A stretch of 64,000 nt of DNA from Siniperca chuatsi (Eukaryota; Chordata; Actinopteri; Centrarchiformes; Sinipercidae), in assembly GCF_020085105.1 (NCBI RefSeq), contig NC_058046.1, positions 29,813,175-29,877,174 of the forward strand. Direction: 5' to 3'. Shown here one piece after another: positions 1 to 64,000 of this stretch (its first letter is position 1; the number at the start of each line of letters is the position of its first letter). Below the pieces are notes generated by a model. The model saw only the letters and a program-made list of their open reading frames with translations, was not told where the DNA came from and searched no databases. The position numbers and the translations under genes are program-made.

Positions 1-170
1 TTAATATAAACATATTTATTAGTGTAGCTTTAAAATAAATACTGATAAAGTAAAAAATAAAATATGAAAGTAATACCGCAATATTTCAATATTAACTCTA
101 AATATGAATCAACACCTCTCTAAAACAGTTTGTTTCAACAAAAAAAGGGAAAGTTATTACCTTAATTATT

Positions 171-171
<1 letters not shown>

Positions 172-212
<41 letters not shown>

Positions 213-229
213 GCATTATTATTGTGTAT
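172..229. repeat. (ATT)n microsatellite
   Basis: An ATT/TTA trinucleotide run with one interruption. The same tract in the second tandem copy (about 2822-2842) is much shorter, so it has changed length since the duplication. Confidence 0.9.
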
Positions 230-1254
230 CTTAATATTTTACAGACATTTTTGGTATATCTAGTTAAAGTTATTTAAGTTTTCTAATATTAAGTTATTGT
301 ATACTTTTTTAATCTCTGGAAGGAAATGTGTCATCTGCTTTAGACCCAGCCTAAATATTTAAAAGCATTGTGCAGCCACAGTACAGAATAAATGCAGAAT
401 CTGAAATTTTTAGTATCATGTCATCCCAACACCTGTATATTATCATAATTTATTTTTACACTGGTACCAGCAAACTCATTTAGAATTGAAATGATGTTAT
501 TTTCTCCATTTGCAGGGGGCACAGTTTGTGTTGTCAAAGCAGAACTGGAATGTTATTTAACTAGGGTGAACCTTATTTGTTGTTTTATCTTGTGGAAACC
601 TCCTCCATAGTAAAATACTTTATGGAGGAAATTCACTTGTCACTCTCCCTCCACCACACGGAGGTGAGACATCAGAGTGACTCACTACACCTCCATGGTA
701 ACCATTCAAAGCAGGCCTGACAGATTTACATGTTTATGAGGTTGTAGGTGTCATCCATTTGATAGAAAGAGAAAAGCATCAACCAGCTCTGAAGATTATT
801 TGAATACAGGCATGCTATACAAATATATGGTGCACAGAAATGGTAGCAATGCAGGCACTTTGAACAGTTCTTCTGTTCCTCTCTATGTTTTACTTTCTAT
901 GCATTTAGACACTATTTACCACTTACTTGTCTTGTAACAACAACTGATTTGACACCCTTATGGGCAGGACAAACGATTTGTCTGTGTGGTCAAGGCTTGG
1001 TAAGGTTTAGGCACAAAAGGGAAAGATTATGGTTTGGGTTAAAATAACTACTACGTTAATTTTCAGGGGCCTTCATTGTTATGGTTAAAATAATAAACAG
1101 TTAGGGAACGACTGTGGTCATGCTTTAAAAAAAAACAATATTGACTGTCCTGTCGGTTGGAAACAGGAAACGAACAGCTGTCTCCCGTGTTAAATTCCAA
1201 GATTTTGTTGACCCGTACATCCAGCCCGACCTCATCCTCGACTTAGTGTAACCA

Positions 1255-1530
1255 CCAGGTCAAAACTGAGTTTGTCCAATACCTGACCAAATACCTGCAA
1301 AAGTAATGACATTTCCATCAGCCTCGGCTGTACTTTTTGTGTTTAGTGTTAATTAGCAAATATTAGCATGCCAACACAATAAACTAAGATTACTAAACTA
1401 ACATTGTACCTGCTTAACATCAGCATGTTGGCATTGTCATTGTGAGCATGTTAGCATGCTGATGTTAGCATTTAGCTTAAGCACCGCCTAAGTACAACCT
1501 CACACGGCACATAGCTTGGCTGTAGAATTG
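1255..1530 (+). repeat. Fragment of dispersed GCTAGC/ATGTTAGC-rich fish repeat
   Basis: The stretch with the motifs TTGTCCAATACCTGACC, AGCATGTTAGCATGCTGATG and CATAGCTTGGCTGTAGA matches the 3' part of the longer element at 22855-23510. It is duplicated at about 3880-4125 with an internal loss of about 14 bp. I know this as a common interspersed repeat in teleosts but cannot give a reliable family name. Confidence 0.6.
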
Positions 1531-2652
1531 TTACAATTAACAAAGGACCAAATGACAATGTGTAATGTCAAGAGACATTGTAAGAGGTGCATTTCCAGTA
1601 TCAGCAGGCAGCTGTTTTCAGCAGAAAAGCTTTCATAAACCCACTGTACACTACAAGCTCAGCACCAAACAGCAGACAGACAAAATTAATGACTAGCTGG
1701 TGAACATAAAGGGGCATTGAGCAGCTAAAGAGCCACATATTTCCCTCAGGAGTTGGTGAAGACCAAAGGAGCTAAAAGGAGAGTGAATATTGGGCTTATA
1801 TTCCCCAGGTTGTCATAAACATGACTCCAATTGAATGCTAATGTTGCTCTAATGTGTCTACTATTTACTAACATGTCACAGGTCAGTGTTGTGTTTACAG
1901 CTTGTTCCACTTACCCAAGATGGCCAAAAAATGAATGCTGCTTTAAATGGTCAGTTCACAAAAACCTATTTTCCCCCTCGTGGTATCTAGCCGTGCAGAT
2001 CATTTTGTCTTTATTTGCAGTGGCCTTGAGATATCTGAGATTTCTGTCACCATCCTAATACAATGGAGGTAAATGGAATTTTGTTTGTGGTGCTCAAAGC
2101 ATAAAAAAAAAAAAATCAAATCTATCTGCAGATAACCCCAGGGCTAACTGAAAATATCTGTTGTCTCATCTGCCTGTCAGGTTATATTTAGAATGGGCTT
2201 GTCCCACTTGATTCCAGAAATGATGCAGCTGTCTGTAACTTTAACAGGAGCTGGATCAGATCTCTGGGGTTTATCCAAAGTTATCATGTTATTCTGGCTT
2301 TCATTCACAGTTAATTACACAATGATTGTGCCACTGTGTGTCAAAAGGATTTATCTAACAAGTTCTGAAGTGTGTTGGGTTTACATTGGACGCTATGAGA
2401 TACTGCATTTGGTGCTGAGCAGGCAGTGTACAGTGGGTTTATCAGAGCTTTTTTTACTGAAAACAGGTCCCTGCTGGGCTGGAAACAAAGTTTATGAGAG
2501 CGGTGAGAGTGAACTAAAACAGTAAAGTCCCGCAAGCCCATAAACCAAAACAATGAGCTGAAAGACACTAAAACACAGTGAGTGATAATTCTCTGCAGGT
2601 TCGTCATTTTGAGCGACTCCTTTCACATTAATCGCAGTCATTTGATTCATTG

Positions 2653-4938
2653 TTAATATAAACATATTTATTAGTGTAGCTTTAAAATAAATACTGATAA
2701 AGTAAAAAATAAAATATGAAAGTAATACCGCAATATTTCAATATTAACTCTAAATATGAATCAACACCTCTCTAAAACAGTTTGTTTCAACAAAAAAAGG
2801 GAAAGTTATTACCTTAATTATTGTATTATTATTATTATTATTGTGTATCTTAATATTTTACAGACTTTTTTGGTATATCTAGTTAAAGTTATTTAAGTTT
2901 TCTAATATTAAGTTATTGTATACTTTTTTAATCTCTGGAAGGAAATGTGTCATCTGCTTTAGACCCAGCCTAAATATTTAAAAGCATTGTGCAGCCACAG
3001 TACAGAATAAATGCAGAATCTGAAATTTTTAGTATCATGTCATCCCAACACCTGTATATTATCATAATTTATTTTTACACTGGTACCAGCAAACTCATTT
3101 AGAATTGAAATGATGTTATTTTCTTCATTTGCAGGGGGCACAGTTTGTGTTGTCAAAGCAGAACTGGAATGTTATTTAACTAGGGTGAACCTTATTTGTT
3201 GTTTTATCTTGTGGAAACCTCCTCCATAGTAAAATACTTTATGGAGGAAATTCACTTGTCACTCTCCCTCCACCACACGGAGGTGAGACATCAGAGTGAC
3301 TCACTACACCTCCATGGTAACCATTCAAAGCAGGCCTGACAGATGTACATGTTTATGAGGTTGTAGGTGTCATCCATTTGATAGAAAGAGAAAAGCATCA
3401 ACCAGCTCTGAAGATTATTTGAATACAGGCATACTATACAAATATATGGTGCACAGAAATGGTAGCAATGCAGGCACTTTGAACAGTTCTTCTGTTCCTC
3501 TCTATGTTTTACTTTCTATGCATTTAGACACTATTTACCACTTACTTGTCTTGTAACAACAACTGATTTGACACCCTTATGGGCAGGACAAACGATTTGT
3601 CTGTGTGGTCAAGGCTTGGTAAGGTTTAGGCACAAAAGGGAAAGATTATGGTTTGGGTTAAAATAACTACTACGTTAATTTTCAGGGGCCTTCATTGTTA
3701 TGGTTAAAATAATAAACAGTTAGGGAACGACTGTGGTCATGCTTTAAAAAAAAACAATATTGACTGTCCTGTCGGTTGGAAACAGGAAACGAACAGCTGT
3801 CTCCCGTGTTAAATTCCAAGATTTTGTTGACCCGTACATCCAGCCCGACCTCATCCTCGACTTAGTGTAACCACCAGGTCAAAAACTGAGTTTGTCCAAT
3901 ACCTGACCAAATACCTGCAAAAGTAATGACATTTCCATCAGCCTCGGCTGTACTTTGTGTTTAGTGTTAATTAGCAAATATTAGCATGCCAACACAATAA
4001 ACTAAGATTACTAAACTAACATTGTACCTGCTTAACATCAGCATGTTGGCATTGTTGGCATGCTGATGTTAGCATTTAGCTTAAGCACCGCCTAAGTACA
4101 ACCTCACACGGCACATAGCTTGGCTGTAGAATTGTTACAATTAACAAAGGACCAAATGACAATGTGTAATGTCAAGAGACATTGTAAGAGGTGCATTTCC
4201 AGTATCAGCAGGCAGCTGTTTTCAGCAGAAAAGCTTTCATAAACCCACTGTACACTACAAGCTCAGCACCAAACAGCAGACAGACAAAATTAATGACTAG
4301 CTGGTGAACATAAAGGGGCATTGAGCAGCTAAAGAGCCACATATTTCCCTCAGGAGTTGGTGAAGACCAAAGGAGCTAAAAGGAGAGTGAATATTGGGCT
4401 TATATTCCCCAGGTTGTCATAAACATGACTCCAATTGAATGCTAATGTTGCTCTGTGTCTACTATTTACTAACATGTCACAGGTCAGTGTTGTGTTTACA
4501 GCTTGTTCCACTTACCCAAGATGGCCAAAAAATGAATGCTGCTTTAAATGGTCAGTTCACAAAAACCTATTTTCCCCCTCGTGGTATCTAGCCGTGCAGA
4601 TCATTTTGTCTTTATTTGCAGTGGCCTTGAGATATCTGAGATTTCTGTCACCATCCTAATACGGAGGTAAATGGAATTTTGTTTGTGGTGCTCAAAGCAT
4701 AAAAAAAAAATCAAATCTATCTGCAGATAACCCCAGGGCTAACTGAAAATATCTGTTGTCTCATCTGCCTGTCAGGTTATATTTAGAATGGGCTTGTCCC
4801 ACTTGATTCCAGAAATGATGCAGCTGTCTGTAACTTTAACAGGAGCTGGATCAGATCTCTGGGGTTTATCCAAAGTTATCATGTTATTCTGGCTTTCATT
4901 CACAGTTAATTACACAATGATTGTGCCACTGTGTGTCA
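2653..4938. repeat. Tandem duplication, copy 2 (truncated)
   Basis: This repeats 1-2343 in direct orientation. The match ends abruptly at 4938, where copy 1 continues into TCAAAAGG and copy 2 into TCAGCCATGG. Copy 2 is about 57 bp shorter over the shared part. Most differences are small deletions (for example in the ATT tract, the GCTCTAATGTGTC site and the AGCATG repeat area), with few base changes, so the duplication looks young. Confidence 0.9.
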
Positions 4939-5929
4939 GCCATGGGGGGGTGGTTAAATACAGTATGACAGGGATAACCTTTAATCCCTAAATTGTTGAG
5001 ATATGGGAACTGATGTGATAAAGGCCTACGTCTTATTACAGTATGTGTGGATCTATTAAAGTCATACCTTTAGGAAATACCTGTCCATATTGTGGGGCAG
5101 GTGTTGGTGGTAAAAGGATCCCATTTGGGTGGACTAAACTGGTATTTAGGTACATTTCTGGGGCAATTATTTTAAATTATATTCTGCCAATGAACTTTAA
5201 GCTGCAATCCTCAACTTTTCACACGCTCAAACTACAGTGAAGATGACAGAGTGGTGTTGTGAAGTGGTTTAACAAGTTAGACAGTAATGGCAGATACAAC
5301 CCCACAAACTCGATCGTGTTGATCAAGTTTGTGGGGTTGTATCTGCCATAACTATGCATTGTTTATAGTGTTTCACCACATTTCATCATACATCTACTTT
5401 AGACACCCATGCTGCCACAATGCTTATTGCAGTAAAATGTGTTGCTGTTGCAGTATCCTGTGTAGTCCCTTTTCATTGGTCCATTGTTAATAAAGTTGCC
5501 AGTATCAAGGCCCAAATGACACCCTCTCAGTTTACCATATTTTGCAATGGGGTATCTCAGGTTTTTAGTTCTTTCAAACTTATTTCTCAATCTGACTTGT
5601 TGAAGAAAACTGATGCTATGAAATTTGACCTGATTTGTGACTCTGACTTCAATTTCTATCAACATTTTCATAGCATAACAAAATTAGCCATCTGTCAATT
5701 TAGGAGCATTGCCAAAGTTAGATGATTTGTTAAGATTTCAGAATGCATAAACACAGCCAGCTGATCCACCCATCTTACAAAATATGGCTGTGTAGTCAAA
5801 TGAACTAGAAGGTTTGAGCACATTTCCCTCATTTTAACCTCCCTACACTGGTTACCCTTGGCCCTCAAAACTGATTTCCACATGTTACTGCTTGTTCTTA
5901 AGGCCTATATATATATATATCAAAATCTA
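4939..5929. other. Intergenic spacer, no gene seen
   Basis: No frame here shows a recognisable protein. The overlapping open frames at 5399-5725 on both strands lack a domain or splice context. The stretch contains a perfect-armed hairpin at 5287-5349 and a short TA-rich run at about 5907-5935 next to the start of the following LINE. Confidence 0.6.
5287..5349. repeat. Short perfect inverted repeat (hairpin)
   Basis: Bases 5287-5310 are the exact reverse complement of 5326-5349 (24 bp). A further GATC/GATC pair lies inside after one mismatch, leaving a five-base loop (5316-5320). The DNA is AT-rich around it and no coding frame uses it. It could be a small foldback element or a replication-slippage product. 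Confidence 0.85.
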
Positions 5930-8520
5930 TATATATAAGCGCAATGAGCTTGACCCATCATCCAGTGTGGGTCCTTAGGCAAGACCCTTCATGCTGCTGC
6001 CTACCTCATGATGATGAGTGACAATGGAATATATGACATGCCGGCTCAGACGTCGCCCGGCCAAACAAGGTCTGCGTCAGGTGTTGAGGAACCAGGGCAT
6101 CGAGACAACAAATGGGCTACTGGAACAAGACGGAGATGGGCGAGATGCGATAATAAGGCTCTGTTGGAATGCTACTACTCCAGTAACCCTAGTCAGAGGG
6201 GTTACATGCACAGGATATGGGATGAATGGTTACTTCGAAACCCACAATCGAGGCTTACGGCGAAGCAACTAGTAGCTCAGTGTTCCAACATCCACAAGCG
6301 GCAACTGCTATCACAACTTGAGATTGACGAGATACAACACAAATGCTACGGCAAGGGGGAGCCAGGACAACAGGTCAGAGGGGAGCAACCAGCAGCTCCC
6401 CAACCAGAGATTGGGTACAAAGCCCCAAGAGAAATCACGCTGAACGAGGCAGCGACTGACCTGAAAGATAAGATCATGGCGAGGATGAATACAAGGCAAC
6501 CCCGACGCCAACTACAACGGCTAAGTGAAGTACCATCAGAAAGTCTCCTAGAAGATGTGAATGCAGGGAGTGAGAGCGATCCCTACCACAACCATCACTG
6601 AAACCAATGAGCTGATATATGCCTCAGCAGCAGTGATCCTAGAGATGCTTGGCTACAAGAGCAACCATGGGAGCCATGAGAGACAGTACCCACCATGGAA
6701 ACGAAGGTTGGAGGCAAAAATCAAGGAGGCCCGGAGAGAAGTGAGCCAACTGACAGAGGCTGAGAGAGGTGCAATGAGAAAGCAAGTACCCAAGAAGTAC
6801 AACCAGATGCCCATACCTGAAGCACTCGAAACTGCCAAACAAAGGCTCCAAGCCTTGGCCAGCCACCTAAAGAGATACACGAGAGATAATGAAGCCAGAA
6901 GAATAAACTGGCTGTTCGCAACTCAACCTGCAAAAGTGTACGCTCAATGGCAGGGCAATAACAGCAGAGCAGACCCACCAAGGCTGGAAACGGAGCAGTG
7001 CTGGAAAAGTATATGGGAGAGGGAGGCATCACACAACAGCGATGCACAGTGGCTGGCAGCTCTGAGAAAGGACCACAGCAACCTCCCTGAACAGAATCCA
7101 GTCACCATCACAGCGGCAGACATCCAAGAAAGAGTCTCAGGTATGAGGAACTGGACAGCACCGGGCCCTGACAGGATCCACGCTTACTGGCTAAAGAAGC
7201 TCACTGCACTCCATGAGCGCCTAGCAGCACAAATGAACCAGCTGCTAAGAGATGGGACGCACCCTGAATGGCTTACCGAAGGGCGCACAATCCTGATCCT
7301 GAAGGATCCCGCAAAGGGTACAGTCCCATCCAACTATCGGCCAATAACCTGTCTCTCCACAACATGGAAGCTCATGTCAGGCATCATCGCAGCTAAGATA
7401 AGTTGGACACATGGATCAATACATAAGCAAAGCACAGAAGGGCATTGGTAAAGGAACCAGAGGAGCCAAACACCAACTCCTGGTTGACAGAACAGTCACC
7501 CAAGACTGCAGAGCCCGACACACCAACCTGTGCACTGCCTGGATTGATTACAAGAAAGCATATGACTCAATGCCGCACACATGGATGACTGAATGCTTGG
7601 AGATGTACAACATCAACAGGACTCTAAGAGACTTCATTGCAAACTCGATGAGGCTGTGGAAAACCACCCTGGAGGTCAATGGCAAGCCACTTGCACAAGT
7701 ATCCATCAAATGTGGCATATACCAAGGTGATGCTCTGTCCCCACTGCTGTTCTGCATAGGTCTGAATCCCCTCAGCCAAATAATCAACAAGACTGGCTAT
7801 GGATACCGACTCAGGAACGGGGCCACCATCAGTCACCTCCTCTACATGGATGACATCAAGCTATACGCTAAGAGCGAGCGGGACATCGACTCACTGATCC
7901 ACACCACCAGGATCTACAGCTCTGACATTGGGATGTCATTTGGGCTTGAGAAGTGCAGTCGAATGGTGACAAAGAGAGGGAAGGTAGTCCACACAGAAGG
8001 GGTCTCACTCCCAGAAGGAACAATAGCAGACATTGAGGATGGCTACAAGTACCTTGGAATACCACAGGCAAATGGCAGGGTGTAAGATGCTGGCAGGAAA
8101 AGCATACATGGAGCGCCATAACCAAGTGGCTGGCATAGTGTACAGGAACATCTGCACTGAGTATGGACTGGAAGCCCTGAGGTCAAAGTGGGAAACACCT
8201 CCAAAGGTGGTAGAGAATGACTGAGCCAAGATCCTGTGGGACTTCCAGATTCAGTTTTCGGAGCACTCGGGGCAGTGACCCCCAAACTGGAGGAGTGGCT
8301 ACAGCAGATCCCTGGAAGAACACCAGACATCTTGGTCCAGAAGAGTGCAGTACTAGGAACAGCAAAGATACTGCGCAGAACCCTCAAGCTCCCAGGCCTC
8401 TGGTAGAGGACCCGAGCTCGAAGGATGAGACCACCCGCGGAGGGGTGAAGGACAAAGTTTTTATATATTTGTATATGTATATATATGCTCCTATTTTTAG
8501 ATTGAAAATAGTTTTTTGCA
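5930..8520 (+). mobile_element. RLE-bearing LINE (R2/R4/Hero-type; Rex6/Dong-like), defective
   Basis: This non-LTR retrotransposon relic has no N-terminal APE endonuclease. Its C-terminal remnant (8089-8406) resembles the linker and endonuclease region of fish LINEs that carry a restriction-like endonuclease, a group that includes Rex6/Dong (from family knowledge, not searched). Reverse transcriptase motifs are clear: APGPDRIHAYW and NYRPITCL in the segment before 7400, AWIDYKKAYDSMPH near 7540, GIYQGDALSPLLF near 7720 and the catalytic YMDD at 7843-7854. The reading frame is broken at about 6570 and 7400, stopped by TGA at 8219-8221, and has lost internal parts after 8080 and after 8255. 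It cannot be active. The exact family is uncertain. Confidence 0.75.
6008..8406 (+). pseudogene. LINE ORF pseudogene: N-terminus, RT and remnant of RLE domain
   Basis: Three overlapping frames together make one degraded ORF: 6008-6601 (N-terminal part, positively charged, starts at ATG), 6561-7451 (spacer and RT fingers) and 7411-8085 (RT palm with FYLVDD-type box YMDD and the KYLGIPQ motif). After ANG at about 8080 the sequence jumps to a downstream part reading GKAYMERHNQVAGIVYRN (8095 onward). Following the TGA at 8219 it jumps again to ALGAVTPKLEEWLQQIPG and ends with LKLPGLW and TAG at 8404-8406. The jumps fit internal deletions of the RT thumb and of the nuclease core, since family members are continuous there. 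Confidence 0.75.
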
Positions 8521-8534
8521 AAGGGTTGTGCATT

Positions 8535-9170
8535 TAAGTGAAGTAAACATCAACTTATCTTCTTCTTCTTTTCCTTTCGGCTGTTCCCTTTCAGGGGTTG
8601 CCACAGCGAATCATGTGCCTCCATCTAACCCTGTCCTCTGCATCCTCTTCACTCACACCAATTAACTTCATGTCGTCTCTCACTACATCCATAAATCTCC
8701 TCTTTGGTCTTCCTCTAGACCTCCTGCCTGGCAGCTCCAATCTCAGCCTCCTTCTACCAATATATTCAGAGTCTCTCCTCTGAACATGTCCAAACCACCT
8801 CAATCTGGCCTCTCTGACTTTATCTCTGAAACATCTAACATGAGCTGTCCCTCTGATGTCCTCATTCCTGATCCTGTCCGTCCTCGTCACTCCCAAAGAG
8901 AACCTCAACATCTTAAGCTCTGCTACCTCCAGCTCTGCCTCTTGTCTTTTCTTCAGTGCCACTGTCTCTAAACTGTACAACATCGCTGGTCTCACCACCG
9001 TCTTGAACACCTTTCCTTTCATTCTTGCTGATACTCTTTTATCACACAACACACCTGACACTTTTCTCCACCCGTTCCAACCTGCTTGCACTCGCCTCTT
9101 CACCTCTTTTCCACAGTCTCCATTGCTCTGAACCGTTGACCCTAAGTACTTAAAGTCCTGCACTTTCTTC
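8535..9170 (-). mobile_element. RTE-type LINE, 3' segment (C-terminal end of ORF and tail)
   Basis: On the minus strand an open frame (9163-8591) encodes the end of a reverse transcriptase ORF, beginning QDFKYLGSTVQSNGDCGKE and containing a WFGHVQRRDSEYIGRR-type segment that is typical of fish RTE-group LINEs. The element ends in a GAA-rich tail (about 8560-8576 read in reverse). The 5' continuation lies at 11495-13434 beyond an inserted L2-type LINE: the KVQDFKYLG motif on this side follows directly on the AEVK end of the RT on the other side. Confidence 0.8.
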
Positions 9171-11494
9171 AGAATCAGAATCAGAAATACTTTATTGATC
9201 CCCGTAGGGAAACTCTTTGTTACAGTAGCTTGCCTTTACGTCAGTGCACACAGGAGAAGTACTAGAAAACGATATGATACACTATAAACACTATAAAACA
9301 GGTCAGAAAATAAATTAAGTATCAGGTCGGTATAAGTATAAGATAAACTAAGTGTCGAGTACCAAGTGGGTTTACTGGTTGATGAAGAAAGTACAGTATA
9401 AAATACAGTGTCACCAGAGGGAGGAGTTAAATAGTTTGATGGCCACGGGCAGGAATGACTTCCGGTGGCGCTCTGTGGTGCTTTTTGGTGGGATATGTCT
9501 TCCACTGAAGGTGCTCCTTTGTTTGACCAGCACGTTATGGAGCGGGTGGGAGACACTGTCCAAGATGGCATGTAGTTTACCCAGCATCCTCCTCTCTGAC
9601 ACCACCGCCAGTGAGTCCAGCTCCACCCCCACAATGTCACTGGCCTTACGGATCAGTTTATTGAGTCTGTTTGCGTCCGCTACCTTTAACCTGCTGCCCC
9701 AGCATGCAACAGCATGCAGGATAGCGCTGGCCACCACAGACTCATAGAACATCTTCAGCATTGTCCGGCAGATGTTGAAGGACCTCAGCCTCCTCAGAAA
9801 ATAGAGGCGGCTCTGGCCCTTCCTGTAAACAGCTTGAGTGTTCTAGGTCCAGTCCAGTTTGTTATCTAAGTGTACTCCCAGGTACTTGTAGTCCTCCACA
9901 ATGTCCACACTGACCCCCTGGATGGAAACCGGGGTCACTGGTGCCTTGGCCCTCCGTAGATCTACAACCAGCTCCTTCGACTTTGTCGCATTGAGCTGCA
10001 GATGGTTCTGCTCACACCATGAAACAAAGTTACCCACCACAGCCCTGTACTCAGACTCCTCACCACCGCTGATACATCCCACCACAACAGAGTCATCAGA
10101 AAACTTCTGAAGGTGGCAGGACTCTGTGTGGTAGCTGAAGTCTGTGGTGTAGATGGTGAAGAGGAAGGGAGAGAGGACAGTCCCCTGAGGGGCCCCAGTG
10201 TTGCTGACCACGCTGTCCGACACACAGTACTGCAGGCGCACGTGCTGTGGTCTGCCAGTCAGGTAGTCCACAATCCAGGACACAAGGGGGGCATCCACCT
10301 GCATCGCTGCCAGCTTCTCTCCCAGCAGGGCAGGCCGGATGGTGTTGAAAGCACTGGAGAAGTCAAAAAACATGATCCTCACCGTGCTTGCCGGCCTGTC
10401 CAGGTGGGTGTGGATGCAGTTAAGCAGGTAGATGATGGCGTCCTCAACTCCCAGCCGGGGCTGGTAGGCGAACTGAAGGGGGTCCTTTGTTACCCACGGT
10501 TTGTTATTTGGGTAACAATGGACCATCTTGGTTGGGACATTGCAGTCCACACAGAAGTTAATGTAGCCAGTAATGCACTCAGTGAGCCCGTCAATGTCCT
10601 CTCCATGAGGCTCACAGAGTGCATCCCAATTTGTCACCTCAAACATTCCTGCAGTGTCTCATAGGCGTCCTCTGACCAGCTCCTCACTGTCCTTGTGGTC
10701 GCAGGCTGCCTTTTAACCAGAGGCACATAGCAGGGTTTAAGGTAAACCAGGTTGTGGTCTGACCTACCCAGAGGGGGGAGGGGGGAAGAGCTGTATGCAT
10801 CCTTAACGTTAGCATACAGCAGGTCCAGTGTCCTCTCCTCTCTAGTAGGACAGCTCACATACTGGGTGAAATTAGTCAGTGTTGTTGAAACACTGACATG
10901 GTTGAAGTCACCCGAGAATAAAATGAGTGCACTCGGGTGTTGAGTCTGGAGTTGTGCTATGGCGGTGTGAATGGCGTTGCACGCCGATGCCGGGTTAGCA
11001 GAGGGGGGGATGTAAACAGCCACAACAATGGCATGTGAAAATTCACGTGGCAGATAATATGGCCGGAGTCCCACAGCTAACAGTTCAATGTCCGGGCTAC
11101 AGATGCTCTGCTTGATGGTAATGTGACCAGGGTTACACCATCTGTTGTTAACCAGAACAGCAAGCCCACCGCCTTTCCGCTTACCGCTCCCGGTGTGATC
11201 CCTGTTGGCCCGAACAGTCTGAAAGCCGTCGATGGAAACGTTATGGTCCGGGATATCCTGGTGTAGCCATGTCTCTGAGAAGCACATCAAGCTACACTCA
11301 CGAAACTCCGTTTGACTCCGGGCTAACGCCGTTAGCTCGTCCATTTTATTCGCCAGCGATCTCACGTTGCCCATGACGAGAGAAGGCAGACAAGGCTTAA
11401 ATCTCTTATTCTTAAGTCTCTTTTGTCTGCACCCCTCTCTCTTCCCTCGCCGCTTCGTTCCACCTCTACATCCTCGGTGTGTCCTCGGTGTGTC
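9171..11494 (-). mobile_element. L2/CR1-type LINE inserted in the RTE element
   Basis: Minus-strand LINE with an APE endonuclease (about 11370-10650; SETWLHQDIPDH, GDFNHVS and DLLYANV, with SDHNLV near the end), then RT (10646-9843; FDFSSAFNTIRP, GAPQGTVLSPFLF, catalytic FSDD at 10092-10103 in place of the usual FADD, EDYKYLGVHLD), then a C-terminal part (9761-9411). The ORF is broken between these parts. The 3' end is the TGATTC-repeat tail beside TTTATTGATCCCC at 9171-9215 (reverse sense), a hallmark of this group. The flanks share only CTTC, so the target duplication is at most 4 bp. The same tail recurs at 30747-30860. Confidence 0.8.
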
Positions 11495-13434
11495 CTTCAC
11501 CTCTGCTCCCTGTAACCTCACCATTCCACCTGGGTCCCTCTCATTGACACACATGTATTCTGTCTTACTGCGGCTAAGCTTCATTCCTCTGTTTTCCAGA
11601 GCAGACCTCCATCTCTCTAGATTTTCCTCCACCTGCTCCCTGCTCTCACTACAAATCACAATGTCATCCGCAAACATCATAGTCCATGGAGATTCCTGTC
11701 TAACCTCATCTGTCAGCCTGTCCATCACCAGAGAAAACAAGAAGGGGCTCAGAGTTGATCCTTGATGCAGACCCACCTCCACCTTGAACTCCTCTGTCAC
11801 ACCTACAGCACACCTCATCACGGTCTTACAGCTCTCATACATGTCCTGCACCACTCTAACATACTTCTCTGCCACTCCAGACTTCCTCATACAATACCAC
11901 AGCTCCTCTCTCGGCACCCTGTCATACGCAATTGCCTTTCCACTCTTCATCCTCTTCCATGTCCTCCTCACTTCACTCTTGCTAATCTTTGCTACTTCCT
12001 GCTCCACACCAGTCACCTCTTCTACTCTTCGTTCATTTTCCTCATTCATCAACTCTTCAAAGTACTCCTTCCATCTTCCCATCACACTCCTGTCAATACA
12101 TTTCCATCCTTATCTTTAATCACCCTAACCTGCTGCACATCCTTCCCATCTCTATCTCTTTGTCTGGCCAACCTGTACAAATCCACCTCTCCCTCTTTAG
12201 TGTCCAACCTAGCATACAAGTCCTCATATGCTCTTTGTTTGGCCTTTGCCACCTCTACCTTCACCTTACGCTGCATCTCCCTGTACTCCTGTCTACTCTC
12301 TTCAGTCCTCTCAGTGTCCCACTTCTTCTTAGCTAACCTCTTTCTCTGTATACACTCCTGAAGTTCCTCGTTCCACCACCAAGTCTCCTTGTCCGCTTTC
12401 CTCTTTCCAGATGACACACTGAGTACCCTCCTACCTGTCTCCCTGATCACATTAGCTGTAGTGGTCCAGTCATCTGGGAGCACTTCCTGACCACCCAGAG
12501 TCTGTCTCAGCTCCTCCCTGAAAACTACACGACATTCTTCCTTTTTCAACTTCCACCACTTCGTCCTCTGCTCTGCCTTTGTCCTCTTCATCTTCCTCAC
12601 CACCAGAGTCATTTTACACACTACCATCCTGTGTTGTCTGGCTACACTCTCCCCTACCACTACTTTACAGTCACTGGTCTCTTTCAGATTACAACGTCTA
12701 CACAAGATGTAGTCCACCTGAGTGCTTCTACCTCCGCTCTTATATGTCACCCTATGTTCCTGCCTCTTCTGGAAGAAACTGTTCACTACAGCCATTTCCA
12801 TCCTCTTTGCAAAGTCTACCACCATCTGTCCTACGGCATTCCTGTCCTGAAGACCAAACCTGCCCATCACATTCTCATCACCTCTGTTCCCTTCACCTAC
12901 ATGCCCATTAAAATCTGCACCAATCACCACTCTCTCACCTCTGGGGATGCTCTGCATCACTTCATCTAACTCACTCCAGAATTTCTCCTTCTCTTCTAAC
13001 TCACATCCTACCTGTGGGGCATAACCACTCACAACATTGAACATCACCCCTTCAATTTCCAGCTTCAGACTCATCAACCTGTCTGATACTCTTTTCATCT
13101 CTAGAACATTCCTCACAAACTCCTCTTTCAGGATAACTCCTACTCTGTTTCTCTTCCTATCTGACCCATGGTAGAACAACTTGAACCCTGCTCCTAAGCT
13201 TCTAGTCTTGCTACCTTTCCACCTGGTCTCCTGGACACACAGTATGTCCACCTTCCTTCTCTGCATCATGTCAATCAACTCTCTAGCCTTCCCTGTCATA
13301 GTCCCAACATTCAAAGTCCCTACTGTCAGTCCTACATTCTTGGCTTTCCTCTTCTCTCTCTACCTTCGAACACACCTTCCTCCTCTCCTTCTTCGTCTTC
13401 GACCAACAGTAGTCCAATTTCTTCAACACAGCTT
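11495..13434 (-). mobile_element. RTE-type LINE, 5' segment (APE endonuclease and RT)
   Basis: The minus-strand frame 13314-12082 (410 aa) is an intact-looking APE-type endonuclease: MNVGTMTGKARELI at the start, then CVQETRWKG, GADFNGHVGEGN and the QVDYIL segment. Proteins of this kind are often auto-named craniofacial development protein 2-like in fish. RT follows in 12085-11500 with AYDRVPREELWYCMRK, GLHQGSTLSPFLF and catalytic FADDIVI at 11654-11674. The frame shifts between the two parts. The 3' remainder is at 8535-9170. The clade call RTE (Expander-like) rests on remembered family traits. Confidence 0.8.
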
Positions 13435-13910
13435 ATAATAACTAAATAATACTAAATAATGACTTTGTTATCCGCCTGAAGAAACAAAGTAGAAACGTAG
13501 CAGCTTGTGTTTGTGGTTTAATGTTAAGTAAAAACATGGAAATTGATAAAACAAGGAGTATTTTTATCCTGTGGTCACCATGAGTAACAAACGTTACTTT
13601 ACCAATCAATCGGTCAATTTGAGGCAACTACTTTTGTTCAAATGCTACTACTGGTGGGAAGAAAACCCTCTAAATAAATTCTCTAAGGCTAAGCACTTTC
13701 TGTAGTTGTTTGTTTGGGAGGGATACACTTCTGATTTTGGGGATCAATAACATTGAGGGCACCAAGGTCATGTCCGCCTGGATCTTAAAACCTTCCTGAT
13801 TTTATTTGTTTTATTGTTTTTTATTTGCTTGAAATTCTTTTATGATCTGCTTGTTATAGCTTGTTTGTAACATGGGTTTAGAAAAGTGCTTTATAAATAA
13901 AGATTATTAT
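12253..13910. repeat. 1,658-bp tandem duplication, copy 1
   Basis: The unit runs from inside the RTE ORF, across the RTE 5' end (13434), to the AT-rich tail of a neighbouring LINE fragment. Its first bases CTCTACCTTCACC recur at 13911, directly after AAAGATTATTAT. Both copies are in the same orientation and nearly identical. Confidence 0.9.
13665..13910 (+). mobile_element. 5'-truncated LINE 3' tail (first copy)
   Basis: This stretch has no coding frame and ends in GTGCTTTATAAATAAAG followed by ATT repeats, the usual form of a CR1/L2/Rex1-group LINE 3' end. It is repeated at about 15320-15566 by the tandem duplication, and the Rex3 element later inserted into that second AT-rich tail. Confidence 0.5.
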
Positions 13911-15566
13911 CTCTACCTTCACCTTACGCTGCATCTCCCTGTACTCCTGTCTACTCTCTTCAGTCCTCTCAGTGTCCCACTTCTTCTTAGCTAACCTCTT
14001 TCTCTGTATACACTCCTGAAGTTCCTCGTTCCACCACCAAGTCTCCTTGTCCGCTTTCCTCTTTCCAGATGACACACTGAGTACCCTCCTACCTGTCTCC
14101 CTGATCACATTAGCTGTAGTGGTCCAGTCATCTGGGAGCACTTCCTGACCACCCAGAGTCTGTCTCAGCTCCTCCTGAAAACTACACGACATTCTTCCTT
14201 TTTCAACTTCCACCACTTCGTCCCTCTGCTCTGCCTTTGTCCTCTTCATCTTCCTCACCACCAGAGTCATTTTACACACTACCATCCTGTGTTGTCTGGC
14301 TACACTCTCCCTACCACTACTTTACAGTCACTGGTCTCTTTCAGATTACAACGTCTACACAAGATGTAGTCCACCTGAGTGCTTCTACCTCCGCTCTTAT
14401 ATGTCACCCTATGTTCCTGCCTCTTCTGGAAGAAACTGTTCACTACAGCCATTTCCATCCTCTTTGCAAAGTCTACCACCATCTGTCCTACGGCATTCCT
14501 GTCCTGAAGACCAAACCTGCCCATCACATTCTCATCACCTCTGTTCCCTTCACCTACATGCCCATTAAAATCTGCACCAATCACCACTCTCTCACCTCTG
14601 GGGATGCTCTGCATCACTTCATCTAACTCACTCCAGAATTTCTCCTTCTCTTCTAACTCACATCCTACCTGTGGGGCATAACCCCTCACAACATTGAACA
14701 TCACCCCTTCAATTTCCAGCTTCAGACTCATCAACCTGTCTGATACTCTTTTCATCTCTAGAACATTCCTCACAAACTCCTCTTTCAGGATAACTCCTAC
14801 TCTGTTTCTCTTCCTATCAGACCCATGGTAGAACAACTTGAACCCTGCTCCTAAGCTTCTAGTCTTGCTACCTTTCCACCTGGTCTCCTGGACACACAGT
14901 ATGTCCACCTTCCTTCTCTGCATCATGTCAATCAACTCTCTAGCCTTCCCTGTCATAGTCCCAACATTCAAAGTCCCTACTGTCAGTCCTACATTCTTGG
15001 CTTTCCTCTTCTCTCTCTACCTTGAACACACCTTCCTCCTCTCCTTCTTCGTCTTGACCAACAGTAGTCCAATTTCTTCAACACAGCTTATAATAACTAA
15101 ATAATACTAATTAATGACTTTGTTATCCGCCTGAAGAAACAAAGTGGAAACGTAGCAGCTTGTGTTTGTGGTTTAATGTTAAGTAAAAACATGGAAATTG
15201 ATAAAACAAGGAGTATTTTTATCCTGAGGTCACCATGAGTAACAAACGTTACTTTACCAATCAATCGGTCAATTTGAGGCAACTACTTTTGTTCAACATG
15301 CTACTACTGGTGGGAAGAAAACCCTCTAAATAAATTCTCTAAGGCTAAGCACTTTCTGTAGTTGTTTGTTTGGGAGGGATACACTTCTGATTTTGGGGAT
15401 CAATAACATTGAGGGCACCAAGGTCATGTCCGCCTGGATCTTAAAACCTTCCTGGTTTTATTTGTTTTATTGTTTTTTATTTGCTTGAAATTCTTTTATG
15501 ATCTGCTTGTTATGGCTTGTTTGTAACATGGGTTTAGAAAAGTGCTTTATAAATAAAGATTATTAG
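13911..15566. repeat. 1,658-bp tandem duplication, copy 2 (with broken RTE ORF)
   Basis: Second copy of 12253-13910. It carries a decayed APE ORF on the minus strand, 14971-14300 and 14285-13878, which single-base losses have split (for example near 14170 and 14310) relative to copy 1, where the frame is continuous. The copy ends at AAGATTATTAG (15556-15566), the target duplication of the adjacent Rex3 insertion. Confidence 0.9.
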
Positions 15567-18527
15567 TCCATCCATCCATTTTCTTCCGCTTATCCGGGGC
15601 CGGGTCGCGGGGCAGCAGTCTAAGCAGGGACTCCCAGACTTCCTTCGCTCCAGACACTTCCTCCAGCTCCTCCGGGGATCCCGAGGCGTTCCCAGGCCAG
15701 CCGAGAGACATAGTCCCTCCAGCGTGTCCTGGGTCTTCCCGGGCCGCCTCCCGGTGGGACATGCCCAGAACACCTCCCGAGGGAGGCGTCCAGGAGGCAT
15801 CCGGATCAGATGCCCTAGCCACCTCAGCTGGCTCCTCTCGGCGTGGAGGAGCAGCGGCTCTACTCGAGCTCCCCGCGTGACTGAGCTCCTCACCCTATCT
15901 CTAAGGGAGCGCCCAGCCACTCGGCGGAGGAAGCCCATTTCGGCCGCTTGTATCCGCGATCTTGTCCTTTCGGTCACTACCCAGAGCTCATGACCATAGG
16001 TGAGGGCAGGGCGTAGATTGACCGGTAAATCGAGAGCTTTGTCTTTCGACTCAGCTCCTTCTTCACCACAACGGTCCGATACAGCGCCCGCATCACTGCA
16101 GGCGCTGTACCGATCCGCCTGTCAATCTCACGCTCCATCCGTCCCTCACTCGTGAACAAGACCCGAGATACTTGAACTCCTCCACTTGAGGCAAGGACTC
16201 CCCACCTACCCGAAGAGAGCAAACCACCTTTTTCCGGTCAAGAACCATGGCCTCAGATTTGGAAGAGCTGATTCTCATCCCAGCTGCTTCACACTCGGCT
16301 GCAAACCGTCCCAGTGCATGCTGCAGGTCCTGGTTTGAAGAAGCCATCAGAAACGACATCATCTGCAAACAGCAGAGATGAGATCCTGTGGTTCCCAAAC
16401 CGGACTCCCTCCGCCCCTGACTGCGCCTAGAAATTCTGTCCATATAAATTATGAACAGAACCGGTGACAAAGGGCAGCCCTGGCGAGTCCAACATGCACC
16501 GGAAACAGGTCTGACTTACTGCCGGCAATGCGAACACAGATCCTGCTCCGGTTATGCAGGGACCGGACAGCCCTTAGCAAAGGGCCCCGGACCCCATACT
16601 CCCAGAGCACTCCCCACAAAGCGCCCCAGGGCACACGGTCGAATGCCTTCTCCAGATCCACAAAGCACATGTGGACTGGTTGGGCAAACTCCCATGAACC
16701 CTCGAGCACCCGATGGAGAGTATAGAGCTGGTCCAGTGTTCCACGACCGGGACGAAAACCACTCTGCTCCTCCTGAATCCGAGGTTCGACTATCGGACGA
16801 ATTCTCCTCTCCAGTACCCTGGAGTAGACCTTACCGGGAGGCTGAGAAGTGTGATCCTCTGTGATTGGAACACACCCTCCGGTCCCCCTTCTTATACAGA
16901 GGACCACCACCCGGTCTGCCAGTCCAGAGGCACTGTCCCAGACCGCCACGCGATGTTGCAGAGGCGTGTCAGCCAAGACAGTCCCACAACATCCAGAGAC
17001 TTAAGATACTCAGGACGGATCTCATCCACCCCTGAAGCCTTGCCACCAAGGAGCTTGCCAACAACCTCAGTGACTTCGGCCAGGGTGATGGATGAGTCCG
17101 CCTCGGGTCCCCAGCCTCCGCTTCCTCTTCGGAAGAGCGTGACAGCGGGATTGAGGAGATCCTCAAAGTATTCCTTCCACCGTCCGACAACATCCCCAGT
17201 CGAGGTCAACAGCTCTCCACCCGCACCGTACACGGTGTTGGTGAAGCACTGCTTCCCCCTCCTGAGCCGTCGGACGGTTTGCCAGAATTTCTTTGAGGCC
17301 GACCGATAGTCCTCCTCCATGGCCTCTCCGAACCTCTCCCAATCCTGAGTTTTGCCTCTGTGACCGCACGGGCTGCAGCACGCTTAGCCTGCCGGTACCT
17401 GTCAGCTGCCTCGGGAGTCCCACGAGCCAACAAGGCCCGATAGGACTCCTTCTTCAGCCTGGCGGCATCCCTTACTTCCGGCGTCCACCACCGGGTTGGG
17501 GATTGCCGCGCGACAGGCACCAGAAACCTTGCGACCACAGCTACGAGCCGCCGCATCGACAATGGAGGTGGAAAACATGGTCCTCTCGGACTCAATGACC
17601 CCAGCCTCCCGGGATCTGGGATAAGCTCTCCCGGAGGTGTGAGTTGTAGACCCTGCTGACAGAGGGCTCCGCCAGGCGTTCCCAGCAGACCCTCACGATA
17701 CGCTTGGGCCTGCCAAGTCTGTCCGGCTTCCTCCCCTGCCAGCGGATCCAACTCGGTTGACAGCTCCGCCCCTCTCTTCACCCGAGTGTCCAAGACACGC
17801 GGCCGGAGGTCAGATGATACGACAACAAAGTCGATCATCGACCTCCGGCCTAGGGTGTCCTGGTGCCACGTGCACTGATGGACACCCTTGTGCTTGAACA
17901 TGGTGTTAGTTATGGACAAACTGCAACTAGCACAGAAGTCCAACAACTGAACACCGCTTGGGTTCAGATCAGGGGGGCCGTTCCTTCCGATTACCCCTCT
18001 CCAGGTGTCACTGTCGTTGCCCACGTGGGCGTTGAAGTCCCCCAGTAGAACAACGGAGTCCCCGGGCGGTGCACTATCTAGTACCCCTCCCAGGGACCCC
18101 AAGAAGGCCTGGTACTCTGCACTGCCGTTCGGCCCATAGGCCGCCACAACAGTGAGAGACCTGTCCCCACCCGGAGGCGGAGGGACGCGACCCTCTCGTT
18201 CACCGGGGTAAACTCCAACACGTGGCGGCTGAGCTGTGGGGCTATGAGCAGGCCCACACCAGCCCGCCCGCCGCCTCTCCCCGCAGGCAACGCCAGAGAA
18301 ATGGAGCGTCCAGCCCCTCTCGAGGAGACGGGTTCCAGAGCCCAGGCCTGGCCTTGATTGACAATTCATAGGGGGCTTCTGAACCGCTCTTAGTCTGACC
18401 CGTCACCCTGGACCTGTTTGCCATGGGTGACCCTACCAGGGGCATAAAGCCCCAGACAACATAGCTCCCAGGGTCATTCGGGTACTCAAACCCCTCCACC
18501 ACGTTAAGGTGGCGGTTCAAGGAGGAG
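15567..18527 (-). mobile_element. Rex3 (RTE-clade) non-LTR retrotransposon, degenerate
   Basis: The 3' end is a (CATC)n tail, GATG repeats in the sense strand, followed by TTTTCTTCCGCTTATCCGG. Remembered published Rex3 PCR primer sites are visible near 16458 (CGGTGACAAAGGGCAGCCCTG) and, in part, near 16905. APE endonuclease fragments lie at 18369-17206 ([12 protein letters not shown]). RT lies at 16976-16093 with CFVDLEKAFDRVPWG and FADDV at 16355-16369, and the C-terminal part at 15977-15534 (RWLGHLIRMPPGRLPRE). Several frameshifts break the ORF. AAGATTATTAG flanks both ends (15556-15566 and 18528-18538), an 11-bp target-site duplication. Confidence 0.9.
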
Positions 18528-18538
18528 AAGATTATTAG

Positions 18539-20673
18539 TATTATTTGTATTACAATAGCTGTGTCAAAAAAGAAGGGATTTAATATTTCTTGTCCCAAGT
18601 TATATTCCTTGCAATGCAGAAATTTAGACCATTAAGTAGGCAGATAAAATACAGGAAATATAACTGAACAATTAAATGGAAAAATATTCATGAAAAAGAA
18701 AAGAAAATGAATTTTTTAGTGTCTAGTCATTCATTTCTAAGGCAGGTGGGTAGGAACTGGGGGAATTTTGATCCATGACCTCAGTATTTCTAAAATCCTG
18801 GCTGTGGTGCTAGGCAAATTAATTTATTGTGATGTAAGTCAATGCTCCTACATTAGTCTTGTTGTAATATAACTTTCAGCTATGAATGGCAGCACTACAC
18901 GCAATGCTGCTGAGCAGAATTCCTTTAAGTTATTAAGAAAAAAATCCTGCACCACCTTTGATTTAACATTGGCTATATTGACTTTAGTGTAAATCACCCC
19001 TTTTTCCATTTTAGTGTTTTTGTTACTTACATCTGGCTGAAAAATATAAATCACTACCTTTTAATTCTTAATCTGACTGAGATGTTTGGGCTTCAAGGAC
19101 CTAAATCACAGACCATGTAAAGCACTTTGTAACTTTATTTTGAAAAGTCCTGCATAAGCTAAAGGTATTTATTATCCAGGCCCTAAATCAGAGCTGAGTA
19201 AACCATTAACAATGATTGTGCCCAGCCCATCTAGGACATACCATTGTTAATGAGATATTAAATAATGCTAGAAATGCCAGCCTGTCTGCTTGAAACACGC
19301 ACAAAGGAGTCACAGGATGTAAGAACTGTTGGAATGTTTACTCTATAGAGCCCTACTGTTCCTGAGTCTCAGCTGATGTGAGTGGCTCAGCCTTTCACAT
19401 TGTCACATTGTTTTCACATTGTTATGATAGAAATTTCCATTATATTTTTTGCAGTTCTCAGCAGTGTATTGTGCCAGCTGTTGACACTCGGAAGTGATAA
19501 GAACAAATATTAAAACATGCACAAGAAAGATAACCCTGAAAAAACCCAAATATATTCTGTGTATGAACTTCGGATGGCCTCCAGTAGTTATGTAACGTCT
19601 GCTCATTTAACTGGTTCCCTGTGTCTGTTCTAATGTGTTGCTCTTTTAACTTTTCATGCAAGATTTCCAGTTAAGGAGTTGGTATTTAACTTGATCTCAG
19701 TAGAATGAAGGTGAGGCAACATGCACAGCTGCAGGTAGTGTTGAGGTGTGGAGCTCTGGTATTTCCAACTGCTGCCAACTCATACTTGCAACTATGCACA
19801 AAACAGTTAGCTGGGAGAGAAAGCGAAGATTTAATACTAAACTAATGATTCATTAAACTGTAAACAGGGAGGATCTAGGCCTGTGTGTTTCCCTTGGATT
19901 TTTATTGTTGTTGGGGTAGATATATGGGACACTAAAACACTAAAACCTCTTCTAAGCAGATAGATCAACCACATTTCATTTCACATTAAAACCTTGAAAT
20001 AAAAAATAAAGTTGGGCCTGAGTTACATGTGTTTAGTGTGAATGCAGTCAAATAAAGGCAAATGTCAAAAAACTTGAAAACTCAACAAATGAAGTCATTG
20101 TTTTGTTTACAGATCATTTTCTGTTGTCAGGAATGAACCAGCGATGATAGGTGTTGTAAAAACACCTCCAGCTGATATTTAATAACTAAATATACCTGAT
20201 GTATGAGTTATACTCAGAGAAGCCTCAGTTCATGAAGTATTAAAAATAAAAACTCATCTGCATTAGTCTGTCCTTCCAGCGTGTTCATGGAGGAATGTCC
20301 TGTTCCTCCCACCTACAGTACAGCATGTGTTTTGTCTTCAGAGTTTTGTAGGTTATACAACACAGCAGCCTATGGAAACAAGTATGAAGTGTTGTTGAGT
20401 TATTGTGCAATAAAGGTGTGGATTAGATTAGATATCTGTCAATTGTTAGAATTATCACAAAGTTATCAAGTTAACAATAAAATAAATTCATATGATATAT
20501 ATAATGCAAGGTTTAACACAGTATATGTATTTATGCAGAACAACAAACATATTTTTGCAGAATTACAAATGAAGGGATGCAACAAACTATCTACTGTATG
20601 CATTAAGATTTGGTGCCACTCTCTATCTTCTGTTGAGGCTGTCAGAGATGTTGATCACTATTAATGCTGTTTT

Positions 20674-20730
<57 letters not shown>

Positions 20731-22134
20731 GTGTTGATGGCTTCATCACAGTTTTTCTCTATCTGGCATAATTCTAAACTTTTTGCAACTGATTCACCAG
20801 TATTTCAGGAGTCTTTGTGCCTCTTTAAGTTAAAAAAACTTATCCAGCAGTGATTATTACTATAACAAGATATAGCAATAAGATTTCCAATGATTTCCAA
20901 TGGAGCAGCAAGCAAAGAGACAATATAACAACAAAACATCTGAACACTCCAGTGGCTGGAAACTTTCTTATACACACGACACCACCACCTTTATTTTTCT
21001 TTTTAATTTAACTTTTTTTGTCTCGTTCAGTATGTATGTCAGGTATGATTAATACAACAATAAATCCACATCTTAATATAATTCTCATTGGTGGAGCAAA
21101 GGATGTGAAAATCCACAGAACACATACAGTATAGTACATACCATTGTGGACGTGAACACACTAACACCCTAACACACACACATTCTCTCACCTTGGAGTT
21201 TTCCACACATATCTACAGCAAACATCATAACGGTGTGTGGGAAGAGAGCCAGAGTGACTCCATTAATCTAACCTTACTCACTAACCACTTCTCAAAATGT
21301 GTCTCACATGACTACCAGGACACCATTCACGACATAGAACTGTTTATTAAAAAATATAATCGTATTTACAGTCAAACTGTTAGCATAAAAATGACCAACA
21401 ATACAATATATAAATAATATATAAAGCTTTTCTTTTCCAACACCAGCAAGACATGAAAAGGTAAGCAGCAACCCTTGATATGCATTGAACCTCACAGAGG
21501 GGGTGTTATGGAAAACATTAATTACCTTCAGGTTGGGTGGATTTAGCACTTGCAGGTTTTATCTAAATGCTGGTAAAGTATGAAGTTTCTTTAACTGCTG
21601 AACCAACTTTTTGACATGATGAAACTGATATTCACTATTTAACTGCTACTGTAACTCAATATCGGAATCATGCTTATAAACTAGTAGGTTTTGATCAAGC
21701 TAGGTAAGCATTACTGCCAGACAATCAGTGTAGTGTATCATGAATATTGTTGCATTAAAGAACCCCAAACAGCCAGTTTCAGTAGAGATTGATTAACTAG
21801 TGGAGCTCTAGTTAACCAAATACCTTTTGGTTAAACCAAACAGGTTTTGGGGAAAAAGAAACTCCGGCTTCACAGACATACAGTAGTCATACAAATGTGT
21901 CACGAAAATAAGATAATACCCCCTTCCCCACTTAAATAACAACACATCAAAAGAATTTGTGGAAAATGTTCACATTAAAGGGAAACTACCGATTTTACAC
22001 ATGAAGATCAGTTTACTATTCACATTGAGTACTACTACTGTTTTAATCTGTCTTTTCCAAGTCCCTCAACTTTACAAGAGTATCCCTTTAATAAAGTTTA
22101 ACAAGAAGACACTTAGCCACCCAAGAATGACAAA
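18539..22134. other. Intergenic, no confident gene
   Basis: AT-rich DNA with only short open frames that show no domain, splice context or shared motif. The longest (20281-20664, plus) is low-complexity in composition and I do not support it. It contains a (GT)n tract at about 20681-20729. Confidence 0.5.
20679..20729. repeat. (GT)n microsatellite
   Basis: Uninterrupted TG dinucleotides of about 25 repeats. Confidence 0.95.
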
Positions 22135-22238
22135 TTATCTAAAGAACTCCACTATGCGCTTGGTCCAGAGCTGGTAGAGTGTAGAGGGAGCAGGGAAATC
22201 TTGAGTTATGTGATAGAAGGTGAATCTCAGATGGGTCT
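22135..22238 (-). other. Possible terminal coding exon (unrecognised)
   Basis: On the minus strand a pyrimidine-rich TTGTTTGTTCCACAG is followed by a 34-residue frame, starting ETHLRFTFYHITQDF and ending RIVEFF-R before TAA at 22135-22137. The acceptor phase would be 1. I found no matching upstream exon with a phase-1 donor within 1.5 kb and do not recognise the peptide, so this may be chance. Confidence 0.2.
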
Positions 22239-22854
22239 CTGTGGAACAAACAACACACAGAAGAAGGGTAAAGGCCAGTCTATGCATAAATAGAGGCATG
22301 ATGGTGAACCACACATTCAGATAGTGATTGGATGGATGAGATGGAGTGGGAGGCAGGACAAGGAGGAGAGGCTACACCAGAGTAAATGGCTTGAATGTGA
22401 AACGAGGGGGAAAATATGGAAAATGCTGGATAAAGAGGATAAAAGAGAAAAAAATGGATAAAGAGATTCAGAGACAATGTGTTCAGAAGTTCTTACAGGC
22501 TGCCGAAGGCAAAAGAGAGGAGAAGCAAAGTGAAGTGATACATTCTAATGAAGGCCAGGGTAACTTAAACTAACCAAACGCCAGGGGGCTGTGTATATGC
22601 ACTGCTTGTTCCTGAAGACATTAACGTTTTTATTTGGAATACAAGGAAATGATTTCTTTGAGAATGAAAGTATGTATTGATGCCTCTGTTTGTCTTGTTT
22701 CCCTACATCACTGAGCACCTGTGAGTACATAAAGAGATCCAGAAGATCTGTTAATGGCATCCAGTTGTAATTAGCCTGCATTAACAATGAACTGTGGCAT
22801 TTCAGTACAATTATATGTAATTGATTTCACTAAGCAAGGTATTTTTTGAACATG

Positions 22855-23510
22855 CTAGCGGCATGGCTCTGCGGATGGCAATGTCAGTCAGTCGGTCAGT
22901 CCAGCACTTTGGTCCAGACTGAAATATCTCAACAACTATTTGATGGGTTGACGTGAAATTTGGTACAGATATCTATGGTGCTCTAAGTTTTCACTTATCC
23001 AGTGAAATATGTCTTCAATATGGATTGGCACAAAATATGGCAGAGATATTCATGGTTCCCAGAAGATGGATGCTACTGACCTTGGTGATCCCCTGACCTT
23101 TCATCTAGGACCACATGAGGTTTACATTTGTGGTTTTGAGTGAAATGTCTCGACAACTATTGGATGGACTGCCATGAAATTTGGTACAGACATTCATGTC
23201 TCTCTCAGGATGAATTGTAATCACTTTGATAATCCTTTAACGGTTCATCTTGCGACAAATTGGTCTACATTTCAATTTGTCCAATACTTAGGTTTATGAC
23301 TACCTGCCTGCAAAACTAATTACATTCCCATTGGCCTCAGCTGTGCTTTGTGTTTCGTGCTATTTAGCATATGTTAATATGCTAACACACTAAACTAAGA
23401 TGGTGACCATGGTAAACATTATATCTGCTTAGCACTAACATTTAGCTCAAAGCACCACTGTGTCCTTGAGCCGCTAGCATGGCTGTAGACTCTTAGTCTT
23501 GTTTCTGTTA
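22855..23510 (+). repeat. Dispersed fish repeat, longest copy
   Basis: It contains two internal near-repeats of the pattern GAAATNTCTCAACAACTATT followed by TGGATGG and ATGAAATTTGGTACAGA, then a TTAGCATATGTTAATATGCTAAC palindrome-like part, ending near CTAGCATGGCTGTAGACTC. The 3' half matches the fragments at 1255-1530 and 3880-4125. This is a very common interspersed sequence in perch-like fish. It has no coding capacity, and its superfamily is unknown to me. Confidence 0.65.
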
Positions 23511-24002
23511 TTCAGAAACTGTTGAAAAGTGCTAAAATTACAAAGTATTTTTAAATTGTAAGCTATGAATTACACTGAAGTGGTGCTGTGCCCAATGTCT
23601 ATTTTGTTTTTATTTGACCAGCACGTGAAGTAAAAGCCTTCTTTTTTCCTGTCGCTGTGCTGTGCTGTATCTTTATGTATTTATTTTATTAATTCAAGCC
23701 ATGCATGGTGTCAGTTAAACAATTTAGTTTAGCTGAATCTCATTTAGTATTGTGACAATCTATCACAGCTACAGAGATAAAAGTTTGACATTCTACAGTA
23801 TGTTAGTAGGTGGTGATGGGTGTACCAGCATACCAACCGAGCACATAGAAATTTACAGTCTGGAGTGCTTATTCCCCAGTGTAAAAATATTCTATTTTTA
23901 AACTGGAAAAACATTTTCAAAACAGGGAAAAGTAGATGCAATATAGAACATAAAAAATGAGTAAAATACAAAATAACTTTGTTAAGAATAATGAAAACAT
24001 AC

Positions 24003-25876
24003 CTATACATTTGTGACTGGAATCCCATGTTCACCTAGGACAAATTTGCTTTGCCTTTTATTAATTAAACTTGTTGACAGGTATTTCCTGGGATGGACCA
24101 CAGATTGCAGGGTGTAATGTTCACTGCCTTTCTCGTCTACCTTCTCAAACCAGTGACTCTCATTGATAGCATCAGTGGCTAGAATGACATTATTGACAGT
24201 CATCTCCAACTGTGAACACACAAAACACAATGTTTGGTCATGTTTTGGGCCCATTTTTGGCAGAAAGAAGCAAGGAATGTGCACATTCAATATTATCAGT
24301 TTTTCAGTTACTTTTTCTTTAATTTGCCACCTATAATGAGCCCTTTCAAGTAACGTTGAACCTTGCAGAAATCAGCTGTGGTCAGAGATGGAGGCAGACG
24401 GGTGGCCAGGGTGGCCACACCTGAAAACTGAGTGGCCGTTTTTCTAAATGTTTTTAAATTGTCACAGGCTGTCAGCTTGCTTTCACAGCAGTTACAACAG
24501 AATCAAACAGTGAGGAGTTTTAATGGCATGGAAAACCTAATCAAAATGTCCATATCTAGATAGATATCCATTATATCCCAAACAATTTAATTGTTTACAT
24601 GAAATTATTGCTTAATAAAGTTGCATAGGTGCATATTTACTTTAACTGACTCTCCTGGTTTATTTAATAATGATATACTTTATGTTAGGGCCATCAGCTT
24701 TAATGATCTCAACTTTGTTTCCAAGAAATCCTGTTTTGTCTGTCAGTTTGCCATGGCAGACGGGTCTAAATACTACTACTAATACCCCTGAGCCTCGGCT
24801 GCCGTTACTATGGAGAAGAAGCTAGTCAAAGGCAAGTATCAGAGCAGTAGCAAGTTCAAAACAACAAAACAGGGCGCCATAATTGCTGAATTAATGGAAC
24901 ATTGAACACAGTTCAAAATAACTGAAAAAGGAAATTGATTAATAAGTAGCAGATTGTAAAATCAGTTTTAAACAGCACAATCTTAGTGGTGCACGTGACA
25001 GAATTTTAAGCTCAGTGATTGGATGATTCTTGCTAAAATTATCCTTGGGAGTCGTAGTTAACTTCTCCCCCAAAGTTTTTATGTACACAGGCTTGCACCT
25101 TCAACTTTTTATCAAAAAACCTGATATTTTCTAACACAGTTGTTCATCTTTTGTACTGATGATTTAACCAGGTGAGTTTCATGTTGAGCCATAGAACTGC
25201 TCCAACTGTGAGTCACCTAACATTGTCCATGGGAGAAAAAAAACTTTTGGAACCAGGTGTGCCCGAAAACAGTTCCTCCCATTTTGTAACTCTATACTGC
25301 TTCCACCTCAGTCCTTGCATGTAATCATGTTGGACTTGTGAGCAGATCTCTGCATTGTTATATATATATATATATACACAGATTATATACATACTGTACA
25401 TTCTGGATATTGCTATTTACCTGCACGGAGTCTTCATTCACCTTTGGTAAATAGTAACCATTTACATGATGGAATTGTAAAGCCATCTGGTTTCTCTCGT
25501 TCCTTACACGGGTGCATATTGTCACTGAAGGTGCTAAGGAAAGAAGCAAGACAACATATTTACTTTGTATCTGAGTCTATTAAACTTGTCATAGTAATCC
25601 TTAATCATTCAAAAATAGATCGCTGCAAAAAGTCCTATATAAAGACTTTGAATGGCACAATCAGAATGAGTGTAATACATAGATCAGTGGGGCATTAAAT
25701 TTGTCCCTTTGCAAAACAGTTAATCTGTTATTTTGAAATCTTTGTGGTCATTAGAAAAAAGTTGTACCCGTTTGAAAATCAACAGCACACAGTGTCATTG
25801 TCTCATCCAAATTCATGACTGTCACATATTTCCCTTCTTTGATCTTCAGAGCACATTGCTTGCTAGTGGGGGCCAT
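24003..25876 (-). CDS. IL-1-family cytokine, second member near il1b (candidate nIL-1F type)
   Basis: Three coding exons on the minus strand: 25876-25768, 25533-25421 and 24209-24003. They give about 142 aa (139 if the acceptor nine bases further in, 25524, is used). Exon junctions have phases 1 and 0, the same as the last two junctions of il1b. The protein starts MAPTSKQCALKI with no signal peptide and no pro-region. The last exon carries the IL-1-type segment HWFEKVDEKGSEHYTLQSVV then HPRKYLST, corresponding to FLFYKQDTG and [13 protein letters not shown] in il1b of this window. It would form most of a beta-trefoil that binds IL-1-family receptors, as agonist or antagonist. It ends at TAG (24003-24005) after GIPVTNV, which appears to cut off the last strand. 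The name nIL-1F/il1fma is inference from position and form. Confidence 0.72.
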
Positions 25877-25896
25877 GCTGTCTCCTTAGGGGCGTT
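25877..25896 (-). other. 5'UTR part of exon 2 of the IL-1-family gene
   Basis: A pyrimidine-rich tract ending CTTCTCATGTCAG precedes AACGCC and then the ATG at 25876. This acceptor would join the noncoding exon 1 that ends at 27210. Confidence 0.5.
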
Positions 25897-27209
25897 CTGA
25901 CATGAGAAGAAAGATAGAAAAACCTTTAATAAGTCAGAAACACAATCTGCAGTACTTAAAAAACTTCATAAACTCCAGTTTTTACATTGTACAAAAGTGT
26001 TCCATTTGAATAGTGGGAAAAAAACGTTTGTCTTCACACGTATCTCACTCTTTATTTGTAGTCTCAGCTGTTTATTACGTTTCAACTATGAAAACTCTGA
26101 ATGTTTTGGGGCTTGTGGTGAAACTTGAATGGTCACTTTGGATCACTACTTGTCAAGGCTCCCAACAACTTTGCTTGCAGCAGTGTGGAGTAGACCATTG
26201 TTTAAGCAGATCAAGTGGCTCAGTGAAGTTTTGGCACTCATTTTGGCATGAAAATGTGCTGCTCAGTACGACTCTCACCACAAATTCAAGCACAAAGAGT
26301 CATTTTTGCATGTACAGACCTCTCCAAATTCACAGCAAACCTTTCGTGTATTTTTCATTTTCATGTACTACCACTTTTCATTATGGATTAATCTGATGGT
26401 GATTATGGTGTTGTTCAATCAAGTTGTTTGTTTTGTAAAACATAAGAAAACGGTGAGAAAGATCTTCAAAGGTTTTCCGACTAACAGTCCAAACCGCAAA
26501 TGCTTTTCAATTTAGGACTAAAGATTCATTGACTAATAGTTTTAAGCTTGTTGTTGAGTAGTTTAGGTTTTTACAATGCATCATATTTTAAAAGTTATTT
26601 ATATGTTTTGAAAGTAAAATCTTAATTTGTTTAGTAACTATAGCTGTCAGATAAATGTAGAGGCGTAAAATGTACAATATTTCCCTCTAAAATGTAATAG
26701 GCCTATATACTGTAAGTATAAAATGTCATGAAATACTCAAGTAAAGTACAAGTATCTAAATTCCACCACTGCAATAACTAACAGGAGCCTTTGAGTACAT
26801 TTTGCTAATATACTTAAGATTTTTTATAAAGGACTTGAACTGCAATGCTGTATTTTAACATTGTGTGAAGGTTCGAATACATATTCCCTCACTGCAAAAC
26901 AGATTAGGAACACTGAGACGCATAGGAAAACAAAATAAAGTTAGGATACTTTTAATTTTAGCATTAACAAAGTGAAAATATTTAGATTAGATTAATTCAT
27001 TAATTAGATTCCTCACTAAAACTTCTCCTGCAGATGGGAATTATTACACCTATTATGCTACAGAATAAAGTGTGAGATGCATGCAGCTTGGCAATAAGTC
27101 GTGCATTAACTTTACCTCACTTTATTACACACACAATCTTAAAGACTGGTCAAAGGAAGAGTGATGCAGAGCTAATCTGCATGTTGGAAGTAATGCAATA
27201 GTCACTTAC

Positions 27210-27285
27210 CCTCAGCGATAAAGTCTTGTGAAGCTGGGAAGTCGAGCCTGTGGTTTACAGCAGAAAGCGTGTCGGTGTTTGCTTC
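27210..27285 (-). other. Putative noncoding exon 1 of the IL-1-family gene
   Basis: On the minus strand GCTGAGG is followed by a strong donor GTAAGTGAC (gt at 27209-27208). About 75-100 bp upstream of the donor lies a TATA-like TTTAAATAG (near 27310). The 1.3-kb intron to the acceptor at 25897 would match the il1b layout, where exon 1 is also noncoding. The transcription start is an estimate. Confidence 0.45.
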
Positions 27286-27299
27286 TCAGACTGCAGGGA

Positions 27300-28300
27300 C
27301 TGGAAACTATTTAAAGAGATGGATCTGCTCACTGACGCAGGCGCAGTCTGTGCCAGGAGGACACGACAGTGGGATGGACCGAAACATATTTCACAACACA
27401 AAATTAAGCCTGGGAAATCATCTGTCCCATGACGATGCAGAGAAATTGTGCTTATCTGAGAGTAACTGTATTTCTTTCTTTCCATTTTTTTGCATTTTAT
27501 TTTTACTGTAATTTTCGAGCCACGTCTTTATCTCTCCTCGTTGCAGCCTTGCTATACAGAACAAACCTGTTGTAAACTGATAAGGAGTCCAAAGTTTACA
27601 ATGCTGATTTAACCCTGAGTGGTTGCTGGGTATACAAAGCCAGGTCACTGACGCCTAAAAAGCAGGCGACATTTACATTAAATCTATGTTTATATTTAAT
27701 ATTCTCTATGGAATCAAAACGGAAAGAACAAATAATTAAAATAGAAATCACCATAATGTTGCAGCAAAGACTGGTGCAGCTCACGTAAGTATTTCAGGTG
27801 AACAACAGTCATAATTAGGGACTGTCAGAGCAAATGACGGAAGATTTGTCACTGTCAACAGACCGCAAAGAAATGCGCATTCCCTCGGCCGTCAACACAT
27901 GAGCAATGTATCTGTAAGAGTGATGTCTGAGGAATACTGTTCTTTAAATACAACACCAAAAAGGTTTAGAGTTATAGTTCCTTTCCGATGACCTGTTAAA
28001 CTGCATGCTGGACAGGTAGAATTTCAGGTGGATTATGATTGAAATGCCCCTTTAAATTGCCGAATTTACCGACAAAAAAAAGCTATTTGGCTTTAGGTTT
28101 TTCATGGAGAGAGGAAGCTGACTCACATCAGAATAATCATCTACCTCAAATTCCTCATCTGAAAAAGATGGAGGGGTAGCTACATTGGTTTGTGTTACGT
28201 GCTTCAAGTCACTTTATCAATATACCAACACTACCATATTTTCTCAACTTTGAATGAGTGCTTTGAGTGCCTAAACATTCATAAAAAAGTTTTACGTGCT
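27300..28300. other. Upstream region of the IL-1-family gene; no gene seen
   Basis: Short open frames only, none with a domain. The first 100 bp probably hold the promoter of the gene to the left. Confidence 0.4.
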
Positions 28301-28309
28301 TATAATAAG

Positions 28310-28434
28310 GCAATATGAATACAATCTTCTATCTTAATATATGTAATTTTACATTGAGACATCAATATGTATTGTGAGGTAGCAAATCTTTTGGAAAATC
28401 AGTTGAGAAATAGTTTATAGATCAAATAAGCAGG
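28310..28434. repeat. Interspersed repeat fragment, inverted partner at 33.3 kb
   Basis: The reverse complement of this stretch matches 33323-33448, with shared words TTATTTGATCTATAAAC and TAAAATTACATATATTAAGAT. It sits just left of the duplicated ckap2l block. Confidence 0.7.
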
Positions 28435-28635
28435 CTAACCCAGTGAATATAAATAAAGGTATTTCACAGCTGGCTTATTAATATATAGACATATATGTCT
28501 CGACATACACATTTTCTCTAAAACAACATAAGGTCAGTTCTCGCCATATGACGATCTTATAGAATATGATGCGTGGCTGTATATTAAACTACCCAACAAA
28601 AGTATATAGAGTAGTTAAAATGAGCTCAACCTTAA

Positions 28636-29516
28636 AGCTGGACTGCGGGACTTTTACATGTAAATGAATGTAGATTTTATTCGAGCCCCTGAGTTCACAC
28701 AATGGTGATTAAGCCTGCACCGCCAGATAAATCTCTCTGTATTTCACAGTATATGGAGTTTTTAAATCTGGTGTCTGTGGCGACATTCCCGCTGGCGCAC
28801 TGGTAATGATGTGTTTTAACCAGCAATGACTGGTTTGAAAAAAAAAAAGTAAATTGGAGAAAATGATTATATTATTGAGCATTGTTTATTGTTTATTTTG
28901 TTTATTATGATTGTATAGTTTGTGTTAATATTTTTGGCAAGTAGTAGTGTATGCAGTCTGTCAATAAAGCCACTTGAATTGATATTGATCGGAGTTGACC
29001 AACTCTCCCTCTACATGGCTCTGGAGCAACCTAGTGACATTAGGCTACAGCATCTAGGAGTAAAACCTAAGAATCACCCAAGAAAAGTTTCAAATGCTCC
29101 AGAAAAACAAGAAACTCAGCATTCAGAAGAAGGATTACTGTCAAAACATGAAAGAGATGGACAAGGAGGACAAACACAGATAACCACTGGTGTAGCTTTA
29201 GCTTGTCCTTGATGGAGAGCGCTGTGAGAAGAGAAGGACTGAGGGCAGACACAGATGTGGCGTTACTGCTGTTGGACAGGTTGGTAAAATATTTGGAGTA
29301 GGCTATGTTGCTATTACATTTTCTCAACCTAAATAATGGATTATTGTCTTGGAACTGAGGATATTTATCTGTATTTTTGTAACTATTTCTGAACAGGAGC
29401 CTGGGGCGAGCTCACCTGTAGGCATACATTATTAGCAAGCATCAACAGTGTTCATGTAATTACTTTTAGTGCCAGAAGGGGGAGACAAACGTTCCGCACT
29501 GCTGCTTTAAACATCT
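28636..29516. mobile_element. Nonautonomous DNA transposon with TTAA target duplication
   Basis: The ends are AGCTGGACTGCGGGAC and, reverse-complemented, AGCAGCAGTGCGGAAC, an imperfect terminal inverted repeat. TTAA flanks both ends (28632-28635 and 29517-29520), and the other duplicate has a single TTAA at 41093-41096 with nothing inserted. A TTAA target suits the Kolobok or piggyBac superfamilies. No transposase is readable inside. Confidence 0.75.
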
Positions 29517-29758
29517 ACAGCAGTAAAATGCAACACACACATTAATGCAGCAGTAATATTAATCCAGAAACATCATATGTAATAGTAAAACACTGACAGG
29601 GACCATTTGTTCCCCAGGGACACACAATGCATTTTGGTGAGTAACACTGAATGTAAGCATAACTTCTGTTTGTTTACACAAAAACTCCATAGGCATCTTT
29701 AGGAACTGTGCAAAACTCTGTCTAAATGTCTAAAGTTTGAATATCATGGATGTCTTAC

Positions 29759-30662
29759 CTCCAACACAACACCAACAGCCTCTTCAAACATGGGCAGGAC
29801 ATCCAGGTTGCCCTCCTGCTCCATCAGGCGGGCCTGACAGATCCAGTATTTGGCAAACTTCTGGGACACTGCCGGCAGCCGTGAGAGAACCTCCTTCACC
29901 TGATTTGGAGGGCAACCCTGCGGGTGTGAGGCAGGCTCACATCAAACTCAAACACTGAAAGACAGGGCATCAGTATGCTCCACCCAAAGTGCTTATCGTA
30001 TGGTCAAACAGCATCTGAAACCCCTCACCTCACATCTCTCCGACGATATCGATCATTTCTCTAACTTTCCTAATCCGACACTTACACCCTTATCACACAG
30101 TGATTGGCCAGGTGTGTGGAAAAAACAAAGTAAGCAGGGTTTGAACTTCTCTCTGAAGCTCTCTTTTTCATTCTGTTCACAGCTATTTTGGTCACTTTTC
30201 GTGTGAACAAACAGGTGCAACACTATGAATGCCTTCCAAGAGAGACTGTAAAAGTGGGCATAGTTAAACGATTATCATGTCTCACCCCTCTGTATAATGG
30301 CAGGCCTCTTGTCAGCCTTCAAGTTTGGCCATTCGGAGCAGTCAAAAACTAGTTCTTTTCGAGTATACCCCGCCTAAAATGGGTTTAACTTATTATCTCA
30401 TTCCCACATAATGTCTATACAGTGAGGGATTACATCACAAAACAAATCTCTCACTCCATGACATACCTCTCCAAGCAATTTGATGCAATCAGCCAGGGAT
30501 CTGTCCACAGCACAGATGAGGGAATGGGCCTCGTCTTCCTCCTTCATGGTAGCCCAGAAAGGCTGGGGCACGGCCACAGTGCGCCTGACCTGAGGTTTCA
30601 CCGGCATTGGAGGACGTTTGTAGGAAATGCCCTTGGCTTCCCGCCATTCCTGTAGTATTCTC
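29759..30662 (-). pseudogene. Duplicated ckap2l exons 5 and 6, non-functional copy
   Basis: Minus strand: 30662-30467 copies exon 5 (ILQEWREAKGISYKRPPMPV ... DCIKLLGE) and 29917-29759 copies exon 6 (GCPPNQVKEVLSRLPAVSQK ... VGVVLE). Both donors and the exon 6 acceptor are kept, but the AG acceptor of exon 5 has become AA at 30664-30663. The next AG, one base in, would shift the frame. No other ckap2l exon is present here and no promoter is seen, so I call it a partial pseudogene. Confidence 0.85.
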
Positions 30663-30746
30663 TTTGAGACCAAATGATAGAGCAGATGGTGCAGTTAAAA
30701 GTCAACCTTTTATTTGAGTTAGTTTTGGGGGGTTTTGGACATTATT

Positions 30747-30860
30747 ATTATATTTTGATTTGCTTAGAACTTCTATTCCTGTGTGCACTGACGTGATAGT
30801 GAGCAGCTGTAACAAAAGAGTTTCCCCTCGGGGATCAATAAAGTATTTCTGATTCTGATT
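30747..30860 (+). mobile_element. L2-type LINE 3' tail insertion (114 bp)
   Basis: It ends GGGGATCAATAAAGTATTTC then TGATTCTGATT, identical in plan to the tail of the L2-type LINE at 9171-9240. The other duplicate (near 42605-42620) reads straight through CATTATTAGACAG, so it shows the empty site. Confidence 0.85.
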
Positions 30861-31181
30861 AGACAGCACAGCAGAGTGGAATGGCATAGATCCTAGGACA
30901 AACTGGGGATGACACCTTCAACATTGTATTCTGGACGCCCAAAACTCGATTGGTTGATAATTAGAGGGACAGACCAAACCTCTAGGAAAATCATCTCCTT
31001 GTTGCACATTTTGATGGCACTTTAGACGTCCGAGTCTGAGTATGCTTTTATCTTGTACTTAACAATTTTATTGTCCTAATTAGCAAACAAAATAGCATAT
31101 AGGGGTGTGAGAGGAGATTTGAGTATTGTAAATACACTTAATATTTTGCATATTGAGGTGGATCATTAATATTTTTGAGTG

Positions 31182-31739
31182 AGTTTGTCAATCTAACTTC
31201 AGTTGTTTTTATATTTCTGTTTTTACAGGGCACACACAGGCATGATGAAATGCGTGTTGCATCATCGCTGAGAGCTATTCTGGATCGTTGACAGTGGCTC
31301 CTCTGATTCAGCAACACCAATGCCAAGCTGCTGTCAGAGGTGTATTACAAAATCCTTGTGATTCACCTCAAAATAACAACAGCGAAAAGGGGTTTCATAA
31401 TTTAAAACTATCCAAAATAGTACAAATGAACCCACCAGCCATTTGAGAATTGCTCCCTCTAGTGGCCAACAGGGAAAGTGGCCTTGAATGCTATGTCTAC
31501 TGTGTGAACTGTGTGACTGTGTGTCTGGAGGTGGAAATACAATGAGTATGCATGGATATGAGTTAACCAGAGCAGGAGGACATTCATTTGACTGAAGAAC
31601 ATTCTGGAATTCATAAAATTGAACAATTATGTATCATATATATTTTTTACATCCTATTTTAGGATATTATATATAGGACATTAGTTATTATATTGAAATA
31701 AAATACATAAATACAGGTTAAAAATGTCAGGTTTTCAGA
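31182..31739. other. Intergenic, nothing recognised
   Basis: No coding frame or known repeat seen; AT-rich. Confidence 0.4.
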
Positions 31740-32180
31740 ATTTCGAGTGCAAGAGTCTGTTAAAGTACAGTACAGTAAGTTAAGTAGTTGGGTTAAAAGC
31801 CTATCAACTGCCCAGTGGACTCAAAATGTAATACATTTGATTCCTAATGATGCTTTCTGTAGAGCACTGAAAAACAAACCTTTTAAATTTGATAAAATGT
31901 GGGATTCTATTTTGAACTATCTTGGACCACATAAATCATAGTCAACAGTTAAGGGCCTGTCTGGGCTTGCTTCTAGAGCCAAGAACGACTGATCTAGTAT
32001 ATCTACTTAGAGTGCGTGCATATGCACAATGATAGGTGAAATGTATGACTTACTATATATTGTGTAGCTAACTGCTGAATTTTATTTTAAAGTGTTTAAA
32101 TGTTCTGTGCCTACCATGAAAGGTAGCAATATATTGTTGCAAACTTGATGAAAAGTCAATAAATACATAATTTAAAAAGC
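31740..32180 (+). mobile_element. Probable L1-type LINE 3' fragment
   Basis: A short frame (31747-31941) ends with NKPFKFDKMWDSILNYL, similar to the C-terminus of fish L1-like ORF2 proteins as I remember them. An untranslated part follows, ending GAAAAGTCAATAAATAC. Strongly 5'-truncated. Confidence 0.4.
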
Positions 32181-32699
32181 AAAAAGTTGAGGGGAGTAAG
32201 GGGAAACCACAGAGGTATGTTCATCTAATATAGATGAAAGAACTTCAATGATGACGTTGGTGTATAACATCTGGTCTGAGTGCATAGTTAAACACAGGGA
32301 TCCAAAAAAACATTCTGCCACTTTTTAAAATGCTTTTAGCATGCCTGGAAAAGAGCAATATTACAAAAGAAAATGTTACAAGTGGGAACAATAACAGTAA
32401 ATAAAAGGTTGAAATCAGCAAAGTAAATCAGGTCGCCATCATTCTTAACTTCACTTACATCAATTAATGCATCCATGATCTTTTGTGACATGTAAGATCT
32501 GATAAAAACACAACACAAAAAAAATTGTTTAAACATTTAAACAAGCCAATCAATTAGAACATTTTATGTGATTTTGCCCCCATTTGCCATATCATGATAT
32601 ACTATACTGATATCAGAGAATATTCATATTATTGTGATATTATTATCAACTGTATTGCCCATCCCTATAAGAGATAAGAGCACATACTTTTGTATAGGC

Positions 32700-33010
32700 T
32701 AGGCCCCACAGTTCCAATAGTGTTCATCAAAGTTTTATGAAGACCCTTTCCTGACCACGCCCTTTGTGCACAGTGGGATCCATAAAACATTTTCCCAGAG
32801 AAGTGTGGAAAAACTCTACTGGCTTGCACAGAGGTCAAATCTCAACCCCATCCAAACATTTTGGGATAAAATGAGCGGCCAATCAGCCCTGGGGTGCCAG
32901 GCGCAAAGAAAACCACCACGGTACTGTATTCCCTGTCTTCAAACTGACCAAGGGTCCTGGACCCATTGGCTCTGCAGTGTGCAGCCCTGTTTTACACAGT
33001 CTATGGAGCA
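32700..33010 (+). mobile_element. Tc1/mariner transposase relic
   Basis: The words AGAGAAGTGTGGAAAAAC, GGCTTGCACAGAGG and TCTCAACCCCATCCAAACA correspond to the C-terminal DLNPIEHLWDEL area of fish Tc1-like transposases. Here it reads NLNPIQTFWDKM (frame 32766-33026). Most of the element is missing and the rest is degraded. Confidence 0.5.
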
Positions 33011-33322
33011 GCCTCACGCAAGGTGAGCAGATTAAAGTAGTTGTGAGTAAACACTAAAATAAGGTAGAGAATTAAGTAGAATTAAAGCGGTGAAATAAGA
33101 AATAACCTACTAGAAATAATGAAATATAGAAATGTGTTCTCAATATTTTCAAATAAAATACATAAATTACCTTTGCCACAAATATCAGCCGATATATCTG
33201 TTTTTTGTAAACTCTCAAATATCTATCAGCCTCATAAGTCTAGTATCAGTCGGTCTATTCCTTAATGTCTGTGAAGTACCTTTATTTCTATTCACTGGAT
33301 AAGCCTTAAACAGACACTCCCT

Positions 33323-33448
33323 CCTGCTTATTTGATCTATAAACAGTTTCCCAATTGATTTTCCAGAAGATTTGGTTTATCACAATATATATCTATCTGT
33401 ATATGTAAAATTACATATATTAAGATGGATGATATTCATATTGCCTAT
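33323..33448. repeat. Interspersed repeat fragment (inverted partner of 28310-28434)
   Basis: Reverse-complement match to 28310-28434. The surrounding TA-rich sequence to about 33540, with CACAATAT and CATATTGCC words, resembles the fish repeats that end in a GGCAATATG-like motif. Confidence 0.65.
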
Positions 33449-33539
33449 CACATATGTCATTATATACATTATAGTGCTGTCACAATATAAAATGTCCATA
33501 TTAGAGGACTTCTATTCTATTCATATTGCCAACCTCTAG

Positions 33540-34304
33540 TCAGTGTATGAAAGAGATATTAGGAAATCGTTATGTCATTTAAAAATATTATTTTGGCCAG
33601 TATTATCCACTACAAAAGTTTAATATCAGCACTTGCTTAATTAAACTGCTGGTCATATACAAAATCAGACTTTTGTTATAGAAATATTTGCTTTGTAATC
33701 AAAAATGTCCGATCTAGTGTATTGATGAGCAGCTTGAGCAACAATACTAGCATTTGGCTTGACCTCTCAGTCTATCATCTTTAAGTTTCAGTGTGCTCCT
33801 GAGAGTCAGAGAAAAGAAACTTATTTCAGCCAACCTTTACCTGTCTATTGATGGTAGATAAGTAAGGATGTTATAGACATGCTGTCACATGTATGACTAA
33901 TATATGGAAATAAAGTTAAAAAAAATGGTAATGTGTTTTTAATATAAGAGTTTCATGTTATGGACAAATACTGTTTTTTGTGAATAGTTTTATCACGTTT
34001 TGGCTCATCTTAGAAGCTTATCCCAGAAATCTTGCATAAATATCTTCTCAGACTCGAGATGTGTAATATCTAGACATAAATACATTAGCCATAGTCTTCT
34101 GTTCTGCAATATTAAACAAGGAGTTTCACCTTGTCTAACGTATTTTAGTATGGTGCAATCACAGCACGATGGTGCAATCCCAGCCAAAGATGAAATCTTG
34201 ATCTCCAGTGACATCTTTAAGTGAGAGTTTTTCCATGTTCGTCACTGTGTCTAACATTAAGACAGCCATTTACATTGCCATTAAGGCTGTTCAAATGATC
34301 AGAG
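33540..34304. other. Intergenic, nothing recognised
   Basis: Overlapping short frames at 34000-34224 on both strands have no domain. No regulatory feature seen. Confidence 0.4.
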
Positions 34305-34558
34305 AATATGCAATTCAATTCAATTCAATTTTATTTATATAGCACCAATTCATAACAGAAGTTATCTCATTGCACTTTTCCTATAGAGCAGGTCTAGACT
34401 GTACTCTTTATAATATTAATTACAGAGACGCAACAAACACCCCATGAGCAAGCATTTGGCGACAGTGGCAAGAAAAAACTTCCTTTTAACAAGCAGAAAC
34501 CTTGGACAGAACCTGACTCAATGGTGGGCGGCCATCCACCGCTGTCTTGTTAGGTTTT

Positions 34559-34594
<36 letters not shown>

Positions 34595-36150
34595 AGGGAG
34601 AGGTTTGGGGAGAGGGATAGGGAGGCACAATGCAACGACCACATAGAATTAATTTTTTTATATAGTAGAATAGTAATTGTAGTGTTAATATTTAATACAT
34701 TACTAATAATAGGAATGACAGCTCTAGGAAGAACAATGTCAGCATCAGTAACAGAGCTAATAACAACAACTGTAGAAGCAGTTGTCGAGCAGGAACACGG
34801 GGGCAGCAGGCGGCCCACAACCACAGATCCAGACTCTGCAGCTCCGGAGGCAGAAATACCTGCTGAAAGCGACAGAAGGAGAGAGGAGAGAAACAAGAAA
34901 GCACAGAACTACGGGAGAGAGAAGATGTTGAGTTAGTAACATGCAGTAATGGGATAAAAATGCTTACAGAGCGAGAGGAGGAAAGAGGTGCATCATGTGA
35001 AGTTTCCCGGCAGTCTAGGCCTATAGCAGCATAACTAAGGGATGGTTCAGGGCTCATCTGAGCCAACCCTAACTATAAGCTTTATCAAAGAGGAAAGTCT
35101 TAAGCCTACTCTTAAATGTGGTGATGGTGTCTGCCTCCCAAACCCAAACTGGGACCTGATTCCACAGGAGAGGAGCTTGATAACTGAAGGCTCTGGCTCC
35201 CATTCTACTTTTGGAGACTCTAGGAACCACAAGTAACCCTGCATCCTGGGAGCGCAGTGTTCTAGTCGGGTAATAAGGTATTTTGAGATCTTTAAGATAT
35301 GATGGTGCCAGACCATTAAGAGTTTTTTAGGTGAGGAGAAGGATTTTAAATTCTATTCTAAATTTTACAGGGAGCCAGTGCAGAGAAGCTAATATTGGAG
35401 AAATATGATCTCTTTTCCTAGTTCTTGTCAGTACACGTTCTGCAGCATTCTGGATCAACTGGAGAGTCTTAAGGGACTTATTCGGGCAGCAGGATAATAA
35501 GGAATTGCAGTAGTCCAGCCTCGAAGTAACAAATGCATGGACTAGTTTTTTGGCATCATTTTGAGACAGGATGTGCCTGATTTTTGCAATATTACGTAGG
35601 TGAAAGAAGGCAGTCCTTGAAGTTTGTTTCATGTGGGATCAAAGATTACTCTGAGGTTCCTTACGATGCTGCTGGGGGCCCGGGCAATGCCATGTAGAGT
35701 AACTATAGCTTTAGATAATTTGTCTCGGAGGTGTTTGTGACCAAGTACAATAACTTCAGTTTTGTCAGAGTTTAACATCAGAAAGTTGCAAGTCATCCAG
35801 GTCTATATGTCCTTAAGGCATGCCTGAAGTTCAGTTAACTGGTTAGTTTCATCTGGCTTGATCGATAGATATAATTGGGTATCATCTGCATAGCAATGAA
35901 AGTTTATGGAGTGCTCTCTAATAATACTGCCTAGAGGAAACATATATAAGATGAATAGAATCGGTCCAAGCACAGAACCTTGTGGAACTCCGTGACTAAT
36001 TTTGGTGTGCACAGAGGACTCACCGTTAACATTGACAAACTGAGATCGATCTGATAGATAAGATTTAAACCAACTTAGTGCAGTTCCTTTAATAGCAATT
36101 ACATATTCCAGTCTCTGTAATAGGATGTGATGGTCAATGGTATGCACCTT
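34305..36150 (-). mobile_element. Rex1/Babar- or L2-type LINE, 5'-truncated
   Basis: The 3' end is the CAATT-repeat tail with TTTTATTTATATAGCACC at 34312-34350. The 3'UTR holds a (GA)n tract (34559-34594). RT remains at 36147-35803 ([26 protein letters not shown], catalytic YADD at 35881-35892) and the C-terminal part at 35632-35327 (FFHLRNIAKIRHILSQND, LHWLPVKFRIEFKILLLT), with frame breaks and a stop between. The sequence before HTIDHH is missing, so the copy starts at about 36150. It probably belongs to the Rex1/Babar group, from memory. Confidence 0.75.
34559..34594. repeat. (GA)n microsatellite
   Basis: Nearly pure GA dinucleotides, lying in the LINE 3'UTR as in other copies of that family. 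Confidence 0.9.
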
Positions 36151-36774
36151 GTTAGCTCAATATAAATTGAAGTTAATTATCCAAACTATGTTGCAGAGAG
36201 TGGTGTTTCATCTCGTGCAGCATTCTGTAAATATGGGAGTAAGCAACTAACTAGCAATGGAAAGAAAAAGAAATATAATAAGCAGCAACCTACTGAACAA
36301 ATGATGACTTGTGCTTATCAATGTAACACATCCTCTTTATTCATTAAGTTATAACGTAATTCCTCCACTACACTCAAACTATGCGACAACTGAACTTAAA
36401 CATAGCTGGTACAAGGTCTGACTGCATGTCACTCTAGTTAGTTTGTTAAGCATTATTTATTCAAAAAGTCTCATTAAGATCAAGATCTCTTTTACAAGAG
36501 GTACCTGAAACACACTAATTAAATAAATAGCAATCACAAATTTAAATAAAAATATCGGTTAGTAGAATTTTACAGGTTCTCAGAGGAATTAGTCTCACAC
36601 TTCAGTTTACTTTGCAGGTCATTCCAGTAGTAAGGCGCACAGTAGCAGAAACCAGTTCAGTTGGTATGAGGAATTTCTAAGCATAATCTTTCATGTAATC
36701 TGGTATTGTGGTTGTTTACGCAGAACTCAACCAAGAATGTTTATAGTATTTCTGCAACTTGAACAGAATGATCG

Positions 36775-37100
36775 CCCCTGCCCTCCACTCAGTCTTCACC
36801 CACCTTCAGAAGAATCAAAATGCTGTTTGTTGATTTCAACTCAGCATTCAACACAATCTCCCCTTTGAAACTGATTTAACACTCTGGGCTTGAGTATCAC
36901 ACTCTGTAATTGGATATTGGACTTCCTCACAAACAGACCTCAGACAGTTTGGCTTGGCGGTCACACCTCCTCCACTCTAGTGCTCAACACTGGAGCCCCT
37001 CAGGGCTGTGTGCTCGACATGGAGACAACTCTGTTGTGAAGTTTGCGGTTGATACAACCATCATTGGCTGGATTTCAAACAATGATGAGACGCTCAGAAA
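36775..37100 (+). mobile_element. LINE reverse-transcriptase relic (L2/CR1 group)
   Basis: Degraded RT reading MLFVDFNSAFNTISPLK, a stop, [16 protein letters not shown], then [11 protein letters not shown], followed directly by [14 protein letters not shown]. The part between QGC and HGD is deleted and the catalytic FADD reads FAVD. Spread over 36775-37100 in more than one frame. Confidence 0.65.
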
Positions 37101-37329
37101 CGGCTGTGTCTTATTCCCGTGCCAAATTCTTATTAACTTAATAAGAAAGCATCCTGACTGGAAACAAAACAAACTGGCATGGGATGTGCACAGCACTACA
37201 CACAGGGCGTGGAGTAGTTTATTATTAGAGACTATTTCCTAATGGGCCATATTCCCTTTTATTTTTACTACCTTTGGTGCGGGCTGTAGTTTGGCCATGA
37301 TAGATAGTATAGTAGATTGTATTCTAGTA

Positions 37330-37585
37330 TTCTAGTTCTGTCTTGAAAGGAGAAACCAGTGTTTGTCTGTTCTGGGCTACTGTAGAAATATGGCAGTGCA
37401 CCATAGCGAACTTTGTGGAAGAAGACCTGCTCCCTCTGTAGATATGTGTAGACATATTTTTGATTCATATTTTTAGGTGATTACACACTAATGAAAACAT
37501 ACTTATGAATATTATATTCCATTTCCATTGCCATATTTTACCAATAGATCCCCCTAAATCTAACACACTGGTCCTATAAGACCTT
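37330..37585 (-). mobile_element. Short nonautonomous element (MITE-like)
   Basis: It reads, on the minus strand from about 37580, AGGACCAGTGTGTTAGATTT, then GGGGGATCTATTGG, and later GGCTACTGTAG/CAGAACAGACAAAC words. This is a very common teleost short repeat that begins AAAGGTCCAGTGTGTAGGAT. A related 5' end stands at 48819. Confidence 0.6.
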
Positions 37586-37589
37586 TATC

Positions 37590-38822
37590 ACTTCAATTGA
37601 TATTGAACTGTGAGGTGCATACGACTTAAATGCACAGTATGGCTTCCAGCAGTTTTCGATTGTGAATTTGTAAAAGATCTAGTCAAAGCTTACAGAGAAG
37701 ACCTTGTAGCATAAGAGGAGAAATTATTTGTGGATGGAAGGTGCTCACTAATCTCTAGTTGTAGTTACTTTTTGTACTCTTTCATTTGTTAATTAAATTT
37801 GAACTGAGAAGTGACTTATAGACTCCTGCTGAAATGTCTCCACTGTTGATATGAGCATTACAATGTTGGCATGGTCTTGAATTTGTGTTATGGTGTGTTA
37901 GCAAGACATTATGATTTCAACCAATTTTTCAGTGCCCATTCAAAACTTTTGGGATTTGCCTCAAGACAGACCACATACAGCCTAGTCTAGGACCAAAAAC
38001 AATCCCCAATGTAGATTACCCATTAACCATTGTGTTCTTTAATCCAGGACTGAATCCATGCTGCTTTTCATGCTCCTCCATCTGATAAATGATGCTACAT
38101 CTAAGAGGTCAGACAAATTCTTTGAAGCTGCAGGCATCTCAAAATTCCTCTTAGTGTGCGTATACTTGAGACAATACCATCTACTCTGTAACAACTGAAT
38201 ATTGGTGTCTCAACTCAGGCATGACATAAAACTTGATACAAAATTAAAGATGTAATTGTACTGTATAAAAACATCACACACTACACAATTTTTTTTGTCA
38301 TAATGAAAACCTTGAAAACAATTCTGCATAAAATGTTTGTACTGTGTATAAAATGTTACTGTATGTCTTGCCAAACACTGCTATACTGTATCTTATCCTA
38401 TTATTTCATGATTCTTATACTTGATGTCGTTTAATTATCCTCAATGGTGTTTAGTCATGTTTCCTTGATGCAAACACAGATAATACCTGCATGATTCACA
38501 TCAATTTTGGTAAAAGTATTGTCATTTTCACTTGTAGCTCTAATTCATAGGTGTGTCACTTACATCACTGCGCACCATTTAAAGGTGTGGCGAAACCACT
38601 TCAGTTTCATGTCGTGTCATATACTCTGTTTCAGTCAGATGCTTACGAAATAAGCCCTGCATTTTCTTTAGCATAACGGTTGCGAAATTCCAGTTTGCTG
38701 ATTAACAGTCACACGTTTCTTACAACGTGAAACATGCGCAGATGCCCAACAATTGATTGGCCTCTTTTTTGATACTGGCTGTTGTATAGGGGAGTCCACG
38801 TGTGAGATAACAATGAATAAAG

Positions 38823-38825
<3 letters not shown>
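37590..38825. other. Intergenic, nothing recognised
   Basis: AT-rich, no open frame of note, no recognised repeat. Confidence 0.4.

Positions 38826-38829
<4 letters not shown>

Positions 38830-38865
<36 letters not shown>
38830..38865. repeat. (TG)n(TA)n compound microsatellite
   Basis: GTGTGTGTGTGTG followed by TATATATAT..., just beyond the presumed 3' end of the ckap2l transcript. Confidence 0.9.
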
Positions 38866-38869
38866 GGTT

Positions 38870-39205
38870 TTAAAAAGCAGACATTTATTTTACATTACTA
38901 TGTACACCACATTATTTGAAGGAATAAAATATAGGGACCAAATGGATAAACCCAGTAACTTCTCCATAAGTGTGAGAAATACCTAACTTTATAAAACAGC
39001 TCATTAGGTAAAATGTCAGGTTCTATACAAGGTTAAAACTCACCTTCTTTTCAGGGAAAGTGTGAGATCTGACAACACCAAAGTATACACAAATACATTT
39101 GACTTTTTTCTCCCTACCATGTGAACAGACATGACACTGACAAATGCTGAACTTCTGAATTATGTCTCAACTACAAACTGGTGGAGATGAAGTAAGCACC
39201 CAAGG
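38870..39205 (-). other. ckap2l: 3'UTR of ckap2l
   Basis: Downstream of the TAG at 39206-39208. The minus strand carries an AATAAA poly(A) signal (TTTATT at about 38884-38889 in the plus strand), giving a 3'UTR of about 330 nt. The end is inferred. Confidence 0.55.
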
Positions 39206-42200
39206 CTAAACGCCTTCATCGTAGACTAGCTGGACGAACACCTTGTCGTTAAGTGCTTCGTTCTGTCTGTAGACGTACATCAGCGTGTTGTTAGCAAACG
39301 GGCTGGTTTCCCCACCCTTCTGCTCTTCACTTCTCTCGTTATCCTCCTCGAAGATCAGGTCATTGTAAGAGGCCACACAGAGATCATGGTCCTGGAGGGA
39401 CGCAGGGTATCGGAGTGAGGCTCTCTCGATACGCACTGAGCGTCTAACTGGGGTGAAGAAGCGAACCTCCTGGCCGTTGACCCGTGCTGGTTCCTTCTGT
39501 TGGCTTGGAGGGCCACTGAAGGAAAAGAAAGATTAATATATTAATACATGCCGACCAAGTCTGGTTGGAACTATTTTGGACTATTTTGACATTGTTAACC
39601 AATAGTCCAACCATGTTACCATAATAAATGGGTCAATCCTATCATCTAACAAAACTCTACCATGCAGATGACATAAAACTACAAAATGTAAACTATGTTT
39701 TAAATAATGTTACAGATTTAAGCTTAAAGATATTGATCTATAACTGCAGGTTGACAGTTAACATTCAGGACACAGAAATTGTAGACAAAGTCACTACAGA
39801 CGCTTTATGCGAACACTTTATGCATGCAGATAGATCAAATGTTGATGGATCAACTGATAGATAGCTTTGAACAGAGCAAATAAACCACTTTAAGAAGCTG
39901 TGATAGTAAAAGAATTACCAGGTTCATTCAGGTTTTTCTTCAGCTCATACTAACAAATGTGTTTACTCCACTCAACAGAGCAGAAACATTTATAACAAAC
40001 TGGCTAGCATGAAAAACGTTAAATATATAGTTTCTGGAAGTTGTAATAATGGTTAAACATACCCAGGAGTTGCTGTAATCTTGTACTTGACTACAGATGA
40101 GTCTCCTTTCTCCCCACAGATGAGGGCTCTGACAGGTTTAGGGGTCATCATTGGGTTGTTAATGCCCTCAGGAGCGCTTTCAGCTATTGGAATTTGGTCC
40201 TCCTCTTTGTCGTTTTCTTCGACAAAAACATGAAAACCTGAGTTATCTCATGAAATGGGACAAACTTGTTAGCAAACAGTGGCTTATTTACATATTTAGC
40301 AAATACAGGGCAACATTAACAATCATATGGAGTCGTGTTTCTTTGTCTGACTGCCATTTTTTCTAACAATTTAACACTATTGTAAATTCTGTGGTAAGGG
40401 TTTATGTGATTGACTGCGTTTCAAGTCAAGGCAAATAAAATGACTTCAAGATATGCAACAGAATAAGGCCATGTTCAATACTGATTAGAAACTGTGCAAT
40501 GTAGGCACTGCAATAACAGTTAGTTTATGCTATGAGTAATCTTAATGGTATAAAACCACTGTGGTTACAAACAAAGCATGCAGGCCAACTACCTTGGATC
40601 TCGTCCTTTTTCTTCAGAATCTCAAACACCACAGTCCGCAGCTCGTCCACTGGCTAGAATAAAATAGAAGGGCAGAAACTTAACAGGACCATAGAAAATA
40701 ATTTATTAATTTTAGACTACAACATAACTTAAACAATGAGTGTGTTGAGGCAATATTATATAGTGCGCTGTGGATTCTGATCACATACCAACAAATTAAG
40801 CTGTAAGGGATAGTATAAATCCTCAGGATCATTTTTTATATTAAAACTGCTTTTTTTTTTGGTTCTACAGACACAGACACATGGAAATGCTGACTACATG
40901 GGCTCTGAGTAGAGCTAGGGGATAGCTATGCCACAATATACAAAATATATCTCGATATAAAATATAAAATATATTTCTCTTAAATAACATACCGTAAATT
41001 CTCACCATATGATGATCTTAAAAAATATAATGCGTGGCTGTATATTAAACTACCCAACAAAAGTATATAAAGTAGTTAAAATTAGCTCAACCTTAAACAT
41101 CTACAGCAGAAAATGCCACACACACATTAATGCAGCAGTAATATTAATCCAGAAACATCATATGTAATAGTAAAACACTGACAGGGACCATTTTACTGCA
41201 CAATGAGTACTTTAACTATAAAACTTACATACCTTTACTTTAGTAAGGTTTAGAATGCAGAACTTTTACTTGTAGTGGATTATTTTCACAGTGCGGTTTG
41301 TAGTACTTTTGCTTAAGTAATGGACCTGAATAGTTCTGCAACCTGTGGTTAGCACACCTACAGCATTACTGCACCTGTGTGTTACCGGCCGAGCCTTCCC
41401 CTTTAAGGAAGGTGCCTCGCTCACTGCTCGCTGATTTGCAAAATCACCCACAACAGCCCCAATCAGAGTCCTCTAATTAAATGTTCCCCAGGGACACACA
41501 ATGCATTTTGGTGAGTAACACTGAATGTAAGCATAACTTGTTTACACGAAAACTCCATAGGCATCTTTAGGAACTGTGCAAAACTCTGTCTAAATGTCTA
41601 AAGTTTGAATATCATGGATGTCTTACCTCCAACACAACACCAACAGCCTCTTCAAACATGGGCAGGACATCCAGGTTGCCCTCCTGCTCCATCAGGCGGG
41701 CCTGACAGATCCAGTATTTGGCAAACTTCTGGGACACTGCCGGCAGCCGTGAGAGAACCTCCTTCACCTGATTTGGAGGGCAACCCTGCGGGTGTGAGGC
41801 AGGCTCACATCAAACTCAAACACTGAAAGACAGGGCATCAGTATGCTCCACCCAAAGTGCTTATCGTATGGTCAAACAGCATCTGAAACCCCCTCACCTC
41901 ACATCTCTCCGACGATATCGATCATTTCTCTAACTTTCCTAATCCGACACTTACACCCTTATCACACAGTGATTGGCCAGGTGTGTGGAAAAAACAAAGT
42001 AAGCAGGGTTTGAACTTCTCTCTGAAGCTCTCTTTTTCATTCTGTTCACAGCTATTTTGGTCACTTTTCGTGTGAACAAACAGGTGCAACACTATGAATG
42101 CCTTCCAAGAGAGACTGTAAAAGTGGGCATAGTTAAACGATTATCATGTCTCACCCCTCTGTATAATGGCAGGCCTCTTGTCAGCCTTCAAGTTTGGCCA

Positions 42201-45200
42201 TTCGGAGCAGTCAAAAACTAGTTCTTTTCGAGTATACCCCGCCTAAAATGGGTTTAACTTATTATCTCATTCCCACATAATGTCTATACAGTGAGGGATT
42301 ACATCACAAAACAAATCCCTCACTCCATGACATACCTCTCCAAGCAATTTGATGCAATCAGCCAGGGATCTGTCCACAGCACAGATGAGGGAATGGGCCT
42401 CGTCTTCCTCCTTCATGGTAGCCCAGAAAGGCTGGGGCACGGCCACAGTGCGCCTGACCTGAGGTTTCACCGGCATTGGAGGACGTTTGTAGGAAATGCC
42501 CTTGGCTTCCCGCCATTCCTGAAGTTTTCTCCTTGAGACCAAATGATAGAGCAGATGGTGCAGTTAAAAGTCAACCTTTTATTTGAGTTTGTTTTGGGTT
42601 TTTTGGACATTATTAGACAGCACAGCAGAGTGGAATGGCATAGATCCCAGGACAAACTGGGGTTTATACTTTCAACATTGTATTCTGGACGCCCAAAACT
42701 CAATTGGTTGATTTTATTGTCCTAATTAGCAAACAAAATAGCATATAGGGATGTGAGAGGAGATTCGAGTATTGTAAATATGCTGAACATTTTGCATATT
42801 GATGTGGATCATTAATATTTTTGAGTGCCCCTGTTTCTTAATGCATGTGCCCTGATTTTTTAATTTACTGCCCCATTTGCTGCTGTTCATTTTTGTCTGA
42901 CAAGCTGCCGGATTGCTGGTGTATCTGTGTTCACATGGATCCATAGATCCGGCTAATGTTTGTGCATCTTCATCTCCATCAATCAAATCAGAATTATCAC
43001 TAGCTCAGATTGGGTAGGGGGCACAAACAAATTCATTGGGACATCTCTAATAATGAGAATCTTCCAATACAGATTCCCAATTTGATATTCAGATTTTCCT
43101 GCAGCTGTACAGAGATACTTAACCCAAAGTACTGACACATAAAAAGTATGACTGACAGCCCAACTGAAGCACTGTTAGCAAAATATATCCTGAATTTCCT
43201 GTTTTCAGAATTTCCAATAATGAGAAGCCCTCTGTCACAGCAATCTTAGGTATAAATTGTGTGTGAAACCAGTCCCAGTCCACCCACACAGATTTAATCA
43301 CCATCAACCAGTGTGATATTGGACTAAGAAAGCATAGTCTGTACATGCCTAGAGATCTAATCAAACATTTTATCTTTTCCAAAACTTGCAAGTGAATGCT
43401 CGGTCAGATTCCATGTCTTGTCTTCATATTCTTTCATTAGATATTTCTTGCTCAAAATCAGCAGACTATATTATTTCGCTCTTGTTTGGTCTACAAAAGA
43501 CTTTTGAAGAAATATTGTTATTACATTCCTCAAAAAAATAATTGTTTTGGTATCATTACCGAAACTCAGGTATCATATTGGCACCAATATAGTAAAAGTC
43601 AAACAATGCCCAGCCCTATATACTGTAAACATAAGCAAAATTTATCAATAAAAAATAGACATAGACATACATATCACAATATGGCTATTGTTTTCAAAAT
43701 CACATTCAAACAAACAAAACAAAACAAACAAACAAACTGATGTAAGCAATGAACTATGTGGCACACTATGTATTACTTAAGAAAAAACTTGATGTTAGTT
43801 AGCTAATTTCTAATTATCGGTTACTCAGGGTCATTAATTTGGATAAGAGAAACGTGTAGAACAATATGCTAACATCTTATCATTGACATATGATTAGGTC
43901 AAGCTACTAAATTGTCACCTAGCTCTAAAAGCAACTTTCCTTGTGAGTCACATACAGAAATATCTCAGATATTACAGTTCTTCTGCAGCAAGCAAGTGCC
44001 AAAGTCAAGAGGCAAACTCTAACCCACGGTCAACTATAGTGGATGCTGGAAATGTAATGATTCAATGGTGCCATATCAGTGTTTCATGCTATACATTTAC
44101 TGTTCTACTCACATTCTTTCCACCTGGGCAGCAGTCAGTTTCTCTCCCTCAGTCTGGGGAATGACCCTGACTGGGACCTTTGGCGTCTTCATGTCTGCAG
44201 CCTGGCCTGTATGGCTGATGGTCCTGGCCGGCCGCGGCACTGTCTGTGACATCACTGGAGCGCCTGCTCTTTTTATACCTGTTTTTGGTGGAGGGGCATT
44301 TGCTGAACTGTGTCCCTTCTTGCTATCTGTCACTTTACATGTCTTGGTTTTCCCTCCCAGCTCAGCCACAGCAGCTCGTATAACCCCGCTGACTGCTTTG
44401 GAACTGCACCCGCTCACTGGCCCTGAGGATGTTCGGGAGGCTACTTTGCATGGCTGGCCATTTTTCTCCCCCTTAGATCTCTGCTTCGTGGATTTGTCTG
44501 TGGGCTGGCCAGCTGATTTATTAGTTTTTGACATCCCTACTCTCCCCTTTGGCTTAATAGGTGCTGCTGTGCACTTGGAAGAGCTGGACATTGATTTCAG
44601 TCCACTTGATGATTGACTCTTACAAGATGGCTGAGAATGTTTACCCAAAAGTGGGTTAGAGTTAGATTTGTTCTGATCTTGAACTTTAATCCCAGCTCTT
44701 GCAGCCGAAGAAACTGTTGTTTTCTTATTAACAGGGTTGTTTAGAGCAGTGGTAGGTAATGTTTTCTTCTGAGCCATGGCAGACCTCTGAGAAACAGAGA
44801 CTGATGATGAGGTGCTGGATCGCACAGAAGTGGTGGTAGTGGTATCAGCTGCTGTGGCAGAGGTGTGTGTTAAGTTTTGACTTTGACTGTTTCTTGGCTG
44901 AGTCACTGCAGGAATGAGGCCTGTTTTTGTTTTGACAATGGGACCAAGACTCATCCTGACACTGACTGTCTTTATTGGACATGACCAGGCAGCATTTGAG
45001 TTACTGCTGAATCTGCTGTTTGATTTTGTTACAGCTGTACAAGCTGCATTTGAAGAGGCTCTGCCTGAAGATTGTATTCCTGTGTTTGGCTGCTTTTTGA
45101 GGTGGCTGGCTGAATTCAGGTTTGCTTTGGAGGACACAATGGTGTATGTTCTTGTAAGCACAGGGTTCTGGTCAAGTTTTGGCTGTGCCGGGCCACTGGT

Positions 45201-47661
45201 TGCAGATGGACAATTGGCATCCAGCCGTCCAGTCAGGATGATGCCTTTTACATTAACTTTGTTAGTGACCCCAAATGTTCTTCTGGCAGGGTGTTTTGTG
45301 GATTGAGCAGCCAGAGTCGGAAACTTTGTGCGTACATATCTGAATCTGTCAGATGGAGCCTTGTTCTCTTTTCCCTTAACAACCTGTAAAAACAAAAAGA
45401 TAAATTGGTTCCATACATCTGAATCTTAATCTGAATCGCATCAGCTTACTTTGGTGATTAAAAAGTAGAGAAACAAAATGGCAGTTCAGTCTGATTATCA
45501 GGCCAACTCAGCACCACACCAAGTTAACGCTGACATAATTCTTTTGAAATCCATTTGTTTTTTTATGCTCCATTGCTAGTGCAAAAAAAGGTTCACACAC
45601 ACACACCTTAACTGTAGGTGTCTCCGGCTTCTTAACCTGACTGTCATCACGGAGGTACGGCCTGAGAAGTAAAATTTAGTAAATTAATTTACCTTAGATA
45701 TAATAAACAACAACATTGACACGCTATTTTTGAGCTGTCAAGGAAAGAATTGTTTTTCTTACTTAGGGTTGGTCGGTTTCAGTTTTCCTTTGGCTGCCAG
45801 GTATTCCATCAACTTCTGTTTACGCAGCTCTGTGACAGAAAACAACAGGAATTCAGCACTGGTCCCATGGTTTCCGACTGCAGCTGGTCTTAGCAACAAG
45901 GCCCGGGAGCGCCACTGAGACAAACTCTTATCCCGCCCCAAGGACACTACATGTTACATTAACATAAAGTCTCCATGTCTAACTTGACACGCTATATTAA
46001 TGCAAATCTTCATTGCACATTTTCTTTATATTCCCTGGTCAATATTGTGGACATTCCATCCTCTTGCATTTTAAAACACATATGTTACACTTTTTTTTTT
46101 ACTGTAAATTTCTAAATTAAAGATTCTTGACTTCAGTACTTGTTTCTTTTCTCTTACTATGTTTATTGTGATCGTTATGCACCAAAATACCAACTGTAAA
46201 TTGCATATTAAAGATTCATACTTAGTATACGAACTAAAATCATTTAGGCTTAAAGGCTTATTATCCAGCCACATATTGTAGCTGTTAATAAATGTGTCTG
46301 TGTACATATATTCAGTGTAAATGCAGAACTCAATTACATTAAAGATTTGGAACCTCTCTTTAGGTTAACTTTGGGGAAAATAAAAAAAATTCACAACATC
46401 ATTTACCAATACAGTATCTTTATTACAGCCAACACTTGAACTACAGTTCAGTTCCTTTTACTGGATGCCGCAAAAAGAAAAAGCTAATGAGCTCAAAAGG
46501 TTTTCTAAGTCAATGGTCTATTAAACTATGAGCAACAGAATAGAGGTGATATTTTTTTCATCCAGCTGTTACAGCAGCAGTTGACTTGAGTCACCTTAAC
46601 TGACAATTAACTTTCACCAACCATCCAGAATAAGACCTCTAGCTCCCACAGAAACTTACTGCCATCTGGCTGCGGGTTGGTGATACATTTATACTCTTGT
46701 GGAAAATCTAAATTTGGAAAAGGGACAGCATACTAGAGCTAATCTTAAATGATTGGTCGATTAATTGATCAATAGACAATTAATCTGCAACAACTTTGAT
46801 AACTGATTAATCATTTAAATAATTATTCAACCAAAACAAAAACAGCCAAAAATTCACTGGTTCCAGCTTCTGAAATGTGAACGTTTGCTTTATTTCTTTG
46901 TCTAATATGATTTTTTAAAAAAAGATTTACATCTTTGAGTTTTGGACTCTAACTCTCAGTTTTCTGACCGTTTACAGACTAAACAATTAATATAGAAAAT
47001 GATGGGCAGAATAATCAATGATAAAAATAATTATTTGCATTCTTATTGCATACAGCTAATTTTGCACTCTGTTAACCACTATTTTCAATTAAATTCAATT
47101 AAACTGGGCTTTATTGGCTAGGGAATCAGAAGTTAACATTGCCAAAGAATGTGTACAATAAAAACATACATAAAAATCAGAATTGATATTAAAATACATA
47201 CAGATAAATAAGATGGTTTAATAATAATAATAATAATGATAATAATAATAATAAATATATATATATATATATAAAACAATAACTAAATCGAGCTCTGTTC
47301 TGTATTTGTATGGGAAGCCTACTAACTAATCTATGTTGAATATTCAACATTTTAGGTATAAGAAAAGCACATACTAGCACTATGTTAACGTTAAACACTC
47401 AAACTTCAACAGGACTAATGTAATGCCTCTTCGTGATGGTCTGTCTGACACAAATATATCTCAACCAAACCAGTACCATAACGTAAATTTATTTAGCTAA
47501 CGTTTCCTCGCTGTTACCAACATGTAGCTAACGTTTGCTATCTAGCGTTAACATGGTTTAGCTAACCAATGGTAACAAACTAACTTGGCTAGCTTTTGTG
47601 CAACTTAACAAGCTCGCTAACCTTTTCTGGAAAGTATCGATACGGTCTCGCCTTCTTCCAT
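39206..47661 (-). CDS. ckap2l: Cytoskeleton-associated protein 2-like (CKAP2L/Radmis)
   Basis: Nine coding exons on the minus strand: 47661-47622, 45829-45763, 45661-45607, 45383-44113, 42531-42336, 41785-41627, 40653-40593, 40216-40063 and 39515-39206. All splice in phase with GT/AG and give 770 aa. The N-terminus has the family motif ELRKQKLMEYLAAKGKLK, then PYL. A KEN box (KEN, residues 59-61) follows. The long exon 4 is basic, Ser/Thr-rich and probably disordered. The C-terminal CKAP2 domain (about residues 478-770) has LQEWREAKGISYKRPPMPV, SQKFAKYWICQARL, FFTPVRRSVRIERAS and MYVYRQNEALND. In mammals the protein binds mitotic spindle and midbody microtubules and is destroyed by APC/C. il1b lies 1.7 kb upstream on the same strand, as in human. 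Confidence 0.93.
40968..42829. repeat. Segmental duplication, copy B (in place within ckap2l)
   Basis: Contains ckap2l exons 5 and 6 and introns, and matches 28510-31181. It shows uninterrupted sites where copy A has an 881-bp element (TTAA at 41093-41096) and an L2 tail (near 42615). It retains about 290 bp (41192-41482) missing from A. Confidence 0.9.
41110..41345. repeat. Fish 'CAGTGGTGGAA' family repeat fragment in ckap2l intron
   Basis: Words AACACTGACAGGGACCATTT, GCAGAACTTTTACTTGTAGT and GTACTTTTGCTTAAGTAA match the 3' part of the element at 58225-58720. Copy A of the duplication has lost the second half. Confidence 0.6.
46740..47060. repeat. Degenerate dispersed repeat in ckap2l intron 1
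   Basis: Words TCGATTAATTGATC, CAATTAATCTGCAACAAC, CCAGCTTCTGAAATGTGAA and ATAATCAATGATAAAAATAA match the very common fish element with inverted CGATTAATCG-type ends. Superfamily unknown to me. Confidence 0.5.
47222..47272. repeat. (AAT)n/(AT)n tract
   Basis: ATA trinucleotides followed by AT dinucleotides, in ckap2l intron 1. Confidence 0.9.
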
Positions 47662-47875
47662 ATCTATTAGAATTATATTTCTTCTCTCGACTTTATCCAG
47701 ATTAGTTATAAAATGCCTGGCCGGAGTTGTGGTGGTTTACGATACGTTTAAATTCGCGCATCCGGTTTTGAAATTGCCGGGCATGAACCATGGAACGCAT
47801 CCTCTTCTCTGATTGGATAATTTGAAATATCGAGAACAGCACGCATGCGCAAAGACCCTACGTTGATTGGAGCAG
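47662..47875 (-). promoter_or_regulatory. ckap2l: ckap2l 5'UTR and promoter with CCAAT, CHR-like and E2F-like motifs
   Basis: Upstream of the ATG (47661): an E2F-like TTCGCGC at 47753-47759, TTTGAA (CHR-like) at 47067-type position 47767-47772 and again at 47821-47826, and two inverted CCAAT boxes (ATTGG at 47812-47816 and 47866-47870), plus an NRF1-like GCATGCGC at 47843-47850. There is no TATA box. CCAAT plus CHR is the usual layout of G2/M genes. Use of these sites is inferred. Confidence 0.5.
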
Positions 47876-48384
47876 AGGGTGTAAACAAAAAGTATATAAA
47901 CGCTGGATTGCACATCCTTAACCCACTGCTGTTCGTTCCTTGTTTCTTATTATGGTGTTTCCGGACAAAATTGGCTACTCTGATTTAACTGTTTATAAAG
48001 CAAACTTAAAACATAAATTTTCACCAGATGATGTGTCACATCTTTTAACCATGTTTTTGGAATTTATGGTAACCTTAGTTATCTGAAATAATACCACTCG
48101 TTTTTCAGTAAAGGAAGTACATTATAGGTATTATTTTGACTGTAGTTAAGACCTGAAGAAAACACTGAGGGATTATCACAGACTGGAATCCCTTTAGCCA
48201 GGATACTGTTTTGAAACAATCTAAAAAATTTATTGGCACCATATTCTGATTTGGTGGCTGCCAAAACTCTTCAAAACTGGCTAATGTGATTTTATTCAGA
48301 AAGAACAGTCATGACAACTTATTTCTAAATTAACTTTATTTCAAAAACATAGATACAACCTAAAAACAGACTATAATAACATGA

Positions 48385-48390
48385 GCATAA

Positions 48391-48434
<44 letters not shown>

Positions 48435-48680
48435 ACATGTATTACTCATGTTGTGGGAACATAAATCTGTTTAAACAGTCACATTGTGGGTACTCACCTT
48501 CCTTTTGGGTACAAAAGTCCCCATAAAGTAAATCGTTACATTTTAGGGTTAAGACTTGGTTAGGTTTAGGTTTAGATTAGGGTTAGGTTAAGGTTATGGT
48601 AAGAGTTAGGGTTAGGGTAAATAAGATAGATGCTTGTGTAAACTAAATGCTAGTAAAGTTTACCTATGTAACTTGTTTTT
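48385..48680 (+). repeat. (GT)n-linked fish repeat with degenerate TTAGGG words
   Basis: (GT)n at 48391-48433, then CATGTATTACTCATGTTGTG, CAGTCACATTGTGGG, CAAAAGTCCCCATAA and a run of GGTTAGG/TTAGGGTT variants at 48545-48620. This order is found in a common teleost interspersed repeat, so the telomere-like words belong to it. Confidence 0.6.
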
Positions 48681-48689
48681 CCTGTACAG

Positions 48690-48960
48690 TGGTGGAAAAG
48701 TATTTAGATTGTTTCCTTAAGTAAAAGTAGCAATTCCTCTGTATAAAATACTTTAAGTTACCTACTTCATTCAAAAACATTTATAAAGTACTAAAGTATT
48801 GTCAGAAAAAATATGCTTAAAAGGTCCAGTGTGTAGGGTTTAGCATCTAGCGGTGAAATTGCAGTTTGCAAGCATTTTAATACCGCTCGCCTCACACTCC
48901 CATTCCAAGCATGAAACTCACAAAAAAGTAGCTTAAAATGAAAAGTCAAGTAATGTATAT
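48690..48960 (+). repeat. Two short element ends side by side
   Basis: ACAGTGGTGGAAAAGTATTT with TTAAGTAAAAGTAGCAAT (48690-48810) is the end of the same family as 58225-58720. AAAGGTCCAGTGTGTAGGGT then TCTAGCGGTGAAATTGCAG (48819-48960) is a relative of the element at 37330. Confidence 0.55.
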
Positions 48961-49294
48961 GATACATACATAATTCAATATTATACATACCTACTAATTG
49001 TCATAATATACATACTATATTGCACATTCCTGAATATTGTTGCATTTGTCACTGACACGCAGGGAACCTGGGGCCAGTTAGGCTATTATTCAAGTAGGAA
49101 TACTGGTTGGTTTCTGGGTCCCTGGGCAAATACCTAAGCTGCCATGTGTGATCTTCTGTGTGCAACAGAAATCATAAGAGTTGGAGGAGAGGCTACTACA
49201 ACTCATGTAAAGCTAATGTCTATTGTGATGTCATTTATCCCTGTTTGAGGTGTGTCATTTACCAAATCCTGAGAGAGCATATAAAACACAAATC

Positions 49295-49749
49295 CAAATA
49301 AGTTATAAGGCTTTATTAAAAATCCACAGCACATCATTTAAATAATTGTTAGTAAGCAGATTTCCAAATAAATATATACGTTAAAATGGTGTATAAATAG
49401 ATAAATAAATTAATAGATAAAAGCATTAACAGTGTGTCATGTCATACAGCATAATAAATACATAGGATACTCACCAGACAGCACAATAATGCCACTTTGT
49501 GGTGAAAATTGATTATGTCAATACACTAAGTATTTCACTTTCTGTACTTGGTACATACAGTAAATAGACACTCTGAAAAAACTTGCAGAAGTCCTTCTAG
49601 CAGACAGTGATAGTACTTTAAAAAAAAGTATTTTTTGCTGATTATTTGAATCAAAATAGCTGAAGTGAAGTATATTTTACGTTCTGTTCAATAGCAAAAT
49701 TTTCATCGTAAGTGGGTCAAACTCCCCCAGATGCAGATCCACATTTCAC
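49295..49749 (-). other. il1b: il1b 3'UTR with AU-rich elements and poly(A) signal
   Basis: On the minus strand, AATAAA corresponds to TTTATT at 49312-49317. Seven ATTTA pentamers lie between the stop and this signal (plus-strand TAAAT at 49339, 49379, 49394, 49402, 49406, 49455 and 49561), two of them overlapping. Such elements mark unstable cytokine mRNAs. Confidence 0.7.
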
Positions 49750-52274
49750 TTAGGATGCCCTTGGCAGGTTTGAACTCTGATGCTGGATGTTGAAGGTTCG
49801 GTGGCGTTGGGCAGTCTCCAGGCACATTTCCACCGGCTTGTTGTTATCGACTGCTGTGCTTATGTACCAGTCACGGAAGGCGACAGACACGAGGGTGCTG
49901 ATGTTCACCCCGGTGTCCTGTTTGTAGAAGAGAAATCGCACCATGTCGCTGTCCGAGCGGATACTCAACAGACTGTTTTTGTCCTCCACGGCCTGAGGTG
50001 TGAAAAGACAAATGTCAGAAGGTTAAACTATCACACTTGACAAAATTTCTGGCTCAAAGGTAAATTAATATATAAATGTGCAGTGTCTCTTTCAGATGAT
50101 AACAATTTAGATGACCAGGTAGCTCTAATCAGTTTTCCCTGGCCACTGTTCCGGCTTTGAGAAATGTGGCATATGGGATTAAGTTTACCCTTTAACAGTA
50201 GGCCTACTACAAAGTGTATAATCTTTATGTGAGAATCATGAGTCATGAGTTTTACCTCCAGATGCAAGGTTGCTTCGGGACCATCCTTGTGGCAAGACAG
50301 GTAGAGATTTGTGCCCCTGATGCCCAGAGCCACAGTTCTGGCCTCAGCGCTGGGTGCAGGATGGATGTAGGTCGACATGTTCAGGTAAACTGAGGAGAGA
50401 ACAGAGGATACAGATTCATTTTAATGAAAGCTGAAAGACTATGTCAGCCTCTGTGATGAGGCAAATGCTACTTTGTGTGCATTTTACTAAAGGCACATCT
50501 GAATTTGGACTAAGACAAGATCAAACCGGTTTGACTTGGAAGTTATTATGATATATGACGGTGTAGTCCCTCATTCGTCCAGGAGTGTTCTATCGTAGAA
50601 AAGGTTTCAGTCGTAGTCATCTGGACACTGTTTTCAGAATCAAGACGTTTGGCTCCCATCCGGAAGTCATTCACAATTGAGAATGACTTCCGGATGGGAG
50701 CCAAACGTCTTGATTCTGAAAACAGTGTCCAGATGACTACGACTGAAACCTTTCTACGATTATGATATATGCATTTGAGGTTAAAATTTGTATCTAATAT
50801 CATAAAATCCAGAAGTTACACTGCTGCAGTGAAGGTAACTAAGCCCATTTACTCAAGTACTGTACTTAAGTACAAATTTGAGGTACCTGTTTTTCATTTT
50901 CTGCAACTTTATACTTCTATTCCACTACATTTAAAAGGGAAACATTACACTTCTTACTCCAATACCTTTATTTGACAGCTATAGTTACTAGTTACTTTAA
51001 TTCATTAAGATTTTACATAAAAAATCAGATAATGTAAAATACAGCACTTTGTTAAATGTTAAACCAGTGGTTCTCAGGCTTTTGGCTTGTGACCTCAGTC
51101 CAGTGTTAAATTGAGATATTAGTGTTTGGATTATGTTACTGGGTATTTTCCATCCTGCAAAGGATGTAGTACTGGAGGAAACACTGAATTTTGGGGACAT
51201 TTTTGGTGTAAAAATTGTTATAAAATATCACCTTTAAACAGCTTTATATAAAATATCAAGCCAACAGTTGCCAGATGAACTAAAACAAACCCATCTTCTC
51301 TAAATTCAAATATCTACCATGACCCAGAGAATGATTTTCTAACCATCCGATCTAACTGTCACATGCAAGTACCTTTGGAGTTTTCAGCGCCTCCCTGCAG
51401 CATCATTGCGTGGAGCTCCATGCTGTTTTGGACCAGAACTAAGCTCCTCTTCTTGCTGTCAGTCACGCTGCACTGGTACTCATCCGTCCTCCTGAACTGA
51501 AGCGGTGGAGCTGAACCGCGCTCAAACACAGTTTGCTCTGAGGGGAAAAGAGGCACACCCGATTAGTTATGTTGTTGTTATGATTTGTATCTTCCTTCAT
51601 CGGAAAGCAGCAGGAATTGCAACAACAGCCATAGACCTTAGCCATAGTCTCTACCTGCACAAGTGAGTCTTGAAAGCCAGCTTCATTGCAGATACACATT
51701 ATATCATACATTTTAGTTTATGGAACAGTAAAAGTCATGCCAATGGCCCTTTAAACAAACTATAAATACAGATACACACATCAGTTATGGTAGATAAACT
51801 CAATGCAGTAATTAAAAACATAAAGATAGGCCAACAAGATCATATACTGTAAGTCACTTCCCACAGTTCCTTAAGGAGGACTTGAGGAGGATGACAGTAT
51901 TTTTGTTTTTATACAGATTTAATAGCTTTTTAGAAGTGTGGGTAATGCTGAGTTAAAAAGAGATACAACTCTATTAAAAATGTTATGCTAACAGAGAAAA
52001 CAGTCCAGTAAGTGGTTTTGATGGGATAGTGTTGAAATAAAGTCTGGTCTGTGTGATTACCTTCCACTATGCTCTCCATCATGAAGTTGAGCAGGTTTTC
52101 ATCTGTGCACTTGGTGCTCCGCACTGACCCGCTGCCCTTCAACCTCTCCATGGCGACGATGAGGTTGACCACACTCCTCATTGTCAGTGGGTGATGTGTA
52201 ATCTCCAAGTCCAGTCCCTTGGGCATCTTGAGGCTCCACATCTCGCTCATGTTGCATTTCATCTCGGATTCCAT
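49750..52274 (-). CDS. il1b: Interleukin-1 beta precursor
   Basis: Four coding exons on the minus strand: 52274-52061, 51537-51373, 50389-50256 and 49992-49750. All junctions are GT/AG with phases 1, 1 and 0 and give 251 aa. The start [13 protein letters not shown] and the pro-region [20 protein letters not shown] are typical of fish IL-1 beta. There is no signal peptide. The beta-trefoil part follows from about residue 90, with [17 protein letters not shown] in exon 4 and the IL-1 signature [15 protein letters not shown] in exon 5. No obvious mammalian-type caspase-1 site is visible, as is usual in fish. It is the pro-inflammatory cytokine made in activated macrophages and acts through IL-1 receptor 1. 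The neighbour is ckap2l. Confidence 0.96.
50592..50760. repeat. Near-perfect palindrome in il1b intron
   Basis: Arms 50592-50672 and 50681-50760 are reverse complements over about 80 bp, with one extra A in the left arm and an eight-base loop. The core words are GACTTCCGGATGGGAGCC and CAGTCGTAGTCATCTGGAC. It lies between coding exons 2 and 3 (exon 3 ends 51373; next exon starts 50389), so it is transcribed and would fold into a long hairpin. Confidence 0.95.
50826..51060 (+). repeat. Fish 'CAGTGGTGGAA' family element, 5' part, in il1b intron
   Basis: Words ACTCAAGTACTGTACTTAAG, TACTTCTATTCCACTACAT and TTTGACAGCTATAGTTACT match the 5' half of the family represented at 58225-58720. Confidence 0.65.
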
Positions 52275-52296
52275 CTTTTTCTGAATTAAGAAAGAT
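52061..52296 (-). other. il1b: il1b exon 2 (start codon exon)
   Basis: The acceptor CTTCCTGCAG precedes 52296. A 22-nt leader leads to the ATG at 52274. The donor after GAAG at 52061 reads GTAATCAC. The frame upstream of the acceptor gives no better start. Confidence 0.85.
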
Positions 52297-52748
52297 CTGC
52301 AGGAAGATAGAAAGCGATTTCCAATGTCACTGAATCACAACACATTTATTTATTTCCCTTAAATAGAATTATTTACCCTTTTACTCTTCGTTGTAAAGGC
52401 TACAGTACATCTCCGTCTACTGCTGCAGTGATTTGTGACCCACTACTGTATCAACGCTTGACTATAAGGCATTTATACAGAAATATCAAGTGAGATGGAG
52501 ATTAGATAACACACAATGATCAAGGAAAGCTGATTTCTTTTAGATATAGTACAAAGATTTTTAGTTTATAATGACACAACAGGCAGCAGAGTATGTTAAA
52601 GAAACTGTCTTGCAACCAGATTCAATCCCCAACTACACTAAATGTGTCCTATCAAAGTGCCCCAAAGCAAAGCAAAGATGCCGTTTAAAATCTGCTCCAG
52701 ATTAAGACTGTCAGAGACAAAAAACTAAGACAAGAAAAGTCAATTTAC

Positions 52749-52813
52749 CTGTTAAAGTCAGTAGAGTGTTAGTGTTTTTGGTTAAGATCCCAGCTGTTGT
52801 CCTGTCAACGTTG
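52749..52813 (-). other. il1b: il1b noncoding exon 1
   Basis: It ends in a CAG|GTAAATTG donor at 52749/52748 and begins about 25-30 nt downstream of the TATA box. The start point is an estimate. Confidence 0.7.
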
Positions 52814-52837
52814 TTCTGCCTGTGCTGACCTGCAGGG

Positions 52838-52894
52838 TTTTTATACACACTCACCACAGTCATCGAGGGAATTTTCCCTCACAGACAGGAAGTG
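52838..52894 (-). promoter_or_regulatory. il1b: il1b core promoter: TATA, kappaB-like and PU.1-like sites
   Basis: TATAAAAA on the minus strand (52838-52845), a palindromic GGGAATTTTCCC at 52867-52878 that fits an NF-kappaB site, and AGGAAGTG at 52887-52894 that fits a PU.1/ETS site, all within 60 bp. Mammalian IL1B promoters use NF-kappaB and PU.1 close to the start site. Function here is inferred. Confidence 0.65.
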
Positions 52895-52972
52895 GGATAG
52901 TCTTTACTGCTGCACGCACTTCGCTGTGATGAAACACCGGACTTACATACTGCTGCCATAAATCTGGCTCAG

Positions 52973-52991
52973 ATAGATAGATAGATAGATT
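52973..52991. repeat. (GATA)n microsatellite
   Basis: About five GATA repeats, upstream of il1b. Confidence 0.85.
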
Positions 52992-53397
52992 TGTTTTTTA
53001 TTTCAGTTTTTTCTAGTTTCTAAAATTATATGCATCTGTCTCGCTGAGATTGTACATTTGACCCAAACTGATTTGCCTGTGCGTAATAATTATATTAATA
53101 ATAATAAAATGCCTTTTTTGTCCTCAAGGGGGAATCATTCACATATCAAAGAGATTCCTAACACATTTTCCTGTCTATAATTGTTTTAAGATATTTTAAA
53201 TTGTCTACTAATGTGATTGCAGAGCTCTGAACTGTGTGACAGTTGATGTTCAATATTTTGGTCAAATTGAAGGAATGACTGATGGCAATATGACACAAAG
53301 TCACTAACCATAGCACGATGACCCTGCTCCTGTTAAAAGCTGACCATCACTGGGTCATCAGCAAATTTTGTAATGTGCTGTTTTTTATACAGACAGC

Positions 53398-53966
53398 AAA
53401 AGTTGGGAAAAACGCTTATTCTCTTTCTGTCTGAGAGTTAGATGAGAAGATTGACACCACTCTTGACTCTGCATGGTACCTAGTTTAGTATGAAGCTAAC
53501 TCTATAGCTAGCAGAGGGTTAGCTTAGCACAATGGCTAAAAAAGGGGGAAACAGCTAGCCTGGCTCTGTCCAAAGGTTAAAAAAATCCACCTCTAATTTA
53601 TAGCTCACTAATTATTAATTCGCTTTTTTACGGGGAGTTATGTGCTGGTGGACTATGTCTTCCTCTGAGTAGTTGCCAGGCAAGAAAGAATCCAGCACAT
53701 AACCCCGTAAAACAGCACAATGTCATTGTTTCCCTTGTGTTTTTTGTAGATATAATGTGTTAATTAATGAGCTTTAGAGCAGCTTCCGGGCAGTTGGATT
53801 TTGATACCTGCGGACAGATCCAGGCTAGCTGTCTCCCCCTGCTTTCAGTCTTTGGGCTAAGCTAAGCTAACCAGCTGCTAGCTGTAGCCTTATATTTAAC
53901 GGACAAATATGAGAGTGGTATTGATCTTCTCATCTAACTAAAACGTATATCCAAAAATGCCAAGCC
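53398..53966. mobile_element. MITE with long inverted ends
   Basis: The left end (AACGCTTATT... GAGTTAGATGAGAAGATTGA) and right end (reverse complement with ACGTTTTAGTTAGATGAGAA) form imperfect inverted repeats of about 55-60 bp. The centre has GCTAGCCTGGCTCTGTCC and GGCTAGCTGTCTCCCCCTGC facing each other. It has no coding frame. This layout is known to me from many teleost genomes. Confidence 0.7.
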
Positions 53967-55469
53967 AGTGGATGAGTGCTGCACTTTAGAGTAAATATAA
54001 TTTACTTTCACATACTAAAAGTGTACTGTCCAGCCAATCAGTCTTAAATTCATATTTAAAAGAAATATTTTTCACCAAGAACATGTGGGTTTATAAAGCT
54101 GATGACAAATCAATGAGTAAATGTTTGGAATTAGCCACTGGGGTCACAAGACGTTTAAACAATATGAGGGAAGCATCCTACACCCCTCTGCTGACCCTGT
54201 GTTCAAACTGTAAATTATTGAAGATACATTTTGATTAGTCACAGCTGGCTAAAAGTTGTTTCATCCCTGAGAAATACCAAAAAACTGTAAATGGGTAAAC
54301 GTTCATCATATGAAATGCTAAAGTTTCTTATCTGCTATTTCCTCATTTTTCACATCTTTCACCAGGCCCTTTGGGGTTTTGAGGTTCTTTTGATGTGAAA
54401 AAATTCCACCTGCCATTGCTTGTTGTTTAGAGTTGCATAACAGTGGCTGAATCTGACATTTCTTCACTTCCCTGTTGAGCTGTGATGCAGGGGAGCTGCG
54501 TCACCCTCAGGGATATCAGTGTCTGAAGCGAGAAGGGCTGCGATAATATATACTGTTTCTATTTATATTATACACTGAGTGTGCTTTATATAAAAACTAA
54601 AAAGAACACAATTACTAAACAATAAACAAAGTATATTTTTGCAACTTATACATCATCAGAAAACCAGACTATCTTTCTTTTATGTTTAAAGTGTGTCTGA
54701 ACTCATTCTGCCTGTAGAGAGAGGTACCAAAGATGGCCAATAGGCTTCTCAGCTGTTCATATACTGTACTGTATATTCAGCTTTGCTGATCCTAATTTGT
54801 GTTTTTATTTTGTTATTGGAGATTTAAGTACATTCAGTTTACTTATTCCATCAGAAAAAACACACAGTATCAATACTGCTATAGAGTACGTGTACCTACA
54901 AGTATAATTTCGTAACATCACAACTAGTTTGGAAGCCAATCAAAAGAGTAACTTAACATAATGTTACACAAGTGTGAACACATACACTAAGACTGGGCAT
55001 TCCAGTGAAGTAGGAGACATCTTGTCTCCAGCAATTAATTCATAGAGTCTGGATTTTTCAATGAGGAAGAAGGTATAGATGTAATTTTAAGATTTTTAAA
55101 TTAGGTAATTGAACTGTTTTGTGGAAAAATTATAGCAGACACAAAATTTAATTTATTTTTATTTATGTCTGGAGAGGATCTTTAATGGTTTGGTACAAAT
55201 TAGAGCTCCATATTTCAATGCAAATTGCAAAAACAGGAAATATATACATTTGGACAAGACTAAAGAAAGAGTTCATTATATCAGAAAATTATATCTACAT
55301 GTGTATTTAGCCAAGGGTAAAAAACATCTTTCTTAAAATTCTGTATTGAAGGTGTAGGAAACAAAGGACAATGATAACATTTTCACAACAAGCTCCGTTA
55401 AATCTATGTTGAAATTGGCAAAATTTAACAAGACTGCATGTTCAACAATCTCAGTGCCATAAGCTAATT
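53967..55469. other. Intergenic, nothing recognised
   Basis: AT-rich with only short frames. No gene or recognised repeat seen. Confidence 0.4.
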
Positions 55470-55803
55470 AATTTCTGATCTGCTGCTACAAACTCTGAAA
55501 ACTCTTAGTTCTTTTAAACTGAGGCTTAAAACTTGTCTGTTTGCCACTGCCTGTTATTAAATTAAATTTGGGGCTATTTATTTATATCTACACTACACTA
55601 TAACTATAAAATACTTTTGACCTTTTACTGTTTATTATGTCTGATTCCATTTTAGCTTATTTGAATCATATTTTATTTGATCTTTTTGTACTTCCTTGTC
55701 CTTCTTTACATCTTAATGATTTTTATGTCTTATTTAAAACACATGAACTGCCTTGTTGCTGAAAAATGCCATACAGTACAAATAAAACTGCCTTGCCTTG
55801 CCT
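55470..55803 (+). mobile_element. 5'-truncated LINE 3' end
   Basis: Begins with a C-terminal LINE peptide TLSSFKLRLKTCLFATAC (minor differences in the first residues), then AT-rich 3'UTR. It ends GCCATACAGTACAAATAAAA with a TGCCT-repeat tail (CTGCCTTGCCTTGCC), the form of CR1/L2-group tails. Confidence 0.6.
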
Positions 55804-56027
55804 CGAGATACTGGAGCCTAGAGCTTACTTCTGCTCTTCATATTGAAAAAATTAAGTCAAAGCAATGACTTTCAAGTCTTAATTTAAAAATGTTTATTTT
55901 CATTATCAAACTTGTTTGGAACATTGGGGCAAAATCTGGACTGTCTTGTCTTGATCACAACATCCGATCGTCCAGTGCAGCCTGATCAACAGAAAAGTAG
56001 TGAAAAGATTAGATTTGTCTGGAACTG

Positions 56028-56030
<3 letters not shown>

Positions 56031-56072
<42 letters not shown>

Positions 56073-56076
56073 TGTT

Positions 56077-56117
<41 letters not shown>
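56031..56117. repeat. (GT)n microsatellite, interrupted
   Basis: About 40 TG units with GTTTGTGTTTGTTT interruptions. The apparent VCVCVC frame across it is not a gene. Confidence 0.95.
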
Positions 56118-56118
<1 letters not shown>

Positions 56119-56279
56119 TCCTCATTGACTATAATAGGTAGCGTGTGTTGTAACCACAATGACAGGTTGATGCTCTTCCGCTGTGTGAATCACTCTCCTC
56201 TAATTGCTGCTGACTCATGTTTTCTCTCCTGTTGGAGTTTCTTTCAGTGTTGGAGCAGCACTTTCACATCCCATTGACA

Positions 56280-58005
56280 GTTTTTTTTTTTTTATTAAAT
56301 CGGAGGATGTGAGCAAAAGTAGAAATGACACAATGGAGTGACAGTAAAAATATCTGAAGAAATGGTTCATAATTTTATACTTTTACTGCTGAGGCAAAAC
56401 TCAGAATCCATTGCAACAAATATGCAATAAGCAGAAATGTAGTCGACAAAATTCAAAACAGGTCTCGATGACCAGAACTGAGAAGTGAACTCAGTTCAGT
56501 GTCTCTTCTCTTTGGTTTTCCCTGAATGTGCATTACTGATGCACACCATAGAAAACTCTTACTGAAAAGAAAAATATACTACTGTAGCTCCTGCAATGCT
56601 TCCATAATTTCTCTTTACTAATTAGCACTAAACACAAACACCATTTAGCATTTATAAGCAGTATATAAACATTTAATACAGTTTATATAACACTATAATG
56701 TGGTTATAATAAGATATAAAGTATTTATTAATGTATTTGGGAATGTAGGGTTGTTTTTTGTTGTACTAGACTATCTCACTAGATAGCAAGATAACAAGAT
56801 TAGTAATAGAAATGATGACATCAGAGAAGGAGATCTTAAGTTCACCACAGACTTTTTTGCGCCAACAAAGTAACACAACAGAGGAAGTGTTATGCACAGG
56901 AAGGGTACCTCATGTGTGCCAAGGAAAACCATTAAGCCAAACCTATCATTCCAAATGATCAAGTTTCTCACAGTTTCTCACGCAAGCATATTCTGTGGAG
57001 GGGAGTGCTTGGTTTTTTCCTTTTTTGACATCCCTCCACACCAACCCACTCTCACGGCAGTTTGTGAAATAGTCACAAAATTTAACCTGTAGATTTGTGT
57101 TCGTGGACACGAATTTTCAATTTGACACTCAGCACAACTTTCCAATGAAAACCAATGAGGACGAACGTAGTATAAAGAGCGACAAAGTCCACGCAGGGAT
57201 GGAGGTCGAGGTGGGTAGGTTGAATGGATGGATGGATGGATGGATGTGTCAAACCCAAGTATTTCACGAGGGAGACCGGGATTTGATTCCTGTGTGAGAA
57301 CAGAGGTCAACGTTGAATGTTTATTTATTCTAACCTAAACCAAGTAGTTTTGGTGCCTAAACCTAACCAAATTAGTCAATGTTGATTGTTTTAAGGAAGT
57401 ACTTATTTTAACCCAAACCATGATCTTGATCATCAAATCAGCAAGCTTTATTTTGAAAGTCTAAGCAGACATTGCATATTTATTATTGCTAACTTCATGT
57501 CCACAAATCTTATAGACTGTGTTGGTGCACTAGACTGTGCACGTACAGCTTACAGTCTCACAACTGTTTACTTTCAGTAGACCATACTGTCGTCAGATAC
57601 CCCCGATTACACAATGATCCAGATGTTTCCCGTCTCTCTTGTTACCGCCCCCAGCCTTGTATTCTTAAAAATGGATTATACATTTGATATCATATACCAG
57701 TAACATAACATAGCATGAAAACATTTCACATGCAGCAGAACCTGCCTGAACTGGATGCTTCCAACATTCACTTGACCCTGCCTTGACCCTTTCTGGTAAT
57801 ACTCAGACCTCAGACTTGCTTTCCCAGACTTTGCAGATAATAGAACACAGACCATCTGCTTTTAACCTCAACCTGTCTACGTGCAACAGCTCAGGTGCAG
57901 TGCCTCTGGAGCCCAATTTAGGTTGTTTTACAAGCATGCAGTGCAGTCTCAGCGAGGCCTGTATACACAATGGAATGGATTAACTATATAAATTAATATT
58001 TATCA
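56280..58005. other. Intergenic, nothing recognised
   Basis: Contains a (GGAT)n run at about 57223-57246 and no supported gene. Confidence 0.4.
57223..57246. repeat. (GGAT)n microsatellite
   Basis: About six GGAT repeats. Confidence 0.85.

Positions 58006-58007
<2 letters not shown>

Positions 58008-58082
<75 letters not shown>
58008..58082. repeat. (AT)n microsatellite
   Basis: About 36 AT dinucleotides without interruption. Confidence 0.95.
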
Positions 58083-58085
<3 letters not shown>

Positions 58086-58224
58086 AATATAAAATGTCTT
58101 CATGGGAGACATTTATTAATAAACACAATGCCCAACTATGGTTGTTGCTGTTGTGTATTCTTGTGTATTTTGGTCTTCTTCCTTCCAAACTTTATAATAC
58201 TAAGTTTAAAATATATAAATAAAG

Positions 58225-58720
58225 ACTCAAGAACTGTACTTAATTACAATTTTTAGGTACTTGTACTTAGTGTTAAAATGTTCTGTTAGGTTATACTTCT
58301 ACTCCTCTACATTTCGGAGAGAAATATTGTACTTTTTACTCCACTACATTGATATGATAGCTGTACTTTGAAAATGATCATTTTTATATACAAAACATGT
58401 GATAATTTTATGAAATATAATGTATTATTATTGATTAAACTCCCAAACAGTATATAAAGTTAAAAGTTAATTTGTTACACCTCAACCAACTAGAACAAGT
58501 GCTTCTTATATATTTATGCATTAGTAATAATAATCCAATATTATAACACTGACAGAGGCTGTTCTGCTGTCTAATGAGAACTTTACATTTGGTGCTTTAT
58601 GTACATTTTCTTGTATTACTACTTTACTTCTACTGATGTAAAATTATGAATTATGATTTTTACTTGTAAAAGAGGTTTTGCTCAATATTTCTTCCGCCAC
58701 TGCTCTTCTATCCTGAGCCA
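58225..58720 (+). mobile_element. Nonautonomous element, fullest copy of the 'CAGTGGTGGAA' family
   Basis: Starts near AGAACTGTACTTAATTACAA, contains TACTCCTCTACATTTCGGAG and TACTTTTTACTCCACTACAT, then ATAACACTGACAGAGGCTGT, and ends TTTCTTCCGCCACTGCTC. Parts of the same family are at 26690-26775, 41110-41345, 48690-48810 and 50826-51060. No coding frame. Confidence 0.65.
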
Positions 58721-59035
58721 GCTGGCATCACAGTCAAACGTTTGGGAACCTCTGGCCTGATTTAAATGGCGCTTGTAGGTGAGCTCAGCAGGGGTAAATC
58801 CTCTGCTGAGCTCTCTCGGGGAGTTGTGGTGGATGAGAGATGTCTAATTAATAAACCTCGCGATAAAAACACTTTCAGCCAAACTCATCTTTCCCTGTCT
58901 TCTAACAGAAGGTTTCTACATTGCACTCGCCCGGGTTTCTTTGACAAAAGGAAGTTTCATCGATGTAATTAGGTATTGTATTGTTGTACACACTGTATGT
59001 CCTCACCCTTTATTTTTTCTTCAACAGGTAACATC

Positions 59036-59330
59036 CTGCAGAACCAGTTTTACCTGGATAGTGACAGTATAGAGTTACAGGGAAGGTGGGGGGAAAGAGG
59101 AGGGGATGACACGTAGCATACTGCCTCCGACCCGCCGCAGCCTGCCCAGACAGACGACACGCACTCCATCCGGTGAGCCACCGGCGCACCTCTGCAGAAC
59201 CAGTTTTATCTGGATGGTGACAGTAGAGGGTGACAGAGAAGGCGGGGGGTGAGACGCAGAAAACTGCCTCGGACCCGCCGCCGCTGCCATCACCCTGCCC
59301 AGAACAAAATTCCCAGTGATGTAAGAGAGT
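59036..59330. repeat. GC-rich 156-bp tandem duplication
   Basis: CTGCAGAACCAGTTTTA with CTGGATGGTGACAGTA-type sequence starts at 59036 and again at 59192. Both copies run on to ACTGCCTC-GACCCGCCGC and CCTGCCC. The second copy is shortened in the middle. The block is much more GC-rich than its surroundings. A minus-strand open frame (59357-59010) crosses it, but I see no domain. Confidence 0.8.
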
Positions 59331-59339
59331 ATGATCAGC

Positions 59340-60890
59340 AGCGCTGGGATTTCGCAAGTTAAAAATTCAACCTACCAAAACATCTGAATTTCACTTCCTC
59401 GTTCATATAGTCCACATGCGAGTCCTTCAAACCTGCCGCACTGGCAGCAACAAACAATACGCAACACGCAGAAGTGTCATCACCGAGTGTCATTCATCAT
59501 GTTACTGTTTTCTTGTTTTACTTCCCTCAGGTGACTAAATACTGCTTCAAAGAATTTTACACACCAACAAGAAAAAGGGAAGGAACTAGTGAATAACTTG
59601 TTATAATAAGCAGGGGAAACGTTATGTATACCTCAAAATGAAGTGTTTAATTATAACATATGAGACACAACATTAGCAAATCAAGACGTATGGAAACCAA
59701 CAAAAGGCAGACGTAAAGAAAAAAACGTAAGACGACAAGTCAAAATGTAACTGGATACATCAGTAAATAAAATAGTTTATCGTCAGTTGATAAAATATAT
59801 TATATATACTATATATGTACTTTTGGGGGGTCTTGGCACACATCCTGAAAAGTTTGTTACAAATAAACAGAAACACATCAAATTGCATTGTATAAGGCGA
59901 GTTGGGCAGATACAAGTTAAACATTTTTGGAAACAAGATGCCCAGAAAAAGATCTCATGTACTGTGTTTAACTTGCCACAGAAACTGTATAACAAGGGTA
60001 AATATCAGTCACAATGGATTTCTATGGTTAAAACATTCTTTATGAATGTGAGTAATTATATTTATGGTACCATCCTGGAGATATCAATCCAGATCAAAAT
60101 ACATAAAATTTCACATTGACATCAGACTTTAAGTTATGGATCTTCAGTATCGAAATGGAGTTAATGATAGGCCTACCTAACTGCAGCGTTCAGCAGTTAT
60201 GGTTAACCAGTTTTTTCAGTATTGTTCACTGGGGGGCAGCATTTTACAGGTGTGGTGGAAACGCAGGACTGTAAGTTTTCAATATGTTTTGTTTGTTTAG
60301 TTATTTTAATTCATTAAAAGAAAGAATTAAGAAAATAATTAGAATTGATTCATAAAACTATTTGTTTTAGGATTGTATCAGAGGGTAGATGTAACTTTTC
60401 CCATTAGTACATGGGGGCCAAGAGAGGTACAGCAGGTTATGTTAACACTCATTTGGCAAAAACGAATCTTATATACAAATGAATGCTGTGTTACACAAGA
60501 GGTGTGTTATTCACACATGATTAACAGTTGGCCTGGTTCATTTATGGTTGAATGAAAGTGCTGTTATTTCTCAAACACAAATAACATGTAGCCAGTTATA
60601 CTGTATTAGATGCTATATACTACATAATACACTTTCTCATTGGCGTGACATTTGTCAGGAAACACTTTGATGCCCACTGATGTCCAACAAAAGCCAGTGA
60701 AAGACTTTATGGCGTGCGCCAAACCCTGCCATAATTTTAATTCAAAATAATTTTTAATGAAACACGTTTGTGATCTGATTAACAACCAATACACTCTTGC
60801 CAGGACTTGCACCTGGAATCTTGGACTGGAGGTGTTTCTTACAGCAGTTGACATTGTAGGCACTTGTAGCCATTCCAAACAGAAAGTGGG
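59340..60890. other. Intergenic, nothing recognised
   Basis: No supported gene; short frames only. Confidence 0.4.
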
Positions 60891-61345
60891 GATAACTCAG
60901 CAATGCTTTGGCTGATCAGCCTTAAACTGCATGTGGTTACTGAAGGACCACTCCTGATCACACCCATGTGACATAGTTATGGTGCCACCTACATTCAAAG
61001 AGGTATATTGCATTTTAACTTCTCCTGTGATGTCTTAGCAATACACTGAAGCTTCACAAAACGTACTGTTCCAAAAGAGATAGTGTTGTTGCCAAACAGG
61101 AAGTAAAGCCTTATGTCTGCAGCAATTGGTGTATTGGCTTGAGTTTCATAAGTAAACTGTAGCATTAGCCAAAAAGAATAAAGCAGGACACCGCAGGGAG
61201 TTGAACCCCATCTCACTCGAGACTGCACTCCATTGGGTCCTCAGTGATACACCCGCCAAGTGTGAAGTCGATTGGATTAACGGTTGTCCCGAAAATCAAA
61301 GGATTGACATACAGAAAGAAATACAGACATTCCTTCCTTTATAGT
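60890..61345. repeat. Probable interspersed repeat
   Basis: The words GTGTGAAGTCGATTGGATTA, ACGGTTGTC and GACATACAGAAAGAAATACA resemble the end of a common fish repeat that closes with CAGACAGACAGATTCC-type sequence. Limits are approximate. Confidence 0.35.
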
Positions 61346-62986
61346 TAGATAACTGCAGGTTGTTAAAACTTTTTTTATTTTTAGAGGGAATTGTTTTTTG
61401 GGTTTTTTTTTTGCTTAGCCTTGCTGAACTAATCTGTCTAAATTTAGGTGTGTTAGTCATAACCTGCCACTTTCAAAGGAGAGATAATTGCATGATTATG
61501 TTCCAACACCTTGTACTTTATGTTAGATCAAGGTGACAAGTATCATTACTGTATGTTAGTTTGTGCTTGCTTTGATGAGTAAAATAGATTAGTTCATCAA
61601 CACTATAGGATTAATCAAAGTAATAAAATTATTAAGAATATTTACATTTGTTAAAATAATAGTTACATTTAAGTAACTACCGAATATTTACCAATGTGCA
61701 TGTTTGATCATTTGCATATTTATTTATTTACTTATCATTCCTTTATTGTATTGTGTTTGCCCATTATTAGGCAACAAGTGGCACTTTTGTGTTTTTTATG
61801 TGAAACATTGTATACAGTACCTCGTGGAATAAAGTCTAAAAAGTCCTCAGAAGAAACCAGGACAATCACAAAGGTCCATAGAGAAATATATCTCAGGTTT
61901 ATTAATAACTTTCTTCATCTTCAAAACTAATTAAGACAGAAATTATAAAACACCTTGTTTCTCCGTTGTGTGGGGGTACTCAAACATGTACAAAAAATAA
62001 CCAAAAACAGTCCTTTGAAATTAGTGTTTGTGTGTGTTTGTCAAAAATAATTCAGGAATGAGCAAAATATTTTCTTCCAGTAGTCATTAAAAGACAGTGA
62101 AGGCAACAGAACGGTGAGTCAGTGAGTTCCATAAGCTTAAAAAAAATTAAAAAAGCAGTGTCATGTTAAGGAGTCAGTGAAGAAGTGATTATGAAATCCT
62201 GGCCAGTAACAGTATTGCGACAGAGGTACTAAGCTAGCAACTTTGGCCAATTTCTAGCTTTTGGGAAAATACTGCTTTCCTTGCTAAAGTGCTTCTATTT
62301 TAAGTCACAGAAGACAGTCAGAAGATTTATTTACTTCCAATATGGAGAACAATGGGTAGTTCTTGTTTAAACGACATAAACAGAAACATTTCTCAGAAGT
62401 AGAGCTGCTGTATAGAGAAGAAACCCTTTTGGTTGAGTTAAACATCAGAACATTTCAAAATAAAGCTATCTTCATCACATATCACTAGCTTTTACTCAGA
62501 TTTTCTCATAAAGGTCTTCTTTTGATAGTCTTTCTCAAAAGATTAAACATGTTGCTGGTGTTTTTTGTTCATATTCTAAGATAAATGGGTATCTACTGAA
62601 CTGGATAACTTTTTTAAAAGATAAAAAATATGACTGTTTTGTCAGCATTTTACAACAATATATCCCATGATTGTTATCCAATGCCAGCCCCATTTGTGAC
62701 CTCATACATTTCTCAATAACTGAGTCACAAACCGTTTTCTACACACACCTGTCAAAAGTCAAAACAGCAGCAGATTGTATCTTCAAAGGTATTTTCATGA
62801 GCTCACAGATGTCCACAGTCTGCCTGAAATTATGCAATGTTTCCCCTGAGGATAAACCAATGTTTAAATTCAATATTTCCACAGACTGCACCAGCCACTA
62901 GCCACAGCCTCCCCATAGATAGTGGAAATGTTGGATTTAAACTTTGGTTTGCTCCCAGCAGGCAAACATTTTATCACTTGGGGTTA
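61346..62986. other. Intergenic, nothing recognised
   Basis: AT-rich, no supported gene. Confidence 0.4.
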
Positions 62987-63331
62987 GGGCTGCACGATAT
63001 GGTAAAAAAAAAATGATATTGCGATTATTCTGACAGATATTAAGATTATGAGATAAATCAATAAATCACGATTAGTGGGAATGATCATTTCTGTATCACA
63101 ATTTTAATTTTCACTGAGAAAACTATTAAAATCATGATGATGTGACGTTTGCTGAGGTCTGTACCAAACAATCATGTTTTCTTACACCTGAAGATTTGTA
63201 GGCCAGGGCAGCAATACAGTACTTCATTATAATGCTGTTGTCACACCTTTTACCTTTATCAAAAAATTGCAGCTTCTGAGATTTGGATATTGCACTTGGC
63301 CATATTGTGATCAATTGTGCAGCCCTACTTG
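62987..63331. mobile_element. Short element with GGGCTGCACGATAT inverted ends
   Basis: Left end TAGGGCTGCACGATATGG; right end reads CCATATTGTGATCAATTG then TGCAGCCCTA. The interior has GTTTTCTTACACCTGAAGAT and CATTATAATGCTGTTG words known from this widespread teleost MITE. No coding frame. Confidence 0.75.
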
Positions 63332-64000
63332 GGGGAGACAGTGAACATGAAACCTGCTGCTGAAGGTTTTGACTTTTCCCCTACAATTTACGTTGGGATC
63401 ACTATGTGACCAAATCACAGAGCTACATACGGAGTGCTGAGGTCACAAATGGGGCTAGCTGTTAACATGCTGTGAAAGTCTCGTGGAAACTGTAGTTTTT
63501 GAATGCTCACAACATAGATGTTCTTCTATCTAAAATTATGTGGTGCTCAAGCTTTACTATCCCCTCTATAGTAAACTTAGTTGCAGGGACTTCAGCTCTC
63601 GATGTTAGCTAGCTAGCTTAGCTGATGTACCAATTTCAAACTAGTTTTAGTAACTTATATTTGTTTAGGTAAGCTAGACTCCTGACCTTCAAAAATCAGT
63701 TTTAGTGACTTAATTAATAGACAAAGAGTTATCACCTGCGAAAAACCACCAAGTGACACTGTGAGCAATAGTTGAATGAAAAGAATTACATTTTTTTTAA
63801 ATTTTTACATTGGGTTTGGTTTGGTTTTACTGTCATAAAACGATGTACACAGAACAATTTGTCCAAATATTAACCAAAAAACCCAATTATTAGGTCACAA
63901 AATAGTTAACTAGTAAAACAGCATGAATATCCCAAATACCAGTGCATAAAATGGGAATTTTTGTTTTTATTTATATTTACGTCTTTGCCATCATGTAGCC
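63332..64000. other. Intergenic, nothing recognised
   Basis: No supported gene; contains AGCTAGCTAGCTTAGCT near 63608-63625. Confidence 0.4.

Follow-up and report, generated by a model that had tools for sequence, protein, structure and literature searches.

A possible, strongly diverged IL-1-family gene across ckap2l from il1b in Siniperca chuatsi

The stretch of Siniperca chuatsi DNA analysed here (64,000 nucleotides, hereafter the window) carries on its minus strand il1b, a gene between il1b and the exons considered below that we take to be ckap2l (from its recognisable protein and published synteny, without a database match), and, beyond ckap2l as seen from il1b, four short exons that may form a second, compact IL-1-family gene, here called the candidate. 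The il1b product shares 99% identity with IL-1b of Siniperca chuatsi, and it matches the Pfam IL1 profile (E 2.9e-14) and, below threshold, the IL-1 propeptide. The candidate had been proposed in a sequence-only reading of the window, which placed it about 24 kb from il1b; the gap measures 22.5 kb. The type II il1b loci of fishes include CKAP2L in the excerpted text of PMC7144542, and a tethering of IL-1b by CKAP2L is described for most vertebrates examined in PMC4090809, and for IL-1b loci in PMC5861070 (both as excerpted). A duplicate of ckap2l, with pieces 94-98.6% identical, lies at 29507-31181; an origin of the candidate as a recent il1b duplicate by way of this duplication was considered and rejected, the copy stopping short of the candidate. 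The coordinates of all features are listed in Table 1.

Table 1. Features of the il1b-ckap2l neighbourhood and proposed parts of the candidate, in window coordinates.
Feature	Position	Strand	Description
TATA-like box CTCTTTAAATAG	27307..27318	-	22-33 bases upstream of the proposed start of transcription; read from sequence
Candidate exon 1, proposed noncoding	27210..27285	-	donor GAGG/GTAAGT, top 0.24% of control GT sites
Candidate exon 2	25768..25896	-	ATG at 25876; putative first third of the trefoil; ends in phase 1
Candidate exon 3	25421..25533	-	putative middle third of the trefoil; phase 1 to phase 0
Candidate exon 4	24003..24209	-	putative last third of the trefoil, with LQSVVHPRKYLSTS; stop TAG 24005-24003
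ckap2l	39209..45425	-	open frames 45425-44112, 42563-42270, 39532-39209
il1b	49750..52274	-	coding exons 52274-52061, 51537-51373, 50389-50256, 49992-49750; 251 aa; intron phases 1,1,0

All four exons of the candidate were found exactly where the sequence-only reading had put them, with GT-AG borders at every intron, and its joining of the three coding exons in phase into a protein of 142 aa was borne out, the coding introns having phases 1 and 0 and the frame being open to the TAG stop. An alternative acceptor for exon 3 at 25524 shortens that exon by 9 nt and yields a 139-aa form, which scores slightly higher with three of four profiles and has Val as the codon that the intron interrupts, the same as in il1b. 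The likeness in phase to the il1b introns that had been claimed holds for the last two of these (1, 0); in position, the second intron lies two codons earlier than in il1b when QLE is taken as the anchor. The three coding exons would encode one putative beta-trefoil, 139-142 aa long and lacking both a signal peptide and a pro-region; in agreement with what had been read from the sequence on this point, the product has no hydrophobic leader and only about seven residues ahead of the first strand in the alignment.

Around the ATG of the candidate, position -3 is A and position +4 is G; the 5′ end of exon 1 was guessed from the position of the TATA-like box. When splice sites were scored with a simple matrix and compared with 24,088 GT and 26,048 AG sites of control DNA, the donors ranked within the top 0.24%, 17% and 0.9%, so that the middle one, at the end of exon 2, is weak. 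The acceptors ranked within the top 1.1%, 0.75% and 4.7%. Coding statistics are mildly favourable only: the exons have a GC content of 41-43% versus 35% in the introns, a value equalled by 73% of random control chains; the Fickett-type position sum and the RNY count lie in the top 7% and top 4%, respectively, of such chains (at most 20,000); and a codon-usage likelihood favoured the right frame neither for the candidate nor for il1b.

Standard searches did not reveal an IL-1-like protein. The sequence-only reading held that its proposal would fall if the joined protein lacked an IL-1 profile match, and Pfam PF00340 gave no match to it at E <= 10 (HMMER filters on), which, read literally, is that outcome for the profile half of the refutation. 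With the same joined protein, a PDB search returned a single unrelated match (E 0.28) and nothing IL-1-like, NCBIfam likewise returned nothing IL-1-like, and BLASTP found no match between the candidate and il1b of the window. By hhalign, much the same alignment was obtained as with the profiles described below (26% identity over 115 columns), with P 0.027 and a probability of 1.8%. DUF7910 matches the candidate weakly (E 0.028) and human IL-1Ra likewise (0.041), matches that may be an echo of a shared fold and were not weighed as evidence.

Profiles built for the purpose gave a signal of modest strength that grew with the representation of fish IL-1b. A profile of 12 rows, consisting of 10 human trefoils, the chicken sequence and il1b of the window, scored the candidate at 7.5 bits (E 1.6e-4 for one test), a value matched by two of 2000 shuffles; human IL-33, which belongs to the family and was left out of this profile, scored 8.3 bits. 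With a profile made from 119 trefoils of fish IL-1b the candidate reached 10.3 bits (E 2.1e-5 for one test; one of 2000 shuffles as high), and human IL-18 and IL-33 obtained 2.3 and 0.5 bits from the same profile and eight other human members at least 28 bits. The fish rows combined with the 12 rows (human paralogues, chicken IL-1b and window il1b) gave 12.4 bits, again with one of 2000 shuffles as high, and 11 rows without any fish gave only 4.8 bits, a value attained by 17 of 2000 shuffles. The 139-aa form scored 13.1 bits, and none of 5000 of its shuffles attained either 12.4 or 13.1.

Most of this signal originates in the terminal exon and none in the middle one. Alone, exon 4 scored 11.8 bits with the fish-rich profile and ranked fourth among 1866 unique terminal exons (ninth with the 12-row profile), the three above it presumably being nested versions of il1b. 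Exon 2 ranked 31 and 33 of 2630 unique exons of its kind with the two profiles (33 with the fish-rich one), and exon 3 ranked 4098 and 3443 of 7926 (3443 with the fish-rich one), no better than random. Of 18 positions that are invariant or nearly so in a 23-row alignment of the family, the candidate is identical at nine, a count reached by none of 1000 shuffles and by one of 1792 control rows, which is probably chicken IL-1b caught through a name prefix; unrelated rows were mostly left unaligned by hmmalign in this count. Among core columns, 21 of the 28 aligned are hydrophobic in the candidate, as in none of 1791 controls and none of 1000 shuffles, a result that was given no weight because most of an unrelated sequence stays unaligned in hmmalign. 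Six-frame translation of the window and controls (527,916 residues) contains a single instance of the motif S[ASLV]xxPxx[FYLIV][LI][SCA]T, at LQSVVHPRKYLSTS. The full IL-1 signature is the PROSITE pattern; its first and last positions are mismatched in the candidate, and il1b of the window fails the pattern too. A version of the signature is quoted in the excerpted text of PMC7144542. A tree of 30 rows was uninformative: in it the candidate forms a long branch (6.96) within the human and chicken sequences, and fish IL-1b does not group together. A resemblance of the predicted protein to the IL-1 family is supported by the fish IL-1b profiles, the exon phases and the locus, and not by Pfam.

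Because the exons of the candidate had been picked by the sequence-only reading, all comparable exon chains were scored. Chains were defined as ATG-GT, AG-GT and AG-stop segments joined in phases 1 and 0 within length limits, and were collected from both strands of the window and of 20 control stretches of 10 kb (200 kb), leaving out those that overlap il1b. The splice sum of the four coding sites of the candidate is reached by 172 of the 1,309,165 chains and its 12-row family sum by 326; the candidate is 11th when the splice sum is combined with the acceptor of the 5′ UTR, fourth for splice and family sums combined and first for all three, and it is the only chain with both a splice sum of at least 12.4 and a family sum of at least 7.5. 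Full-length profile scoring was applied to 103,718 joined chains (the top scorers by parts, chains whose splice sites are good, and others drawn at random), of which 54,991 came from control DNA. None of the latter reached 12.4 bits with the fish-plus-family profile, the best attaining 10.2, and the candidate was equalled by three of them at 10.3 bits with the fish-only profile and by 43 at 7.5 bits with the 12-row profile. In a final joint test, a first score retained 951 of 1,307,993 chains, and these were scored again for splicing, including the 5′ UTR acceptor, and IL-1 resemblance together. The candidate was first with 30.6, the best real control locus had 22.0, reversed DNA attained 24.3 and 12 Markov-randomised sets attained 12.9-21.9, so that all 13 null sets fell below the candidate by a margin somewhat flattered by their smaller size (567,512 chains for reversed DNA and about 228,000-321,000 per randomised set). 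The joint signal in the DNA of the candidate is above chance. As a rough guess, a chance origin in this neighbourhood would amount to a few percent or less before missing relatives are counted.

Relatives were sought among approximately 5.8 billion proteins by a method that requires shared five-residue words, which very distant relatives would escape. Six word-sharing proteins of 78-248 aa were obtained, none at E <= 1, and 31 of about 216-688 aa, none at E <= 10; il1b found 203 matches at E <= 0.001 in the same database, and the named ones among the 120 listed are from fish. An identical annotated Siniperca protein of the searched lengths would have surfaced if the Siniperca proteome is in the database. 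With only approximately 20% identity to il1b, the candidate can hardly be young, and other perches would therefore be expected to have orthologs; these may likewise be unannotated, or too diverged, or lost, or else the candidate is not a working gene. A paralogue search of the genome itself recovered the three exons of the candidate alone, and is weak for distant copies because a Pfam IL1 search there (E <= 0.001) returned one exon on C18 and missed il1b of the window. Nine pattern matches in viral contigs were unrelated to the candidate. The excerpts of PMC9382457, PMC5861070 and PMC12108812 make no mention of a further, compact IL-1 gene next to ckap2l in fish, and no paper on such a gene was found among the matches listed from the open-licence literature, a coverage outside which most subscription papers fall.

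Among known ligands, teleost IL-1b (type II il1b) shares with the candidate the phases of the last two introns, the order of trefoil motifs and the ckap2l locus. Identity in alignments rises to 27-28% with single fish IL-1b sequences and is 17-21% with the neighbouring il1b, from which the candidate differs in having no pro-region, no Pfam match and a short last strand. The mammalian antagonists IL-1Ra and IL-36Ra are also trefoil-sized proteins without a long pro-region, and the beta4/5 segment is shortened in both IL-1Ra (12 residues) and the 139-aa form (13 residues), but identity to the candidate is only 13-17%. Secreted IL-1Ra has a signal peptide, unlike the candidate.

The sequence-only reading had also suggested that the candidate could be the novel fish IL-1 family member, nIL-1F, likewise a fish ligand of IL-1 type. 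This identity is not supported, and is very improbable in our estimation. It is true that nIL-1F is described as an antagonist-like fish IL-1 ligand, but it has a pro-domain (PMC4929537, as excerpted) and in lumpfish comprises 352 aa and seven coding exons, and its synteny, identical in all compared species, is presented in a panel separate from that of the il1b locus (PMC7144542, as excerpted), whereas the putative product of the candidate has 139-142 aa, three coding exons and no pro-region. Judged by these published descriptions, the candidate is set apart from nIL-1F.

Whether an IL-1 ligand acts as an agonist or an antagonist is decided by its beta4/5 and beta11/12 loops (PMC6596353, as excerpted). 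The beta11/12 region helps to recruit the co-receptor. Between the split codon and the VALG-like strand lie 13 residues in the 139-aa form and 16 in the 142-aa form; the corresponding beta4/5 segment is 19 residues long in il1b, 18 long in human IL-1b and 12 long in IL-1Ra, some of the human borders having been placed by alignment. Beyond the beta11-like FVLGEHG, the candidate has only IPVTNV in the alignments and lacks the T-D/K-F stretch; no residue is aligned to the F238 column, the beta11/12 region is very short, and the C-terminus is shortened, without the usual Phe of the last strand. The short beta4/5 and beta11/12 regions make an antagonist somewhat likelier than an agonist. The earlier suggestion of an antagonist-like ligand is possible and no more than a guess; a truncated barrel that fails to fold is also possible.

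The explanation that we favour, by a modest degree of confidence, is that the candidate is a real, unannotated and strongly diverged gene of the IL-1 ligand family, for whose product an antagonist role would be preferred. Descent from the IL-1 family is on balance probable, and the candidate is a putative working gene. The most serious rival, which we consider unlikely, is that there is no gene: three open stretches that are unrelated to one another and have good splice signals would look IL-1-like once joined with il1b in mind. The database without a similar protein, the silence of Pfam and PDB, the hhalign probability of 1.8%, the random level of the middle exon, the 43 of 54,991 control chains that equal the 12-row score and the 24.3 attained by reversed DNA are all as such a coincidence would have them. 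Against it, the candidate is first of about 1.3 million chains (30.6), above the reversed and the 12 randomised sets, its score climbs with fish IL-1b rows (4.8 without fish, 10.3 with fish only and 12.4 with both), and the locus and intron phases fit. Less probable still is a relic, a former IL-1-family gene that lost its expression or function and whose frames are open through recency of the loss or through chance; the IL-1-like signal in exons 2 and 4 and not 3, the shortened C-terminus without the last-strand Phe and the lack of a record in the databases searched are consistent with decay, but the three open frames, intact splice borders, TATA-like box and good start context are not what would be expected of it.

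An agonist, comparable in probability to the relic, shares with the favoured explanation the claim of a real gene and would be an IL-36-like ligand without a pro-region. IL-36 cytokines are without a long pro-region, as is the candidate, and this is counted for an agonist. Like the candidate, they also have no signal peptide (PMC6596353, as excerpted), and the beta4/5 segment of the 142-aa form, at 16 residues, is closer to that of IL-1b (18-19) than to that of IL-1Ra (12); the very short beta11/12 region, without the T-D-F stretch of IL-1a and IL-1b, speaks against agonism. Given a working gene, antagonism falls somewhat short of an even prospect. On the favoured explanation, the product, if translated, would be made directly at mature size with no need of caspase cleavage, would leave the cell unconventionally or upon damage as leaderless IL-1 ligands do, and would act on a putative receptor of the IL-1 type, preferably as a receptor antagonist and brake on il1b, with beta11/12 cut to a few residues and beta4/5 shorter than in il1b. 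What the analysis shows is the exon anatomy, a profile match above chance and the locus; expression, fold, secretion, receptor and antagonism are features that we infer.

A bolder extension, which is speculative and rather unlikely, would make the candidate a fourth kind of fish IL-1 ligand: old, fast-evolving, leaderless, without a pro-region and serving as a ready-made local antagonist of IL-1b in the il1b/ckap2l locus, with an origin separate from those of IL-1Ra and nIL-1F. The fish IL-1 ligands named in a review are IL-1b, IL-18 and nIL-1F, and it states that fish have no orthologues of the other mammalian members (PMC4929537, as excerpted). Under this extension, the gene would be unannotated because standard profiles fail to detect the candidate. 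If true, a fourth ligand beside il1b would alter the view of inflammation control in fishes, and it would suggest that fast-evolving short cytokines escape current annotation.

Mammalian IL-1a also adjoins CKAP2L and is made as a long precursor. Its overall identity to the candidate is 12-14%, which does not establish orthology. The stretch SVAHPNLFIAT of human IL-1a resembles SVVHPRKYLST of the candidate.

A further IL-1b-like terminal exon lies on a contig other than the window's, in a locus from the genome-wide Pfam IL1 search of the same genome (L001, G000:C18:3011031-3014204, match 1501-1674); it includes ..RFLFFKRSKGKSCFTFESVKCRGWYISTYEG.. and is probably the type I il1b paralogue.

Within the window, the 3′ part of ckap2l is present twice, the second copy being downstream of ckap2l; the duplicate pieces are 94-98.6% identical and contain an intact exon frame. 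A short dispersed repeat is common to the candidate IL-1-family gene and il1b and recurs in one third place, and an il1b intron contains an inverted repeat (77 nt, arms 99% complementary, no spacer). Of the two tandem direct repeats elsewhere, the one with the shorter unit sits among reverse-transcriptase-like and endonuclease-like frames, named by recognition.

Repeated sequences of the window
Feature	Coordinates	Location	Unit	Percentage
Tandem direct repeat	1-4938		2.3 kb	97%
Tandem direct repeat	12253-15565		1.66 kb	99.2%
Dispersed repeat	26632-26696	candidate first intron
Dispersed repeat	50926-50990	il1b intron
Dispersed repeat	58308-58362	third place
Inverted repeat	50600-50753	il1b intron
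ckap2l duplication	29507-31181, 41093-42827
Intact exon frame	30401-30694, 42270-42563	ckap2l duplication
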